Of a stretch of 64,000 bases of DNA, positions 1 through 64,000 are shown one piece after another. A program made the translations under genes and the position numbers. The notes beneath the pieces were generated by a model that searched no databases, was not told the DNA's origin, and saw only the letters and a list, made by a program, of their open reading frames with translations. Source of the DNA: Clostridium pasteurianum DSM 525 = ATCC 6013 (GTDB taxonomy: Bacteria; Bacillota; Clostridia; Clostridiales; Clostridiaceae); contig NZ_CP009268.1 in assembly GCF_000807255.1 (NCBI RefSeq), forward strand, positions 186,001 through 250,000, written 5' to 3'. The stretch's first letter is position 1. Each line of letters starts with the position of its first letter.

Positions 1-1667
1 CTGAAGCTAAGATAGAAGCTCCAGTGTATATAGGTGATAATTCAATTATCTATGATAATGCAAAAGTAGGCCCCTATGCTGTAATAGGAAGAAATAATAT
101 AATATTATCGGGAAGCAGTATAAAGAAGAGTGTAGTATTTGATGATTCTTACATTGGTAAAAATGCAGAAATAAGGGGAGCTTTAATAGGTAATAAGGTA
201 AGAATCGGCAGTTGTGTTTCGGCATTTAATGAAAGTGTCATAGGGGATGAAAGCAGTATAGGAGAAAAATCCATAATAAAACCCAAGGTGAAAATTTGGC
301 CAAGCAAAAGTGTAGGAGATAAGGAAATAGTAGCAGAAAATTTAATTTGGAGTGATAAAATTCAAAGGAGTTTTTTCAATAACAGAGGTATTGTGGCAGG
401 AGATATAAACGAAAGTATTACTCCAGAATTTCTGTTTAGGTTGAGTTCAGCTTATGGATATATAGTAGGTGCTGATTCTAAAATAGTTATAAGCTGTAGT
501 GAAGAGGGAGCTGCGCAGGTGCTTAAATATTCAGTAGTCGCAGGGCTTATGTCTATGGGTGTTGAAGTATATGATTTAAACAGGAGCACTTTAGAAATAA
601 CCAGAATGATAACTGTATCTATGGGGTTTAATGGAGGAATACATGTGTTCCTTCATAAAGATAATAATGAAAAGGCGGATATAGTTTTTATAGATAATAA
701 AGGTCTTAATATCAGTAAAAATATAAGAAGAGAAATAGAAAATAAATTCATAAGACAGGATTTTAGAATGGCAAGGATGGATAACTTTAAATCCATAATA
801 GGTTTAAGTGATTATACTAAGTATTACATTAAAAACATAGTAAATAAAGTGGACAAGAAAATATTAGAAAAGGGTAAGTACAGGATAGTATTTAGTACCA
901 AAAACAGCATTATTAAATGGATATTAATAAATGTATTTAAAGAAATCAAAGTAGATATACTGTTTATAAAAAATATTAATAACCTTCATCAGTTGAGCAG
1001 GAAGGTTGTAGAATCCAAAGCAGATCTTGGTGTATGGATATCAGATAATGAAGATGATTATGTACTGATAGATGAAAAGGGTGAGATTATAAAAAAAGCA
1101 TTGATAGAGGTACTTAAAGCATTAATAATGTTAAATATATTTAATTTTAAAACTTTGGTAGTGCCTGTAGATGCTACTTATTCTATAGAGAAAATAGCAT
1201 ATATGAAGGGAGTGAAATTTATAAGGAGCAAAATGGAACAGGGTAATATAGTAGATGAATATGTGAAAAATGAAAAAGATAAAGACGAAAAAGAAATATT
1301 GTCAGCATATCTGTCTACTATAGATGTCGTCAGCATGTTGTCTTTAATATTAAATTTAATGGCTAAAAGGAATAGTACATTATCAGAACTTATAGGAAAT
1401 GTACCTAAATATTACAGCAGAACAATGCAGATACGATGTCCCTGGGAAATGAAGGGTAAAGTTCTTAGAAATATAATAGAAAATAATAATTTTAATTATT
1501 TGGATTTGACAGAAGGAGTGAGAATAAATTTCCCAAAAGGATGGGTGCTTATTTTGCCTGACTTAGAGGAACCTATATGTAATATTACGGCTGAGGGTGA
1601 AGATGAGGAATATATTGACAGTATTTTAGACGCTGTAACCAATGATATAAAAAAGATAATCCATTAA
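1..1667 (+). CDS. Nucleotidyltransferase/phosphomannomutase-like protein, 3' part only
   Basis: The reading frame is open to the left edge, so the start and the N-terminal nucleotidyltransferase domain lie outside the window. The first ~100 visible codons are hexapeptide repeats of a left-handed beta helix (many I/V-G turns such as YIGKNAEIRG and VRIG). They are followed by ~430 residues resembling the phosphohexomutase domain of bifunctional mannose-1-phosphate guanylyltransferase/phosphomannomutases. That family normally has a GG(I/V)H(V/I)RxSPxDP-type loop before the 'GLNI' segment. Here the loop reads GGIHVFLHKDN, so the serine and proline are missing and mutase activity is doubtful. The likely role is sugar-nucleotide supply for surface glycans, or a regulatory use of the degenerate domain. 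An inverted repeat at 1809-1857 probably ends the transcript. The family call is fairly sure; the substrate is not. Confidence 0.75.
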   Translation, partial: EAKIEAPVYIGDNSIIYDNAKVGPYAVIGRNNIILSGSSIKKSVVFDDSYIGKNAEIRGALIGNKVRIGSCVSAFNESVIGDESSIGEKSIIKPKVKIWPSKSVGDKEIVAENLIWSDKIQRSFFNNRGIVAGDINESITPEFLFRLSSAYGYIVGADSKIVISCSEEGAAQVLKYSVVAGLMSMGVEVYDLNRSTLEITRMITVSMGFNGGIHVFLHKDNNEKADIVFIDNKGLNISKNIRREIENKFIRQDFRMARMDNFKSIIGLSDYTKYYIKNIVNKVDKKILEKGKYRIVFSTKNSIIKWILINVFKEIKVDILFIKNINNLHQLSRKVVESKADLGVWISDNEDDYVLIDEKGEIIKKALIEVLKALIMLNIFNFKTLVVPVDATYSIEKIAYMKGVKFIRSKMEQGNIVDEYVKNEKDKDEKEILSAYLSTIDVVSMLSLILNLMAKRNSTLSELIGNVPKYYSRTMQIRCPWEMKGKVLRNIIENNNFNYLDLTEGVRINFPKGWVLILPDLEEPICNITAEGEDEEYIDSILDAVTNDIKKIIH

Positions 1668-1808
1668 ATGGATTTAGTCCTATAATATTTAATTTTGAAT
1701 ATATGGTTGTGATAATGAAGCAGTTTATTTTAGTAATATAAATAAATTGTTTGTGAAATTAATAAAATAATAATGACAAAGGAAATAAAAATTGTATAAT
1801 TATAAAAG

Positions 1809-1857
1809 TAGGGACAATAATATTAATATATTTAAAAAATTAATATTATTATCCCTA
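1809..1857 (+). terminator. Inverted repeat, probable terminator after the phosphomutase-like gene
   Basis: The arms agggacaataatattaa and ttaatattattatccct flank an A/T-rich loop and form a long stem. The T-run after the stem is weak on the + strand, so termination efficiency is uncertain. The repeat sits between the upstream gene and the promoter of the aspS2 T-box transcript. Confidence 0.5.
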
Positions 1858-1863
1858 AAAGTA

Positions 1864-1892
1864 TTGTATTAACCATCATAAGGTTATATAAT
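1864..1892 (+). promoter_or_regulatory. Sigma-A type promoter for the aspS2-gatCAB T-box transcript
   Basis: A TTGTAT -35 element at 1864-1869 and a perfect TATAAT -10 at 1887-1892 are separated by 17 bp. Transcription would begin near 1899, just before the T-box stem I sequences. Confidence 0.55.
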
Positions 1893-1904
1893 GTAAAAGT
1901 AGAA

Positions 1905-2242
1905 ATCGGTGATGATAGGAAGAGTAAATATAATTGGATTTAGGCATAGGAGAATGAATAAGTAGTAAATTGTTTCTAGTTATTTATAAATTCCATGTAA
2001 GAGAGTTGGGAGTGCTGAGAACCCAATATGAAGATTATATTGAAGAACATCCTTGAACAGTTAACTGAAAACTTTAAAGTTAGTAGGCTTAAACGGGTGT
2101 CTACCGTTAAAAAGACAGGGTATCGGCTGATTGAAGGTTTTGTCTGTACCTGTGAGAGTGAACATTTTATATGTTAAATAGGATGGTACCGCGAAGTTTT
2201 AATCCGTTCCTATATCGAAAGATATGGAATCGGGTTTTTTTG
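1905..2242 (+). promoter_or_regulatory. T-box riboswitch upstream of aspS2-gatCAB, overlapping Asn/Glu specifier
   Basis: The leader has the T-box layout: an AGGAAGAGTA-like stem I base near 1917-1925, a distal GA-rich motif (agagagttgggag, from about 1999), a specifier region at 2042-2050 (gaaGAACat), the T-box sequence aataggatggtaccgcg at 2177-2193, and a terminator hairpin (ccgttcctatatc/gatatggaatcgg plus a T-run) at about 2203-2238. By alignment with the ileS T-box in this window, the specifier codon is AAC (Asn) at 2046-2048. One base upstream lies GAA (Glu, 2045-2047). An overlapping Asn/Glu specifier has been described for the Clostridium acetobutylicum transamidation operon. Uncharged tRNA would favour antitermination and so raise aspS2-gatCAB expression. 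Confidence 0.9.
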
Positions 2243-2331
2243 TATTTATAAGATTATGTTACAAAAATGAGTAATTATAAGCATAGTTTTTAGATAGCTT
2301 ACAGAGATTATACATAGGAGGGTTATTTTAA

Positions 2332-3624
2332 ATGAAAGATATTTATGTAAAAGATGTGGCAGCTTTAGAAGATGGTACAGAGGTAGAATTAAAGGGTTGG
2401 GTACATAAGATATATGATCTTGGAAAGATAAGTTTTGTAAAGCTTAGAGACAAGACAGGAATAATACAGATTGTCATAGATGAAAGTCTTAATGTTAAGT
2501 TAAGACTGGAAATGTGCATAGCAGTAAAGGGTAAAAAAGTAAAGAATGAAAAAGCACCTGAAGGAATAGAAGTTCAGGTAGATGAATTAAAGGTATTAGG
2601 TAAGACTTATTATGATAAACTTCCCTTTGCAATAAATGCGGGAAAAATTAAAGCAGCTTTAGAAACACAGCTTGATCATAGAACTATAAGTTTAAGAGCT
2701 CCAAAGATAACTGCTGTATTTAAAGTACAGGAAAAGATAGCAGATGCCTTTAAGGATTATTTAAAGGGACAAAACTTCACAGAAGTATATACACCAAAGA
2801 TAATTGCATCTGGAACAGAAGGTGGAAGTGAATTATTTACAGTGAATTATTTTGATCACAGAGCTTTTCTTGCACAAAGTCCACAATTCTATAAACAGAT
2901 GATGGTTGGTTCAGGTTTTGAAAGAATATTTGAAATAGGTCACGCTTATAGAGCTGAACTTCATAATACTTACAGACATTTAAATGAGTATGTAAGCTTA
3001 GACCTTGAAATGGGTTTTATAGAAGATGAATTTGAAATAATGGATCTAGAAGAAGGTTTTATGAATTATCTGTTCAAATATATTAAAAAAGAATGTTCAG
3101 CAGAATTAAAGCTTTATAATATTGAACTTCCAGAGGAAGTTAAGATTCCTAGAATAACATTGTTCGATGCACAGGAAATTCTACTTAAAGAATATGGAAA
3201 AAGATCTCCAAAGGGCAATATTGATAATGAAGGAGAAAAATTATTCGCAGAATACGTGAAGAAGGAATACGGCAGTGATTTTGTGTTCTTAACAAAATAT
3301 CCAGCTGCAAAGAGGCCAATGTACACAATGCCGGATGACGAAATAGAAGGCGCTACAAGAAGTTTTGACCTTATATATAAAGGACTTGAAATTACTACAG
3401 GCGGACAGAGAATCCATGACTATGAAGAATTAGTTGCAAATATTGCAAAAATGGGCTTCAAAACAGAAGAATTTGAATTCTATACAGATAATTTTAGATA
3501 TGGAATGCCTCCTCACGGTGGTCTTGCTATAGGTCTTGAGAGACTTACTATGAAAATACTAGGCTTAGACAATATAAGAGAAGCAGCATTGCTTCCAAGA
3601 GATATGAAGAGAATAACACCTTAA
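2332..3624 (+). CDS. aspS2: Non-discriminating (archaeal-type) aspartyl-tRNA synthetase AspS2
   Basis: This class II synthetase charges tRNA with Asp and, as the non-discriminating form, probably also makes Asp-tRNA(Asn) for GatCAB to amidate. It has an N-terminal OB-fold anticodon domain (about residues 1-105) and a catalytic core with motif 2 (FERIFEIGHAYRAE, near residue 200) and motif 3 (GLAIGLERL, near residue 400). The length of 430 residues fits the archaeal/eukaryotic-type AspRS rather than the ~590-residue bacterial form, which has a GAD insertion domain. The ATG follows the ribosome binding site GGAGGG. The upstream T-box and the downstream gatCAB genes support the tRNA(Asn) role. 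An asparaginyl-tRNA synthetase is the main alternative, but an Asn enzyme would not need GatCAB beside it. Confidence 0.85.
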   Translation: MKDIYVKDVAALEDGTEVELKGWVHKIYDLGKISFVKLRDKTGIIQIVIDESLNVKLRLEMCIAVKGKKVKNEKAPEGIEVQVDELKVLGKTYYDKLPFAINAGKIKAALETQLDHRTISLRAPKITAVFKVQEKIADAFKDYLKGQNFTEVYTPKIIASGTEGGSELFTVNYFDHRAFLAQSPQFYKQMMVGSGFERIFEIGHAYRAELHNTYRHLNEYVSLDLEMGFIEDEFEIMDLEEGFMNYLFKYIKKECSAELKLYNIELPEEVKIPRITLFDAQEILLKEYGKRSPKGNIDNEGEKLFAEYVKKEYGSDFVFLTKYPAAKRPMYTMPDDEIEGATRSFDLIYKGLEITTGGQRIHDYEELVANIAKMGFKTEEFEFYTDNFRYGMPPHGGLAIGLERLTMKILGLDNIREAALLPRDMKRITP

Positions 3625-3865
3625 GAAAAGTATAAAGTTTAAAGAACAAATATCAAATTTGGAAAAAACGAAACAAACTATTAAGTTAGTTCAAGTACTA
3701 TTCACAGTGTGAATGCTATCATTTTTAATCGAGGTTAAGTCAAGATTAGGGCTTTCACTTTGACATCTGGTGGCAATCTTTAGTTTTTTCATCCAGCGTT
3801 AGCAAGATGAAAAGCTATCACCCGTTAATGAACAAAATATACATTTATAAAGGGAGTGAATTTAA
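3625..3865 (+). other. Structured spacer between aspS2 and gatC
   Basis: This 241-bp stretch has no convincing reading frame. It holds at least two hairpins, ttcaca/tgtgaa at about 3711-3723 and ttttcatc/gatgaaaa at about 3785-3812. The second is not followed by a T-run, so it does not look like a terminator. It may be an RNA processing site, a decayed repeat or an internal regulatory leader. No promoter was recognised. gatC's ribosome binding site (agggagtg) lies at 3851-3858. Confidence 0.4.
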
Positions 3866-4153
3866 TTGGAACATGTAAGTGTTGAAGAAGTTAAGCACAT
3901 TGCTAAGCTGTCAAAATTGAGTTTTACAGAAGAGGAAACTTTAAAGATAGCTAAGGAATTTGAAGCTATACTTACTCATTTTAAAACTATAGATAATTTG
4001 GATTTAGAGGATGTAAATCTAAATGAATATGATGAAGTTAATACAGAATTCAGAAAAGATATTCCACAGATTTTTGAAGATAAGAAAAAACTTATGCAGA
4101 ATGTAAAGAATCTTAGAGATGGTGGAATTCAGGTTCCTAAGATAATAGAGTAG
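3866..4153 (+). CDS. gatC: Asp-tRNA(Asn)/Glu-tRNA(Gln) amidotransferase subunit C
   Basis: The 95-residue protein has the GatC signature near its start (VKHIAKLSKLSFTEEE) and the usual family length. GatC wraps around the GatA/GatB interface and stabilises the amidotransferase that converts misacylated Asp-tRNA(Asn) and Glu-tRNA(Gln). The start is TTG at 3866, eight bases after the AGGGAGTG ribosome binding site. No ATG lies at a usable distance. gatA starts about 37 bp downstream, consistent with one operon. Confidence 0.93.
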   Translation: MEHVSVEEVKHIAKLSKLSFTEEETLKIAKEFEAILTHFKTIDNLDLEDVNLNEYDEVNTEFRKDIPQIFEDKKKLMQNVKNLRDGGIQVPKIIE

Positions 4154-4190
4154 TAGTTTAGTAGAAATAGCAAGATTGGGAGGGAAAACT

Positions 4191-5660
4191 TTGGAAATAG
4201 AAAAGATGTCCGTGGAACAATTAAGAGACGGTATAAGAGAAAAAGTTTTTACATCAGAAGAAGTAGTTAAATTCTATTTTGATAGAATAAAAAAAATAGA
4301 TGGAGATGTAAATTCATATTTGACACTTTGCGAAGAAGATGCTATTAAAGAAGCTAAGAGCATAGATGAAAGGATAGCAAAGGGTGAAAAAGTAGGTAAA
4401 CTTGCAGGAGTTCCTATTGCAATAAAGGATAATATATGTACGGATGGGATAAAGACAACTTGTGCTTCAAAGATGCTGGAGGATTTTATACCACCTTATG
4501 ATGCAACGGTTATAAATAAGTTAAGAGAAGAGGATGCAGTAATAATAGGAAAAACTAATATGGATGAATTTGCTATGGGTTCTTCTACAGAAAATTCTGC
4601 ATTTAAGACTACTAAAAATCCCTATGATTTAGAGAGAGTACCAGGAGGATCCTCCGGTGGTTCAGCCGCTGCAGTAGGAGCAGAGCTTGCACCAGTTTCT
4701 CTAGGCTCTGATACTGGCGGATCTATAAGACAGCCGGCAGCCTTTTGCGGAGTGGTAGGATTAAAACCTACTTATGGTCTTGTATCAAGATTTGGTCTTA
4801 TAGCTTTTGGATCTTCGCTGGATCAGATAGGACCTTTTTCAAAGAATATCAGGGATTGTGCCCTTACTCTTGAAGTTATAGCGGGAACAGATTCACTAGA
4901 CAATACAAGTTCTAAGAAAATTCAGGATACGGATTATTTAAATGGAATTGAAGATGGAGTAAAAGGATTAAAGGTAGGAGTACCAAAAGAATTCTTAGGT
5001 GAAGGTTTAGATGAACAGATAAAAGAATCTGTAGTAAATTCTATTGAAAAGCTTAAAGCACTAGGTGCTGAAGTAGAGGAAATATCATTGCCTATTACAA
5101 AGGAAGGTCTTTCAGCTTACTACATAATATCTTCAGCAGAAGCCAGTTCAAATCTATCCAGATTTGACGGTATTAGATATGGTCATAGAGCAGAGGACTA
5201 TGAAGATGTATATGATTTAATGGAGAAGAGCAGAAATGAAGGTTTTGGGGAAGAAGTTAAGAGAAGAATAATGCTTGGAAATTATGCACTATCTTCAGGA
5301 TATTATGATGCTTACTATAAAAGAGCCTTGAAGCTTAAGAAAAAGGTTAAAGAGCAGTTTGAAGAAGTATTTTCTAAATATGATATTATAGTGAGTCCTG
5401 TATCACCGGTACTTCCTTTTAAATGCGGCGAAAAGAAGGATAATCCTCTAGAGATGTATCTTGCAGATATATACACTGTAAATATAAATCTTGCAGGTAT
5501 ACCGGGAATTTCTATGCCTTGTGGACAGAGCAGGGAAGGTCTTCCTATAGGAGTACAGCTTCTTGGACCTCACTTTGGTGAAAAGAAGATATTTAAAGCT
5601 GCCTTTGCTCTTGAAGAAGCTTTAAAAAATGATGGATTTCAGCTTGTAAATAAAAGATAA
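4191..5660 (+). CDS. gatA: Asp-tRNA(Asn)/Glu-tRNA(Gln) amidotransferase subunit A
   Basis: This amidase-signature subunit releases ammonia from glutamine for the GatB active site. The Ser-cisSer-Lys triad is visible as the lysine in AIKDN (about residue 80) and the serines of GGSSGGSAAAV plus GSDTGGSIRQPA (about residues 150-180). TTG at 4191 is preferred as start because GGGAGG lies about 7 bases upstream. A start at TTG 4176 would place the ribosome binding site inside the coding region. The resulting length of about 489 residues matches the family. It lies between gatC and gatB in the T-box operon. Confidence 0.95.
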   Translation: MEIEKMSVEQLRDGIREKVFTSEEVVKFYFDRIKKIDGDVNSYLTLCEEDAIKEAKSIDERIAKGEKVGKLAGVPIAIKDNICTDGIKTTCASKMLEDFIPPYDATVINKLREEDAVIIGKTNMDEFAMGSSTENSAFKTTKNPYDLERVPGGSSGGSAAAVGAELAPVSLGSDTGGSIRQPAAFCGVVGLKPTYGLVSRFGLIAFGSSLDQIGPFSKNIRDCALTLEVIAGTDSLDNTSSKKIQDTDYLNGIEDGVKGLKVGVPKEFLGEGLDEQIKESVVNSIEKLKALGAEVEEISLPITKEGLSAYYIISSAEASSNLSRFDGIRYGHRAEDYEDVYDLMEKSRNEGFGEEVKRRIMLGNYALSSGYYDAYYKRALKLKKKVKEQFEEVFSKYDIIVSPVSPVLPFKCGEKKDNPLEMYLADIYTVNINLAGIPGISMPCGQSREGLPIGVQLLGPHFGEKKIFKAAFALEEALKNDGFQLVNKR

Positions 5661-5720
5661 AAATTCAGATAATAAAGTTCAAATTACGAATAATAGTTAA
5701 GGAATAATGAGTTAGAAATG

Positions 5721-5757
5721 GAAAGGGGGCAGGCAGCTTTGCTGCTGCATTATTATG
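5721..5757 (+). promoter_or_regulatory. Distant gatB ribosome binding site with an intervening hairpin
   Basis: The only good Shine-Dalgarno sequence (aaaggggg, 5722-5729) lies about 25 bases before the gatB ATG at 5755, too far for normal initiation. A short hairpin (gcagc-ttt-gctgc, 5733-5745) lies between them and could bring the two together. No alternative start is available upstream, because an in-frame TAG sits at 5713-5715. Confidence 0.45.
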
Positions 5758-7194
5758 AGTTATGAAACTATAATAGGATTAGAAATACATGCAGAGCTTA
5801 ACACTAAAACTAAGATATTCTGTAATTGTTCCACTAAGTTTGGTGCAAAGCCTAATGAAAATACATGTCCTGTATGCATGGGACTTCCAGGAACATTACC
5901 TGTTCTAAATGAAGAAGTAGTTAAACTAGCTGTAAAGGCTGGAACAGCATTAAATTGTAAAATAAATAAATTAAATAAAATGGATAGAAAGAATTATTTT
6001 TATCCAGATCTCCCTAAGGCATATCAGATATCTCAGCTTGATATACCTATATGCGGACCTGGTCACGTAGACATTGAAACTGAAAAGGGAGAAAGAACTG
6101 TAAGGTTAAACAGAATACACATAGAAGAGGATGCAGGAAAACTTGTGCATTTAGAGTATGAACCATACTCACTTATAGATTACAATCGTGTGGGAGTTCC
6201 TCTTATAGAAATAGTTACAGAGCCAGATATGCGTTCACCAGAGGAGGCAGTAACATTCCTTAGAACGCTAAAGGCTATTCTTGAGTATGGTGGTATTTCC
6301 GATTGTAGAATGGAACAGGGTTCTCTAAGATGTGATGCCAACATATCCCTTAGAGAGGTTGGTAGAGAAGAGTATAATACTAAAGTAGAAATAAAGAACA
6401 TAAACTCCTTCAGAGAGCTTCAAAAAGCACTGGAAAAAGAAGAAAAACGTCAAAAAGAGCTTTATGACTTTGGAGAAGCTTTCAGAATAGTTCAGGAAAC
6501 AAGAAGATGGGATGCTGGAAAGGGAAAAACTGTAACTATGAGAAGCAAGGAAGATGCTAATGATTACAGATATTTTCCAGAACCAGATATAATACCTATA
6601 GTAATTAAAGATGAGATAATTGAAAAAGTTAAAGAAGATATGCCGGAGCTTCCAGAAGAAAGAAGAGAGAGATTCATCAAGCAATATGGACTTTCGGAAA
6701 AAGAAGTAAATATTCTAGTTTCTGATAAACATTTCGCAGAATATTATGAGGATGTTGTTAAACTAGGTGCCGACGCAAAAAGCGTATCAAACTGGATGCT
6801 TTCAGATATGCTCAGACTTATAAAGGAACAGGAAATTGAATTTAAAGATATTCCTGTAAAAAAAGAGGATATGGCATTCCTTTTAAAGATGGTTGCAGAT
6901 AAGAAGCTAAGTGTAACCTCTGCAAAGAGCGTCTTTGAGGATATGTTTAAAACAGGAAAACATCCTGAAGACATTGTAAAGGAAAAGGGATTATCACAGA
7001 TAAGCGACAGTAATGCTATTTTAGAAATAGCTATAGCAGTACTGCAGGCAAATCCACAGTCAGTAAGTGACTATAAGGCTGGAAAAACTCAAGCTGTAGG
7101 ATATTTGGTAGGTCAAGTTATGAAGCAGAGTAAGGGTAAAGCAAATCCTAAGATGGCTAGGGATATATTGGAAGAAAAGATAAAGGAAATGTAG
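5755..7194 (+). CDS. gatB: Asp-tRNA(Asn)/Glu-tRNA(Gln) amidotransferase subunit B
   Basis: GatB binds the misacylated tRNA, activates the side-chain carboxylate with ATP and receives ammonia from GatA. The N-terminal signature YETIIGLEIHAELNT and the zinc-type cysteines of FCNCS and CPVCMG are present. So are the GVPLIEIVTEPD and DYRYFPEPD motifs and a C-terminal YqeY-like tail domain (about residues 330-479). The 479-residue length is typical. It is the last gene of the operon and is followed by a hairpin terminator. Its translation start region is unusual and is described separately. Confidence 0.96.
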   Translation: MSYETIIGLEIHAELNTKTKIFCNCSTKFGAKPNENTCPVCMGLPGTLPVLNEEVVKLAVKAGTALNCKINKLNKMDRKNYFYPDLPKAYQISQLDIPICGPGHVDIETEKGERTVRLNRIHIEEDAGKLVHLEYEPYSLIDYNRVGVPLIEIVTEPDMRSPEEAVTFLRTLKAILEYGGISDCRMEQGSLRCDANISLREVGREEYNTKVEIKNINSFRELQKALEKEEKRQKELYDFGEAFRIVQETRRWDAGKGKTVTMRSKEDANDYRYFPEPDIIPIVIKDEIIEKVKEDMPELPEERRERFIKQYGLSEKEVNILVSDKHFAEYYEDVVKLGADAKSVSNWMLSDMLRLIKEQEIEFKDIPVKKEDMAFLLKMVADKKLSVTSAKSVFEDMFKTGKHPEDIVKEKGLSQISDSNAILEIAIAVLQANPQSVSDYKAGKTQAVGYLVGQVMKQSKGKANPKMARDILEEKIKEM

Positions 7195-7244
7195 TATAAG
7201 TTGCTTTAAATAATGTGTTTAGTTAGATTTTTCAAGTTAAGAGA

Positions 7245-7287
7245 TAGAGGTAAGGCCTTATTTGGTGAGTCTTTACCTCTGTTTTAT
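7245..7287 (+). terminator. Rho-independent terminator after gatB
   Basis: The stem tagaggtaa/ttacctct encloses a short loop and is followed by gttttattat. It ends the aspS2-gatCAB transcript about 50 bp after gatB. Confidence 0.8.
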
Positions 7288-7374
7288 TATATTAACACCA
7301 TTATAATTGTATTGATTTGACATGTATTTTTAATTCAAATATATAGATTGTTATATTTATAATAAAAATAATTG

Positions 7375-7426
7375 TTGACAATTAGAAATCTAACTATTAT
7401 ACTTTGATATAGTTAGATTTCTAATT
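7375..7426 (+). promoter_or_regulatory. marR promoter overlapped by a double MarR-type operator
   Basis: TTGACA (7375-7380) and TATACT (7398-7403) are 17 bp apart and form a strong promoter. Perfect 17-bp inverted arms at 7380-7396 and 7410-7426 flank a 13-bp centre. Each arm itself holds the near-palindrome TTAGA-N2-TCTAA. Repressor binding would cover both the -35/-10 spacer and the transcription start, consistent with autorepression by the adjacent MarR protein. Confidence 0.75.
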
Positions 7427-7446
7427 TATTATGTATAGGAGGTAGT

Positions 7447-7887
7447 ATGATGAATAAGTCTAATTTTTCCTTTGAAAGTCCTTATTCAGACTTAATAAGA
7501 AGTATTTCCATAAAAATAAAATTAAAGGCTGATGAAAGGATAAATGAATTAGGATTAAATTCCCAACAGGGGCGCATGATAGGATATATATATGAACATC
7601 AGGATGAGGGAATAATTCAAAAGGATCTTGCAGATGCCTTTCAGCGTAGAGGAGCAAGTATTACCAGTATGCTTCAAGGATTAGAGAAAAAAGGATATAT
7701 TGAACGAAGGATTCCTAAGAACAATGAAAGGCAGAAAAATATCTATGTATTGCCAAAAGGTGCAGCGTTGGTAGAAGAATTTTACAAGATATTTACTGAG
7801 GTTGAAAAAAGTATTGTTGTAGATTTAAACAAAGAAGAACAGGGTCATCTACTATCTCTGTTAGTGAAAGTGAATAAAAATTTATAA
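7447..7887 (+). CDS. MarR-family transcriptional regulator
   Basis: This 146-residue winged-helix protein has the MarR recognition region (IIQKDLADAFQRRGASITSMLQGLEKKGYIER, about residues 57-88) and the usual wing with basic residues. It probably represses itself and the following MATE efflux gene through the palindromic operators in its promoter, with release by a toxic ligand. Two adjacent ATG codons (7447 and 7450) follow an AGGAGGTAG ribosome binding site. The upstream ATG is given. The pairing with an efflux pump is a common MarR arrangement, but the inducing ligand cannot be read from the sequence. Confidence 0.88.
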   Translation: MMNKSNFSFESPYSDLIRSISIKIKLKADERINELGLNSQQGRMIGYIYEHQDEGIIQKDLADAFQRRGASITSMLQGLEKKGYIERRIPKNNERQKNIYVLPKGAALVEEFYKIFTEVEKSIVVDLNKEEQGHLLSLLVKVNKNL

Positions 7888-7982
7888 ATTTTTATTCACT
7901 GGATTATACTTAATTATACCTATATAGTTAGAAGCTTAACAGTATGAAATCTAACAATAAGAGTCGTGAAGGGGAGAGGGAT

Positions 7983-9353
7983 ATGGAACAAACAGCTACA
8001 AATGAACACTATTTAAAAAGTGCTCCAATTACAAAATCAATTATTCATCTATCAATTCCAATGATGATTGGAATGTCTGTGGAAACAGTATACAATGTTA
8101 TTAATGTGTTTTTTATTGGATTATTACACAATACAGAAATGTTAACTGCTGTTACATTAGGTTTGCCAATTTTTACTATATTAATGGCTTTTGGAAATAT
8201 GTTTGGAGCAGGAGGTGGAACTTTTATAACACGTCTTGTAGCACAAAAAGAAATAAAAAAAGCAAAAAAAGTAGCAGGGTATACCTTCTATATAAGTATT
8301 ATAGTATCAATTTTAATTGCAATAATTGCTTCATTTACACTTACTTCTATTGTTAAGATTATGGGAGCAGATACTTTCAGTATTATTAGTTATACAAAAA
8401 AATATTCTTTAGCTATGTTTTTTGGTGGATTTTCAATTGTACTTAATTTTGCTCTTGAACAAATTGTTCGATCAGAAGGAGCTTCTAAGGAATCTATGTA
8501 TGGAATGTTTGTAAGTACGGCTTTAAGCCTTGTTTTTGATCCTATATTTATACTAGTTTTGAAATTTAACGTGGTAGGAGTAGCATTAGCAATGATTCTG
8601 GCCAATATAGGTTCATCTATCTACTATTTATACTATCTACAGAGAAAAAGTGAACACTTGAGAGGATTTATGAAGCATTTTAGTATTTCTCTTAAGGATA
8701 AGATAGAAATATATAAAATAGGAGTTTCAGAATTGCTGTTGACAATTTTTCTTATTATTACAACTCTTCTTTTAAATAATTTTTCAATCAGATATGGAGA
8801 CAATGTAGTGGCTGGCTTTGGTATAGCTTTAAGAATTGTGCAGGTACCAGAATTTCTTTCAATGGGTTTATCTCTTGGAATTATTCCTTTAATCGCATAT
8901 AATTTTTCTAATAAAAACTTTAAAAGGTTAAAAGAAGGTATTAAGTTATCAGCTTTAGGGGTTACTCTATTGTCAGGTGTTTTTGTTTGTTTAGTCTATA
9001 TTTTTAGAGATCCAGTAATTCATCTATTTTCTAATGATCCTTCCGTATTAAATGTTGGGAAACAAATTATGTTTGCTATGCTTATTTCCGCACTATTTAA
9101 TGGATTTACTGCATTGTTTACAGGCGTTTTTCAAGCTTCAGGGCAGGGGATTCCTTCTACAATTATGTCTGTTACACAAGGTGTTTTATATATTCCGGTA
9201 ATAATTATATTGCATAATTTATTTGGTTTTTATGGTGTTATCTGGTCTATGACTGTTACTGAGATTATTACTTGTATAATGGGAGTAATACTATATATTA
9301 TTTTTAATTATAAGATGAAAAAATTGCAGTTTGACAATATGTCTAATAATTAA
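7983..9353 (+). CDS. MATE-family multidrug efflux transporter
   Basis: The protein of about 456 residues has about 12 hydrophobic segments and the MATE fold's two-fold repeat, with conserved stretches such as PMMIGMSVETVYNVINVFFIGLL and FGAGGGTFITRL. It would export cationic drugs or toxins with Na+ or H+ antiport at the cell membrane. ATG 7983 is chosen over the upstream ATG 7944 because GGGGAGAGGG sits just before it, and the extra residues would be polar and unlike the family. It follows marR by about 95 bp. The spacer contains a single tagttagaag half-site resembling the MarR operator. Confidence 0.88.
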   Translation: MEQTATNEHYLKSAPITKSIIHLSIPMMIGMSVETVYNVINVFFIGLLHNTEMLTAVTLGLPIFTILMAFGNMFGAGGGTFITRLVAQKEIKKAKKVAGYTFYISIIVSILIAIIASFTLTSIVKIMGADTFSIISYTKKYSLAMFFGGFSIVLNFALEQIVRSEGASKESMYGMFVSTALSLVFDPIFILVLKFNVVGVALAMILANIGSSIYYLYYLQRKSEHLRGFMKHFSISLKDKIEIYKIGVSELLLTIFLIITTLLLNNFSIRYGDNVVAGFGIALRIVQVPEFLSMGLSLGIIPLIAYNFSNKNFKRLKEGIKLSALGVTLLSGVFVCLVYIFRDPVIHLFSNDPSVLNVGKQIMFAMLISALFNGFTALFTGVFQASGQGIPSTIMSVTQGVLYIPVIIILHNLFGFYGVIWSMTVTEIITCIMGVILYIIFNYKMKKLQFDNMSNN

Positions 9354-9496
9354 ATTTTCATATAAATCTATTTATAAAATTAAATAGATATACAAGAAAT
9401 TATTTCTATAAAAACATCAACAAATTTATAAAGTTATCTGTATATGTTATAATTTGATCAATAAAATAAACCTTTCAGGTAAAAGGAGAAATTATA

Positions 9497-9718
9497 ATGG
9501 CAGAGATTAAATATGAAATTAAAGAGAATATCGGTGTTGTATCAGAATCACCTAAGTCGTGGAAAAAAGAATTAAATATAATAAGCTGGAATGGAAAAGA
9601 GCCCAAATATGATCTTAGAGATTGGTCTCCTGAGCATGAAAAAATGGGCAAAGGTATTACGTTGACTTTGGAAGAATTGAAAAAACTTAAAGACATACTG
9701 AATGGCATGAATATATAG
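9497..9718 (+). CDS. YdbC-like PC4/p15-family small protein
   Basis: This 73-residue protein resembles the Firmicutes YdbC family, which has the PC4 transcriptional coactivator fold and binds single-stranded nucleic acid. The recognisable part is the basic middle with WNGKEPKYDLRDWSPEHEKMG and the C-terminal helix LTLEELKKLKDIL. AAAGGAG precedes the ATG by 9 bases. It stands alone between the MATE gene and the YkuK-like gene, so the context adds little. The family call comes from pattern recognition and is moderately sure. Confidence 0.7.
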   Translation: MAEIKYEIKENIGVVSESPKSWKKELNIISWNGKEPKYDLRDWSPEHEKMGKGITLTLEELKKLKDILNGMNI

Positions 9719-10075
9719 ACAAAATATATTACAAGAGCATACTCTCAAAATCCACAGAATTAATATTCAATATACTTATTTAAAGGAAAATATTAAGGTG
9801 TAAATATCATCTAAAAGGCGTAATATATACATATAGAATAAAATTAATATATGATATAGCAGAAACTGTTTTAGCGATTTAGTATTAGTATCAATTAAAA
9901 CCAATTTAGTAATTATCCATATTATATTTATTAAAGGGATGTATTTTCATAGTTTGTTACAGATAAATATGAAAAATTTGTTCTTAGGCATATGAAAGTA
10001 AATAGGTTAGAATACTGATTAGTTATTTATTTGAATGTGCCTTAACTAAAACAATATAATCAGGAGGTTGCAGTC
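9719..10075 (+). other. 357-bp intergenic stretch without a gene
   Basis: The stretch is A/T-rich with no reading frame that looks coding. Its only recognisable content is a copy of the dispersed palindromic repeat at 9984-10043 and the AGGAGG ribosome binding site of the next gene at about 10062. Confidence 0.6.
9984..10043 (+). repeat. Dispersed palindromic repeat, copy A (60 bp)
   Basis: The ends ttaggcatatgaaagtaaat and atttatttgaatgtgcctta are imperfect inverted repeats with a short centre. The outer T(T)AGGCAT/TGCCT(T)A ends are shared with copies at 13933, 63591 and, more diverged, 37612 and 47111. This is the shortest member. It could be a non-autonomous mobile element or a REP-like sequence. 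Confidence 0.65.
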
Positions 10076-10543
10076 ATGTATAGCAAGACCTTTGGTAATG
10101 TTTCCGTTAATGAAATGGTAAATTGCATAAAAGGCTTCATATTAAGTGACAAAAATTATAACTATAAAATCACTATCGGAACAGATTCGCAAAATAAAAA
10201 TATAACTAAAGTAGTAGTTGTTGTTGCAATTCACAGAGTGGGAAGAGGGGGCATTTTCTTTTATGAAATAAAGTATGTCCCAAAGATAACAAATGTAAGA
10301 CAGAAAATATATTACGAAACTGCACTAAGTCTAGAGTTAGCCTCCAAACTTTCTAAAAGCTTTAAAAGAGCACATATCAAAGAGGATATCGAAATTCACG
10401 TGGATATTGGTACTAATAAAAATGGAAAAACCTATGAATTAATTAAAGAAATTGCTGGATGGATTACAGGAGTGGGATATAAATATCAGATTAAGCCTTA
10501 CTCTTATGCAGCTTCCTGTATAGCTGACAGAATAAGTAAATGA
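10076..10543 (+). CDS. YkuK-like (DUF458) RNase H-fold protein
   Basis: This 155-residue protein matches the YkuK family, a Firmicutes group with a ribonuclease H-like fold. The strand-rich core has acidic residues placed like RNase H ligands, in ITIGTDSQN (about residue 39), YYETALSLELA (about residue 83) and IEIHVDIGTN (about residue 106). Its biological role is not established. AGGAGG lies 8-9 bases before the ATG. No operon partner is evident. A terminator-like hairpin follows at 10717. Confidence 0.75.
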   Translation: MYSKTFGNVSVNEMVNCIKGFILSDKNYNYKITIGTDSQNKNITKVVVVVAIHRVGRGGIFFYEIKYVPKITNVRQKIYYETALSLELASKLSKSFKRAHIKEDIEIHVDIGTNKNGKTYELIKEIAGWITGVGYKYQIKPYSYAASCIADRISK

Positions 10544-10592
10544 TAAAAAATCTAAATACACTTAAAGAAAAAAATGTGTTGCTATAATTGTA

Positions 10593-10648
10593 AAAAGTCA
10601 ATAGATAGGTCACGAAAAGTCATTTTTAGGTCGTGAAATGTACAAATT
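10593..10648 (+). repeat. Direct repeat flanking the XRE gene, left copy
   Basis: This sequence matches 11422-11477 over about 55 bp with few differences. Inside it, aggtcacgaaa and aggtcgtgaaa form direct repeats with a 21-bp period, the spacing seen at LytTR-type regulator sites. The same bases can also pair as CACGA/TCGTG. Confidence 0.7.
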
Positions 10649-10716
10649 TTATGAAATTATTTTATATCAAAATCATAAGTTTTTTATATTCTAATTAATA
10701 AACATATGTGTTTATT

Positions 10717-10764
10717 AAAGAGGCTGTATCATAATATGCATGTATTGTGATACAGTCTTTAGAT
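10717..10764 (+). terminator. Hairpin terminator upstream of the XRE gene
   Basis: The arms aggctgtatcataata and tgtattgtgatacagtct pair around a tgca loop and are followed by tttagattt. It probably ends transcription from the YkuK-like gene before the XRE gene. Confidence 0.65.
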
Positions 10765-10908
10765 TTAAAATCAATTTTTGAAGAATTTATTGTATAATTT
10801 AAAATTCAACCGATAGTTGAGGTTAATCAATCAATAATTTAGTGAAATATTATTAAATATGTTTTATTATTTATATTAAGTTAGAGGTGAAATACGAGAG
10901 GTGTTTAT

Positions 10909-11355
10909 ATGAAATTATCTGATAAATTAAGAGAATTAAGAAAAATAAATAAAATGTCTCAACAGCAATTAGCTAGAAAACTTAATGTTACAAATCAAGC
11001 TGTTTTCAAGTGGGAGTTAGGGAAAAGTTATCCTGATATTTTGAATCTTGTAAAACTTTCGGATATTTATAATATTTCTTTAGATGATTTAATAAAGGAG
11101 GATGTAGATTTGCAAAAAAATTTATCTAATAAAAACAAGATTAATTATTTTTACATATTTTTATGCGGCATAGTTCTTGAATGTTTAAGTTCTATAATAT
11201 CTTATTACTTAAAAGAAAATGTATTTACGAATTGGATTGTAAGAATAACTGCTTTAATTGGATTTATTTGTATTATTGTACTGCCATTAAAGATGCTTCC
11301 TAAAAAGATAAAGTATTTACTTGGTATAGAAAGATATTCAGATAAGCCTCACTAG
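10909..11355 (+). CDS. XRE-family regulator with C-terminal membrane segments
   Basis: Residues 1-65 are a Cro/CI helix-turn-helix (LRELRKINKMSQQQLARKL, NVTNQAVFKWELGKSYPDI). Residues about 80-135 hold two hydrophobic segments with a short polar loop, so the 148-residue protein is likely tethered to the membrane. Such proteins often respond to membrane stress or control a neighbouring transporter, but no partner gene is next to it. The start is supported by GAGAGGTG upstream. The gene lies between two near-identical 55-bp repeats (10593 and 11422), which may mark a small acquired unit. Confidence 0.8.
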   Translation: MKLSDKLRELRKINKMSQQQLARKLNVTNQAVFKWELGKSYPDILNLVKLSDIYNISLDDLIKEDVDLQKNLSNKNKINYFYIFLCGIVLECLSSIISYYLKENVFTNWIVRITALIGFICIIVLPLKMLPKKIKYLLGIERYSDKPH

Positions 11356-11421
11356 GATTCATAAATATAATTTTCTATACTACTTGGTATATATTTTTGG
11401 CATACTACTATAATTTTTATA

Positions 11422-11477
11422 AAAATTCAATAGATAGACCATGAAAAGTCATTTTTAGGTCATGAAATGTATAAATT
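11422..11477 (+). repeat. Direct repeat flanking the XRE gene, right copy
   Basis: This is the right-hand partner of the repeat at 10593-10648. The potential stem here is CATGA/TCATG where the left copy has CACGA/TCGTG, so pairing is kept despite the base change. The copy lies about 65 bp after the XRE stop codon. Confidence 0.7.
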
Positions 11478-11647
11478 AAAAACACCCATTATTTAAGGGA
11501 TATATTATACTGTAAATTTTATTTCTATGATGTATAGGTAAATAACAGATTTACATTAAATTATGCTAGCATTATTCACTCTATTCAGCAATATTGATAA
11601 ATATCAACAGTCAGATTGCTATAAAAAAACGAAGATTTTGAAGCTAG

Positions 11648-11676
11648 ATTGGTGTAAAAAGCATTTTTATACCAAT
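11648..11676. promoter_or_regulatory. Inverted repeat upstream of nrdD
   Basis: The arms attggtgtaaaaa and tttttataccaat are almost perfectly complementary with a 3-4 base centre. No T-run follows. It could be an operator or an mRNA hairpin of the nrdD leader. Apart from the repeat at 11422, it is the main structure in the 404-bp gap between the XRE gene and nrdD. Confidence 0.4.
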
Positions 11677-11727
11677 AGGGTAAATTGCCAAATTGCCATA
11701 AAAATTTTACTACTGTATAATATGTGA

Positions 11728-11743
11728 GTACAAGATATTGTGT
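11728..11743 (+). promoter_or_regulatory. NrdR-box-like sequence before nrdD
   Basis: The sequence gtacaagatattgtgt matches about 12 of 16 positions of the NrdR box consensus acaCwAtATaTwGtgt. It lies about 17 bp before the nrdD ATG. A second box at the usual helical spacing was not seen, so NrdR control is only suggested. Confidence 0.4.
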
Positions 11744-11759
11744 TCGGGAGGATTGAGAT

Positions 11760-13871
11760 ATGCTACATGTAGTAAAACGTGATGGTAGAGAGGTTGAGTT
11801 TAATTCTATAAAGATCAGCAATGCCATAGAGAGAGCGGCGGAAGAGATCGGATTTAGTATTAAAGTAAGTGAGGTTTTGGAGCTTACTCAGGATATTATA
11901 AAAAATCTTGAAGAGAAGAGTTTAGAGAGGGTTACCGTAGAAGAAATTCAAAATATGGTGCAGGACACTCTTTTACATAGAGGATATAATAAGATAGGAA
12001 ATGCCTATTCTAATTATAGAAGAGAGCGTACAAAGGTTAGAGATATAAAATCTGATTTAATGAAGGCTATAGCACAGATAGGTGTAGAAACAGATCGTGA
12101 TAATGCCAATGTGGGAAACAATTTTAGTTCAAAGCTGCTTAGAATAGCCAGTGAGTCAAATAAGTGGCATAACCTTGCAAAGATGCCAAAGAGGCTTGCA
12201 AAGGCTCACGAGAACGGAGATGTATACTATCATGATTTGGATAGTTACAATTTAACTGTAAACTGTTTGCATATACCTACAAAGGAAGTTTTGACTAAAG
12301 GATTTAATACGGGATATGGTAATATAAGGTCTCCAAAGAGAATAGAATCAGCAGCGGAACTTTCCTGTATTTTACTTCAATCCACTCAAAATGATATGTT
12401 TGGAGGGCAGTCTCATCCAGATTTTGATAATGATATGGGTGAGTTTGTAGAATTGACAAGGCAGGAAATCAAAAAGGAACTTATAGAATTTGGAATAGAT
12501 GAAAATAAAATAGAAGATATATGTGAAAAGAAGGTTCTAAAATCTGTGGAACAAGCTATGCAGGGGATCGTTTACAATTTAAATACTATGCACAGCAGAG
12601 CGGGCTCACAAGTACCTTTTTCATCAATAAATCTGGGTATTCCAAATAATAAGGATGCGGCTTTAGTATGCGAAGTGTTTTTAAAAGAGTATAAAAAAGG
12701 TCTTGGAAGAGGCGAGCAGCCCATTTTTCCAAATATAATATTTAGGGTTAAGGCTGGAGTTAATAGGGAACCAGGAGACCCATATTATTATCTATATAAA
12801 CTGGCTTGTGATGTGGCAGCTAAGAGAATGAATCCAACTTTTATGAATATTGATGCTACTTTTAACAAAAAATATTATGATATGGGGGTTGTACCTGCAA
12901 CTATGGGTTGTAGAACCTATGTATGCTCCAATATAAATGGAGAACCAGGAACAAAGGGTAGAGGAAATATAGCACCAACAACTATAAACTTACCTAGGAT
13001 AGGTATAATAGCTAAAGGAAATATAGATAAATTTTTCTCTGCACTGGATATTAGACTAGAACTTGCAAAAGACAGCCTTATTGAGAGATATAATGTACTT
13101 AAGCATTTAAGAACAAAGGATCTGCCTTTTGTTGTGGGGCAGGGATTAATGAAGGGATCAGAAAATTTATCTCCAGAGGATTCCATTGAACCTGTACTTA
13201 AGCAGGGTACTTGGGGAATTGGTTTTATAGGTCTTGCAGAAACTTTAATAGCTTTAACTGGTAAACATCATGGTGAAGATGAAAAATCAAGAGAACTTGG
13301 TGTGAAAATTATAAAGTACATAAGAGATTATACAGACAAATTGACCAAGGAAACAAAGCTTAACTGGAGCTGTTATGCTACTCCAGCAGAGGGATTGAGT
13401 GGTAAATTTATACCAAAGGATAGAAAAGTATTTGGTGTGATACCGAGAGTTACAGATAAAGATTATTATACAAACAGTTATCACATTCCTGTAGGTTATA
13501 ATATATCCATAAAAGATAAAATAGATATAGAAGCTCCTTATCATGAATTGTGCAATGGAGGACATATAAGTTATATAGAGCTTGATAATTACCCAGATGG
13601 GGATACTATTAAGGATATAATAGATTATGCCTATAAAAACACAAATATAAGTTATATGGGAATTAATTTTCACATAAGATATTGTAAGAAATGTGGGACT
13701 TATCTCTACAATGGAGAGCAGCAGTGCACAGCATGTGGGAGTCATGATATACAGGGAGTATCAAGAGTTACCGGTTATCTAAGTCTTGATGAAAGATTCG
13801 GAAAAGGTAAATACGAGGAAAGAGCAGATAGAGTTTCTCAAGAAAATGGAAGCTACGTTTATAATATTTAG
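11760..13871 (+). CDS. nrdD: Anaerobic ribonucleoside-triphosphate reductase, large subunit
   Basis: This class III reductase makes dNTPs from NTPs without oxygen, using a glycyl radical. Residues about 1-90 are an ATP-cone allosteric domain (VVKRDGREVEFNSIKISNAI). The catalytic barrel includes GCRTYVCSNINGEPGTKGRGN. Near the C-terminus are the four zinc cysteines (CKKCGTYL, CTACGS) and the glycyl radical site RVTGYLS. The length of 703 residues is normal. The start is supported by GGGAGGA 8 bases upstream. The activase gene nrdG lies about 300 bp downstream, separated by a palindromic repeat. Confidence 0.97.
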   Translation: MLHVVKRDGREVEFNSIKISNAIERAAEEIGFSIKVSEVLELTQDIIKNLEEKSLERVTVEEIQNMVQDTLLHRGYNKIGNAYSNYRRERTKVRDIKSDLMKAIAQIGVETDRDNANVGNNFSSKLLRIASESNKWHNLAKMPKRLAKAHENGDVYYHDLDSYNLTVNCLHIPTKEVLTKGFNTGYGNIRSPKRIESAAELSCILLQSTQNDMFGGQSHPDFDNDMGEFVELTRQEIKKELIEFGIDENKIEDICEKKVLKSVEQAMQGIVYNLNTMHSRAGSQVPFSSINLGIPNNKDAALVCEVFLKEYKKGLGRGEQPIFPNIIFRVKAGVNREPGDPYYYLYKLACDVAAKRMNPTFMNIDATFNKKYYDMGVVPATMGCRTYVCSNINGEPGTKGRGNIAPTTINLPRIGIIAKGNIDKFFSALDIRLELAKDSLIERYNVLKHLRTKDLPFVVGQGLMKGSENLSPEDSIEPVLKQGTWGIGFIGLAETLIALTGKHHGEDEKSRELGVKIIKYIRDYTDKLTKETKLNWSCYATPAEGLSGKFIPKDRKVFGVIPRVTDKDYYTNSYHIPVGYNISIKDKIDIEAPYHELCNGGHISYIELDNYPDGDTIKDIIDYAYKNTNISYMGINFHIRYCKKCGTYLYNGEQQCTACGSHDIQGVSRVTGYLSLDERFGKGKYEERADRVSQENGSYVYNI

Positions 13872-13932
13872 AGTTTATTTTATAGGATTTGTTAAATAAA
13901 TAACTTTATATGCAATAATTTTTGAAGCTGAA

Positions 13933-14095
13933 TAAGGCATCTTCAAAAAATAACTAAGTCAGTATGCTAGCCTATTTTAAATCCTACTGCGTCAACAGAA
14001 CCCTCTGATAGTCCAACTATCATCAGAACCTGTTTCCTTGTTGGATTCAAAATATTCGTCGCACCTTTGACTTGTTATTTATTTTCAGATGCCTA
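13933..14095 (+). repeat. Dispersed palindromic repeat, copy B (163 bp)
   Basis: The terminal arms are about 28 bp (left aaggcatcttcaaaaaataa, right ttatttattttcagatgcct) and about 80% complementary, each ending in an inner TGACTT/AAGTCA. The interior holds a smaller hairpin (tgatagt-cca-actatca). The element sits between nrdD and nrdG and separates two genes that usually form one operon. Confidence 0.75.
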
Positions 14096-14167
14096 AAAAC
14101 AAACTCAGTTATAGTATATGTTCTAATTAAGTAAGATTAATTGATATATGTAGAAGGTGAGAGTTTT

Positions 14168-14680
14168 ATGGAGGATAGAAAAATTAGGTTGGCAGGAATG
14201 ATTTATGAGAGCCTCAGTAATGGCCCAGGACTTAGAAGAGTTCTTTTTTCACAGGGATGCAGACATAAATGCAAAAATTGTTTTAACCCTCATACTCATT
14301 CCTTTACTGGAGGAGAGCTTATGGATATGGATGAAATTATAGTAGATATAGTAAGTAATCCTATGATTAAAGGTGTAACCTTTAGCGGAGGAGATCCCCT
14401 AGAACAAGCAGAAAAGTTTTCCTATATTGCTAAGAAGGTAAGAGAAAAGGGAAAGAGTGTTTGGATATACACTGGATATACTTTTGAAGAAATATTAAGT
14501 AAAATTAGTGAAAACAAAGGCTGGGAGAAACTTCTCAATTATACAGATGTACTTGTAGATGGTAAATTTGATACAAATAAAAAAGATGAAAAACTAAAAT
14601 TTCGAGGATCTGCAAATCAAAGAATTATCGATATAAGGAAAAGTTTAAATACAAAGGAAATCTATACTATTAATTGCTGA
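14168..14680 (+). CDS. nrdG: Anaerobic ribonucleotide reductase activating protein
   Basis: NrdG is a small radical SAM enzyme that installs the glycyl radical on NrdD. The cluster motif CRHKCKNC (CxxxCxxC) lies near residue 31, followed by the FSGGDPL S-adenosylmethionine-binding segment. The 170-residue length from ATG 14168 fits the family. This start has GAAGGTGAG 7 bases upstream, which makes the earlier ATG 14141 unlikely. The gene follows nrdD in the same direction but with a repeat element between them, so it may need its own promoter. Confidence 0.95.
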   Translation: MEDRKIRLAGMIYESLSNGPGLRRVLFSQGCRHKCKNCFNPHTHSFTGGELMDMDEIIVDIVSNPMIKGVTFSGGDPLEQAEKFSYIAKKVREKGKSVWIYTGYTFEEILSKISENKGWEKLLNYTDVLVDGKFDTNKKDEKLKFRGSANQRIIDIRKSLNTKEIYTINC

Positions 14681-14723
14681 TATAGAATTAAGGATATTCT
14701 GTGTTATAATTATTAGTAGGATT

Positions 14724-14772
14724 ATAAGGTATATGGATTATATAAAATTAAATCCATGTACCTTATTTTTAT
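14724..14772. terminator. Bidirectional terminator between nrdG and the MBL-fold gene
   Basis: The arms aaggtatatggat and atccatgtacctt pair around an A/T loop, followed by a T-run on the + strand. The two flanking genes converge here. Confidence 0.8.
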
Positions 14773-14785
14773 AGTTAAAGTTTAC

Positions 14786-15430
14786 TTATATAGTAAGTAT
14801 TTTAACTTCATTAAGTCCCTGGAGCTTTTTATGAAAATGTATTGTACTACTGTTAATTCTTTCACCGCTTTTCATAGCTCTGATAAAATTTTCTACACCA
14901 TCCAGAGGAAGAGTTAATATTGAGGTTTTATAATGCATAGGTATAATTATACTGCTATTGATTTTATGGCAAAGTTTTTCAGCTTCCTTACCATCAATGG
15001 TAAAGTTGCCCCCTACTGGTATCAGTAATATATCTATAGGTCCAAGGGCAGTAATTTCATCGTCATTTAAAATATAACCAATATCCCCAAGGTGGCATAG
15101 TCTATAGCTGTCTACTTCAAATGTAAATATGGTATTTTTACCTCTTACTGCCCCTTGCTGTTTGTCGTGATAGGAATTAAAGCCTATAATATTTAAATTA
15201 TCAAAATTATAAGTGCCAGATTCCTTTATAATACTAGGGTTTCCCTTTATTTCATCAATATAGCTGTGATCAAAATGAGAATGGCTTATGGTTACAAAAT
15301 CAGCATTACCTTTGTATGTATCATAGCCAACTTGATTATTAAAGGGATCAGTTAAAATTAATCTGTTTTTTGAGTCTTTTATTAAAAAACTGGAGTGACC
15401 GAGCCATGTTAATTCCAAAATACAATTCAT
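14786..15430 (-). CDS. Metallo-beta-lactamase-fold hydrolase (UPF0173-like)
   Basis: This 214-residue protein begins with ELTWLGHSSFLI and carries the metal-binding motif SHSHFDHSY (about residues 49-57). Further metal-ligand candidates are CHLGDIG (about residue 112) and IIPMHYKT (about residue 163). These fit the L-ascorbate-6-phosphate-lactonase/UPF0173 branch of the fold, which act as hydrolases of unknown substrate. GAAGGAG precedes the ATG on the minus strand. It is transcribed alone, convergent with nrdG. Confidence 0.82.
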   Translation of the reverse strand: MNCILELTWLGHSSFLIKDSKNRLILTDPFNNQVGYDTYKGNADFVTISHSHFDHSYIDEIKGNPSIIKESGTYNFDNLNIIGFNSYHDKQQGAVRGKNTIFTFEVDSYRLCHLGDIGYILNDDEITALGPIDILLIPVGGNFTIDGKEAEKLCHKINSSIIIPMHYKTSILTLPLDGVENFIRAMKSGERINSSTIHFHKKLQGLNEVKILTI

Positions 15431-15573
15431 CTCCTTCAGAAATAAAAATTATTTGCCAAATTAACTACTTATATTTATTATAATACTATATTCATTTTAT
15501 ATTTGCATAAAACCAAGTATTTTGTTTATATAAATTTCAACATATAAAAACATAAAATCAAGGGAGATTATAT

Positions 15574-16515
15574 ATGAAAAAAATTTTTTATGTTAACATT
15601 TTTTTTCTCGTTTTAGTATTGATACAAATTTGTGGTGGATATGCATTAAATCCTATTATAAAATCATTACATTTGAATCTAGGTAGTGTTCTGATTTTAA
15701 CACAGATACTATTTTTAATAATTCCTGTAATAATTTATCTAGTAGTAACAAGACAATCACCAGTAAAAGCTCTTAGGATAAAACCTCTGAAAATAGGAGA
15801 TTTATCATTAGTGATACTTATAGGCTTTTTAGTAATACCTATCGCTTCTTTTTTAGGGCTTATAACAAACCTGGTATTTCACAATAATGTGGGAGATGTA
15901 TTGAGTAAGATGAGCAGTTTGCCTCTTGGATTTATGATTGTAGTGGTAGCTCTAACTCCAGCTGTATGCGAGGAGATTACCATGAGAGGTGCTGTATTAT
16001 CAGGATATAGGAAAATAGGTGTTCATAAGGCGGCAGTTATAACTGGTCTGCTATTTGGAATACTTCATCTAAATCCATCTCAATTTCTATATACCTTTGT
16101 CCTTGGAATAATACTGGCATATATGGTGAATGCAACGGGTTCTATTTTTTCTTCTATGATATGCCATTTTGTATTTAATGGATTCAACGTAATATCAGCC
16201 TGGAGAACTTTAAGAAATGGAGTAAAGCCTCCGGACATAACAACTCTTGATCCTAATTTACGAAATTCCATGTTTATTACTCTATTTATAGCTTCTATTA
16301 TAAGTGTTGTAATTATAATTGCCATAATAAGAAAGCTTAAGAAAAACAATATGGGAAGTGTAGCTTCAGAGGATAGTAGAAATGATAATCTTTATGGCAG
16401 CAGCAGAGAAAGTTCAGAAGGTGTTTCAATAAACCCTGTAACAGCTTATTCGCCTATTATAGTAAGTGCAATTATATATTGTATATTCATATTTAATAAT
16501 TATGTAAAGTTATAA
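15574..16515 (+). CDS. CPBP-family intramembrane metalloprotease
   Basis: This membrane protein of about 313 residues has about eight hydrophobic segments. The CPBP motifs are CEEITMRG (EExxxR-type, about residue 133), the FGILHLNP histidine motif (about residue 162) and a third motif FVFNGFN (about residue 205). The family includes CAAX-type proteases and putative bacteriocin-immunity proteins; the substrate here is unknown. GGGAG lies before the ATG. A second, divergent CPBP gene occurs at 22722 beside the bacteriocin-like island. Confidence 0.85.
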   Translation: MKKIFYVNIFFLVLVLIQICGGYALNPIIKSLHLNLGSVLILTQILFLIIPVIIYLVVTRQSPVKALRIKPLKIGDLSLVILIGFLVIPIASFLGLITNLVFHNNVGDVLSKMSSLPLGFMIVVVALTPAVCEEITMRGAVLSGYRKIGVHKAAVITGLLFGILHLNPSQFLYTFVLGIILAYMVNATGSIFSSMICHFVFNGFNVISAWRTLRNGVKPPDITTLDPNLRNSMFITLFIASIISVVIIIAIIRKLKKNNMGSVASEDSRNDNLYGSSRESSEGVSINPVTAYSPIIVSAIIYCIFIFNNYVKL

Positions 16516-16526
16516 AGTTTTCATAA

Positions 16527-16555
16527 TTGACAAAATATTTATTGTAGAATATAAT
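16527..16555 (+). promoter_or_regulatory. Sigma-A promoter of the ileS T-box transcript
   Basis: A perfect TTGACA (16527-16532) and a perfect TATAAT (16550-16555) are separated by 17 bp, just upstream of the T-box stem I. Confidence 0.8.
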
Positions 16556-16594
16556 TTATTAATATGGAATAATTGAAAAGTTAATTTGATATAA

Positions 16595-16822
16595 AGGCTT
16601 TGATCAGGAAGAGTACTTAATTTTTATACTTAAAGAGAGTGGGAGTTGCTGTGAGCCCATAGTAGATACTTAGGGAAAATCACCTGTGAGCTGAGGACTG
16701 AAATTGAAAGTAAGTCTGTCCGTGTTATACGTTAAAATATAGGGTATGATTGTACCTGAATTTTACTATTTAGGTGGTATAGCGAATTAACTTCGTCCTA
16801 TTGCGGATGAAGTTTTTTTATT
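16595..16822 (+). promoter_or_regulatory. T-box riboswitch controlling ileS
   Basis: The leader contains aggaagagta (stem I base), agagagtgggag (distal stem I), the specifier gaaaATCacc with ATC (Ile) at 16679-16681, the variant T-box taggtggtatagcga at 16771-16785, and a terminator (aacttcgtcc/ggatgaagtt plus a T-run) ending near 16820. Uncharged tRNA(Ile) would stabilise the antiterminator and switch on ileS. Confidence 0.93.
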
Positions 16823-16943
16823 CTATAAGGATTTATTTTATCAGCAATACTTTAGAATTTTAAAAAGTTGTTAATAATCTAAATATAATTTAGTTGTAAT
16901 TTATACTAATTCATATAAAGTCATTGGAAGGGAGTTCTATATT

Positions 16944-19900
16944 ATGTACAAAAAAGTGGATGGTTCTAAATCTTTTGTGGATATGGAAAAAGATGTACTA
17001 AAGCTTTGGCATGGGAAAGCAGTAATTAAAAAAAGTTTTGAATCTAATCAGGATGGTGAGTATTTTACTTTTTATGATGGACCACCTACGGCTAATGGAA
17101 AACCACATGTGGGTCATGTTATAACTAGAGTTATGAAGGATATTATTCCTAGATATAAAGTTATGAAGGGCTATAAGGTCTTAAGAAAGGCTGGATGGGA
17201 TACTCACGGTCTTCCAGTAGAACTTGAAATAGAGAAAAAACTTGGAATTTCAGGTAAGCCTCAGATTGAAGAGTATGGAGTTGAAAAGTTTGTTAAGGAA
17301 TGTAAGGACAGTGTTTTTTCCTATGTGAGTCTTTGGAAGGATATGTCTGAGAAACTGGGATTCTGGGTGGATATGGATAATCCTTATGTAACTTATCATA
17401 ATGATTATATAGAATCTGTCTGGTGGGCATTAAAGACTATGTGGGATAAAGGACTTTTATACAAAGGTCATAAAATAGTACCTTATTGCCCAAGGTGCGG
17501 AACAGCATTATCTTCTCACGAAGTTGCTCAAGGGTATAAGGACGTAAAAGAAGCTACAGCCTTTGTAAAATTTAAAGTTAAAAATGAAGATAAATATATA
17601 CTGGCATGGACAACAACGCCTTGGACTTTGCCTAGTAATGTAGCTCTTGCAATAAATAGAGCTTACACTTATGTGGAAGTCATAAATAATGATGAACATT
17701 TAATTCTTGCTAAGGATCTTTTGAAGGTGCTTGAAGGGGAATATGAAATAGTAAGGGAATTCAAAGGTGAAGAACTTTTAGGAACGGAATATGAACAGTT
17801 ATTTAAGTTTGAAACTCCAAAGGAAAAAGCTTTCTATGTAGTCCATGGAGATTTTGTAACTTTATCTGATGGTACTGGAATAGTTCATATAGCACCAGCC
17901 TATGGTGAAGACGATAATCTGCTTGGTAAAAAATATGGATTACCACTAATAAACTTAGTAGATTTAGAAGGAAAATTTGTAGATGCTGTTGAGCCTTGGA
18001 AAGGATTATTTGTTAAAAAAGCTGATCCTAAAATACTTGAGTATATGAAAGAGAAGGGAACTCTTTATAAATCAGAGAAGTTCACTCACTCTTATCCTCA
18101 CTGTTGGAGATGTGATACACCGCTTCTCTATTATCCAAAGGATAGCTGGTTTGTAAAAATGACTTCATTGAGGGATAAACTTCTTGAAAATAACAATAAG
18201 ATTAACTGGTATCCTGATAACATCAGAACAGGAAGATTTGGTAAATTCCTTGAAAATGTTATTGACTGGGGAATAAGCCGTGATAGATATTGGGGGACAC
18301 CTCTTCCAATCTGGGATTGTGAATGCGGTCATAGAGAATGTATAGGAAGTATAGAAGAACTTAAAGCTAAGGGTATAAATGTACCGGAAAATATTGAGCT
18401 TCATAAGCCATATATAGATGAAGTTAAATTAACTTGTTCAGTATGCGGAAAGCCAATGACAAGAACACAGGAAGTTATTGATTGCTGGTTTGATTCTGGT
18501 TCTATGCCTTTTGCACAGCATCATTATCCTTTTGAAAACAAGAAGTTATTTGAAGATAATTTTCCTGCTCAATTTATATCAGAAGCAGTGGATCAGACAA
18601 GAGGATGGTTTTATACTCTTTTAGCTATATCCACAGCTATATTTGATACAAATTCCTTTGAAAATTGTGTGGTTTTAGGCCATGTACTTGATAAGCACGG
18701 CTTAAAGATGTCAAAGCATAAGGGTAACGTGGTAGATCCTTTTGAAGTACTTGAACATCAAGGGGCAGATGCGGCAAGATGGCATTTTTATACTTCCAGT
18801 GCTCCTTGGCTTCCAACAAGATTTTCAGAAGAAGATGTAGCTGAAACTCAGAGAAAGTTCTTGAGTACTCTTTGGAATGTATATTCTTTCTATGTACTAT
18901 ATGCTGAAATAGATCAATTTAATCCTTTAGAGTATAAGGATTTTGTATCTGAAAATGTTATGGACAAATGGATTGTATCAAAGCTTAATACTTTAATTAA
19001 AGAAGTGGATGAAGATTTAAATACTTATAAGATAACTCAAGGTGCATTAGCTATTGAAAATTTTGTAGATGAACTTTCAAATTGGTATGTAAGAAGAAAC
19101 AGATCAAGATACTGGACTACAGAACTTACAGAAGATAAGATAGGAGCATATACTACGCTTTATAATGTACTAGTGAATTTAAGCAAGGTAGCAGCACCAT
19201 TTATACCATTTATGACAGAACAAATTTATCAAAGCTTAGTGGTAGCTTTAGATCCTAAGGCTAAAGAAAGTGTTCACTTATGTAATTGGCCTGAATACAA
19301 TGAAAAATTTGTAGATAAGGATTTAGAAAATGATATGGACTTAGCTTACAAACTTGTTAAGCTTGGAAGAAGTGCAAGAAATGGAGCTAATATAAAGAAC
19401 AGACAGCCTCTTGGAGAAATGCTTTTGAGTACAAAGGCTATACCAGCTTATTATGGTGATATAATAAAAGATGAATTGAATATAAAAGAAATTGTATTTG
19501 GTGCAGATCTTTCAAAATATGTTAATTTTGAAATAAAACCTAATTTGCCTGTACTTGGAAAGGCTTATGGAAAGTTGATACCAGGTATAAGAAAAGCAAT
19601 AGCTGAAAGAGATCAGATGAGCCTTGCAAAGGCTGTAAATTCTGGAGAAACTGTAAAGATAGAAGTACAGGGAACAGAAATAGAGCTTAACAGCAGTAAT
19701 CTGCTAGTAACAATGCAGGGATTGGAAGGTTTTGCTTTTGCAGGAGAAGGAGAACTTGGTGTAGTACTGGAAACTACTATAACTCCAGAATTGCAGGAAG
19801 AAGGATACGTAAGAGAAATATTAAGTAAGATTCAGAATATGAGAAAAGAAAGCGGCTTTGAGGTTGCAGATAAAATAGTTATCTATGCAGATAAAAATGA

Positions 19901-20048
19901 TAAATTAGAAGCTGTAATTAAAAAATATGAGGATTCCATAAAGAAGGAAACTCTTGCTAATAATATTATATATAATTCAGAAAGAGAGTATTCTGAGTAC
20001 AATATTAATGGAGAAGTTTTAAATCTATCAGTAGAAAAAAGTATTTAA
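16944..20048 (+). CDS. ileS: Isoleucyl-tRNA synthetase
   Basis: This class I synthetase charges tRNA(Ile). The HIGH-type motif is PHVGH (about residue 52) and the KMSKS-type motif is KMSKHKGN (about residue 591). The connective editing domain lies between about residues 190 and 400, with cysteine pairs in [19 protein letters not shown] and CSVCGKP. The length of 1034 residues and KMSKH rather than KMSKS point to the longer eukaryote-like IleRS type found in many clostridia, a type often less sensitive to mupirocin. GGAAGGGAG lies before the ATG. It is controlled by the T-box upstream and ended by the hairpin at 20091. Confidence 0.97.
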
Positions 20049-20090
20049 ATTACATTAATAGTGATTTTTTAGAAATATTAAGTTATAATT

Positions 20091-20130
20091 AGATAAAGCT
20101 ATGTTTATAATAAACATAGCTTTATCTTTA
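20091..20130 (+). terminator. Rho-independent terminator after ileS
   Basis: The arms agataaagctatgttta and taaacatagctttatct are perfectly complementary around a 4-base loop (taa region) and are followed by TTTA. Confidence 0.85.
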
Positions 20131-20280
20131 AAATATTATTAATATTGATTATTATGAAAAAATAAATTAATTATACCTATTAAATATGAGATATTAGTTA
20201 TACAAAAAATTCCGTTTATATTGTATACGTTTTATAATAAAATAACAAAATTAACAATAAAAGTAAGGGGTTGGTGCTAA

Positions 20281-21279
20281 ATGGCAGCTTCAATAAAAGA
20301 TGTAGCTAAAGAGGCGGGAGTTTCTATTGCCACAGTTTCAAGAGTTTTAAATGATGTAGATGTAGTAAATGAGGAAACTAAGAAAAAGGTTAGAGAGGCA
20401 ATAAAGAAGCTTGATTACAGACCTAATATTGTAGCTAGAAGTTTAAAGACTCAGAGAACAAGAACTATAGGTATAATTGTACCGGATATTTCTAGTCAAT
20501 TTTATCCTGAAGTAGTTAGAGGTGCAGAAGATGTATCTAACATCTATAACTACAATGTTATACTCTGCAATACAGATATGGATCATGAAAAAGAAATAGA
20601 ATACTTGAGAGTATTGAGAGAAAAGATGGTAGATGGAGTTATATATATGAGCAACTGCCTTCAAGAGGATATCATAAAAATGTTAAAAGATTTATCCTTA
20701 CCTACAGTATTAGTTGAGACAAGAGGAAAAGACTATGGATTTCCAAGCGTAACTATAGATAATGAGAAAGCAGGATATGATGCTACAGAATTTCTTATTA
20801 AAAAGGGAAATAAAAAAATTGCATATATAGGTGTAAATCCAGCTACAGAAAATGCCAGTGGTCTTAGAGTTAATGGATATAAAAAGGCCTTAGAGGACAA
20901 TGGGTTAAAATATGATGAAAATCTAGTACAATTTGGCGGATTAAAGGCAGCTGATGGAAGAGATGGTATGGAAGCTATTTTGAGTAAAACAAAAATAGAT
21001 GCAGTATTCTGTGCCAGTGATGAAATAGCTATGGGAGTTATTAATACCTTAAGGGATAATAATATAAAAGTACCAGAAGATGTAGATGTGGTAGGATTTG
21101 ATAACATATATGCTTCTTCTATTTATTATCCAAAGCTTACTACAGTAGAACAGCCTATGTATGACATGGGATCTGTAGGTATGAGAATGCTCATAAAAAT
21201 AATTAATAAATCAGAGCTTGAAGACGAGCATATAGTATTGGATTATAAAATAATTGAAAGAGATACCTGCAAAAAATAA
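20281..21279 (+). CDS. ccpA: LacI-family regulator, catabolite control protein A-like
   Basis: This 332-residue protein has an N-terminal LacI-type helix-turn-helix and hinge (SIKDVAKEAGVSIATVSRVL, then YRPNIVARSL) and a periplasmic-binding-protein-like core (about residues 60-330). The PNIVARSLK hinge is typical of CcpA/GalR members. As I recall, ccpA follows ileS in Clostridium acetobutylicum (CAC3037 and CAC3038), so the gene order supports CcpA, the global carbon catabolite regulator that binds cre sites with HPr-Ser-P. AAGGGG lies about 12 bases before the ATG. A weak cre-like sequence at 20222-20235 lies in its promoter, but with several mismatches. Confidence 0.82.
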   Translation: MAASIKDVAKEAGVSIATVSRVLNDVDVVNEETKKKVREAIKKLDYRPNIVARSLKTQRTRTIGIIVPDISSQFYPEVVRGAEDVSNIYNYNVILCNTDMDHEKEIEYLRVLREKMVDGVIYMSNCLQEDIIKMLKDLSLPTVLVETRGKDYGFPSVTIDNEKAGYDATEFLIKKGNKKIAYIGVNPATENASGLRVNGYKKALEDNGLKYDENLVQFGGLKAADGRDGMEAILSKTKIDAVFCASDEIAMGVINTLRDNNIKVPEDVDVVGFDNIYASSIYYPKLTTVEQPMYDMGSVGMRMLIKIINKSELEDEHIVLDYKIIERDTCKK

Positions 21280-21280
21280 G

Positions 21281-21325
21281 TGGTATCAAAGAGTACGCAG
21301 CTGCTCTTTGATACCTTTTACTTTT
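21281..21325 (+). terminator. Rho-independent terminator after the ccpA-like gene
   Basis: The perfect arms ggtatcaaagag and ctctttgatacc pair around a 10-base loop and are followed by ttttactttt. Confidence 0.9.
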
Positions 21326-21365
21326 GTATTATAATTAAAACAATAAATTGTAAGGAGTAAAATTA

Positions 21366-21950
21366 ATGGAAGATAAACTGCATATTCCTCAAATGTTTTT
21401 AATAGGATCTTCAGGGCGTAATAGCGGAAAAACAACTCTTGCAGTTAACTTTATTAATCAATGGAAAGATAAAATCCCTGTAATAGCACTAAAAGTTACA
21501 ACTATAGAGAAAAAAGATGGAAAATGTCCAAGAGGGGGACAGGGCTGTGGAGTTTGTACAAATATTCATGAGAATTTCCAATTAATAGAGGAAAAAAATA
21601 TAAATTCTAATAAGGATACCTCTCTTTTGCTGTCTTCAGGGGCTGAAAGGGTATTTTGGCTTAAGGTTCTAAAGAATTATATTTATGATGGGATAAAATC
21701 GTTTTTATCTAACATTCCAGAAAATGCTCTTATAATCTGTGAATCCAACAGCTTGCGTAAAATCGTTAGACCAGGAGTATTTATAATGCTTAAAAACAGC
21801 AAAGATGTCAGTATTAAAAAATCTGCCAGAGAAGTTATGGATAAAGCTGACTTGATTTTGGAAGGAGATTTTTTAGATATTATTGATGAAGTAGTTAAAA
21901 AGGTTAGTGTAGAAAGAATAAATGGATCTTTTAGTGTAAATATAAAATAG
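21366..21950 (+). CDS. MobB-like P-loop NTPase
   Basis: This 194-residue protein has an N-terminal P-loop (GSSGRNSGKTT, residues about 13-23) and a cysteine cluster CPRGGQGCGVC (about residues 54-64) that could hold metal. A later segment, IICESNSLRKIVRPGVFIM, resembles the strand after the Walker B region of MobB/CooC-type GTPases. The P-loop and the size recall molybdopterin-guanine dinucleotide protein B. No molybdenum cofactor genes are nearby and the substrate is unknown. GGAG is 8 bases before the ATG. Confidence 0.6.
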   Translation: MEDKLHIPQMFLIGSSGRNSGKTTLAVNFINQWKDKIPVIALKVTTIEKKDGKCPRGGQGCGVCTNIHENFQLIEEKNINSNKDTSLLLSSGAERVFWLKVLKNYIYDGIKSFLSNIPENALIICESNSLRKIVRPGVFIMLKNSKDVSIKKSAREVMDKADLILEGDFLDIIDEVVKKVSVERINGSFSVNIK

Positions 21951-21978
21951 ACTAATATGAATAAATTTTATTTGAATA

Positions 21979-22038
21979 AAATTATAGAATGATATATAAA
22001 ACTAAAAAAATTTTACATATCATTCTATAGTTTTGTTG
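21979..22038. terminator. Bidirectional terminator between convergent genes
   Basis: The arms attatagaatgatatata and tacatatcattctatag are nearly perfectly complementary, with A- and T-rich flanks on both sides. It lies between the P-loop NTPase gene and the convergent membrane protein gene. Confidence 0.75.
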
Positions 22039-22041
22039 TTT

Positions 22042-22446
22042 TTATTTTGTTATATCTTTATTCCAAAACACATCTTTTTTTAGATATACAAATATAAGCA
22101 TTAGTACAGGTAGTATAAAGGATGCTAAAGTTATTGGTTTAAATCCATTTGAGGAAATACTATAGGCAATATCAGCAATTGTAATAATAAAATAGATATA
22201 AACACCAATAGATTGTTTAAGTAATATTAATATTAATGATATCACTAATACTATGGATAGTATCAAATTTATAGTTATTTCAGTAGGATTAGTTGAAGCT
22301 AATGCATTTCTAACTTCTTCATTGGCAGAATTACTTGTAATTAATATGATTATACTTCCACATATGGATAAAATATATAATATCATATTGATAATTACTA
22401 TGGTAAGTAATCCACCTCCTAATTTTTTAGGTTCAGTATTTTCCAT
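22042..22446 (-). CDS. Small membrane protein of unknown function
   Basis: I do not recognise this 134-residue protein. It has four hydrophobic segments (about residues 12-36, 57-77, 80-97 and 104-122), a short polar N-terminus and a basic C-terminus (KKDVFWNKDITK). GGGGGG lies before the ATG on the minus strand. It is on the same strand as the CPBP gene upstream, about 275 bp away. It could belong to the immunity side of the peptide island, but nothing in the sequence proves this. Confidence 0.6.
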   Translation of the reverse strand: MENTEPKKLGGGLLTIVIINMILYILSICGSIIILITSNSANEEVRNALASTNPTEITINLILSIVLVISLILILLKQSIGVYIYFIITIADIAYSISSNGFKPITLASFILPVLMLIFVYLKKDVFWNKDITK

Positions 22447-22721
22447 GACATATTCCCCCCCTTCATAATAATTTATTTAATGGTTTATAGGATTATTCCA
22501 TAAAGATTCATTAGGACAAACCTAGTTTTATTGTAAGATATATTAAATTATATGTAAATACATATGTCATAAACGGTTAAAATTCAGTCATTAAAGCTGT
22601 AAAATATCCATAAATTTACACAAATAAGTTCTTAATATAGTTTTTTGATAGTTAAAATTATTTAGGTGCATATAGATCTTTAATATTAGATAATATAGTT
22701 TGCAATATTATCTTTGTTATT

Positions 22722-23651
22722 TTATATATAAGTATTTTCTACAGTTGATTTTGGAGTATAAAACTTCCATATAAAAATAAAGATTATAATAATTACTAAG
22801 GTAACTGTAAGTCCACCTTCAGGGCCAAAGCTGCCGCCATTTATTATATTGGAAGAAGTATTTCTAACAGTATATATTCCATTAGTCTCATTACCACTTA
22901 CAAGAAATCCAAATACATTACCCTCAAAATAATTCCAGGTTGTATGAAAGCCTATGGACATCCACAAATTTTTTGATTTGATAGCCATATACAGAGCTAA
23001 AAGGGCAAATAAGAATAGATTTACATAGCCCAGAAAACTGATTCCAGCATTAAAGGAGTGCATAGCGGCAAATATAATGGATGATACCACAATTGCTATC
23101 CACTTGTTAGTGGATTGTCTGAGCACTGTAAAGCAGTAACCTCTTGCAAACATTTCTTCATTTATACCAACAAAAATAAATAATATAAGTCCTGTTAAAG
23201 CAGATATACTAAAATTGGGGCTATAGAAAGAACCTATAAGCTTTATATTTCCAGTTGCGTACAATATAAAAAATACTAAGGTTAAAGCTACTCCTCCAAA
23301 GATTAATCCCAGTATAAGATCTCTGGAACCACGTCTTATATTAATTAAGCCAATATTCTTTATAGGTTTTTTATCGAACTTTTTCCAAAATATAAATATA
23401 CTGATTATCATACAAATACATTGAGATAGCGTAGATATAAAGATTATAAACGAATTGAAATTTACGGTATTAATAATCTTATTGGGATTACTCATTAAAC
23501 TTGGATTTGATAAAAATTTGGACAGGGCATAGACAGTTCCAATAACTATTTGGGTTAACAGTGTTAAGGCAAAGAAAACCATAAATACAATAGTTATTTT
23601 CCAGCCTGACCTTAGCTTGAAGTCTTTGTCCATAAAAATGTTTTTCAGCAT
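22722..23651 (-). CDS. CPBP-family intramembrane protease, possible immunity protein
   Basis: This 309-residue protein has about eight hydrophobic segments and the CPBP motifs NEEMFARGY (about residue 163), FAAMHSFNAG (about residue 195) and GFHTTWNYFEG (about residue 236). In lactic acid bacteria, members of this family (for example PlnI- and SkkI-like proteins) confer self-immunity to bacteriocins and are encoded in bacteriocin loci. Here it is the outermost gene of the peptide island, on the same strand as the short helical protein at 23766, which suggests but does not prove a similar role. AGGAGGTT lies upstream of the ATG. Confidence 0.8.
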   Translation of the reverse strand: MLKNIFMDKDFKLRSGWKITIVFMVFFALTLLTQIVIGTVYALSKFLSNPSLMSNPNKIINTVNFNSFIIFISTLSQCICMIISIFIFWKKFDKKPIKNIGLINIRRGSRDLILGLIFGGVALTLVFFILYATGNIKLIGSFYSPNFSISALTGLILFIFVGINEEMFARGYCFTVLRQSTNKWIAIVVSSIIFAAMHSFNAGISFLGYVNLFLFALLALYMAIKSKNLWMSIGFHTTWNYFEGNVFGFLVSGNETNGIYTVRNTSSNIINGGSFGPEGGLTVTLVIIIIFIFIWKFYTPKSTVENTYI

Positions 23652-23765
23652 AGGGGCAAAACCTCCTGTAAATAAATTTTAGGTTTTAACTTATTGTATC
23701 AAAAAGATAGTACGAATTAAATACATATTGAGTAAAAATATGGTTTATGTATTTAATATAAATTA

Positions 23766-24047
23766 CTATCCCAGCCAAGTTATTAGTTGGCGTACTGCAG
23801 ACAATAAATCTTTCTTATTTTTTTCCATATCTTTTTCAGGTCCAGTAAACTTTAAATTGCTTATATTTTCCTTTATTTTACTTAACAAGTCAGCATCGCC
23901 ATTATGATTAGTGTTATCAATTTTGTTGATGATGTTTTCTAAATCTTTTTTGTTATAGGTGGATATATAACGAGGTTTTTTTATTTCTAGATAAATTTTA
24001 TTTAATATTTTTTTATATTCGTCAAAATTATTATTTGTATTAGTCAT
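23766..24047 (-). CDS. Short helical protein, paralog of the 24919 gene; immunity candidate
   Basis: This 93-residue protein is charged, lacks a signal peptide and looks all-helical. Its last ~40 residues align with the 48-residue product at 24919-25065, with about 16 identities, including the shared GPEK motif and a C-terminal TWLG. Size and helical character recall bacteriocin immunity proteins of the enterocin A type, but no specific match is claimed. AAGGAAG precedes the ATG. The operator-like sequence at 24231-24276 lies upstream in its orientation, so it is probably co-regulated with the exporter. Confidence 0.65.
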   Translation of the reverse strand: MTNTNNNFDEYKKILNKIYLEIKKPRYISTYNKKDLENIINKIDNTNHNGDADLLSKIKENISNLKFTGPEKDMEKNKKDLLSAVRQLITWLG

Positions 24048-24396
24048 TTTAACACTTCCTTAATAAAAATTTGCAATTGAAATATTATATAAGAGATCCA
24101 ATATTTATATGTTTGTTAAAATTAATTATTAGATTTATGCACTATTAATTTTAAATATATGTATATATTGTAAATTAAAAACTTTTAGATGTAAATAGGT
24201 TTATAAGTAAACATGAAAATTTTAACATAAAAAGTTTTTAATGCCCTAAAATCGATGTTTAGTGTCCAAAGTATTTCAATTTAGAATTTTTCAATTTAGA
24301 ATATAGATGTATTCAAAATTACTAAAGGAATAAAGGTAATGGTGTAGTTGGAATAAAATAATATCTTTGAAAAATTAATATTTTGGAGGAAGAGTT
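24048..24396. other. Divergent promoter region of the peptide island (349 bp)
   Basis: This gap separates the minus-strand helical protein gene from the plus-strand 61-residue gene. It holds the operator-like element at 24231-24276 and A/T-rich promoter-like sequence on both sides. No further reading frame is convincing. Confidence 0.6.
24231..24276 (-). promoter_or_regulatory. Putative LytTR-type operator, inverted copy
   Basis: Read on the minus strand, this 46-bp sequence matches 25445-25490 at about 40 of 46 positions. It contains TTTGGACACTAAA and, 21 bp later, a more diverged second box before ATTAAAAACTTT. Direct repeats with one 21-bp period are the hallmark of LytTR regulator sites, and a LytTR regulator is encoded at 32626. 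It points toward the gene at 23766. Confidence 0.6.
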
Positions 24397-24582
24397 ATGA
24401 CAAATAAAGAAAAAAAGTCTATAAAAAATGTAGGGATTTTTTATGGTACTGCATTAGGTATAATTTTTGGTGTTGTATTTAAAAATGTTGTTTGGGGAAT
24501 TATTATTGGTGCTGGCATTGGGGGTATAATAGATATTATATATAATTCAAATGGAGATAAAATAAATAAAAGTGATAAATAA
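24397..24582 (+). CDS. 61-residue glycine-rich membrane protein
   Basis: A polar, lysine-rich start (MTNKEKKSIKN) is followed by two hydrophobic segments (about residues 12-27 and 32-48) rich in glycine (GTALGIIFGVV, GIIIGAGIGGII), then a polar tail. There is no double-glycine leader. GGAGGAAG lies before the ATG, and a palindrome at about 24594-24616 may end the transcript. Given its position in the divergent promoter region opposite an immunity-like gene, it could be an immunity protein or a leaderless membrane-active peptide. I do not recognise a family. Confidence 0.6.
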   Translation: MTNKEKKSIKNVGIFYGTALGIIFGVVFKNVVWGIIIGAGIGGIIDIIYNSNGDKINKSDK

Positions 24583-24918
24583 TATTTTTGAGTTGAAATA
24601 TAAATTTTATATTTCTTAAACAATGACAATAAGCCATTTATAGTTATTAATATTTATTTATGAAATTGGATATCTATATTAATATCTAAACTTTCGCACA
24701 TTAAAATAAAAGCATAAGCCTAAATTTTTAATATATAAAGCAAAGAAACATCCCGTAGGTGGATTTTTTATCGATGAGGTGATGAACTTCAAGATATTGA
24801 ATTTTATCAAGCACTACAAATACTTATGACTACTTTAAAAATAGTTTTTCTCTTGTGAAAGTTAATACTACGAATATTATAATGCACTTTATGTGTATTT
24901 TTTAATGTTAAATTTTAA
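24583..24918. other. 336-bp intergenic stretch with a possible gene remnant
   Basis: A palindrome (gaaatataaa/ttttatatttc) near 24594-24616 may terminate the 24397 gene. At about 24705-24830 the + strand has an open frame of about 42 codons without a start codon (it includes KKHPVGGFFIDEVMNFKIL). It may be a decayed gene. I could not identify it. Confidence 0.4.
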
Positions 24919-25065
24919 TTAGCTTCCTAACCATGTTAATAACTCCAACAATAATTTCATTATATCTCTTTTTATTATTTTAGGATTTTTTTCAGGTCCT
25001 TCAATTTCCAAACTTTTTAAATCAGTCTTTAATTTATTAATTATATTTTTTGTGAAATTTCTCAT
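24919..25065 (-). CDS. 48-residue helical protein, short paralog of the 23766 product
   Basis: This small gene is supported by AAGAGGTG before its ATG and by similarity to the C-terminal half of the 93-residue protein at 23766 (shared K-x-K spacing, GPEK and TWLG). The product is basic and amphipathic, with LLLELLTWLGS at the end and no leader. It follows the GG-leader peptide gene at 25163 on the same strand, about 100 bp downstream, past a terminator hairpin. It may be a cognate immunity factor, a truncated duplicate, or a leaderless bacteriocin. Confidence 0.6.
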   Translation of the reverse strand: MRNFTKNIINKLKTDLKSLEIEGPEKNPKIIKRDIMKLLLELLTWLGS

Positions 25066-25121
25066 ATTAAACACCTCTTATTTAATATATAATATAAATT
25101 CATTATATTATACACATAATT

Positions 25122-25157
25122 AATAAGAAAAAAGAGTCTTTTAGACTCTTTTTTCCT
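25122..25157. terminator. Terminator after the GG-leader peptide gene
   Basis: The arms aaaaaagagtc and gactctttttt pair around a short loop and carry T-runs in both directions. The hairpin lies directly after the stop codon of the minus-strand peptide gene, so only readthrough would reach the 24919 gene. Confidence 0.8.
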
Positions 25158-25162
25158 ATTTT

Positions 25163-25336
25163 TTATACATATCCAGTGTTGTAATAATCTAACATATACT
25201 TAGGTATAGAAGTATTGCCATATGTGAATACTCTACTAAAATATAGATTTGCCACTAAACTTCCAGCTTTAACGGCAGTTGAAAGTCTATTACCACCATC
25301 AATTTTTTCTAGTTGATCCATAGTTAATTCATTCAT
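25163..25336 (-). CDS. Double-glycine leader bacteriocin-like precursor (57 aa)
   Basis: The 57-codon gene begins 7 bases after GGAGGG. Its product starts with the leader MNELTMDQLEKIDGG, a canonical C39-peptidase substrate with hydrophobic residues at the -4, -7 and -12 type positions. Cleavage after GG would release a core of about 42 residues. The core begins NRLSTAVKAGSLVANL and has no cysteine or tryptophan but several tyrosines near the end (YMLDYYNTGYV). That fits an unmodified class II bacteriocin more than a lantibiotic or sactipeptide. The gene is divergent from the C39 exporter and shares the LytTR-like operator region at 25445-25503. Confidence 0.8.
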   Translation of the reverse strand: MNELTMDQLEKIDGGNRLSTAVKAGSLVANLYFSRVFTYGNTSIPKYMLDYYNTGYV

Positions 25337-25379
25337 TTTAATCCCTCCAAATAAATTTAATCTTTATGTACTAAAGTGG

Positions 25380-25396
25380 ATTATGAAATTCATAAT
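25380..25396. promoter_or_regulatory. Perfect 17-bp palindrome in the divergent promoter region
   Basis: The sequence attatgaa-a-ttcataat is a perfect palindrome between the bacteriocin-like gene and the LytTR-like boxes. It may be a second operator or an mRNA 5' hairpin of the minus-strand gene. Confidence 0.4.
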
Positions 25397-25444
25397 AACT
25401 AATCTTGAGCACATTCACATTGTAAATTAAAAATTTTTAAATTT

Positions 25445-25503
25445 AAATACTTTTGACACTAAACATGGATGTTTTGACATTAAAAACTTTTTGTGTCAAA
25501 AAA
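25445..25503 (+). promoter_or_regulatory. Putative LytTR-type operator of the peptide island
   Basis: TTTTGACACTAAA (25451-25463) and TTTTGACATTAAA (25472-25484) are direct repeats with a 21-bp period. A third box in the opposite orientation (gtgtcaaaa, 25493-25501) makes an inverted pair with the second. The element lies between the divergent precursor gene and the C39 exporter and has an inverted copy at 24231-24276. The spacing fits a dimeric LytTR response regulator; the regulator at 32626 is the obvious candidate. Confidence 0.7.
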
Positions 25504-25603
25504 TAGGGATTTCATGCCTAATCTATTTAATTTTTTTAGATTTATGCTAATAATAAATTTAGATTAAATACACTAAAGTTGAAATAATAGGAGGCTATAA
25601 AAT

Positions 25604-27834
25604 TTGAAAAACCTATTTAAAAAATATATTTGCATTAAACAGCATGACGCAAAAGATTGTGGCTGCGCTTGCTTAGCTACAATTTTTAAACAATATGGTT
25701 TAAAAATATCAATATCTAAAATAAGAGAAACTGCGGGAACAGATAGGCAGGGAACCAGTGCTTATGGGATTATTAAAGCAGCAGAAAAAATTGGATTTAC
25801 TGCTAAAGGAGTTAAGGTAAATAAGTCAGAGGATATATTTAGTGAATTTCCAATCCCTGCTATTGCTCATGTCATTATAGATAAAAAATTTCCTCACTAT
25901 GTAGTAATACATAGAATACATAAAAAAGAAATTGTTGTAGCAGATCCTGAAAAGGGTATTGTTAAATATAAACCAGAAGATTTCTTTAAAATTTGGACAG
26001 GAATATTGATATTAATGACACCCACTGTTGAATTTAAGAAAGGTAATGAAGATAAGGGAGTATTTAAAAGATTTTTTGGATTGTTAAAACCACAAAAAGG
26101 ATTGCTTACAAATATATTTTTTGCTTCCTTGGTACTTACTACCCTTGGTATATTAGCTTCTTTTTATTTTCAATCGCTCATGGATACCATAATACCACAA
26201 AATTTATCTAAAACATTAATAGAAATTTCTATAGGTGTTATTTGTCTAAATGTATTCAAAGTACTATTGGATGCTTTTAGAACTCAGCTTCTCATATATT
26301 TAGGGCAGAATATAAATATACCATTAATGATTGGATATTATAATCATGTAGTAAATCTTCCTATGAACTTTTTTGGTACAAGAGAAGTAGGAGAAATTAT
26401 CTCAAGATTTAATGATGCTTCAAAGATAAGAGATGCTATTTCAGGGGCAACTCTTACTATTATGATAGATACGTTAATGGTTATCTTTGGTGGAGCTATA
26501 CTTTATACTGAAAATCATTTACTGTTTGGGATCACAATAGTTCCTGTAATTTTATATTTAATTATAGTCTGGGTTTTTAATAGTTCTATTGAAAGAGTTA
26601 ATAAAAAAACAATGGAAGACAATGCAAGTCTTACATCTTATCTAGTGGAATCCCTAAATGGTATAGAGACAGTTAAAGCTTTTAATGGTGAAAGAAAAGT
26701 TAACTTTGAAATGGAAAAGAGATTTATAAAGCTAATAAAAAGTGTATTTAATAATGGATTTATAAGTAATATTCAAGGCTCTGTAAAAACAGCAGTACAA
26801 ACTATTTTTGGTACGATAATTCTTTGGATAGGAGCTTATGAAGTGTTAAGAGGAAATATGACTATAGGTCAGCTTTTGACTTTTAATGCACTGCTTGCAT
26901 ATTTTTTAGATCCTATTCAGCGTATTATAAATCTTCAGCCAACTGTTCAAACCGCCATAGTTGCTGCAGACAGATTAGGTGAAATATTGGATTTAGAGCT
27001 TGAAAAAAGTGAAAATGAGGATAAAAAAATATTTCCTTCAACTTTAAAGGGAGAGATTGAATTAAAAAATGTAGATTTTAGATATGGTACAAGGCAATTG
27101 GTGCTAAAAGATATAAATATAAGTATAGCACCTGGTGAGAAAATAGCACTAGTAGGAGAAAGTGGTTCTGGTAAAACTACTATTTCAAAACTGCTTATGA
27201 ATTTTTATCAATGTGAAAATGGAGAAGTTTTAATCAATGGCTATAATATTAAAGATATTAATATTGAAGCCTTAAGGGATAAGATAGCTTACATATCACA
27301 AAATGTATTTTTCTTTAGCGGTACTATAAAGGAAAACTTGAGTTTTGGAGCTGAGGGAACTACTTTTGAAGAGATGATAGAGGCATGTAAAAAGTCACAA
27401 ATAAATGACTATATTAATTCACTGCCTACAAGATATAATACTTTGTTGGAGGAAAATGCATCTAACCTTTCAGGCGGTCAAAAGCAAAGACTCGCCATAG
27501 CAAGAGCAATACTCAAAAAGCCAGAAATACTTATAATGGATGAGGCCACAAGTAATTTGGATTCTATAACAGAAAAAGCTATTGAAAACACAATAAATGA
27601 ATTCAGTAAGGATATCACTTCACTACTATCATAATAGCACATAGATTAAGTACTATTATGAGATGCGATAAAATATATGTTATGGATAAGGGTATAATTA
27701 TTGAGAGTGGAAGTCATAATGAACTTATAAAACAAGGAGGAAAATATTTTAAACTTTGGAAAGAACAGCTTCCGGGTTATGAAGCACTAGAAGAAGTAGC
27801 ATCAGCTAAAAGACTGGAGGTAAATCAAATATGA
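25604..27834 (+). pseudogene. C39-peptidase ABC exporter for GG-leader peptides, frameshifted near the 3' end
   Basis: The protein cleaves double-glycine leaders and exports the mature peptides. Residues 1-140 are a C39 peptidase with the QHDAKDCG motif (catalytic Cys19), His98 (PHYVVI) and Asp114 (ADPEKG). About residues 165-430 form the membrane domain, followed by an ATPase with Walker A GESGSGKTT (about 517), signature LSGGQKQR (about 622) and Walker B ILIMDEATSN (about 643). The first frame stops at 27634, just after DITS. The missing part, including the H-loop [10 protein letters not shown], continues in another frame from about 27625 to TGA 27832-27834, which overlaps the next ATG. One lost base (or two gained) near 27620-27627 explains this. 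The start is TTG after TAGGAGG. The frameshift may be real or a sequence error. Confidence 0.85.
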
Positions 27835-29354
27835 AATACATACTTCAAAATATAGATGATATAACTGACAGTAGAGAAGTATTAGAATCAAGACCTCATC
27901 CCTTTACAAGAATTTTTATTTACATAATGATAGCTGTGCTGTTATTAGCATTTATATGGTCTTATTTTAGTGAAAAGGAAATTGTAGTAAAAGCTAATGG
28001 GATAGTGGAACCTAACAAAGCAATTATACAAGTATCAAATGAAGCTGCTGGAAAAGTAACTTCTATAAATTTTAAAGATGGTGATAAGGTAAAGAAAGAT
28101 CAGATACTTTATACAATTAATCATACAAATTTAGATGTACAAAAAGCTGGACTGGAAGAGGATCTTAAGCTTCAAAATGTGGAGGTAAACAATTTAAATA
28201 AATTAAAGAATAGTATTACAGATGGGAAAAATCATTTTAATGAAAATTCGAATGATGAAAGGGAATATTATAATAGATACGTTAGATATACAGAAGGTAT
28301 TGGAGATATAAATAATAGTGCACAGGCTGTCAAGGTTCAAATTCAGAATTTGCAGGATCAGATATTAAAATTAAATTTACTACAAAAATCAATAAATGAT
28401 AACAAAAATTATTTTGGAGATAACAGTTCTTATAGTAATCAACTTCAAAGTTATCAGATTAATATCCAGCAGTATCAGGGAAAAATAAATAATGCACTAA
28501 ATCAATACAATGCACTTAAAAAGCAGATATATGAACAAAAAAAACAAACTTCGTCACAAAATATGCAAAATAGTAGTCAAATAGATCAAAATAATGAAAT
28601 AAGTGAAATTAATAATAAAAGTCAACTAGATAACGCCAAAATAGCTATAGATAGTGCAAATCAAGATTTATCAAAATATAAATTAGAATTTATGCAAAAT
28701 ATAAATTCTAGTAAAGAACAAAATGAAATAAAAATAAAGGAAATTCAGAGTGCACCATCCTTAAGTCAGGAAAATGGAAGCCAATATACATCTTCTGAGG
28801 AGTATAAGCATGATAATTTAATTCAAATAGATACAAATATTAAAGCAGCTCAATCTAAGATAAACCAAGATAATAACAATATTAAAAGTATTGATATAAA
28901 TATAGCTCAATGTACTGTAAAGGCTCCCAGTGATGGGATAATAAATAGTTTAAATGAAATTAAAGAGGGAGATTTACTGCAAGCAGGAACACAAATAGCT
29001 ACTATGCTTCCTATAGATAACTCTCAATATAAAATTCAAATATATATTGCCAATAAGGATATAGGAAATATAAAAAAGGGACAAAACATACGCTGTAATT
29101 TTGACGCATTACCTTACAGCGATTATGGAAGTATAGATACAAAAATAACTAATTTAAGTGCAGATGCAAAGGTAAATCAAAATAATAGTACAAGCTATTA
29201 TACTGCAGAAGCGATTATATATAATAAGCCTTTATACAATAGAAAAAGAGAAAAAGCTGATATTAAACCAGGAATGACAAGTCAAATAGATATAATTACT
29301 AGAAAAGAAAAAATACTTTATTATTTGATGAAACAGATAAATCTTAAAGATTGA
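27831..29354 (+). CDS. HlyD-family membrane fusion protein, bacteriocin secretion accessory
   Basis: This 507-residue protein has one N-terminal membrane segment (about residues 29-46, [15 protein letters not shown]). A biotinyl-lipoyl-like half ([27 protein letters not shown], about 63-90), a long Q/N-rich coiled-coil region (about 100-355) and the second half-motif ([14 protein letters not shown], about 362) follow. Such adaptors work with C39 exporters (LcnD/BlpB-like). GGAGG lies before the ATG, which overlaps the TGA of the exporter's restored frame, an arrangement typical of translational coupling. Confidence 0.88.
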
Positions 29355-29385
29355 TATTGTAAAAATTTACAATTATTTTGCTATA

Positions 29386-29405
29386 ACCTTTCGGCCGAAG
29401 GTTAA
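29386..29405 (+). promoter_or_regulatory. G/C-rich hairpin before the radical SAM precursor gene
   Basis: The sequence aacctttcggccgaaggtt folds into a compact stem in a very A/T-rich setting, without a T-run behind it. It lies between the HlyD gene and the precursor gene at 29434 and could stabilise the 5' end of a processed precursor mRNA. Confidence 0.45.
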
Positions 29406-29433
29406 TATATAAATTAATTTTGGAGGGAATATT

Positions 29434-29628
29434 ATGATAAATGAAAATTTAACAGATGAACAATTACTAAATATAACAGGAGGAAGTGCTTTTTTGGACA
29501 ATGATAGCTTAACTAATGGATTAAATTCCATACACATACGCCCATTATATAGCATTACTCCAATAAAATCACCTTTTGGTGGCATAATTGCTTTATATGC
29601 AGTTCAACCAGTTATTACAGACAAATAA
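29434..29628 (+). CDS. Double-glycine leader precursor next to a radical SAM enzyme (64 aa)
   Basis: The product starts with the leader MINENLTDEQLLNITGG, which aligns with the leaders at 25163 and 31123. The core of about 47 residues contains no cysteine and no tryptophan, so it is not a sactipeptide, ranthipeptide or streptide type. It holds two related blocks, PLYSITPIKS and ALYAVQPVIT, of the form LY-small-aliphatic-x-P-aliphatic. TGGAGG precedes the ATG. A hairpin at 29632-29664 separates it from the radical SAM gene and may keep precursor levels above enzyme levels. It is probably a RiPP precursor; the modification is unknown. Confidence 0.78.
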   Translation: MINENLTDEQLLNITGGSAFLDNDSLTNGLNSIHIRPLYSITPIKSPFGGIIALYAVQPVITDK

Positions 29629-29631
29629 TAT

Positions 29632-29664
29632 AAAAGGAAATGACCTGAAAAGTCATTTCCTTTT
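29632..29664 (+). terminator. Hairpin between precursor and radical SAM gene, attenuator-like
   Basis: The perfect arms aaaaggaaatgac and gtcatttcctttt pair around ctgaaaa. No long T-run follows beyond the stem itself, so partial termination is likely. Such hairpins commonly lower the enzyme-to-precursor ratio in peptide operons. Confidence 0.7.
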
Positions 29665-29712
29665 ATAAAATACTAAATAAAATTTTCAATGAAATAATAG
29701 GGGGAAATACAT

Positions 29713-30765
29713 ATGGAATATAAACCAGTTACTGCTGTATGGGAAATAACTATGGGATGTAACATGAGGTGTAAACATTGTGGTTCCAGCTGTGAAAAGC
29801 CATTAGAAGACGAGTTGAGCACTGAAGAAGCTTTTAAATTAAGTGATGACTTAGGAAAGCTTGGACTTAAATGGATTACTCTATCTGGTGGAGAACCTAC
29901 TACAAGAAAAGATTTTTATTTGATTGCAAAGAGATTAAATGAAAATAATATAATTCCAACTTTAATCACTAATGGATGGCTATTAGATGAAAACATAGTT
30001 GATAAGGCAATAATAGGTGGAATTAACACTATTGCTATTAGTATTGATGGATTAGAAAAAACTCATGACAATATGAGAAAAAAAGGATCTTTTCAAAGAG
30101 ATATGAAGGCGTTAGATTTATTAGGAAGAAAGAATATACCTTCTTCTGTTATTACTACAATAAACAATATAAATATAAAAGAATTAGAGCAATTAAAGGA
30201 TATTTTAATTGAAAAAGGTGTAGTGTCATGGCAGCTTCAATTAGCCCTTCCTATGGGAAATATGTCTAAAAACTCAGATCTTGTTGTACAACCGTTTCAA
30301 GTAGATAAAGTAATAGATTTTGCTTATAGAACAACAATGGAAAATAAAATAGTTATACAATTAGCGGATTGTATGGGATATTTTAATATGAAAGAAGCGT
30401 CAGTTAGAAAACATAGTTCAAATATTGATGGATATACATGGACTGGATGCAGTGCAGGTAAATATACTTTAGGAATTTTAAATAATGGAGATATTGTAGG
30501 TTGTACCTCTGTGCGTGATAAAACTCTTGTAGAGGGAAATATAAGAACAGCTTCTTTGGAAGATATATGGGAAAATCCTGATAATTTTAGCTGGAATAGA
30601 GGTATGAAAAAAGAAAAGTTGCAGGGGACTTGTGGTAAATGTAAATATGGAAATATATGTTTAGGAGGATGTTCTAATACTAAGCTTACTCATGGAGGAA
30701 GCTTGTATGCTGAAAACAAATATTGCTCTTATAATTTTGCTTTAAGTAAGGCAAAAAATTCATAG
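29713..30765 (+). CDS. Radical SAM/SPASM peptide-modifying enzyme
   Basis: This 350-residue enzyme has the radical SAM motif CNMRCKHC (Cys16, Cys20, Cys23) and the LSGGEPT segment (about residue 58). A C-terminal SPASM-type cysteine set follows: CSAGKYTLGI (about 245), GCTSVRD (about 262), GTCGKCKYGNICLGGC (about 310-325) and YCSYN (about 342). This layout is typical of enzymes that modify ribosomal peptides using extra iron-sulfur clusters. The adjacent GG-leader precursor is the likely substrate. No RRE-like N-terminal extension is present, so leader recognition may involve the small TPR protein that follows. GGGGG lies before the ATG. Confidence 0.88.
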   Translation: MEYKPVTAVWEITMGCNMRCKHCGSSCEKPLEDELSTEEAFKLSDDLGKLGLKWITLSGGEPTTRKDFYLIAKRLNENNIIPTLITNGWLLDENIVDKAIIGGINTIAISIDGLEKTHDNMRKKGSFQRDMKALDLLGRKNIPSSVITTINNINIKELEQLKDILIEKGVVSWQLQLALPMGNMSKNSDLVVQPFQVDKVIDFAYRTTMENKIVIQLADCMGYFNMKEASVRKHSSNIDGYTWTGCSAGKYTLGILNNGDIVGCTSVRDKTLVEGNIRTASLEDIWENPDNFSWNRGMKKEKLQGTCGKCKYGNICLGGCSNTKLTHGGSLYAENKYCSYNFALSKAKNS

Positions 30766-30776
30766 AAAGTGGGAAT

Positions 30777-30965
30777 TTGCAACTTGGAGAAATGGCATTA
30801 TCAAGAGCTTTTGATATGGGCAGTAAAGATGAAGAAATGTTAGAAGCATATGCATATGCAAATTACATGCTAGAAAATTATACCTATGCAAAAAATGCTT
30901 ATGAAAAATTATTATCTATTAATCCTGAGAACAAAAACGCACAAAGATTTTATAACTTAATTTAA
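30777..30965 (+). CDS. Small TPR-repeat protein beside the radical SAM gene
   Basis: This 62-residue protein consists of about one and a half tetratricopeptide repeats (AYAYANYMLENYTYAKNAYEKLLSINPENKNAQ). The start is TTG at 30777, 11 bases after the radical SAM stop, with AAAGTGGG just upstream. TPR units bind other proteins, so it may help the enzyme recognise its peptide. Because the start codon is weak and the protein is short, it could also be a decayed larger gene. Confidence 0.6.
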   Translation: MQLGEMALSRAFDMGSKDEEMLEAYAYANYMLENYTYAKNAYEKLLSINPENKNAQRFYNLI

Positions 30966-31122
30966 TAAAATTACAGTAATTTTATAGAATATAAAAATTT
31001 TTCATGTACAGAAATTTATATTTAATGACCAATGTGTTTACGTATATTATATTTTAATATATGATTTTAATAAAAAATGATACAAATCAATATTTATATA
31101 AAAGAATGAGGAGAGGTTATGT

Positions 31123-31251
31123 ATGGAAGAAACTAAGGAGTTTAATGAATTAGAAGAGTTAACAGATGAAGAATTATCAGATATAGATGGTGGAGGTATT
31201 TATGATAAAATAAATAAATTTTTATCTAATTCTAAACATTATTTTATTTGA
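31123..31251 (+). CDS. Double-glycine leader peptide, putative pheromone (42 aa)
   Basis: The gene starts 7-8 bases after GAGGAGAGG. The acidic leader ends in EELTDEELSDIDGG and aligns with the other two GG leaders of the island. The released core, GIYDKINKFLSNSKHYFI (18 residues), is short, amphipathic and net positive, as are ComC/PlnA-type inducing peptides. It sits directly beside the AgrC-like kinase and LytTR regulator genes, whose relatives sense such peptides. The role as inducer is inferred from size and position; a small bacteriocin is the alternative. It is too short to show in most gene predictions. Confidence 0.75.
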   Translation: MEETKEFNELEELTDEELSDIDGGGIYDKINKFLSNSKHYFI

Positions 31252-31253
31252 TG

Positions 31254-31287
31254 TATATACCTAGGTAATTTGTTACCTAGGTATATA
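31254..31287. terminator. Bidirectional terminator between pheromone and kinase genes
   Basis: The perfect 15-bp arms tatatacctaggtaa and ttacctaggtatata enclose the loop tttg. The kinase stop codon lies inside the right arm. The two genes converge here. Confidence 0.85.
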
Positions 31288-32562
31288 TAAAGAAATTTTT
31301 ATCCAACCATCATCTACATTTAGTTGAATTCTACCATTATAGAATTCAACTATCTTTTTTACATTATATAAACCATAACCATGATTAACACTTTTCTTTG
31401 TAGTAAAGCCTTTATTAAATATCTTGGCTACTTTATTTGGATCTAAAACTAAACCGTTATTTTCAGTTTCTATTAAATAATCTGTAGTAGAAGAGTCAAT
31501 TTTTAATTTAACAGTTCTATTATTATAGGCTTCATTTTTAACAGCTTTAAAGGAATTGTCCAAAAGATTATTTAATATTTCTGACAGTTCATAATCCTGC
31601 AGTGGAATATCATTTAAACTGCAATCAATGTTGTAGATGAAATTTATATTTTCAGTTTTTGCAATGTTGGTTTTTACGTATATAATAGCAGCTACAACTT
31701 TATGATCTATACTTATATTTTCATCTAATACTGTTAATGACTTATTCAAGGAAGTTATGTAGTTTTCTAATTGATATTTTAAATCTTTTTCATTTGTAGT
31801 TTGAATAATACCATATATAGTATTTATATGATTTTTAAAATCATGCTGTCTTGATTTTATGTCATCTATTAAGTCAGAAACAATAGGACTATATTTTTCA
31901 TAAGTTTTTAAAGTCATGCCTTGTTCTTTCAATTTGTAATTATAAATAGCAAATAATATACTTATAAAAAAATATATTATTGAAATGATGGATAATTGTA
32001 TAGAATAATTGCTTATAATATTAAAATTAAAAATTAATAGTAATTTTAGTATAACTATATAAAATATTATGTTAAATATTATAAAATTACCCGATTTTAG
32101 CATCTTTTTATATCCAATGTAGTATATCTTTAATGGTAATAGATAGCATATAACAATTATAGTTATTAGAAGGCTTAGTTCAGCCAGAAAATTTATATGA
32201 TAACTGCTTATTTTAAATTTAAATTGTATTAGCTCTATGAGTAAATTAAATATAAACTTTATAATGAAATCCAAACATTGAATTACTAGAAAATATTGAA
32301 TAGATTCTGAAATAGTTTCATTATATATAAATTTTAACATTAATATTATAAATATACAATTAATAAATATACTCACCTGTAAATTTATCAACCGCAAAAC
32401 AATTACTTCGGTGCTTACAATTATTATAAATAAAATATCCCTTATTGGCATGAATTTATTGTTGCTTAAAGTTTTATATAATATTGTAATGGCTGTATAT
32501 TCTAGCAATGGAATACTTACAAATATCAGCAGTAAAATAACATGATTCACATTAAATGTCAC
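31273..32562 (-). CDS. AgrC-like (HPK10) sensor histidine kinase
   Basis: This 429-residue protein has an N-terminal sensor of about six to seven membrane segments (residues 5-208). The kinase follows: the phosphorylation site RQHDFKNH (His240), the N box EILNNLLDNSFKA (about 328-340) and a G box NHGYGLYNVK (about 393-402). Multi-spanning HPK10 kinases of this type sense extracellular peptide pheromones. The LytTR regulator gene lies just upstream on the same strand (about 60 bp), and the candidate pheromone gene is convergent at its 3' end. No agrB/agrD pair is present, so a GG-leader pheromone is more likely than a cyclic thiolactone. Confidence 0.9.
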   Translation of the reverse strand: MTFNVNHVILLLIFVSIPLLEYTAITILYKTLSNNKFMPIRDILFIIIVSTEVIVLRLINLQVSIFINCIFIILMLKFIYNETISESIQYFLVIQCLDFIIKFIFNLLIELIQFKFKISSYHINFLAELSLLITIIVICYLLPLKIYYIGYKKMLKSGNFIIFNIIFYIVILKLLLIFNFNIISNYSIQLSIISIIYFFISILFAIYNYKLKEQGMTLKTYEKYSPIVSDLIDDIKSRQHDFKNHINTIYGIIQTTNEKDLKYQLENYITSLNKSLTVLDENISIDHKVVAAIIYVKTNIAKTENINFIYNIDCSLNDIPLQDYELSEILNNLLDNSFKAVKNEAYNNRTVKLKIDSSTTDYLIETENNGLVLDPNKVAKIFNKGFTTKKSVNHGYGLYNVKKIVEFYNGRIQLNVDDGWIKISLYIPR

Positions 32563-32625
32563 TTCCTTTCAATTTTATATTCGCCTTTAATGTATTATTA
32601 ATTTAGGCTTTATAATAATATATTA

Positions 32626-33384
32626 TCAATGCTTGTCTTTTTTGTTTTCTCTGCTATACATGTATTCATCAATAATATCTTTGTATTTTGAACCTATAAA
32701 AGCATTTTCTTTATAATCATAAAAAGATACTATCCATGAGTTGTATGAATATTTTTCTATTTTTTCTATACGTTTTAAATTCATCAAATAAGACCTATGA
32801 CATTGAACTATATAATCATTACATACTTTTTTCATAATATTTTTTAGTGAAGTTCTGTGTATTTCATATAAACCTTTTGTGGTATGTATAATTACATTTC
32901 TTATACGTACTTCTATAAAAAATATGTCTTCCAAATACACCTTTATGCTCAGTTTATTACAGTCAAATAGAACGTATTCTCTTGCTTTGATTTCTTTCTT
33001 ATGCTTTTTATTGATATCGTCTATAATCAGCATAGTCATATCCTTAACCTTTTGTTTATCATAAGGTTTTATTATGTAATCATAACAATGAATTTCTTTA
33101 AAAGCAGGTAGTATATATTGTTTATGGGTAGTTATAAAGACAATCCAGCTTAAACGATATCTATCTATATTTCTTAAGTTTAAACCTAGATTTAAACCAG
33201 AAGAATTTTTTAAAGAAATGTCAATATAGAAAAAATCTATAATTTCTGTATTGGCTATTTTTAAGGCTGAGGCTTCATCCTCTGCTTCGTATATATTTAT
33301 ATCTTTTATAATGATATTCTTTAACATTTTTATAAGATTATTTCTCTGAATAGGATTATCTTCTGCTATTAATATATTTGGCAT
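32626..33384 (-). CDS. LytTR-family response regulator
   Basis: The 252-residue protein has a receiver domain (acidic pocket E8/D9, phosphoacceptor Asp55 in YIDISL, Lys106 in IIKPYDK). A LytTR DNA-binding domain (about residues 140-245) follows, with the typical EVRIRNVIIHT and CHRSYLMNLKRIEKI segments. It forms a two-component pair with the kinase downstream. The 21-bp-spaced direct repeats at 25451-25484 and the inverted copy near 24250 are its probable targets. No such boxes were seen in its own promoter region, so autoinduction would have to come through the pheromone and exporter genes. Confidence 0.92.
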   Translation of the reverse strand: MPNILIAEDNPIQRNNLIKMLKNIIIKDINIYEAEDEASALKIANTEIIDFFYIDISLKNSSGLNLGLNLRNIDRYRLSWIVFITTHKQYILPAFKEIHCYDYIIKPYDKQKVKDMTMLIIDDINKKHKKEIKAREYVLFDCNKLSIKVYLEDIFFIEVRIRNVIIHTTKGLYEIHRTSLKNIMKKVCNDYIVQCHRSYLMNLKRIEKIEKYSYNSWIVSFYDYKENAFIGSKYKDIIDEYMYSRENKKDKH

Positions 33385-33561
33385 TGCTATACTCCTTTTA
33401 GTATATTCCCATATAGTTAATTTACGACAATAATTATACCAAATAGAACATACTATGTAAATTTTGAGGAAAATTTGTATGAAATTTTATTAAATATATT
33501 TAGAAAAATATGGTATAATAGTTCTTAGATGGTAATAGGAGAAACTTAAGAGGTGATAAAT

Positions 33562-36500
33562 ATGAATTGTAGGACAAAGATAAAAAATTTGTTTTCATAT
33601 CTATTGAGCATAAAGAACATGGACGAAGATGTAATAAGAAATATTAGTCAGTATGAAAAGATCTATTGGCAGAAAAATTTAAATGTGGTGGATAAAGAAG
33701 TTACAAGTGTGCAGGAAGAAGAGAATAATTGGTTTTACATAGATAGCAGCAGCAAAGACTTATATGATGAATTTTTTCAGTTATATCTCTCTTTGGATAA
33801 CAATGAAGAAAATTTTGAGATTGTTTGGGGAAACTATATACTTGCTTGGGAAATAGGGGATAAAAAAATTGTACATCCTCTTTTTTCCACTAAAATGGAG
33901 CTTTATTTTGATGCGGAAAGAGGAATTTTCTTTTTAAGACCCTATGATGGAAGAGTGAAGATGGAGTTTGATATCTTTGCTGGAATAGATATTCCAAATA
34001 TAGATAAACTTTTAGGGATAAAAGGGATTATAGAAAATTCTGTTGTAGATTTAAGAGATTTAAATAAAATGGAGAAGCTATTACTTAAAATAGCCCATTA
34101 TTTGAGTGCAGATATAAATCCAGAAGGTGAGTTCCAAAAGGATACAAGCATTGATAATATTAATTTATCAAAATATCCTGTATTCTATAATGCCCCTGGA
34201 ATTATAATAAGAAAAACTGATTCCAGACTTTGGCATAGTGAATTGACAAATATTATAAAATCAATAGATTATGGGTATAAAATTCCATCTACTATAGAAG
34301 CTCTTGTGTCTTCAGAAAAAATAGAGGAACCTTTAAAGGTAAAAGAACAGTGGAAGGAAATGGGCAGAAATCTTTTATTTCCACTTTCCAGTAATGAAGA
34401 ACAAAAGGAAATAGTAACAAAGTTATCTGAAAATTTTGGGGTGGTAGTTCAGGGACCTCCTGGTACGGGAAAAAGTCATACCATTGTAAATCTTATATGT
34501 CATCTCTTAGCCCATGGTAAAAGAGTTTTAGTTACAAGTCAAACGGGGAGGGCACTTAAAGTATTATCAAAAAATATTCCTAAGGGAATAAGGCCCCTTT
34601 GCATGAGTATTCTTGGAGATGATACAAAGGCACTTAAGGAACTGGATGATTCTGTAAGAATAATAACAGAAAACCTTTCTATGGATAAAGACAGTATAAG
34701 AAAAGAAAGTATACCTCTTAAAAAACAATTGGATAGCTGTAAGAGCAGACAAAAGGAGTTATATGATAAATTAAAAGAAGCTGAATGTATTGAAAACAAA
34801 AAATTGAAATTTCAGGGGACTATAAGTCAATTAATGGATATAGCAAAATGGGTAAGATTAAATGAAAGAAAATATTCATGGATAGAAGATGATATAAAAA
34901 TTGAAAATAATTGTCCTTTAACGGAGCAGCAGTATTTTCGATTGGTACATCTTTTGAATACTATTGAAAGAGAAGATATAGTTAAGGTAAATAGTATGAT
35001 TAATGTATTATCTGAAATTCCAGATTTTGATGATATATGTGTAAAAATAAATAATTTTAAGGATATAGATGTAAATTATAAAGAATATAAAAATAATCTA
35101 AAAGATTGGTCACTGGGATATGATAACCGTGTAAATTACAAAGAACTTATAGGGGTTTTGACAAGAGCTGAAAAAAGTATGAAAAAAATAGAAGGCTCTT
35201 GGCTGAAAGAAGTTATGAGGTGCTATTATACCAGTGAAGTTATGAGACCTGTAATAAAACATATATATGTGAAGAGTAATTTTTTTATCACAGAACTTTC
35301 AGAATTACAGAGAAGACTTACTGTGCATAAGGTGGAGGTTCCTAAAATAGATAACTTTAATAAATTTAAGATGGATTTTCAATATATATATGATGTTATA
35401 AAAACTAGAGGTAAGATAACTAAAGTATTTAGAGTAATGCACAGTGAGTATGACTATATATTTAATAATTGTTTTGTAGATCTGCATCCCATAGTCTCCA
35501 GAGATGAAGCTGAAATATTAAACATATGTATAAAGAAGCTGGCTCTAGAGGAGGAATTTAAGAGCTTATGGAATGGTGCCATGAAAGATTATGGGGCATT
35601 TGAAATTAAAGTATTTAATGCTAATTCCATGATGGTTCTGGAGGAAAGTGTAAAGGGATTAGGCAGGGTTATTGACTGGAATATGGATTTCAAGAGTAAG
35701 ATTATAAATATACTTGGAGAAATAACTTTTTTAAATAAGATAAATTGGTATGAAGAGAAGACTTACACCTATCTTAAAAAAGGTATAATGAGTTTGAAAT
35801 ATATAAATGATTATAAAGAGCACAAGTCATATATAAACAATATAAAAAAACTTTGCAATAGTTCATTTGAACTGCGAAAACTTGGAGATGCCATTGAAAA
35901 AATGGATATAGAAGCCATTGAAGAAAGTTATACAGAAGTGGCAAGGCTGAAAAAATTGTACAAGGATATCCAGGAGATAAATTTATATATGGAAAAGCTT
36001 CGAAAGTTAGTTCCTATGTTTGCTATAAAGCTTTATGAAAGTAAGGAAAGAAATAAATTTAAAGATTTAAGCATGGCTTGGAAATGGAGACAATATAATA
36101 GTATGCTGGAAAAAGTTCATAAAGTAAGGCCGGAACTCATAGAAAGATTATTGTCAGAAGAGAAGAATAAGGAAAAAATTTTAATAGAAGAGTTGGTAGC
36201 TAAAAAGTCCTGGTACAATCAGATAAACAATACTACTGATATTCAAAGAAGAAGCCTTTATGCTTGGCTTCAGGCAATGAAAAAAATAGGAAGAGGAAAG
36301 GGAAAGTTTGCAGATAAATATAGAAGTATAGCCCAAAGGGAAATGGAAATATGTAAAGATTGCATACCTGTGTGGATTATGCCTTTAAACAAGGTTATTG
36401 AAAATATAAAATTGAATAATACTCCTTTTGATGTGATAATATTTGATGAAAGCAGTCAAAGTGATATATTTTCTATTTGTGCATTATTTAGAGCTAAAAG

Positions 36501-37614
36501 GGCTGTAATTGTAGGAGATGATAATCAGATAAGTCCTCAGGCTATAGGCATAGATCAGGAAACAGTAAACGGCTTGATAGATAGATATTTAAAGGGTATA
36601 CCCCATAGAGAGTGGTTTGATTTGGAAACCAGCCTTTATAACACAGCTCTTAGAGTTTTTCCTGATAGGCTTTTGTTAAAAGAACATTTTAGATGTCTGC
36701 CTGAAATAATAGGTTTCAGTAATTCTCTATGTTATTCTGGAGAAATAGTTCCCTTAAGGCATCCTAAGAAAGGGGAAGTATTCAATTCTCCAATAAAGGC
36801 TATAAGGGTAATGGATGGACTAAAAGATAAATTGAAAAATATAAATATAAATGAGGCTAAAGCTTTAGCAGAACAAATATTTAAATGTTGTAATGATAGA
36901 AGATATGATGGTATGACTATGGGAGTTGTATCATTACTGGGAGATGCTCAGGCAGAAATAATTGAAAACATGATAAGAGAAAAGATTGGAGAAAAAGAAA
37001 TTATGAAAAGAAAGCTTTTGTGCGGAGATGCTTATTCTTTTCAAGGAGATGAAAGAGATATAATATTTTTGTCCATGGTAGTAGGGGACAATGTAAGATT
37101 TACAGCACTGACCAGGGAGGTGGATATAAGAAGATTCAATGTGGCGGTAAGCAGGGCAAGAAATCAACTTTGGTTATTTTATTCTATAAGTACAGAAAAC
37201 TTAAATCCAGATTGTGTAAGAACAAAACTTTTAAGATATTGTCTAGATCCTTATGGATTAGAAGGTAATAAAAATGAGACACAGTATATGTTTGAAAGTG
37301 ATTTTCACAAAGAAGTATTTAGAATGATAAGTAAAAGAGGATACAGTATAACAACAGATGCAAGCCTTAAACATTACAAGGTTGACTTTGTGGTAGAGGA
37401 TAATAATAGTAGAGTTGCTATAGAGTGTGATGATGGACAATGGAATGGAATTGAAGAGTGGGAAACAGGTCATGAAAGTCAAATGACATTAGAGAGAGTG
37501 GGATGGACTTTTCATAAGATAAGAGCCAGTGAGTTCTATAGAAATCCTGAAAAGACTATGGAACGTCTATGGTCCAGGCTGAAACATCTTGGAATTAAGA
37601 AGATAATAGCTTAA
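33562..37614 (+). CDS. Large SF1 helicase with C-terminal nuclease-like domain
   Basis: This protein of about 1350 residues is a Dna2/UPF1-like superfamily 1 helicase. Its ATPase motifs are GPPGTGKSHT (about residue 297), FDVIIFDESSQSD (about 955), GDDNQISPQ (about 990), EHFRCLPEI (about 1040), SFQGDERDII (about 1158) and NVAVSRAR (about 1192). A long insertion of mostly helical sequence separates motif I from motif II. The last ~110 residues (DFVVEDNN then AIECDDGQW) look like a Vsr/DUF559-type PD-(D/E)XK nuclease. ATG 33562 is preferred to GTG 33553 because AGAGGTG is its ribosome binding site. The helicase-nuclease architecture occurs in phage-defence proteins, but housekeeping repair is possible. 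No partner gene is evident. Confidence 0.82.
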   Translation: MNCRTKIKNLFSYLLSIKNMDEDVIRNISQYEKIYWQKNLNVVDKEVTSVQEEENNWFYIDSSSKDLYDEFFQLYLSLDNNEENFEIVWGNYILAWEIGDKKIVHPLFSTKMELYFDAERGIFFLRPYDGRVKMEFDIFAGIDIPNIDKLLGIKGIIENSVVDLRDLNKMEKLLLKIAHYLSADINPEGEFQKDTSIDNINLSKYPVFYNAPGIIIRKTDSRLWHSELTNIIKSIDYGYKIPSTIEALVSSEKIEEPLKVKEQWKEMGRNLLFPLSSNEEQKEIVTKLSENFGVVVQGPPGTGKSHTIVNLICHLLAHGKRVLVTSQTGRALKVLSKNIPKGIRPLCMSILGDDTKALKELDDSVRIITENLSMDKDSIRKESIPLKKQLDSCKSRQKELYDKLKEAECIENKKLKFQGTISQLMDIAKWVRLNERKYSWIEDDIKIENNCPLTEQQYFRLVHLLNTIEREDIVKVNSMINVLSEIPDFDDICVKINNFKDIDVNYKEYKNNLKDWSLGYDNRVNYKELIGVLTRAEKSMKKIEGSWLKEVMRCYYTSEVMRPVIKHIYVKSNFFITELSELQRRLTVHKVEVPKIDNFNKFKMDFQYIYDVIKTRGKITKVFRVMHSEYDYIFNNCFVDLHPIVSRDEAEILNICIKKLALEEEFKSLWNGAMKDYGAFEIKVFNANSMMVLEESVKGLGRVIDWNMDFKSKIINILGEITFLNKINWYEEKTYTYLKKGIMSLKYINDYKEHKSYINNIKKLCNSSFELRKLGDAIEKMDIEAIEESYTEVARLKKLYKDIQEINLYMEKLRKLVPMFAIKLYESKERNKFKDLSMAWKWRQYNSMLEKVHKVRPELIERLLSEEKNKEKILIEELVAKKSWYNQINNTTDIQRRSLYAWLQAMKKIGRGKGKFADKYRSIAQREMEICKDCIPVWIMPLNKVIENIKLNNTPFDVIIFDESSQSDIFSICALFRAKRAVIVGDDNQISPQAIGIDQETVNGLIDRYLKGIPHREWFDLETSLYNTALRVFPDRLLLKEHFRCLPEIIGFSNSLCYSGEIVPLRHPKKGEVFNSPIKAIRVMDGLKDKLKNININEAKALAEQIFKCCNDRRYDGMTMGVVSLLGDAQAEIIENMIREKIGEKEIMKRKLLCGDAYSFQGDERDIIFLSMVVGDNVRFTALTREVDIRRFNVAVSRARNQLWLFYSISTENLNPDCVRTKLLRYCLDPYGLEGNKNETQYMFESDFHKEVFRMISKRGYSITTDASLKHYKVDFVVEDNNSRVAIECDDGQWNGIEEWETGHESQMTLERVGWTFHKIRASEFYRNPEKTMERLWSRLKHLGIKKIIA

Positions 37615-37679
37615 GGTATCTTCAAATAAATACTGGATAGCAGCATTTTGACTTAATATTTACTTTCAGGTACCTTTAA
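37612..37679 (+). repeat. Dispersed palindromic repeat, copy C (68 bp)
   Basis: The left end ttaaggtatcttcaaataaa and right end tttactttcaggtaccttta are imperfect inverted repeats with an inner TTGACTTAA. The copy begins in the stop codon of the helicase gene, so it may have supplied the present end of that gene. The ends have GGTATC/GGTACC where other copies have GGCATC/GATGCC. Confidence 0.6.
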
Positions 37680-37705
37680 GCATGATTTTCAGAGGAGTGA
37701 TCCGC

Positions 37706-38278
37706 TTGAATAGTAAAAAGACTATGGGAATAATTATGCTTTTATTATTAACTCTATTTATTTTGTTAGCTTGTGATAAAAATAATAGTAAAACACAAGT
37801 AAAGGAAGAAAAAAATGTGGAATCAGTTTCTGTAAATAATGTAGGTGACAAAGCTAAAGAGAATTCTGCTAATGTATCCTCAAAAAATGCATATATAAAT
37901 GCCAGATTTGCTTACAGAATAGAGTATCCGAAAGAATGGACAGGAATTATAGAAAGCGAAACTCAGGATGGTGCACTTATTTATTATAAAGATGGTAATG
38001 ACATAAGAACTTTTTGTGAAAAAGCTCCAGATGGATATATTGATTCAGAAAGAGAACAATATATATCGGAAGGAAAAAAGGTAGAAGATTTTTATACAGA
38101 GGATGGAGTGAAAGGGATTGTTGTTACAGGAAATGATGGAGAAAGAAAGTTTATGCATGTGATCGTTATTCAAAAGGGAAATCACTATGATGTATACGGA
38201 TTAGTAAAGCCGGATTTTTATAAAAATAATGAAAATAACATAATATCCATGGCTAAAAGTATAAAAATTTTAAATTAA
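37706..38278 (+). CDS. Putative lipoprotein of unknown function
   Basis: The N-terminus is a lipoprotein signal peptide: MNSKK, a hydrophobic stretch of about 18 residues, and the lipobox LLAC at about residues 20-23. The mature protein of about 168 residues has a linker followed by a compact domain (ARFAYRIEYPKEWTGIIES onward) that resembles PsbP-like domains of secreted bacterial proteins. TTG 37706 is chosen as the start because AGGAGTGA lies 6 bases before it; the earlier ATG at 37682 has no such site. It stands alone between the helicase and the chemotaxis receptor. Confidence 0.72.
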   Translation: MNSKKTMGIIMLLLLTLFILLACDKNNSKTQVKEEKNVESVSVNNVGDKAKENSANVSSKNAYINARFAYRIEYPKEWTGIIESETQDGALIYYKDGNDIRTFCEKAPDGYIDSEREQYISEGKKVEDFYTEDGVKGIVVTGNDGERKFMHVIVIQKGNHYDVYGLVKPDFYKNNENNIISMAKSIKILN

Positions 38279-38310
38279 ATTTTTTGAAAGAAATAATTGT
38301 GTTAATTGAG

Positions 38311-38358
38311 CAATTGAGGGTGAAGTCTTAATTTATAACTTTTCACCCTTGATTGTAT
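38311..38358 (+). terminator. Rho-independent terminator after the lipoprotein gene
   Basis: The arms attgagggtgaagt and acttttcacccttgat pair around an A/T loop and are followed by tgtatttta. Confidence 0.7.
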
Positions 38359-38423
38359 TTTACATAAATATTGAAAATATTATATATATTAATAATAAAA
38401 TGATGCAAAAATACAAATTTATG

Positions 38424-38453
38424 TTAACTTTGTTTTAAAAACTTCGATATAAT
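38424..38453 (+). promoter_or_regulatory. Sigma-A type promoter of the chemotaxis receptor gene
   Basis: TTAACT (38424-38429) and a perfect TATAAT (38448-38453) are 18 bp apart, about 30 bp before the ATG. A flagellar sigma-D site was considered, but the match is poorer. Confidence 0.5.
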
Positions 38454-38484
38454 AAGTGTAGACATTTATAAGGAGGAAGAATTC

Positions 38485-40480
38485 ATGAAATTAAGAAGTA
38501 AGTTTATGGTATGTTTTTTAGCATTTGCACTAATTCCCATTTTAATAATTGGTACTATTAATTATTTTCAGACCAGATTGTCAAATATAAATTCTGCTTT
38601 TGACACACTAAGGGTACAAGAAAATTTAAGTAAAATTTCTATACAGGACAAGATTAATACCATAGCTGCTATGGGTAAAAAGGATTCATCCAATACTATA
38701 ATAAGAAATTATATGAAAACGATTAATAATTCTAAGAAGGATGATACTTTAAAAAATAATATTAAAGATGGTTTTAAGAGTACAAAAGAGGATTTTTCCT
38801 ATTATGCAAATATTGCATTGACCGATAAAAATGGAAAATGTACGGTAGATGCTTCAGGAATTCTTGAAAATATGGATCTTGCAAAAAATGATTATTTTAT
38901 TAAAGCAAAGGAAGATAGTAAAACATATATATCTTCAGTGAAAAAAAGCCAAAGTACAGGAAATCCTGTGATAGTTATTTCTGAACCTATTTTTGTGGAC
39001 AACCAATTTCAAGGTGTTTTACTTCAGTCCATTGATTTGACAAATATGTCTCAAAACCTTATAAATAGTATATCTATTGGTAAAACAGGAGGAGTGTTTG
39101 TTGTTGAAAATGACGGTACTATGATAATTCATAAGGATAAAGGAGAGATATTTAACAAGAATTTTCTAAATGTAAATGCAGCTAATAAAATTCTTAAGGA
39201 TAAAAAGGGAACTATAGAGTATACATATAAAGGTGAGGATAAATTGGCAGCTTACGACTATGATTCAAACCTTGGATGGATATTTGTAGCTACTATAGGT
39301 AAGTCTGAACTTATGGGTACAAGTAATACTGTTTTGAAAACTACAGTTATACTTTCTCTAATAGCTATAATATCAAGTATACTTTTATCACTTATTATTA
39401 CTAAAAGGCTTTCAGCACCAATAATAAAAGTTTCAGAAGCCATGAATAGACTTTCTGAAGGTGATTTTACAATAAATGTACATTCAGAAAGCAAGGATGA
39501 AATTGGTCATATGTCAAGAAAGTTAGATAATACCATTAAAAGTGTTCGAGGGTCTGTGGCAGAGGTAAAGAATACTTCTGTTTCTATAGGGGAAGATATT
39601 AATATACTTTCAAAAAATTCTAGTGAAATGGTTACTTCTGTAAATGAAGTTTCAAATGCCATTCAGGATGTGGCTGCAGGATCTACCTCACAAGCGGAAG
39701 ATTTAATGGATGTGGTAAATATGGTGTCTGATTTTACAAAGGAATTAGAAGAAACCAATAATAGACTTGTTAAAGTTAATTGCGAAATAAAAGATAGTGA
39801 AGAAAAAGCAAAACAAGGTAGTGAAGAGATTAATTTACTTATACAAAATATATGTGAGGTGAAGGAGAAGTTTGATGCTGTTTTGGAAAAAGTAAATAAC
39901 CTTTCTGGCTCTGTTTCACAAATAGGCAGTATCACTGATGTTATTAATGATATATCTGAGAAAACCAATCTTCTTGCGCTTAATGCAGCTATTGAGGCAG
40001 CAAGGGCTGGAGAGCATGGTAAGGGCTTTGCAGTAGTGGCAGAAGAAGTGAGAAAACTTGCAGAGCAGTCTAAGGATTCTTCTCATGAAATAATACAATT
40101 AGTTAAATCAATATATAGTGAAACCAATGAAGTTAAAAGTACTTCCAGCGGCGTAGGTGATGTGCTGGAAAGCCAGGCAGAATCAGCAAATAATACAATT
40201 ATAATTCTTTATGATATAATAGATGCGGTAAAGGATATAAGTTCCTTAATGAATGAAGCCAATGATTCTCTTGGATCAGTTATGGAAAATAAGAAGAGTA
40301 TTTTTAGATAAAGTTCAAAATGTATCAGCAGTGGCAGAGGAAGTATCTGCTTCTTCAGAGGAAATAGCTGCTTCTTCTGAAGAAATGCTGGCAGGAGCAG
40401 AGGAAGTTAATAACCATGCTGAGAGAGTGAGGCATTCAGCTTCAGATTTAACGGATAAGGTTAAAAAATTTATAGTGTAG
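38485..40480 (+). pseudogene. Methyl-accepting chemotaxis protein, one-base frameshift near the 3' end
   Basis: The receptor has an N-terminal membrane anchor (about 7-25), an extracytoplasmic dCache-type sensor (about 30-280) and a second membrane segment (about 285-308). A HAMP domain (about 310-362) and a signalling domain with the hairpin tip [20 protein letters not shown] (about 492-511) follow. The first frame stops at 40311 after ENKKSIF. The natural C-terminus ([20 protein letters not shown] onward) follows in another frame to TAG at 40480. One extra T in the run of five at 40301-40305 explains the break. If the base is an error or slippage corrects it, the protein has about 664 residues; otherwise about 50 C-terminal residues are lost. 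AGGAGGAAG precedes the ATG. Confidence 0.85.
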
Positions 40481-40503
40481 AATATTTTCAGGAGGTGGAA
40501 TTT

Positions 40504-41727
40504 ATGTATAGTGCAGTAGATAGACTACTTAAATATGTAAAATTCAATACTAAGTCCGATGAAACTACAGGAACCACACCCAGCACAGAGGGTCAGTTAG
40601 TATTGGGTAGAGAATTAAAAAGTGAATTAGAGGAATTAGGTCTTGAGGATGTATCTATGGATGAAAATGGATATATAATGGCGACTTTGCCCAAAAATAT
40701 AGATAAAGAGGTAAAAACCATTGGATTTATATCACATATGGATACAAGTCCTGATATGACAGGAGAAAATGTAAATCCCAAGATAGTTAAGAATTATGAT
40801 GGAAATGATATAGTACTTAATGAAAAAGAAAATATAATACTTTCACCAAAGGATTTTCCTGAAATCAAGAATTATATTGGAAGAGATATTATAACTACAG
40901 ATGGAACAACACTTTTAGGAGCAGATGATAAGGCTGGAGTTTCTGAAATAATGGCTGCAGTGGAGTATCTTGTTAAGCATCCAGAGATACCTCATGGAAC
41001 TATAAAGATAGGATTTACTCCAGATGAAGAAATAGGCGAAGGTGCAGATCATTTTGATGTAAAAAAGTTTGGAGCAGATTTTGCCTATACTGTAGACGGA
41101 GGTCCTATTGGTGAACTGGAGTGCGAAAATTTTAATGCGGCTGCTGCTAAAATATTTGTAAAAGGAAGAAATGTTCATCCTGGCACAGCTAAAAATAAAA
41201 TGATAAATTCCATGCACATAGCTTCAGAATTTATTGATATGCTTCCCTGTAATGAAAGACCGGAATACACAGAAGGCCATGAAGGATTCAATCATCTTAT
41301 TTCCATTAAGGGAGAAGTGGAGGAAACAGAACTTTATTTTATAATAAGGGACTTTAATAGAGAAAAGTTTGAAGAGAGAAAGAAACTAATGCTTTCCTCA
41401 GCAGAATTTTTAAATAAAAAATATGGTGAAGGAATTGTTACTCTGGAGTTAAGAGATCAATATTACAATATGAAAGAAAAAATAGAACCTGTAAAATATA
41501 TTGTAGATATAGCCTATAAGGCAATGGAGGAATTGGAGATTACTCCAATAGTAATGCCTATAAGAGGCGGAACCGATGGAGCAAGATTATCCTTTATGGG
41601 ACTTCCAACACCTAATATATTCACTGGGGGACATAATTATCATGGTAAATATGAATTTATACCAACCTTTACCATGGATAAGGCTGTAGATGTAATATTA
41701 AAGATAATAGAATTGAATTCAAAATAA
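40504..41727 (+). CDS. pepT: Peptidase T (tripeptide aminopeptidase)
   Basis: This dizinc M20 aminopeptidase removes the N-terminal residue from tripeptides in the cytoplasm. Metal and catalytic motifs are visible: SHMDTSPDM (about residue 77), GADDKAGV (about 139), [12 protein letters not shown] (about 172) and HNYHG (about 379). The length of about 407 residues is normal. ATG 40504 follows AGGAGGTG by 6 bases; GTG 40495, inside that site, is not the likely start. It converges with the TauE/SafE-like gene, only a few bases away. Confidence 0.94.
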
Positions 41728-41731
41728 AATT

Positions 41732-42094
41732 TTATTTTCCAAAAAACATTTTTAAAGCTATTAAAATTAAAAATACGGCAAAGGCTTTTTGCATAATTCC
41801 TTGAGGAAGATTGTTAGCAAATCTTCCTCCAAATTTTGTACCTATAAACATAGTAATACATATGAGAATTCCTGCAATTATATTTACATTTCCATTTTTG
41901 TAATACTCTAAGAATCCTAGAAGACCAACTGGAGGCAGCAGTATAGCCAAAGAAGTTCCCTGTGCCATAAGCTGACTAAAGCCCATTATGTACATTAAAC
42001 CAGGTATTATTAATGTCCCTCCTCCAATTCCAAATAATCCGCTGAGAATACCAGATATAAATCCCAATATTATATAAAATAAATATGACAGCAT
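41732..42094 (-). CDS. Half-size TauE/SafE-family membrane protein
   Basis: This 120-residue protein contains one TauE/SafE repeat with about four membrane segments: FISGILSGLFGIGGGTLIIPGL at the start, SLAILLPPVGLLGF in the middle and LPQGIMQKAFAVFLILIALKM at the end. Full-length members have about 250 residues in two repeats, so this one would work as a homo- or heterodimer. The family exports sulfite, sulfoacetate or related anions. No second half-gene is adjacent. GGAGAA lies before the ATG. Confidence 0.8.
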   Translation of the reverse strand: MLSYLFYIILGFISGILSGLFGIGGGTLIIPGLMYIMGFSQLMAQGTSLAILLPPVGLLGFLEYYKNGNVNIIAGILICITMFIGTKFGGRFANNLPQGIMQKAFAVFLILIALKMFFGK

Positions 42095-42312
42095 ATATTA
42101 TAAATTCTCCTTTCTAAATAATAAAAATTTTATAAATTAATGGTTATGTAGAGTAGAATTATAGATAAAAAATAGATTAATCTATAAATATAATTAACAT
42201 ATTTAGGTTAAATTATTATTGTAATCTTGCAAATGTTTGGCTTAAGTTTTATTTAATGAGGGCAGAATTATATTATATAACTAAAGATCAGGTATAGAAG
42301 GAGGGAAATAGT

Positions 42313-42414
42313 ATGTCTCATAAGGGAGATAAAAATAACAAAAACAATAAAAAAGTAAATCAAAAAACTCATAAAGAACTAGAGGAACTTAAAGATAAAA
42401 AGCATGATAGATAG
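42313..42414 (+). CDS. 33-residue highly charged small protein
   Basis: An ATG with a strong ribosome binding site (AAGGAGGGAAA) opens a 33-codon frame ending in TAG. The product starts MSHKGDKNNKNNKKV and is very rich in Lys, Asn and Glu, without hydrophobic segments. The ribosome binding site and the following terminator hairpins argue for a real gene. I do not recognise a family. Confidence 0.55.
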   Translation: MSHKGDKNNKNNKKVNQKTHKELEELKDKKHDR

Positions 42415-42452
42415 AATAGAAATCTCATTCATAAAAAATGTAGATATTAAAG

Positions 42453-42518
42453 GCTGTTAACATATTATGTATGTGAACAGTTTAAAATGAAGTCTTATTT
42501 AAGGCTTCATTTTTCTAT
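42453..42518 (+). terminator. Two hairpins after the small basic protein gene
   Basis: The first hairpin pairs ctgttaacata with tatgtgaacag. The second pairs aatgaag with cttcatt and is followed by a T-run (tttttctattt). The second is a good Rho-independent terminator. Confidence 0.7.
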
Positions 42519-42590
42519 TTAGTTAAGTTCACAATGTGTTTTACTTGTGATACTATTATTACAGTTGTTTATTTGAAAGGAATGTTTAAA

Positions 42591-44780
42591 ATGAATAAAA
42601 CATTAGTATTAGCGGAAAAACCCTCAGTGGGAAGAGATATAGCAAGAGTTTTAAATTGCAGTAAAAAGGGTAGTGGATTTATAGAAGGCAGCAAATATAT
42701 TGTTACCTGGGCGTTGGGACATTTAGTTACCTTAGCTGATCCAGAGGCTTACGATGAAAGATATAAAACCTGGAGAATTGAAGATCTTCCAATGATGCCA
42801 AATCACTTAAAGCTTGTAGTTATAAAACAGAGCGGGAAACAATTTAATGCAGTTAAAACTCAGATGAATAGAAAAGATGTAGATGAAATTGTTATAGCAA
42901 CAGATGCTGGACGTGAAGGAGAGCTTGTTGCAAGATGGATAATAGAAAAGGCACATGTGAAAAAACCATTAAAGCGTCTTTGGATTTCCTCGGTTACAGA
43001 TAAGGCTATAAGAGATGGTTTTAATAAATTAAAAAATGCCAGGGATTATGAGAATCTCTATGCTTCAGCAGTAGCACGTTCAGAAGCCGATTGGTTTGTA
43101 GGTATGAATGCAACTAGGGCACTAACCTGTAAATTTAATGCACAGCTTTCCTGTGGAAGAGTTCAGACCCCTACTGTTGCTATAATTGCCAGGAGAGAAG
43201 AAGAAATAAAGAATTTTAAACCAAAAGATTTTTATGGAATAACTGCTGAAGCAAATAGGCTTAAACTATCCTGGCAGGATTCTAACAGCAAAAGCTTTAG
43301 AACTTTTGACAGGGAAAAGGTAAATAAGATACTTACCTCTATTAGAAATAAAGATGCTACGGTAATTGAAGTGGATAAAACTCACAAAAAGAATTATGCA
43401 CCTCAATTATACGATCTAACGGAACTTCAAAGGGATGCCAATAAAATATTTGGATATTCTGCAAAGGAGACACTTTCTCTAATGCAAAGGCTATATGAAA
43501 GTCACAAGGTGCTAACTTATCCAAGAACAGATTCAAGATATATATCCTCTGATGTGGTAGATACTTTAAAGGATAGAGTTAGAGCCTGCGGTGTAGGTCC
43601 CTATTCAAAATTAACTGTTAGAGTACTGAAGAATCCAATAAAGGGAAGTAAGCATTTTGTAGATAATAGTAAGGTTTCCGACCATCATGCTATTATTCCT
43701 ACAGAACAGTCTGTTGCTTTGAGTTCCTTAAGTGATAAAGAGAGAAAAATATATGATTTAGTAGTTAAGAGATTCTTAGCTGTACTTTATCCTCCTTTTG
43801 AATATGAACAGACTACTATAAAGGCAAAAATTGGTGAAGAACTATTTATTGCCAAGGGTAAGATTATTAAATCTCAAGGTTTCAAAGAGGTATATGAAAA
43901 TAATTTTCAGGAAGAACATTCTGAAGATGATATTTCAGAGCAAATGCTGCCTAATATAAATAAGGATGATGTGTTAAAGGTTAGTAAGATTGTTGATACT
44001 AGAGGGAAGACTAAACCGCCAGCACTGTTTAATGAAGGAACACTGCTTTCTGCTATGGAAAATCCAGCAAAATACATGAATAATGAGAGTAAGGATTTGA
44101 TAAAGACCATAGGTGAAACCGGGGGACTTGGTACTGTTGCTACAAGAGCGGATATAATAGAAAAATTGTTTAACACTTTTCTCATAGAGAAAAAAGGTAA
44201 GGATATTCATATAACCTCAAAGGGAAAACAGCTTTTAGAGCTAGTACCTAAGGGACTAAAATCACCTACTCTTACTGCTAAATGGGAACAAAAGTTGAGT
44301 GCTATTTCAAAGGGTTCTTTAAATAAAAATACATTCATTAATGAAATGAAAAATTATTCTAAAGAAATAGTAAATGAGATTAAAAACAGTGAAGAAAAAT
44401 TTAAACATGATAATATGACCAGAGTTAAATGCCCTGAATGTGGTAAATATATGTTAGAAGTAAATGGTAAAAAGGGAAAGATGCTTATTTGCCAGGATAG
44501 AGAATGCGGTTATAGAAAGGGAATAGCAAGAGTTACAAATGCAAGATGTCCTGAATGCCATAAAAAATTAGAATTACGAGGACAGGGAGAAGGACAGATA
44601 TTTGTATGCAGCTGCGGCTATAGAGAAAAACTCTCTGCTTTTAATGAAAGAAAGAAAAAAGATAATACAAAGCTCTCTAAAAAGGATGTATCAAGGTATA
44701 TGAAACAACAGAACAAACAAAATGATGAGCCAATTAATTCAGCATTGGCAGAAGCATTGGCTAAACTTAAATTAAAATAA
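42591..44780 (+). CDS. topB: DNA topoisomerase III
   Basis: This type IA topoisomerase relaxes and decatenates DNA. It has an N-terminal Toprim domain (TLVLAEKPSVGRDIARVL; acidic TDAGREGEL near residue 103) and the catalytic tyrosine in LTYPRTDSRYIS (about residue 310). The C-terminus carries two zinc-ribbon-like pairs (CPECGKYM, CPECHKKL). ATG 42591 is chosen because AAAGGAATG lies 8 bases upstream and MNKTLVLAEKPS is the family's usual start; the 19 residues before it are atypical. The length is about 729 residues. Confidence 0.95.
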   Translation: MNKTLVLAEKPSVGRDIARVLNCSKKGSGFIEGSKYIVTWALGHLVTLADPEAYDERYKTWRIEDLPMMPNHLKLVVIKQSGKQFNAVKTQMNRKDVDEIVIATDAGREGELVARWIIEKAHVKKPLKRLWISSVTDKAIRDGFNKLKNARDYENLYASAVARSEADWFVGMNATRALTCKFNAQLSCGRVQTPTVAIIARREEEIKNFKPKDFYGITAEANRLKLSWQDSNSKSFRTFDREKVNKILTSIRNKDATVIEVDKTHKKNYAPQLYDLTELQRDANKIFGYSAKETLSLMQRLYESHKVLTYPRTDSRYISSDVVDTLKDRVRACGVGPYSKLTVRVLKNPIKGSKHFVDNSKVSDHHAIIPTEQSVALSSLSDKERKIYDLVVKRFLAVLYPPFEYEQTTIKAKIGEELFIAKGKIIKSQGFKEVYENNFQEEHSEDDISEQMLPNINKDDVLKVSKIVDTRGKTKPPALFNEGTLLSAMENPAKYMNNESKDLIKTIGETGGLGTVATRADIIEKLFNTFLIEKKGKDIHITSKGKQLLELVPKGLKSPTLTAKWEQKLSAISKGSLNKNTFINEMKNYSKEIVNEIKNSEEKFKHDNMTRVKCPECGKYMLEVNGKKGKMLICQDRECGYRKGIARVTNARCPECHKKLELRGQGEGQIFVCSCGYREKLSAFNERKKKDNTKLSKKDVSRYMKQQNKQNDEPINSALAEALAKLKLK

Positions 44781-44961
44781 ACTTATTTGAATTCTCTGTA
44801 GGCATTACTTTACAATTAAGTAAGCACATAATTTTCACATATTTTATATATAATTTTTCTGAAATGTTATGTTAAAATCCTAATATATAATTGTAGTAAA
44901 TATTAATATATATTTGAAAATACGAGGAATTTATTAAATACAGTTTATTGGGGTGGTAAAT

Positions 44962-45645
44962 ATGTCAAAGAGAATATATCTTGTAGAAGATGAGAAGAGT
45001 TTAAATATTTTATTGGAAAAATATCTGCAAAGAGAGGGATATGAGGTTGTTACTTTTTCTAATGGGAAATCTGCACTGGAAAGAATAAAAGATATGCCTG
45101 ATTTGTGGATACTTGATATAATGCTGCCAGATATAGACGGATATGAAATAATTAAAGCAGTTAAACAAAATAACAGAAATACACCTGTGATATTTATGTC
45201 TGCTAGAAATGAGGAGCTGGATAGAGTTGTGGGATTAGAGCTTGGAAGTGATGATTATTTGTCAAAGCCCTTTCTTCCAAGAGAGCTTGTAATAAGGACT
45301 AATAAGCTTCTTGAAAGAATTTATAGTAAGGGAAATGAAGATGAAGAAGCTGAAGAGCATATAATAGATATAAATGGATATAAAATAAGTAAAAATCAGA
45401 GAACGATTTTCTTAGATAGCAATGAAGTACAACTTACAAATAAGGAATTTGAATTGTTAAGTTATTTTATAGAAAACAAAAATAACCTTTTATCCAGAGA
45501 ACAGATTTTAATAAGTGTGTGGGGTGATGATTATTTTGGTTCAGATAGAGTTGTAGATGATACCATACGAAGACTGAGAAAAAAATTGAGCAGACTTAAT
45601 ATTGAAACGGTATATGGCTATGGATATAAAATGGTGGTCAAATGA
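44962..45645 (+). CDS. OmpR/PhoB-family response regulator
   Basis: The receiver domain (residues about 1-118) has the acidic pocket (VEDEKS), the phosphoacceptor in WILDIMLPD (about Asp51) and the lysine of LSKPFLP. A winged-helix DNA-binding domain (about 130-227) ends in DDTIRRLRKKL and GYGYKM. ATG 44962 follows GGGGTGG. The next gene is its kinase, overlapping by 4 bases (ATGA), so the two proteins are translationally coupled. Confidence 0.93.
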   Translation: MSKRIYLVEDEKSLNILLEKYLQREGYEVVTFSNGKSALERIKDMPDLWILDIMLPDIDGYEIIKAVKQNNRNTPVIFMSARNEELDRVVGLELGSDDYLSKPFLPRELVIRTNKLLERIYSKGNEDEEAEEHIIDINGYKISKNQRTIFLDSNEVQLTNKEFELLSYFIENKNNLLSREQILISVWGDDYFGSDRVVDDTIRRLRKKLSRLNIETVYGYGYKMVVK

Positions 45646-47054
45646 TGAAGGTAAAGGGATTTAAATTTAAATCGTTAACCATAAGAATATGGGCTACATT
45701 CACACTTATAATTTTGATAATAATATGCAGTATTTCAATTATATATCTGTCTGTTTTTAGGACAATTAAGGAAAAAGATACAATGCAGGATTTAAAAGTC
45801 GCTCATAGTATTCTTTTAAATGCAAACAACTTTTATGGACCTGAAAATAGATTCGATGAGCTTAAGAATCTTAAAAGAAGTAGTAATGTTATTATAACCA
45901 TAGATAGTGATAATAATGTAAATGTAAGAAATATTAACAAAATAGGAAGGCCCTTAGACCAGCAGCCTGTACAGGGATTTCCCCCGGAGTTAAGGGTTAG
46001 TGAAGACTCCCTTGGGAGGTGGATGGCTGGTTTTATAAAAAATGATATTGTATATCAACAGCAATTTAAGAAGTCCTATAATGGTAAATCAGTATTTTTT
46101 ATAGTAAGTTCAATTAAAAGTACTGATACCTCAGATAAGATTTACTTAATATCTTATATCCCTCTATCTAATATAGAAGATAACAGCTTATTGTATATGG
46201 TTATAGCAATTGGTATTATGTTTATAGTTTTTGGTTTTATTGCAGCTAAGATAGTGGCTGGATATATTGCAAAACCTCTTAAGAAATTAGAAGATTATAG
46301 CCTTAGAATAGCTCATAAGGATTGGAAGGAACCTATTGAGATTAAAAATGAAGATGAAATTGGAAGACTTGCAAAAGCCATGAATATTATGAGGACAGAA
46401 TTAAAGAGAGCAGATGAAGAGGAAAAAATGTTTTTACAGAGTATTTCCCATGATTTAAAGACACCAGTTATGGTGATAATGAGTCATGCAGAGGCTATAA
46501 TAGATGGTATGTATATAGATTCTGTAGAAAAGACAGCTGATATAATAAAAAATGAGGCCATTGCACTGGAGAAAAAAATAAAACAGCTATTATATTTAAA
46601 CACTTTAGATTATGTTCTTGAGAATAATAGTAAGGCTAGTGAGATTAATTTATATCAATTGATATTATATATATCAAATAGATTTGAGATAGTCAATAAT
46701 AAAATTAAATGGGACTTAGATATAAAAGATGCTTTTATCATAGGTAATGCGGAAAAAATTCAAGTTGCCATTGAAAATATATTGGAAAATTCTCTTAGGT
46801 ATGCAGAGAAAAAAATTTCAGTTAAACTAAATGTAGAAAATTCAAATGTAATATTGGAAATATATAATGATGGTCCAAATATAGATGAAAAACATATAAA
46901 TAACATTTTTGATAATCTCTATAAGGATAAAACAGGAAATTTTGGATTGGGATTGGCTATATCTAAAAAGATTATAGATTTTTATGATGGAGAAATTAAA
47001 GCTGTAAATAGAGATAAGGGAGTAAGTTTTATAATTAAAGCTCCTATAAGTTAA
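45642..47054 (+). CDS. Sensor histidine kinase paired with the preceding regulator
   Basis: This 470-residue kinase has two membrane segments (about residues 13-37 and 178-203) that bracket an extracytoplasmic sensor of about 140 residues. A HAMP domain (about 204-255), the H box FLQSISHDLKTPV (His about 272), the N box ENILENSLRYAEK and the G box GLGLAISKKI follow. Its signal is unknown. The start overlaps the regulator's stop codon. Confidence 0.92.
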   Translation: MMKVKGFKFKSLTIRIWATFTLIILIIICSISIIYLSVFRTIKEKDTMQDLKVAHSILLNANNFYGPENRFDELKNLKRSSNVIITIDSDNNVNVRNINKIGRPLDQQPVQGFPPELRVSEDSLGRWMAGFIKNDIVYQQQFKKSYNGKSVFFIVSSIKSTDTSDKIYLISYIPLSNIEDNSLLYMVIAIGIMFIVFGFIAAKIVAGYIAKPLKKLEDYSLRIAHKDWKEPIEIKNEDEIGRLAKAMNIMRTELKRADEEEKMFLQSISHDLKTPVMVIMSHAEAIIDGMYIDSVEKTADIIKNEAIALEKKIKQLLYLNTLDYVLENNSKASEINLYQLILYISNRFEIVNNKIKWDLDIKDAFIIGNAEKIQVAIENILENSLRYAEKKISVKLNVENSNVILEIYNDGPNIDEKHINNIFDNLYKDKTGNFGLGLAISKKIIDFYDGEIKAVNRDKGVSFIIKAPIS

Positions 47055-47110
47055 AAAATCAGGTGTATTTTCTTTAAGGCAATGGTAAAATAAAAATAGT
47101 TTATATTATT

Positions 47111-47272
47111 TTAGGGCATATGAAAATAAATAATAAGTTAAAGATGTAAGATTTATTTTCAATCATACAATTATGATAGGTCGGAATTATAACAGTCTCA
47201 ATTGATCTGTTATAGGCACAATTGGATTTTAGGTAAATCAGCATACTAACAACTGATTGTTTATTTGAGCCT
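47111..47272 (+). repeat. Possible dispersed palindromic repeat, copy E (about 162 bp, diverged)
   Basis: The left end ttagggcatatgaaaataaa matches copy A's left end closely. The right end (gattgtttatttgagcctga) is a weaker complement. An interior hairpin (tataacag/ctgttata, about 47188-47214) recalls the interior hairpin of copy B. The element ends only about 10 bases before the folE start region. Confidence 0.45.
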
Positions 47273-47281
47273 GATGTACGA

Positions 47282-47860
47282 ATGGAGAAAAATGCAATGA
47301 TAGATAAAATTAAAATTGAAAAAGCTGTAAGAGAGATTTTAATAGGAATAGGAGAAAATCCCGATAGAGAAGGACTTATTGAAACACCTAGAAGAGTATC
47401 TGAAATGTACGAAGAGATATTTGCAGGACTTCATAAAAATCCTTTAGATGATGTTAAGAAATTTCATGAGGATCATGATAATGGAATGATAATAGTAAAG
47501 GATATACCTGTATATTCTATGTGTGAACATCACCTGCTGCCATTTATGGGAGTTGCACATGTTGTATATATACCTAGTGGAAATGAGGTATTAGGATTAA
47601 GTAAATTGGCAAGAATTGTAGATACCACAGCCAAAAAACCTCAACTTCAGGAAAGGCTGGGTAATGAAATTGCTGATGTTATTATAGAGGCTGTAGATAC
47701 AAAAGGAGTTGCAGTAGTAATTGAAGCTGAGCATTTATGTATGACTATGAGGGGAATTAGAAAGCCAGGATCTAAAACTATCACTTCAGCATTAAGAGGA
47801 GTAATTAAGACAGATTCTCAGATAAGGATGGAGGCTCTTTCACTTATTAATGGAAGATAA
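47282..47860 (+). CDS. folE: GTP cyclohydrolase I
   Basis: FolE converts GTP to 7,8-dihydroneopterin triphosphate, the first step of folate synthesis. Zinc and catalytic motifs are visible: [12 protein letters not shown] (about residues 79-90) and [11 protein letters not shown] (about 149-159), with KLARIVD between. The 192-residue length fits. The start could be ATG 47282 or ATG 47297; the second has GGAG 9 bases upstream, while the first lacks a good site. It is the first gene of a folE-HD-folP-folBK cluster. Confidence 0.95.
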
Positions 47861-47898
47861 TATTTAATATAAATTTATTTAGAGGAGCAGCTATTTTC

Positions 47899-48384
47899 AT
47901 GGATAAAATTGATAGAATTAATTTAATACTTCATAATAAGATTTATAGGAAATATTTGGATAAGAACAGGCAATGTGAAAAAGAACGAATCTTTTGTCTC
48001 CATGATTTGCAGCATTTTTTAGATGTAGCAAGAATAGCTTATATAATAGCTTTAGAAAAAAATATGAACATAAAAAAAGATATTATTTATGGAGCAGCAT
48101 TACTTCATGATGTTGGAAGATGGAAACAGTACAAATATGATATTCCTCACGATGAAGCTAGTGCTGAACTTTCCATAGATATTTTAAAAGCTGCTGACTT
48201 CAATGATGAAGAGATAAATTTCATAACTAAAGCTATAAAAAATCACAGAAATAAAGAAAGAAACTCTGAACTTGGATTTTTGCTATATACCAGCGATAAA
48301 CTTTCAAGGAAGTGCTATGATTGCAGTGCCTTTAGCCATTGTAACTGGAGTATTGATAAGAAAAATTTGCAGATAATATACTGA
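47899..48384 (+). CDS. HD-domain phosphohydrolase in the folate operon
   Basis: This 161-residue protein has the HD metal motif: CLHDLQHFLDVARIAYII (about residues 33-50), LLHDVGRW (about 67-74) and a later HDEASAELS segment. HD proteins hydrolyse phosphate esters of nucleotides. Its place between folE and folP suggests that it may act on dihydroneopterin phosphates, a step for which no NudB- or PTPS-III-like gene is seen here. That role is an inference from gene order. GAGGAG precedes the ATG. Confidence 0.8.
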   Translation: MDKIDRINLILHNKIYRKYLDKNRQCEKERIFCLHDLQHFLDVARIAYIIALEKNMNIKKDIIYGAALLHDVGRWKQYKYDIPHDEASAELSIDILKAADFNDEEINFITKAIKNHRNKERNSELGFLLYTSDKLSRKCYDCSAFSHCNWSIDKKNLQIIY

Positions 48385-48453
48385 TAATAGGTTTTATAGT
48401 AAGTTCATGTTTGATATTTATTGTTATTTTATTATGTAAGAGAGGTAAATAAT

Positions 48454-49263
48454 ATGAAAATAGGAAATAAAAATTTTCATATAGGTGAAAAAACATTTAT
48501 AATGGGAATTTTAAATGTTACTCCGGATTCGTTTTCTGATGGAGGAAAGTTTAATAGTATAGAGTATGCTATACAGCATGCAAGAGAAATGATTGAGCAA
48601 GGAGCAGATATTATAGATATTGGAGGAGAATCTACAAGGCCTAATCACACTCCAGTTGGCGAAGCTGAGGAGATAGGGAGAGTTGTTCCAGTTATAGAGG
48701 CTTTGACTAAGGAAATAGATGTACCTATATCTATAGATACTTATAAGGGAAAGGTTGCAGAACTTGCCATAAAAGCAGGGGCTAATCTTATAAATGATGT
48801 GTGGGGCTTTAAAAAAGATCCTTATATGGCAGAAGTTGCTGGAAAGTACCAGGTTCCTTGCTGCATAATGCATAATAGAGAGAATAGAGATTATAATAAC
48901 TTTATAGAAGATGTACTTGCAGATTTGAAAGAATCTATAGACATAGCAATTGAAGCTGGAGTAGACAAAGATAACATTATAATTGATCCGGGGATAGGTT
49001 TTGCAAAAAGCTATGAACAAAACCTTATTTTAATGAATAATTTAGAAAGATTAAAAGAGTTAAACTATCCAATTCTTCTTGGAACTTCCAGAAAATCTTT
49101 TATAGGGAATACTCTTGATTTACCTGTAGAAGAAAGAATGGAAGGAACTGTGGCCACTTCTGTTATAGGAGTAATGAAAGGCTGTGATTTTGTAAGAGTT
49201 CATGATGTACTTGAGAATAAAAGAGCCTGTGCCATGACAGATGCTATAGTAAGGAGATCTTAA
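48454..49263 (+). CDS. folP: Dihydropteroate synthase
   Basis: FolP joins p-aminobenzoate to dihydropterin pyrophosphate and is the sulfonamide target. The signature GILNVTPDSFSDGGKF (about residues 17-32), the second pterin-site motif DIGGESTRP (about 56-64), and DPGIGFAKS and GTSRKSFIG near the end are all present. ATG 48454 follows AGAGAGGTAA and gives about 269 residues; the in-frame ATG 48421 has no ribosome binding site. folBK starts one base after its stop codon. Confidence 0.96.
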   Translation: MKIGNKNFHIGEKTFIMGILNVTPDSFSDGGKFNSIEYAIQHAREMIEQGADIIDIGGESTRPNHTPVGEAEEIGRVVPVIEALTKEIDVPISIDTYKGKVAELAIKAGANLINDVWGFKKDPYMAEVAGKYQVPCCIMHNRENRDYNNFIEDVLADLKESIDIAIEAGVDKDNIIIDPGIGFAKSYEQNLILMNNLERLKELNYPILLGTSRKSFIGNTLDLPVEERMEGTVATSVIGVMKGCDFVRVHDVLENKRACAMTDAIVRRS

Positions 49264-49264
49264 A

Positions 49265-50092
49265 GTGGATAAGATATTTATTGAAGATTTTGAAATATAT
49301 GCAAACCATGGGGTGTTCAAAGAAGAAAAAAGGCTGGGACAAAAATTTATTATATCTATAGAATTGAGTTTGGACCTTAAAAAGGCAGGAGCGACTGGGG
49401 ATTTACAGCAAACTGTTAATTACGGAGAGCTTTGCCTTAAAGTAGAAGAACAATTTACAAGAGAAAAGTATGATTTAATAGAAACTGCCGCTGAAAAGGT
49501 AGCAGAATTTATACTTTTAGAATATGAAAAGGTAAAGTGTGTTAAAGTTCTTATAAAAAAGCCTTGGGCACCTATAGGAAGACCAGTTAAGTATGCAGCT
49601 GTAGAAATAAAAAGAGGCTGGCATACAGTATACATAGGCATGGGGTCAAATATGGGAGATAAGGAAAAGAATTTAAAAGATGCCATTGAACTAATTCACC
49701 ACAGTGGTAAGAGCAGGGTTACAAAAACTTCAAAATTTTATGTTACAGCTCCTGTAGGTTACTTAGATCAAGATGATTTTTTAAACTGTGCTTTAGAGGT
49801 AAAAACTATGTTGTCTCCAGAGGAATTTATGAATATGCTTCTTGACTTTGAAAGAGATTTAAAACGTGAAAGATTAATACATTGGGGACCTAGAACCATT
49901 GATTTAGATATACTTTTATATGATAATCTAGTTACTTCTGATGAAAGGTATATTATACCTCATCCAAGAATGGCAGAAAGGATGTTTGTTATAGAGCCAC
50001 TCTGTGATATAGCACCCTATGTAATACATCCTGTTTTAAACAAAAGAATATGTGATATAAAGGCTGAGATTACTAAGACAACAGGTATTTAA
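49265..50092 (+). CDS. folBK: Bifunctional dihydroneopterin aldolase / HPPK (FolB-FolK fusion)
   Basis: Residues 1-118 are dihydroneopterin aldolase (IFIEDFEIYANHGVFKEEK at the start, IKKPWAPIG near 100). Residues 119-275 are 6-hydroxymethyl-dihydropterin pyrophosphokinase (VYIGMGSNMGDKEKNL and RLIHWGPRTIDLDILLYD). The fusion performs two consecutive steps that supply FolP. The start is GTG at 49265, with AAGGAG inside the end of folP, so the two genes are coupled. The 3' end overlaps the convergent YibE/F remnant by 4 bases. Confidence 0.94.
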   Translation: MDKIFIEDFEIYANHGVFKEEKRLGQKFIISIELSLDLKKAGATGDLQQTVNYGELCLKVEEQFTREKYDLIETAAEKVAEFILLEYEKVKCVKVLIKKPWAPIGRPVKYAAVEIKRGWHTVYIGMGSNMGDKEKNLKDAIELIHHSGKSRVTKTSKFYVTAPVGYLDQDDFLNCALEVKTMLSPEEFMNMLLDFERDLKRERLIHWGPRTIDLDILLYDNLVTSDERYIIPHPRMAERMFVIEPLCDIAPYVIHPVLNKRICDIKAEITKTTGI

Positions 50093-50469
50093 CTGTTGTC
50101 TATATCAGTATTCAGTGTGTTATTGACAATTTCACTTCTGTTTTCAAATAATAAACTTGGTATAATTTTTGAGGCAATAAAAGATATTATAGGAACTGTA
50201 AAAATTATGGCTAGACTTCCGGTAAGTCCTTGAATAATTTCTATGCTTACCATGTCCATATTCATTAATTGAATAAAATTCACATTATAAGAGTATATAA
50301 CCATTATCATGTTCAATGATGAACCTGTAAAGGCAAGGATAAGAGTGTTTGCCATAGTTCCCATCATATCTTTACCAACATTCATTCCTGAATTAAACAG
50401 TTCTTTTGAAGTGAGCTTAGGATTAGATATGTATATTTCTTGAATAGAAGAAGCTATAGATATGCTCAA
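50089..50469 (-). pseudogene. C-terminal remnant of a YibE/F-family membrane protein
   Basis: The 126 residues (SIASSIQEI, then GMNVGKDMMGTMANTLILAFTGSS, then QGLTGSLAIIFTVPIISFIAS) match the C-terminal third of YibE/F membrane proteins, which normally have about 350-400 residues. The N-terminal part is missing: the frame starts inside the usual 'DVAMSIASSI' motif, with only a TTG and no ribosome binding site. The sortase gene ends 6 bp upstream, so the sortase appears to have replaced the 5' part, or a deletion joined the two. Three membrane segments remain, so function is unlikely. Confidence 0.7.
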
Positions 50470-50474
50470 TATTA

Positions 50475-51212
50475 TTATTTTATTAGTTTTGCTTCTATGG
50501 CTAATCTTCCATCTTCAATTTCATAGCTGCAGGTGGATAATGTAAGTATGGTATCGTCTTTTGATACATTTACGCCTGTATCATACATAGAGTGGCTTTT
50601 AAGCTGCTTTAGAAAATCTTCATAATCAGAATCGTTATTAAACTCTGTTCTTATGTAGTTAAACTTTGTACTTGTTACATATACAGAAAAAATTTGCCAT
50701 TTGATAGGTTCTGTCAAAGTATCAAATTCAATTATAGGGTGACTTTCAAAATAACTTTTATCCTTAAAATTCATGAGTTGCTGAAACATAGAACCATCTT
50801 TCATATTATGACCATAAATTATATTGTTCTTTGTTTTTAAATCGCCCATGTTTCTGAAATCCATAAAAATAGATCTATGGTTTGAAGGCTGTTTTTCAAA
50901 ATTATGAATTAAATAAAAGCTGTTATCATTAGTTCTTACCACAGGGTAATCCACTTTTGTTCCAGATATATTAAGCCATCCTACTATATCTGGATTTATT
51001 TTTTCCAAATCACTGTATCTATCTTTAAAATTTGTATTTTTTTCTATAGATTGATGATATTTTTTGCTTATATTTTTGTTTAAGTTATCATTTTTATAAG
51101 TGATAATCATAGGCTTTACAATATAATACACACAATAGGTGGCAATTATAAAAAGAATTATTATAATTGCTGCTCTGATAACATGCAAGCTTTTCTTATA
51201 TTCCTTTGTCAT
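50475..51212 (-). CDS. Class B sortase
   Basis: This membrane-anchored cysteine transpeptidase links surface proteins to the cell wall. It has an N-terminal membrane segment (about residues 12-34), the catalytic His in IIYGHNMKDGSMF (about residue 136), the catalytic Cys in LTLSTCSYE (about 230) and the Arg in GRLAI (about 238). The PVVRTNDNSFYLIHNF stretch is typical of class B. The protein of 245 residues has the usual length. No substrate with a sorting signal is encoded nearby in the window. Confidence 0.9.
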   Translation of the reverse strand: MTKEYKKSLHVIRAAIIIILFIIATYCVYYIVKPMIITYKNDNLNKNISKKYHQSIEKNTNFKDRYSDLEKINPDIVGWLNISGTKVDYPVVRTNDNSFYLIHNFEKQPSNHRSIFMDFRNMGDLKTKNNIIYGHNMKDGSMFQQLMNFKDKSYFESHPIIEFDTLTEPIKWQIFSVYVTSTKFNYIRTEFNNDSDYEDFLKQLKSHSMYDTGVNVSKDDTILTLSTCSYEIEDGRLAIEAKLIK

Positions 51213-51484
51213 AGTATTTTTTCACTTCCTAGTTTTTTATTTACTATGTAAGATGAATTTTTAAGTTGCGTTATTAATAATTTAGATACAAAAAGAATCA
51301 CTATATAATCAATTATCTCACATGCTAAGTAGCTTAACAATACCTTTAATATACTTATATGCGTAATCACATAAACTTCACATAATTATTTGATATTAGT
51401 CCAACAATTCATAATTATAATTGACCCATAAGATAAAGAGTAATTATAAATATTATATAAAATTGTATTGGTGGAGGGATAAGA

Positions 51485-52750
51485 ATGAAAAGCAAGTTGA
51501 TTAAGGCTATTATTGCATGTGTAGTAGTTGCTGTTTTAGGTACAGGCGGATATTTTGGATATAAAAATTATTTTGGTAAGAAGACAACTACTGCATCTAC
51601 AAGATATTATAGTACAGCAGTTAAGAAGATGAATTTAAGTGAAACTATACAGGGAACGGGAGCGGTCTATTCAGGGTCAACGAAGGAAGTATCCCCAAAT
51701 AATAATGGGACACTATCTGGATTGACTGTGAAGGTAGGAGATACTGTACAGGCAGGTCAGACCTTATTTACAGCCAGCAGCAGTGAATTAACTTCTGCCG
51801 TGACTTCGGCAGAAAATAACCTTGAAAAGGCAAAGCTTGCCTTAGAGTCAGATCAGAGTGCAGAAAAGGTAGATTCGAATAAAGTTGAACAAGATGAAAT
51901 ATCTGTAAGTGAAGCGGAAGAGAAATTAGCAGATGCAAAGGCAGCAGCTAATAATATAACAGTCACTGCTCCTATAGGGGGCCTTGTTACTGCAGTAAAT
52001 AATGTAAATGGCGATACAGTTCAAGCAGGGAAAAGCGTGCTTACAATACAGAATATGAGCAATTTAAATATTAATGTATCTGTAGATGAATTAGACGTAA
52101 ACAAAGTTGCTTTAAATCAAAAAACTACCATAAAATTTGATGCAATTTCAGATAAAAGTTATGAAGGAAAAGTTGCAGCAATATCACAGACAGGAACTAC
52201 TTCAAATAATGTAACTACATACAATGTAGTTGTCAGTATAACGAATCCTGATTCAAATATAAAAATAGGAATGAATGGTACTGCTACTATTGCAGTACAG
52301 AGTAAAGAAAATGCTTTAGTAATTCCGGCAGAAGCCTTAGTGGAAACAAATGGTCAGAAATATGTAAGAGTAGATAGCAGCAGTAGTTCCTCTCAAAGCA
52401 GTAATGGCAGTTCAACTGCAACAAATAGCACGGCTAATGCACAAAGTAACAATTTTGGCAGTGAAAACAGCAGAAGTGGAAATGGTACAACAACTTTTTC
52501 AAATAGCGGCAAATTAGTAGCAATAAAAACAGGATTGGAAACTGAAGATTACATAGAAGTTACGGAAGGGATAAGTGAAGGGCAAAAAGTATTGGTTCAG
52601 CTGCCTCAGTCCACTACTACAAATAGCAATAGAAATAACGGATTTGGTGGTATGAATAGCAGAGGTCTTGAAGGAGGCGGAAGTGGTTTTCAAGGTAGCA
52701 GAAGTTCACAGGGTGGAAGCGGTTCTCAAGCACCTGGAGGTGGAAATTAG
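51485..52750 (+). CDS. MacA-like periplasmic adaptor of an ABC exporter
   Basis: This 421-residue protein has an N-terminal membrane segment (about residues 6-27), lipoyl-like half-motifs (GTLSGLTVKVGDTVQAGQTL near 80 and APIGGLVTAVNNVNGDTVQA near 162) and a short coiled coil between them. A beta-barrel domain and a low-complexity Ser/Asn/Gly-rich stretch (about 295-340) and tail (about 380-421) complete it. It is the first gene of an adaptor-ATPase-permease set like MacAB or the antimicrobial-peptide exporters of Firmicutes. GGAGGG precedes the ATG. Confidence 0.87.
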   Translation: MKSKLIKAIIACVVVAVLGTGGYFGYKNYFGKKTTTASTRYYSTAVKKMNLSETIQGTGAVYSGSTKEVSPNNNGTLSGLTVKVGDTVQAGQTLFTASSSELTSAVTSAENNLEKAKLALESDQSAEKVDSNKVEQDEISVSEAEEKLADAKAAANNITVTAPIGGLVTAVNNVNGDTVQAGKSVLTIQNMSNLNINVSVDELDVNKVALNQKTTIKFDAISDKSYEGKVAAISQTGTTSNNVTTYNVVVSITNPDSNIKIGMNGTATIAVQSKENALVIPAEALVETNGQKYVRVDSSSSSSQSSNGSSTATNSTANAQSNNFGSENSRSGNGTTTFSNSGKLVAIKTGLETEDYIEVTEGISEGQKVLVQLPQSTTTNSNRNNGFGGMNSRGLEGGGSGFQGSRSSQGGSGSQAPGGGN

Positions 52751-52791
52751 ATGAGAGACAGTCTCAGAGAGTTATGTAAGGAGGGAAAGAA

Positions 52792-53508
52792 ATGACAGAA
52801 GCTTTAAATAGTAAAGATATAATTAAAATGACTAATATAAATAAAGTATACAAAATGGGCAATAATGAATTTAATGCACTCAGTGATGTGAACTTAACTA
52901 TCTCTGAAGGAGAATATGTGGCTATTGTGGGGCCCTCTGGAGCTGGAAAATCTACTCTTATGAATATTATAGGATGTCTTGATAAGGCCAGTAGTGGTGA
53001 GTATATTTTAGATGGATTAAATACTAGTTGTAATGATAATAAATTGGCTGAAATAAGAAATAAAAAGATAGGATTTATATTTCAGAATTATAATTTACTG
53101 CCTAAATTAAATATATTTGAGAATGTGGAATTACCATTATTGTATTTAGGATATCCAAATAATAAGTCAAAAGAGAAAATAAAATCCGTTGTTGAAAAAG
53201 TTGGATTATCAAATCATTTAAAACATAAACCTTCAGAATTATCCGGAGGTCAAATGCAAAGAGTTGCCATAGCTAGGGCTTTAGTTACAGATCCACAGTT
53301 GATTCTTGCAGATGAGCCTACAGGAGCTTTGGACAGTAGAACCGGTAAAGAAGTATTAAAGATGCTAATGGATTTAAATGATGAAGGAAATACTATAGTA
53401 ATGATTACACATGATATGGAGATAGCTTCTCATGCTAAAAGAATTATTACTGTAAAAGATGGAAGAATAATCTCAGATAGTTTAAATAATAGGGAGGTAG
53501 GAGCATGA
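52792..53508 (+). CDS. MacB/LolD-type ABC transporter ATP-binding protein
   Basis: This 238-residue ATPase has Walker A GPSGAGKST (about residue 43), a Q-loop FQNYNLLP, the signature LSGGQMQR (about 147), Walker B LILADEPTGALDS (about 168) and the H-loop ITHDME. It energises the adjacent FtsX-like permease. GTAAGGAGGG precedes the ATG, and its stop overlaps the permease start (ATGA). Confidence 0.95.
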   Translation: MTEALNSKDIIKMTNINKVYKMGNNEFNALSDVNLTISEGEYVAIVGPSGAGKSTLMNIIGCLDKASSGEYILDGLNTSCNDNKLAEIRNKKIGFIFQNYNLLPKLNIFENVELPLLYLGYPNNKSKEKIKSVVEKVGLSNHLKHKPSELSGGQMQRVAIARALVTDPQLILADEPTGALDSRTGKEVLKMLMDLNDEGNTIVMITHDMEIASHAKRIITVKDGRIISDSLNNREVGA

Positions 53509-54701
53509 AATTCACAAAACTTGTTAAAATAGCCCTATCTTCAGTGTGGAATAATAAAATGCGTTCTTTTCTTACAATGCTGGGTATAATTATCGGCATA
53601 TCTTCAGTAATTATACTTGTGGGCATAGGACAGGGAACTCAAAAAGAGGTTAGCGACCAGATTGAAAGTTTAGGGACCAATCTTATAACAGCAAATATTA
53701 TGAGTTCTAAATCCATAACCATTAGTGATGAAGATTTAGCTGATTTAAAAGCTAAACCAGGTATTAAAGAAATTGCTCCTCAAATATCGGAATCAAATAT
53801 AAATATAAAATATGGAAGTAAATCCAGTACTACTACATTAGAAGCATCCACTCCAGAGTATTTAGATATTAGAAGTCTTTCAGTAAGTTTAGGGAGATTT
53901 ATAACGGATAGAGATGTAAAAAATAGATTTAATGTAGCTGTAATAGGTACTGAAACTGCAGAAAATGTATTTGGAGATACAAATGTAGTTGGAAATGCAA
54001 TATATATTAATGGTATAGAGTTTAAGGTAATTGGTGTCCTAAAATCAGAGGGAACCTCAAGTTCAGGTTCCAGTGATGACAGAATAATAGTTCCGCTAAC
54101 TTCCGGTCAAAGACTTTTAAAGACAGCCAATGCAAAAACCTATTATATATCAGCAGAGGATAAAGACAAAGTTGACATAGCAATGGGATATATACAATTA
54201 TTTTTAGATAAAAAATTTGGACTGCCAGGAAATGCCAGCAGCACAACTACTAATAGTTATTATAGAGTTATGAGTCAAACAAGTCTCCTTGATACTGCTA
54301 CATCAACTACCAAAAGCATGACTACTATGCTTGCAGGTGTTGCAGCTATATCCCTTGTAGTAGGTGGCATAGGAATAATGAATATAATGCTTGTGTCAGT
54401 AGTTGAAAGGACAAAAGAAATAGGAACACGAAAGGCTATTGGAGCTAAACGAAGAACCATACTTTTACAATTTTTAATAGAAGCAGCAGCCGTAAGTGCT
54501 GTGGGTGGTGCTATTGGTGTGGCTTTTGGATATATAGGTGCCTTTATAGGAGAAAAGTTTTTTTCCACAACAATTGTCATATCTAATAATGTGGTGCTAG
54601 GTTCTTTCTTATTTTCGGTATTAGTAGGATTAATATTTGGAATTTATCCAGCTAATAAGGCATCAAAATTAAATCCAATAGATGCTTTAAGATTTGAATA
54701 A
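53505..54701 (+). CDS. MacB-like ABC transporter permease
   Basis: The 398-residue permease has one N-terminal membrane segment (MLGIIIGISSVIILVGIG, about 25-42) and a large extracytoplasmic MacB periplasmic core domain (about 50-265). Three C-terminal segments carry the FtsX signature (VVERTKEIGTRKAIGAKRRTI, about 300-320; PANKASKLNPIDALR at the end). With the adaptor and ATPase it would export peptides, antibiotics or lipids. It is translationally coupled to the ATPase. Confidence 0.94.
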   Translation: MKFTKLVKIALSSVWNNKMRSFLTMLGIIIGISSVIILVGIGQGTQKEVSDQIESLGTNLITANIMSSKSITISDEDLADLKAKPGIKEIAPQISESNINIKYGSKSSTTTLEASTPEYLDIRSLSVSLGRFITDRDVKNRFNVAVIGTETAENVFGDTNVVGNAIYINGIEFKVIGVLKSEGTSSSGSSDDRIIVPLTSGQRLLKTANAKTYYISAEDKDKVDIAMGYIQLFLDKKFGLPGNASSTTTNSYYRVMSQTSLLDTATSTTKSMTTMLAGVAAISLVVGGIGIMNIMLVSVVERTKEIGTRKAIGAKRRTILLQFLIEAAAVSAVGGAIGVAFGYIGAFIGEKFFSTTIVISNNVVLGSFLFSVLVGLIFGIYPANKASKLNPIDALRFE

Positions 54702-54723
54702 GATAAAAAATGAGGTGATAAAA

Positions 54724-55698
54724 TTGGAAGATAAAGCTGTTTATTCTGTAGTAGTGCCTTTATATAATGAAGAATTGGTAATCAATGAAACTTATAAAAA
54801 GCTTACTTGGGTGATGGATTGTACTAAAGAAAATTATGAAATTGTATTTATAAATGATGGAAGTAAAGATTCAACTAAAAGTAAAGTTCAGGAGATATGT
54901 AGAGAAGACAGTAAAATAAAACTTGTAAATTTCTCAAGAAATTTTGGCCATCAGGCGGCAATAACTGCGGGAATGAATATAGCCGAAGGTGCTGCTATTA
55001 TAGTAATAGATGCAGATCTTCAGGATCCTCCGGAAGTAATATTAAAGATGATTGGAAAGTGGAAAGAAGGATATGAAGTTGTATACGGAAAAAGAGTTAA
55101 AAGAGAAGGAGAAACTTTTTTTAAGAAATTTACGTCTATGGCTTTTTACAGAGTATTAAAGAGTATGACTACAATTGATATTCCAGTAGATACGGGAGAT
55201 TTTAGACTTATAGATAGAAAAGTACGTAATGCTTTGGAGTTATTACCAGAAAAAAATAGGTATGTAAGAGGTCTTGTAAGCTGGGTAGGATATAAACAAA
55301 CTTTTGTAGAATTTGTAAGACGTGAAAGATTTGCAGGAGAGAGTAAATATCCTCTTAGTAAAATGATGAAATTAGCTTTTGATGGAATAACTGCATTTTC
55401 ATATAAACCACTTATATTTTCGGCATATATAGGAGTTATATCCCTCTTTATAGGTATAATATTGTTTATTGGAGTATCTATAAGAGATTTAATTAAACAT
55501 ATCAGCCTGTTAAATATCAGTTTTATATTATCCATAAATCTTATAATGTGTGGTTTTATATTAATAAGTATGGGAATACTGGGACAATATATTGGACGAA
55601 TAATGGATGAAACTAAGGATAGACCATTATATATAGTAGATAATATAATCAATTATAAAAATACTCAGGGAAGACAGGAAATTAAATATATAAAATAA
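54724..55698 (+). CDS. GtrB/DPM1-like family 2 glycosyltransferase
   Basis: This membrane-associated enzyme transfers a sugar from a nucleotide donor to polyprenyl phosphate. The GT-A domain (about residues 1-220) has YSVVVPLYNEE and the metal motif VIDADLQDPPE (about 98-108). Two C-terminal membrane segments follow (about 225-255 and 262-292). TTG 54724 is preferred to the upstream TTG 54694 because GAGGTGAT lies 6 bases before it; the length is then about 324 residues. The gene begins just after the ABC permease, so it may be in the same transcript. Confidence 0.88.
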   Translation: MEDKAVYSVVVPLYNEELVINETYKKLTWVMDCTKENYEIVFINDGSKDSTKSKVQEICREDSKIKLVNFSRNFGHQAAITAGMNIAEGAAIIVIDADLQDPPEVILKMIGKWKEGYEVVYGKRVKREGETFFKKFTSMAFYRVLKSMTTIDIPVDTGDFRLIDRKVRNALELLPEKNRYVRGLVSWVGYKQTFVEFVRRERFAGESKYPLSKMMKLAFDGITAFSYKPLIFSAYIGVISLFIGIILFIGVSIRDLIKHISLLNISFILSINLIMCGFILISMGILGQYIGRIMDETKDRPLYIVDNIINYKNTQGRQEIKYIK

Positions 55699-55867
55699 AG
55701 ATATTTTATACTAAAAAATTAATTTCTAAATATATAATTATAATAAATAAACAAGAATTAAATATATAAAATGTAAAAATTACTAATAAAAACTTTGTCA
55801 TATATCTAATTAATAATTAATCATATGGTTATAATAACCTCGTAAATAACTATTAGGAGGTAACAAT

Positions 55868-56644
55868 ATGATTAAATTTGTAAAAAAAATTGCAGCAATG
55901 GCTCTTTGCTTAGCAATAGGAATAAGTGCTACAGCTTATGCTAATCCCGAAACAAATAATGCAGCTAAAAAAGAAAATATTAATCAGTACAATAAAGGGG
56001 TTAATGAAGAAAATAAGGGCCATGATAATACAGAAAATAAAGGATCACATGAAGGTCATCACCATAAGGGAAAGATTTTAGATAAACTAGGTATAACAAG
56101 AGAAGAATTAGAAGAGGCAAGAGGATCTGGCAAAAGCTTTTTTGATCTTGCTAAGGCAAAAGGCCACAGTGAATCAGAAGTAAAAAAAATAATGATAGAA
56201 GATAGAAATAATTATATAGATCAAGCAGTTAAGGATAAAAAAATTACCAAGGAAAAAGCTGATCAAATAAAAAATATAGTAAATGAGAAAATTAAAAATT
56301 GGGATGGAAATCTTAAAGAAGATTCACACAATAGAGATGAGGAAAATAAAACTAAAGAGAATTTTAATGAGGGAAATAGCGGAAGTAATGTAAATGATGA
56401 AAATAATTCATCTAAAAAGGGTACAACAAGTGAAGGTAATACAAATAAAGAAACTACTGATAGTACTACAAATAAAAATGATGTGAATAGTGAAAATAAG
56501 GGAAGTAGCGAAAATAGTTCAGATAATAAAAGTAACATAGAAAATGAAGCCAATAAAGAAAATGCTAAAAGCAATACTTCTAAAGACAATAAAACACAAA
56601 ATAATACAACAAATAATAAATATAAAAGTAATAGTAATAGATAA
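55868..56644 (+). CDS. Secreted protein with helical domain and low-complexity tail
   Basis: The 258-residue product has a signal peptide (MIKFVKKIAAMALCLAIG, then ATAYA-NPE) and an N/K/E-rich linker with a histidine cluster (SHEGHHHKGK, about 62-71). A compact helical part (about 72-140; LDKLGITREELEEARGSGKS onward) resembles the DUF2680-type repeats of clostridial secreted proteins. The rest is a low-complexity Asn/Ser/Lys/Glu tail of about 110 residues. There is no sortase signal. AGGAGG precedes the ATG. The function is unknown; the histidines could bind metal. Confidence 0.7.
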   Translation: MIKFVKKIAAMALCLAIGISATAYANPETNNAAKKENINQYNKGVNEENKGHDNTENKGSHEGHHHKGKILDKLGITREELEEARGSGKSFFDLAKAKGHSESEVKKIMIEDRNNYIDQAVKDKKITKEKADQIKNIVNEKIKNWDGNLKEDSHNRDEENKTKENFNEGNSGSNVNDENNSSKKGTTSEGNTNKETTDSTTNKNDVNSENKGSSENSSDNKSNIENEANKENAKSNTSKDNKTQNNTTNNKYKSNSNR

Positions 56645-56717
56645 ATCTTTTACTAATATAAAAAATAACTATTGGTTATTTGATATAAGAATATTCTTTA
56701 GATGGTATTCTTTTATA

Positions 56718-56766
56718 AAAGTTGTCTCACAATGTATGTTTATATATTGTGAGACAGCTTTTTATA
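56718..56766 (+). terminator. Rho-independent terminator before nadA
   Basis: The arms gttgtctcacaat and attgtgagacagct pair around an A/T loop and are followed by tttttata. Confidence 0.9.
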
Positions 56767-56873
56767 GCATTATCAACTTAATTTATTTTATATCTTGATA
56801 ATACAAAACTATAGTGATATATTTAGAGATAAGTGTATATACAGCTTTTAATATAGAACGGAGGACTGTGGAA

Positions 56874-57782
56874 ATGTCTGAATATTTAAATGAAGAAATA
56901 AGAAAACTTAAAGAAAATAAAAATGCTATAATTTTAGCACATTACTATCAAGTACCTGAGATTCAGGATGCTGCTGATTTTATAGGAGATTCTTTTGAAT
57001 TGAGTAGGCGTGCCAAAGAAAATGATGCAGACCTGATAATTTTTTGCGGTGTAAGGTTTATGGCAGAAAGTGCAAAAATTTTATCACCACATAAGAAAGT
57101 ATTACTTCCAGTGAAAGAAGCAGGCTGTCCAATGGCTGATATGGCTACAGCTAAGCAGATTGTTGATATGAAAAGGGAATATCCTAATGCAAAAGTTGTT
57201 ACTTATGTAAATTCTTCTGTAGAGGCAAAAGCTGTTTCAGATGTCTGTTGCACTTCATCTAATGCTATAAATATTGTTAAAAATATAGATGCTGATGAGA
57301 TAATATTTGCTCCTGATAAAAATTTAGGTTCATATATTCAAGAAAATGTTCCAGAAAAGAAAATTATTTTATGGAAGGGTCATTGTTGTGTTCATGACAG
57401 AATTAGTAAAGAAGACGTTCTCAGGGGCAAAGAACAGTGTAGTACAGCCAAAGTTTTAGTTCATCCTGAATGTAGAAAAGAAGTTAGGGATTTAGCTGAT
57501 TATATTGGAAGTACCAGTGGAATAATTAATTATGCAAGAGAAAGCAAATATGATAAATTTCTCATTGTTACGGAGGAAGGAGTTCTGCATAAATTAAAAA
57601 AGGAAAATCCTAATAAGCAGTTCTTTTCATTAAGAGGCATGACCTGTAAAAACATGAAAAAAACTTCTTTGGACAACGTATATTGGAGTCTCGATGAAGA
57701 TTACTATGAGATAAATATAGATGAAGAAATAAGGAAAAAGGCTGCTAATGCTTTAGAAAATATGCTTATTTTAGGGAAGTGA
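56874..57782 (+). CDS. nadA: Quinolinate synthase
   Basis: NadA condenses iminoaspartate with dihydroxyacetone phosphate to give quinolinate, using a 4Fe-4S cluster. Conserved features are ILAHYYQVPEIQDAADFIGDS (start), the cysteines in EAGCPMADM, CCTSSNA, GHCCVHD and HPEC, and MTCKNMKKTSL near the end. ATG 56874 follows CGGAGGA by 9-10 bases and gives 302-303 residues; the earlier in-frame start at 56814 lacks a site. It heads the nadABC operon. Confidence 0.96.
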   Translation: MSEYLNEEIRKLKENKNAIILAHYYQVPEIQDAADFIGDSFELSRRAKENDADLIIFCGVRFMAESAKILSPHKKVLLPVKEAGCPMADMATAKQIVDMKREYPNAKVVTYVNSSVEAKAVSDVCCTSSNAINIVKNIDADEIIFAPDKNLGSYIQENVPEKKIILWKGHCCVHDRISKEDVLRGKEQCSTAKVLVHPECRKEVRDLADYIGSTSGIINYARESKYDKFLIVTEEGVLHKLKKENPNKQFFSLRGMTCKNMKKTSLDNVYWSLDEDYYEINIDEEIRKKAANALENMLILGK

Positions 57783-57786
57783 TTAA

Positions 57787-59088
57787 ATGGATATATATAC
57801 AGACATTTTAATTGTTGGATGTGGCGTAGCAGGGATGTATTCAGCTTTAAATATAGATAAAAAATATAAAGTTGTTATAATTTCAAAATCTAAAGCAGAA
57901 GAATGTAACACTTATCTTGCTCAAGGAGGAATCTCCTGTGCTAGAGGTTATGAAGATATAGATCTTTTTGTGGAAGATACTATTAAAGCTGGTAAGAATA
58001 AAAATAGATTGGAAGCAGTAAAAATTCTGGCAGAAGAATCTGTGGAAAATATTCATAGATTAATTGAATTTGGTATGAAATTTGACTATAAAGATGGTCA
58101 ATTGGATTATACTAGAGAAGGTGCTCATAGTATAAATAGAATAGTCCATTCTACGGACGAAACTGGCAAGAAAGTATTTGAAACACTTTTTCATCAAGTT
58201 AAAAACAGAGATAACATAACTGTGTATGAAGATACTATTTTAGTTGACATATTAAAGCTTAATGAAGGGTGCTGCGGAGGTATAGTAAAGATAGACAATA
58301 GAGTAGATTATATTCACTCAAAATATACAATCTTAGCTTCTGGAGGTATAGGGGGATTATTTTTAAATTCTACAAACAGAAGGACTATTACTGCGGATGG
58401 TATCGCTATAGCTTTAAGAAATGATATAGAAGTGGAAAATCTACAATATGTCCAATTTCACCCTACTGCATTATATCAAGATAATTCACAGGAAAGGAAA
58501 TTTCTTATATCTGAATCCCTAAGAGGTGAAGGTGCAAAACTTTTTAATATCAATAAACAGCGTTTTGTAGATGAACTTTTGCCAAGAGATATAGTGGCTG
58601 ATAGAATATGGAGAGAAGAAAAAAATACTAACTCGAAATTTGTGTATTTAGATGCAAGTTTTATGAACAGCGATTTTTTAATAAATAGATTTCCTGGTAT
58701 ATATAGAGAATGTAAAAATAGAAAAATAGATATTACAAAGGAGCCTATACCGGTTACACCAGTACAGCATTATTTTATGGGTGGTATAAAGGTGGATTCA
58801 AATTCTAAAACTTCTATGAATAATTTATATGCCTGTGGAGAAGTAAGCTGTACAGGTGTTCATGGTGCCAATAGACTTGCCAGTAACTCATTGTTAGAGG
58901 GATTGGTTTTTTCTAGAAGAGCGGCTTTAGATATAAATAAAAATATATATGATAAAAATATAGTGAATATAAAAAGAGATATTAGCCTGGAAGAGGCTGA
59001 TAATTTAATCAATTTAAATCTAGAATGTATAACTAATGAATTTAAAAAAGTATTAGGAGAAAAAAGACATGAACTCATTAATAATTGA
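57787..59088 (+). CDS. nadB: L-aspartate oxidase
   Basis: NadB oxidises aspartate to iminoaspartate for NadA. The FAD-binding motif DILIVGCGVAGMYSAL (about residues 5-20) and the conserved NTYLAQGGIS, ASGGIGGLF, FHPTALY and GVHGANRLASNSLLEGLVF are present. At 433 residues it lacks most of the C-terminal helical domain found in the ~530-residue enzymes, as in several anaerobes; an anaerobic electron acceptor such as fumarate is likely. It starts 4 bases after nadA and overlaps nadC by 20 bases. Confidence 0.96.
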   Translation: MDIYTDILIVGCGVAGMYSALNIDKKYKVVIISKSKAEECNTYLAQGGISCARGYEDIDLFVEDTIKAGKNKNRLEAVKILAEESVENIHRLIEFGMKFDYKDGQLDYTREGAHSINRIVHSTDETGKKVFETLFHQVKNRDNITVYEDTILVDILKLNEGCCGGIVKIDNRVDYIHSKYTILASGGIGGLFLNSTNRRTITADGIAIALRNDIEVENLQYVQFHPTALYQDNSQERKFLISESLRGEGAKLFNINKQRFVDELLPRDIVADRIWREEKNTNSKFVYLDASFMNSDFLINRFPGIYRECKNRKIDITKEPIPVTPVQHYFMGGIKVDSNSKTSMNNLYACGEVSCTGVHGANRLASNSLLEGLVFSRRAALDINKNIYDKNIVNIKRDISLEEADNLINLNLECITNEFKKVLGEKRHELINN

Positions 59089-59905
59089 TAATATAATAAT
59101 TGATGCTTTAAAAGAAGATGGTGCCTATGATGATATTACTACAAATTCTATTGTAAATACAGAGAATAGATGCAAAGTAGACCTTATAGTGAAAGAAGAT
59201 GGTATACTTTGCGGTACTGAGGTGTTTAAAAGAGTATTTGAAGTTTTAGGTGGTGTATCAGTAGAGTTTTATGCTAAAGATGGTGATAATGTAAAGAATG
59301 GACAGGTAATTGCAGAAATAAAAGGCTCAACTTCCAGTGTACTCAGTGGAGAAAGAGTAGCTTTAAATATACTTCAGAGGATGAGTGGCATAGCAACTTT
59401 AACTAATAAGTTTATAGAAAAACTTCAGGGAACAAAAACTAAATTATTGGATACGAGAAAGACTACTCCAAATTTGAGAGTATTAGAGAGATATGCAGTA
59501 AAAATTGGAGGAGGAGAAAATCATAGATATAATTTGAGTGACGGTGTGCTCATTAAAGATAATCATATAGCAGCCGCTGGAGGCATAAAAAATGCTATTG
59601 AAATGACCAGAAAAAATGTTTCTTTTGTAAAGAAAATAGAAGTTGAAACAGAAACCTTAGAACAGGTAAAGGAGGCTGTCTCGGCTAAGGCAGATGTAAT
59701 AATGTTAGATAATATGAAGGTTGATACCATAAGAAAGGCATTGGATATAATTAATGGTGGGGCCCTTACAGAAGTATCTGGCAATGTGGATCTTGAAACT
59801 ATAAGATCTTTAGCCGAAACGGGAGTAGATTATATATCTACAGGTTATGTAACGCACTCTTATAAAGTACTTGATTTAAGTATGAAAAATTTGACTTTGA
59901 TTTAA
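59069..59905 (+). CDS. nadC: Nicotinate-nucleotide pyrophosphorylase (carboxylating)
   Basis: NadC converts quinolinate and PRPP to nicotinate mononucleotide. Substrate-binding motifs include LNILQRMSGIAT (about 104-115), DTRKTTPNLR (about 131-140), GGGENHRYNLSDGVLIKDNH (about 150-169), EVETETLEQV (about 191) and VDYISTGYVTHS at the end. The 278-residue length is normal. The gene overlaps the end of nadB and closes the operon. Confidence 0.97.
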   Translation: MNSLIIDNIIIDALKEDGAYDDITTNSIVNTENRCKVDLIVKEDGILCGTEVFKRVFEVLGGVSVEFYAKDGDNVKNGQVIAEIKGSTSSVLSGERVALNILQRMSGIATLTNKFIEKLQGTKTKLLDTRKTTPNLRVLERYAVKIGGGENHRYNLSDGVLIKDNHIAAAGGIKNAIEMTRKNVSFVKKIEVETETLEQVKEAVSAKADVIMLDNMKVDTIRKALDIINGGALTEVSGNVDLETIRSLAETGVDYISTGYVTHSYKVLDLSMKNLTLI

Positions 59906-59955
59906 GCAAAAGAGTATATTTGTAATTTTATAAATATGCTCTTTTGTTTGCAAAA
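59906..59955 (+). terminator. Rho-independent terminator after nadC
   Basis: The arms gcaaaagagtatattt and aaatatgctcttttg(tttgc) pair around an A/T loop, with T-rich sequence behind. Confidence 0.8.
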
Positions 59956-60496
59956 AATTAATAAAAAATTTTAATTGAAATGTATTATTTTGTATTATAT
60001 GTAGTATAATAGGTTTATAAATTTAAAACTAGCTAGTAAATTTTTATAACATAATAAATTAATTTGTTTTATTACGCCTAACTTAAGAAAAAAATTTAAT
60101 ATGAAGAGCTAAGATAAAAATTATTATAATAATCTACAATTATACTGCAAGTCTACAATATTTATAAAAATTAAAAAAATGTTTACATTAATTAAAATGT
60201 TGATTTTAATTGGATTTGGATACTTTATAATTAACATAAAATTACAAACATGCCTCTAATAAAGAGAAAATCGAAGAAATTTCAAGCTTTTTAATGGTAT
60301 TACCAGATGATGTGAAATTTATTTCATATTTTATAGAATTATGAACCTTTATAAGATTTGTAAATTTATATAATAGGAATATAATAAATCTATAGATAAA
60401 AGATGGTACTATCTAATCTAACAATTCTAACAATTTTTTAATAGCCTGTAGGATACATGAGTTCTATTTACTATTAGTTTGTGAGGAGGATTTTTC
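59956..60496. other. Long A/T-rich gap with a possible gene fragment
   Basis: No intact gene was found. At about 60250-60348 the + strand has an open frame of about 33 codons ending in TGA (EKIEEISSFLMVLPDDVKF in the middle) that looks like real protein sequence. It has no start codon with a ribosome binding site, so it may be the end of a decayed gene. The AGGAGG at 60484 belongs to the next gene. The rest looks like promoter and leader sequence. Confidence 0.45.
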
Positions 60497-61876
60497 ATGA
60501 GTGTTATTAATTCAGTAGAGAAGGGTCTAAAAAGTACGTTAGTAAATACTATCGTTGATATTTTAGATAAAAATCCTGAGAAAAATGTTGACAGAATTTT
60601 TGCGCTAATAAAGAAAACAATTAAAGATCCAGATGAGAAAGCTCAAATAGACTTTGTATGTGATTACTATAATGAAAACCAACATATACATGATTTTGTA
60701 CAAAATATATTGAAAACTACAGATAAAAATTGTCTAAAGAAATTTTTTACTAATTTCTTTGCAAACGCTGCGTGGTTTGGAGCTCCTATAAGAGATAGTC
60801 TTAAAGAGGAGGGCGGCAGTGTGCCATTTATCATTCTTTTAAGCCCTTCCATGAGATGTAATCTAAGATGTACAGGTTGTTATGCAGGTAACTATAGTAA
60901 AGAAGATGATATACCTAGAGAAGAAGTAGAAAGAATCATAAGTGAAGCTAGAGACCTTGGAATTTATTATATGGTAATACTTGGTGGAGAACCATTTATA
61001 AATAAATATATGTTAGATGTATACGAAAAATTTAATGATGTAATGTTTACACCATTTACTAATGGTACAATGATTACTGAAGAAGTAGCAGACAGATTAC
61101 AGAAACTTGGAAATGTAATTCCTATGTTCTCTCTTGAAGGTTTTGAGAAAGAAACTGATGCAAGAAGAGGAAAAGGTGTATTTAAAGCAGTTATGAAAGC
61201 TATGGATCTTTTAAAAGAAAGAGGAGTTTTATTTGGAGTTTCCTCAGCAACTGCAGCATATAATATAGATGTTGTTACTTCAGATGAATTCATAGATATG
61301 CTAATAGAAAAAGGCTCAAAAATGAGCTGGTATTTTATGTATATGCCAATTGGTGAAAAACCAGATATTAGTGCTATGCTTACTCCAGAGCAGAGATTGA
61401 GATTAGGAGAGAGAACAAGAGCTATAAGAACTGAAAAATCATACTTTACTATAGATTTCTTTAATGATTCCCCTTATGTTGGAGGATGCATTGCTGGTAA
61501 ATATTATTGTCATATAAATTCAAATGAAGATGTGGAGCCATGTATTTTCTCACATTTTGCAGCTTATAATGTTAAAGGAAAGCCTTTAAAAGAAGCCTTT
61601 AAGACTGAATATTTTAAAGAAATAAGAAGCAGACAGCCTTATAATAAGAATTTATTATTACCTTGTATGATGATAGATAATACTAATCAAATAAGAGAAA
61701 TAGTTAAGAAGACTGGAGCTTATCCAACACATCCAAGTGCTGCAAAGATGATAGATGATCCTTTATTCATGAAACAATTAGATAATTTAGCAGCTAAATT
61801 TAAACCAGAAGCAGAAAAAGCTTGGAAAGAAGTCTTTAATGAAGAAGGAAACTATAAGATGTCTAAAGTGGATTAA
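60497..61876 (+). CDS. Radical SAM protein of unknown function
   Basis: This 459-residue enzyme has an N-terminal helical region of about 110 residues, then the radical SAM motif CNLRCTGC (Cys about 122, 126 and 129) and ILGGEPF. Later cysteines (GGCIAGKYYCHINSNEDVEPCIF, about 327-349; PCMM, about 393) suggest a second cluster. The N-terminal extension and C-terminal part are unlike standard peptide-modifying SPASM enzymes, and no peptide gene is adjacent. GAGGAGGA precedes the ATG, and a strong hairpin ends the gene. I cannot assign a substrate. Confidence 0.8.
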   Translation: MSVINSVEKGLKSTLVNTIVDILDKNPEKNVDRIFALIKKTIKDPDEKAQIDFVCDYYNENQHIHDFVQNILKTTDKNCLKKFFTNFFANAAWFGAPIRDSLKEEGGSVPFIILLSPSMRCNLRCTGCYAGNYSKEDDIPREEVERIISEARDLGIYYMVILGGEPFINKYMLDVYEKFNDVMFTPFTNGTMITEEVADRLQKLGNVIPMFSLEGFEKETDARRGKGVFKAVMKAMDLLKERGVLFGVSSATAAYNIDVVTSDEFIDMLIEKGSKMSWYFMYMPIGEKPDISAMLTPEQRLRLGERTRAIRTEKSYFTIDFFNDSPYVGGCIAGKYYCHINSNEDVEPCIFSHFAAYNVKGKPLKEAFKTEYFKEIRSRQPYNKNLLLPCMMIDNTNQIREIVKKTGAYPTHPSAAKMIDDPLFMKQLDNLAAKFKPEAEKAWKEVFNEEGNYKMSKVD

Positions 61877-61902
61877 TTAATAATTTATAATTTAAATAAC
61901 TA

Positions 61903-61955
61903 AAATATTCCCTAACAATAAATATTGTATTTATGTTAGGGAATATTTTGTTTAA
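61903..61955 (+). terminator. Rho-independent terminator after the radical SAM gene
   Basis: The perfect arms aaaatattccctaaca and tgttagggaatatttt pair around an A/T loop, with tgttta behind. The remaining ~235 bp to the next gene is A/T-rich promoter sequence without other features. Confidence 0.85.
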
Positions 61956-62191
61956 TTTTTATCAATGCTGTTAATTTAAATTTAATAAATTAAAACTTAT
62001 ATAAAAAGTTATATATCTATAGACATTTTTAACCTATAAATTTAAAATTAATATATACATATCATTTTTTATTAAATATTTGTTATTGAAATATATAACC
62101 TTATTTAATTTATATTATTTATAGAATTGATGGTATATTAATTATATTTAAAGAATAGTTTAAAATTTTCTTAAACTTAGGAGAAATCTTT

Positions 62192-63457
62192 ATGAAGAAA
62201 ATAATTTCTATATTAATTATATTTTTAGTAAATATAAGTTTAATTTCCTGTGAAACTGCATCTAATAGTAGTAATGTAGAAAAACTCAGTGGAAAAGTGA
62301 CTATATGGACTACTGACGCAAATGCAGCTTTAATAAATGATGCAGCGGCACTATTTAGGAAAAGGTATCCTGAGGTAAGTATTAATGTTTCATATTCAGA
62401 TGTGAATACAGCTTTAGATAGTATATCTAAAAGTTCAAAGGAAAATGTCCATTTGCCTGATATTATGATTGTGAGAGATAAAAATATACCTGTAGTATTA
62501 AATAAGGCTCAAAATAATATTTTGGATGCTTCAGAAATTCCACAATTTAAAAAGGATAAATTTATCAAAAATCAAATAAATAATAATACCTATAAAAATA
62601 GAATTTATGCTGTCCCTTGGTATGTAGAACCGACAATTATGCTTTATAGGGAAGATATACTTAAAAGTTTAAATATAAAATCTGATGATATTAAAACTTG
62701 GAAACAATATATAGATATAGGAAACAATATACTAAAACCCGAGGGTAAAGCTATGCTTTCTTCAATGGATATTAATGATGGAACTATTTATGACTTGCTT
62801 TTAAGTCAGCTTGGAGTTAGCTATTTTAACAATAATGAAAATATAGATTTGCTTAATGAGAAGTCCGTAAGGGCAGCTGGTATTTTAAATGAAATATATA
62901 AAAGCAAAATTTCACGGGATAGTACCGATAAAATACAATCTTTTATAAATGGGGATGCCATATCATTAATATGTAATGTAAGCACTATGTATAACATAGA
63001 AAGTAAATATCCAGATTTAAAGGACAAAATAAGAATACAAAAAATTCCTGCCTTTGAACCAGGAGGAAATAGGGATAATATAAATTTTGGAGACAATTTA
63101 ATGCTTTTGAAATCTAGTAAGAGTAATTCTGCTGCACTGCAGTTTGTACAATTTCTGAGTTCTGATAAAGAATTCGCTGATTATGAATTTAAAAGGTATG
63201 GATTTATATCCTCTGATACTACATCTTATGTAGAGGATAGTTTTTATAAGAAGAACGAATTTTATAACAAATATATAGGTATTATGGCTGTAGATGAAAT
63301 CTTAGGACTTAGAAATATGAAATATGAATATAATTTTAATATTATAAGAGATAAGAGTTTAAAGACTATAATTGATGCCTCTGCTAATAATAAACCATTA
63401 AATGAGAGTCTATATAATTTGCAGACGGCATTAGAACAATCAGATGAATTAAAATAA
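62192..63457 (+). CDS. Extracellular solute-binding lipoprotein (family 1 type)
   Basis: The 421-residue protein starts with a lipoprotein signal peptide (MKKIISILIIFLVNISLISC; lipid-attached Cys20). Features of family 1 solute-binding proteins follow: KVTIWTTDAN near residue 36, FRKRYPEVSINVSYSD near 54, AVPWYVEPTIMLYREDIL near 140 and a late SNSAALQFVQFLSS. Such proteins deliver sugars or glycans to ABC importers, but no permease or ATPase genes are in the window. GGAG precedes the ATG. Confidence 0.83.
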   Translation: MKKIISILIIFLVNISLISCETASNSSNVEKLSGKVTIWTTDANAALINDAAALFRKRYPEVSINVSYSDVNTALDSISKSSKENVHLPDIMIVRDKNIPVVLNKAQNNILDASEIPQFKKDKFIKNQINNNTYKNRIYAVPWYVEPTIMLYREDILKSLNIKSDDIKTWKQYIDIGNNILKPEGKAMLSSMDINDGTIYDLLLSQLGVSYFNNNENIDLLNEKSVRAAGILNEIYKSKISRDSTDKIQSFINGDAISLICNVSTMYNIESKYPDLKDKIRIQKIPAFEPGGNRDNINFGDNLMLLKSSKSNSAALQFVQFLSSDKEFADYEFKRYGFISSDTTSYVEDSFYKKNEFYNKYIGIMAVDEILGLRNMKYEYNFNIIRDKSLKTIIDASANNKPLNESLYNLQTALEQSDELK

Positions 63458-63489
63458 TTTTATATATTAATATTTTTAAAATAAGCATT

Positions 63490-63503
63490 TAAAAACGTTT
63501 ACA
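63490..63503 (+). promoter_or_regulatory. cre-like sequence after the solute-binding protein gene
   Basis: TAAAAACGTTTACA matches the cre consensus TGWAANCGNTNWCA at 13 of 14 positions. It lies 33 bp after the stop codon and upstream of no obvious gene, so it may be fortuitous or belong to a lost gene. Confidence 0.3.
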
Positions 63504-63590
63504 AAGTTGGAGGATTAGTATATAATCTACGTATAGCATAAATATATAGATTAGCTATGATTATTTGGGTTTGATCAAGGGATATTTTTG

Positions 63591-63688
63591 TTAGGCATCT
63601 TAAAGAAAGACAGTCAAATAAGCTTGTTTTGAAGCAAGTTCTTAATTCAGGTTAAAGCTTTGACTTGTCATTTATTTAAAATGCCTAA
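63591..63688 (+). repeat. Dispersed palindromic repeat, copy D (98 bp)
   Basis: The left end ttaggcatcttaaagaaaga and right end tcatttatttaaaatgcctaa are inverted repeats, with the inner agtca/tgact step seen in copy B. It lies between the solute-binding protein gene and the convergent glycosyltransferase gene. Confidence 0.7.
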
Positions 63689-63711
63689 AATGTTTTTTTG
63701 AACTAATTTAT

Positions 63712-64000
63712 TCAAATTATACTTGAGGATATTTTTGATTCCCTATATATCTTTTCGTATACTTCTAAGGTGTCCTGGGCTGTTTTTATCCAAGAGAATT
63801 CCAAGGAACGTTTTAAACCCTTATTAGACAAATCCTTTTTTATCAAATCACTAGTAAGTACCTTGTAAAGTTTTTCTGAAAGCATATCTATATTTTGTGG
63901 ATCTATTAATAGAGCAGAATTTCCAGTAACTTCTGGTATAGAAGTAGTATTGGAAGTTATAACAGGGGTTCCGCAGCTCATTGCTTCCAACGGAGGAAGT
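63712..64000 (-). CDS. Family 4 glycosyltransferase, C-terminal part only
   Basis: The minus-strand frame is open to the right edge of the window and reads LPPLEAMSCGTPVITSNTT, the donor-nucleotide-binding motif of GT4 (group 1) glycosyltransferases. A normal C-terminal end follows (EFSWIKTAQDTLEVYEKIY). About 95 residues are visible; the N-terminal half lies outside. It would act on cell-surface polysaccharide, but the sugar is unknown. Confidence 0.88.
   Translation of the reverse strand, partial: LPPLEAMSCGTPVITSNTTSIPEVTGNSALLIDPQNIDMLSEKLYKVLTSDLIKKDLSNKGLKRSLEFSWIKTAQDTLEVYEKIYRESKISSSII

What the first reader, a model, noticed from the sequence alone, without database searches (positions are those of the whole stretch)
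22722..33384. Quorum-regulated peptide island with mixed bacteriocin and radical SAM parts
Seen: one 11-kb stretch holds a C39 exporter, an HlyD adaptor, three GG-leader genes, a radical SAM/SPASM enzyme, a small TPR protein, immunity-like proteins, a CPBP protein and a kinase/LytTR pair. Known: C39 exporters, CPBP proteins and HPK10/LytTR systems occur in class II bacteriocin loci of lactic acid bacteria. The combination with a Cys-free radical SAM precursor is, to my knowledge, not a described class, and it is the best candidate here for a new system.
Basis: partly seen in the sequence, partly recalled or inferred. Interest (0 to 1): 0.75.

Follow-up and report, generated by a model that had tools for sequence, protein, structure and literature searches.

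The report
Damaged clostridial peptide-splicing-like gene island
A probably quorum-controlled gene island in a Clostridium-family bacterium carries a secreted-peptide system whose enzyme most likely cuts pieces of tyrosine out of the peptide backbone; unbroken relatives of the enzyme and its peptide occur in several bacterial phyla, while the copy here is partly broken.

Summary
The listed genes are present at 22722-33384, with two corrections: the C39 exporter frame is interrupted near 27634, and the "small TPR protein" is the broken-off tail of the radical SAM gene. Of the rSAM's best 80 relatives (287 found), 71 are 474-515 aa, the size of rSAM/SPASM-TPR fusions. In 51 of 80 loci a same-strand ORF within 4 kb carries three or more Tyr-Gly sites near proline (PLYGI, KYGIP); controls gave 2 and 0 of 80. 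PlpX excises tyramine at such XYG sites; its family (TIGR04103, mapping recalled) is the best NCBIfam model but far below cut-off (218 against 725 bits). The window precursor (IRPLYSITPI...IALYAVQPV) has variant sites; LYSI recurs in L044, LYAVQP in Orenia L062. I read this as a GG-leader, C39-exported, pheromone/LytTR-controlled, spliceotide-like system with a TPR-fused maturase. The rSAM domain keeps 74 of 74 conserved columns, but the genome's only C39 gene is broken and a congener keeps just a scar of the island. Spliceotides are in print (Scott 2022, not readable here); the TPR-fused, GG-leader form looks like a variant.

The parts
22722..23651 (-). CPBP/Rce1-like membrane protease, likely immunity or processing (inferred)
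   Evidence: PF02517 68 bits; 53% identical protein in L035, whose locus also has the intact system; 67% in G148 at the same site
23766..24047 (-). 93-aa immunity-like protein (inferred from context)
   Evidence: no family at its cut-off; a 74-aa relative in congener G148
24237..24266 (-). LytTR-type operator, 1 mismatch to GACAYTAAA-N12-GACAYTAAA
   Evidence: second best of 66 genome-wide matches at up to 3 mismatches
24397..24582 (+). 61-aa glycine-rich membrane peptide, function unknown
   Evidence: only weak hits, none at cut-off
24919..25074 (-). 51-aa protein resembling the C-terminal part of the 93-aa protein, perhaps a remnant
   Evidence: both match the same stretch in G148
25163..25336 (-). 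GG-leader peptide 1 (57 aa), bacteriocin-like
   Evidence: PF10439 E 0.0023, below cut-off; followed by a terminator-like hairpin 25160-25122
25455..25484 (+). LytTR-type operator (two GACAYTAAA half-sites, 21-bp start spacing)
   Evidence: the search pattern was derived from this site
25604..27634 (+). C39 peptidase/ABC exporter, main part; frame interrupted at its 3' end
   Evidence: TIGR01193 665 bits; PF03412, PF00664, PF00005; sole C39 match of the genome
27658..27834 (+). detached C-terminal part of the exporter, another frame
   Evidence: 66% over 56 aa to the L053 exporter C-terminus
27831..29354 (+). HlyD-type adaptor
   Evidence: TIGR01843 168.5 bits, below cut-off; PF13437 over cut-off
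29434..29628 (+). GG-leader, Cys-free precursor with core sites PLYSI and ALYAV
29713..30765 (+). radical SAM/SPASM maturase, splicease-like, without its fused TPR tail
   Evidence: PF04055, PF13186; TIGR04103 best, 218 bits; 74 of 74 conserved columns kept
30777..30965 (+). detached, shortened TPR piece of the maturase gene
   Evidence: 56% over 52 aa to the TPR part of the L053 fusion
31123..31251 (+). GG-leader peptide 3 (42 aa), probable pheromone
   Evidence: bacteriocin leader hits below cut-off; lies beside the kinase gene
31273..32562 (-). GHKL sensor kinase (AgrC/ComD-like)
   Evidence: PF14501
32626..33384 (-). LytTR response regulator
   Evidence: PF04397, PF00072

Best explanation
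The locus is (or recently was) a secreted-peptide system in which a quorum circuit (GG peptide 3, GHKL kinase, LytTR regulator acting at two operators) turns on the C39 exporter operon. A Cys-free GG-leader precursor is modified by a radical SAM/SPASM enzyme at Tyr sites of the form Xaa-Tyr-(Gly/Ala/Ser) beside Pro; [quoted passage not shown] The C39 exporter then cuts after GG and secretes the product, perhaps as a protease inhibitor or antimicrobial. In relatives the enzyme carries a C-terminal TPR superhelix that may hold the repetitive substrate in place of PlpY/RRE. In the window the rSAM domain is intact but the TPR tail and the exporter end are separated by frame changes, so product release is probably lost. 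Shown: gene content, rSAM-TPR fusion in relatives, motif association, operator-like repeats, interruptions, scar in a congener. Inferred: the chemistry, the TPR role, operator function, pheromone identity, product activity.
For: rSAM best NCBIfam model TIGR04103, the PlpX subclass IPR026482 (PMC11002830 passage; that TIGR04103 and IPR026482 are the same entry is recalled). A Nostoc TIGR04103 locus has a precursor ending GGRGSIALYGLPPELF. Motif association 51 of 80 against 2 of 80 and 0 of 80 within 4 kb; 45 of 80 against 0 of 26 other rSAM loci within 1.5 kb. Loci with an intact exporter, a GG precursor with PLYGI sites and full-length rSAM-TPR: L034/L054 and L035/L053, each pair one contig. 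LYAVQP also in L062, LYSI in L044. Window core IRPLYSITPI resembles the PlpA2-derived tags with PIRPLYGLPI tested in PMC10533398 (not every insertion was modified there). C39 export is used by some spliceotides (PMC10885120 passage). The two best genome-wide operator matches lie in the island (the first by construction). Fusion model of L053: pLDDT 93.4, pTM 0.87.
Against: No product data. TIGR04103 score far below cut-off and only 5 bits above TIGR03913. The tree puts the TPR clade beside, not inside, the Nostoc/Azospirillum group, on long branches with few outgroups. The window's own precursor has no Tyr-Gly. No PlpY-like gene was found in 91 related loci, by one weak test (single 71-aa query, E up to 1; window not included; no RRE model run). 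29 of 80 loci did not reach three sites, and the 80 loci are not independent; the motif criterion was set after seeing the precursors. HlyD is found by homology in 5 of the 80 loci, CPBP in 1; kinase and regulator hits (7 and 9 of 91 loci) are at most 28% identical. The exporter frame break could be a sequencing error. One mostly-Cys column (at least 45 of 51 rows) is Ser in the window.
Confidence: 0.62

Rival explanations
1. The rSAM-TPR enzymes modify the same XY(G/A/S)P sites by different chemistry, for example Tyr cross-linking, beta-carbon oxidation or epimerisation.
For: The enzyme is almost equally close to TIGR03913, whose chemistry I do not know; the tree separates the TPR clade from the PlpX-type sequence; Y+1 varies: G 83, A 7, S 5, D 2, N 1.
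Against: The same LYG/MYG context as PlpXY substrates, and Tyr-Gly dominates.
Confidence: 0.25
2. This copy is a decaying pseudo-cluster: the chemistry was as in relatives but nothing is exported now (compatible with the best explanation).
For: Exporter interrupted and the only C39 match in the genome; maturase gene split with linker lost; TPR piece shortened; congener G148 keeps only CPBP and a 52-residue regulator remnant at this site; G146, G147 and G149 have the helicase gene right after ccpA.
Against: rSAM domain conserved; precursor sites match natural variants; other family enzymes also have short or no TPR (9 of 80 at 354-448 aa); one assembly only.
Confidence: 0.6
3. An ordinary class II bacteriocin locus with an unrelated rSAM gene inserted.
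For: C39, GG peptides, CPBP, GHKL/LytTR genes and a bacteriocin-like peptide; GG peptides 1 and 3 and the immunity-like proteins do not travel with the rSAM.
Against: Exporter, Tyr-motif precursor and rSAM-TPR occur together in distant genomes.
Confidence: 0.1

Closest known systems
Spliceotides / PlpXY splicease (IPR026482; TIGR04103 by recall)
   Same: rSAM/SPASM enzyme, small precursors, Xaa-Tyr-Gly sites beside Pro in relatives, several sites per precursor, some exported by C39 transporters
   Different: score below cut-off, TPR fused to the enzyme, no PlpY-like gene found in relatives (weak test), GG leader without Nif11/NHLP domain in the clostridial loci, window sites Tyr-Ser/Tyr-Ala
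GDL/DUF1843 peptide rSAM (TIGR03913)
   Same: rSAM score nearly equal; DUF1843 peptides carry N-terminal LYG, PYG, LYA, MYA or MYM
   Different: precursor type and site position, no TPR seen in the two proteins read
Class II bacteriocin loci with GHKL/LytTR control
   Same: C39 exporter, GG peptides, pheromone-like peptide, GHKL/LytTR pair, CPBP
   Different: radical SAM maturase and Tyr-motif precursor
Sactipeptides / ranthipeptides
   Same: rSAM/SPASM maturase in clostridia
   Different: core has no Cys

Membership tests
Spliceotide (PlpX type) | maturase of TIGR04103/IPR026482 above the curated cut-off | tested here: not met
   218 against 725 bits in the window, 213 in L053; still the best-scoring family
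Spliceotide (PlpX type) | XYG site in the precursor core | tested here: not met
   window sites LYSI and LYAV; met in relatives such as L053, L054 and L044
Spliceotide (PlpX type) | PlpY/RRE partner | tested here: inconclusive
   no hit to the Nostoc Y protein at E up to 1 in 91 related loci; one short query, window not searched, no RRE model run
Spliceotide (PlpX type) | alpha-keto-beta-amino product by tyramine loss | not testable with these tools
   needs mass spectrometry
Sactipeptide/ranthipeptide | Cys donors in the core | tested here: not met
   no Cys in 29434-29628
GDL/TIGR03913 | DUF1843-type precursors and model cut-off | tested here: not met
   213 against 592 bits; no Pfam family in the precursor
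Class II bacteriocin locus | intact C39 exporter, GG peptide, pheromone circuit | tested here: inconclusive
   genes present, exporter interrupted, peptide activity untested

The most novel reading that the evidence does not exclude
The rSAM-TPR clade is a separate lineage of backbone-splicing enzymes, spread over several phyla, in which the TPR superhelix replaces PlpY and lets the enzyme work along repeated XY(G/A/S) sites, making multi-ketoamide peptides and chagasin-repeat proteins that act as protease inhibitors; in clostridia it has been wired into a quorum-controlled C39 bacteriocin-type locus.
Probability: 0.35. Interest if true: 0.72.

Novelty: new variant of a known kind. Interest (0 to 1): 0.5.

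Why it matters
It ties an rSAM-TPR family without an NCBIfam model of its own, found in several phyla, to a precise Tyr-centred substrate motif, gives small GG-leader substrates for testing backbone splicing in Gram-positives, and shows such a system apparently being lost in one clostridial genus. Two of three large relatives tested join a chagasin-type inhibitor domain to many Tyr-Gly sites, which makes the protease-inhibitor idea directly testable.

Tried and rejected
Sactipeptide/ranthipeptide reading: rejected, no Cys in the core. Plain GDL/TIGR03913 system: rejected, no DUF1843 precursor and below cut-off. Ser/Ala at Y+1 as simple decay: weakened by such variants in L044, L053, L062, L092 and L111. 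A link between short TPR and loss of Tyr-Gly (window, L055, L085) was considered and dropped: L103, L122 and L127 have short tails and Tyr-Gly sites. The rest of the bacteriocin half: GG peptide 1 and the immunity-like proteins found no named family at cut-off. HK/RR are not specifically conserved with the clade. The motif count includes a few evident chance ORFs (for example L067, L126 and L122 at 459), kept in the totals; L079 is likewise doubtful. For the tree 43 of the 80 enzymes were used; for the structure alignment 51 of 80 plus the window, 52 rows.
Full report
WHAT IS THERE. Two corrections matter. The C39 exporter ORF (25604-27634) ends early; its last ~58 codons continue in another frame (27658-27834) and match the end of intact exporters (66% over 56 aa to L053). 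Twelve of the 80 loci have exporter hits above 500 bits, all with stop-to-stop frames of 718-782 aa. The 62-aa TPR ORF is the tail of the maturase gene: in L005, L006 and L008 both form one protein of 505-507 aa, in L007 and L009 a shorter one of 409 and 425 aa. In the window part of the linker is missing and the frames differ, so that break is more than a one-base reading error.

THE MATURASE FAMILY. Of 206 genomes of the window's family, 36 have some match at E up to 1e-30, but only 5 besides its own hold an orthologue (59-72% identity). The order search gave 6 of 225 at E up to 1e-45, its own included, and a phylum sample 5 of 398, its own included. The genome-contig scan found 287 relatives and kept the best 80; record titles name Firmicutes, Bacteroidota, Desulfobacterota, Fibrobacter, Spirochaetes and others, many of them metagenome-assembled (phylum names in part recalled from the organism names). 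Lengths from the match start: 71 of 80 are 474-515 aa, 9 are 354-448 aa. TPR was confirmed by Pfam in L053, and in a 52-row alignment nearly invariant columns extend to residue 466 of L053. An AlphaFold2 model of the L053 protein has pLDDT 93.4 and pTM 0.87, with a run of helices from about residue 357; the best PDB folds, by description rSAM enzymes, are PqqE, anSME, SkfB and SuiB. The window enzyme keeps 74 of 74 columns that are at least 95% conserved in the other 51 rows; one mostly-Cys column is Ser.

THE SUBSTRATE MOTIF. Same-strand ORFs with three or more Tyr-Gly near Pro lie within 4 kb in 51 of 80 loci; the same regions reversed gave 2 of 80 and the opposite strand 0 of 80. Within 1.5 kb the figures are 45 of 80 against 0 of 26 loci of other rSAM enzymes. 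The criterion was set after a first look, and related species are not independent. With Tyr-Gly or Tyr-Ala, 56 of 80 loci have such an ORF: 16 small GG-leader, 1 other small, 39 large. Two of three large ones tested carry a chagasin (I42) domain. Small GG-leader ORFs with at least one site: 43 in 32 of 81 loci, Y+1 being G 83, A 7, S 5, D 2, N 1, a few chance ORFs included. The window precursor has LYSI and LYAV; LYSI stands with LYGI and MYGV in L044, and LYAVQP recurs in Orenia L062, beside a full-length enzyme. PlpX excises tyramine at Xaa-Tyr-Gly (PMC11002830, PMC10533398 and PMC10373908, passages read). The Nostoc TIGR04103 locus, found with the window enzyme at 33% identity, has a precursor ending IALYGLPPELF and a 71-aa partner.

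PLACE IN THE FAMILY. TIGR04103 is the best NCBIfam model (218 bits, cut-off 725), TIGR03913 next at 213. All 23 members of A2, which include the Nostoc and Azospirillum enzymes, match both at E up to 1e-20. In a 66-row tree, with 43 of the 80 enzymes, the TPR clade has support 98/99; a Nostoc/Tropicibacter/Azospirillum/Aureibacter group has 100/100; two long rows (L040, L017) join at the same open fork. The window pairs with Clostridium hydrogenum at 100/88. Outgroups are few and branches long. I therefore call it splicease-like and do not file it under TIGR04103.

REST OF THE ISLAND. In 91 related loci the exporter has hits in 29, the precursor in 11, HlyD in 6, CPBP in 2, kinase in 7, regulator in 9 (the last two at most 28% identical), and GG peptides 1 and 3, both immunity-like proteins and the 61-aa peptide in none. 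L034/L054 and L035/L053 are the same contigs counted twice. So the conserved core is exporter, precursor and rSAM-TPR; the bacteriocin-like part is local.

CONTROL AND EXPORT. Two GACAYTAAA half-sites with 21-bp start spacing lie upstream of the exporter; a second copy with one mismatch lies at 24237-24266. They are the two best of 66 matches at up to three mismatches in the 4.35-Mb genome, while the backward pattern gave 109 matches, so weaker matches are background; the pattern was taken from the first site. The regions upstream of 24397 and 25604 align with score 134 against a maximum of 84 in 200 shuffles. GG peptide 3 beside the kinase is the likely pheromone (inference). The exporter is the only C39 match of the genome at E up to 0.001.

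LOSS. Congener G148 has ccpA, mobB, CPBP (67%), a 52-residue regulator remnant (67%) and the helicase gene at this site; G146, G147 and G149 have ccpA followed closely by the helicase gene. ccpA, mobB, CPBP and the helicase have like lengths in the window and G148. The remnant suggests that the island was present in the ancestor shared with G148 and is being lost; a sequencing error in the exporter alone is not excluded. The names ccpA and mobB are labels of mine: CcpA is the best NCBIfam match, below its cut-off, and mobB is recalled with no family hit.

IN PRINT. Scott et al. 2022 is not held. A review says it found splicing broadly across bacteria with protease-inhibiting products (PMC10373908 passage). 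Searches pairing spliceotide or splicease with TPR, Clostridium or chagasin listed no held paper that I could see describing this form (one search listed 10 of 11). The two held papers with all five terms mention TPR in other contexts. Two surveys seen in passages may touch relatives under other names: Bacteroidales RiPP clusters, some with TPR genes and no mention of splicing (PMC10352776), and rSAM loci of clostridia listed as sactipeptides (PMC4289311); I did not check their loci. Absence here covers open-licence papers only.

Noticed in passing
window 33553-37614: 1353-aa SF1 helicase with a C-terminal MTES_1575 nuclease domain, similar to but far below the cut-off of anti-phage ProA/Hhe.
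   Followed up: no
window 16591-16803: T-box leader upstream of an isoleucyl-tRNA synthetase-like gene (the gene name is recalled from its sequence).
   Followed up: no
window 60845-61372: A second radical SAM gene (about 463-aa open frame) in the same window, 32% identical to the maturase over 12-188.
   Followed up: no
L041, L043, L045: rSAM-TPR loci; L041 and L043 have Nif11-like GG precursors with AYGIARP or AYGVPIHG near the end; L043 and L045 also have a neighbour reading EEHHEAFFIW, which I recall as UPF0489/peptide arginase-like.
   Followed up: no
L067, L074 and other large precursors: Chagasin-type inhibitor domain (Pfam hit in L067 and L074, not in L096) joined to many KYG sites beside rSAM-TPR.
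   Followed up: partly
L134 and L135 DUF1843 peptides: GDL-system peptides also begin with LYG, PYG, MYM, LYA or MYA motifs, hinting that TIGR03913 enzymes act at the same kind of site.
   Followed up: no
L062: Orenia locus with six small GG-leader ORFs bearing one or two XY(G/A) sites around one rSAM-TPR gene.
   Followed up: no
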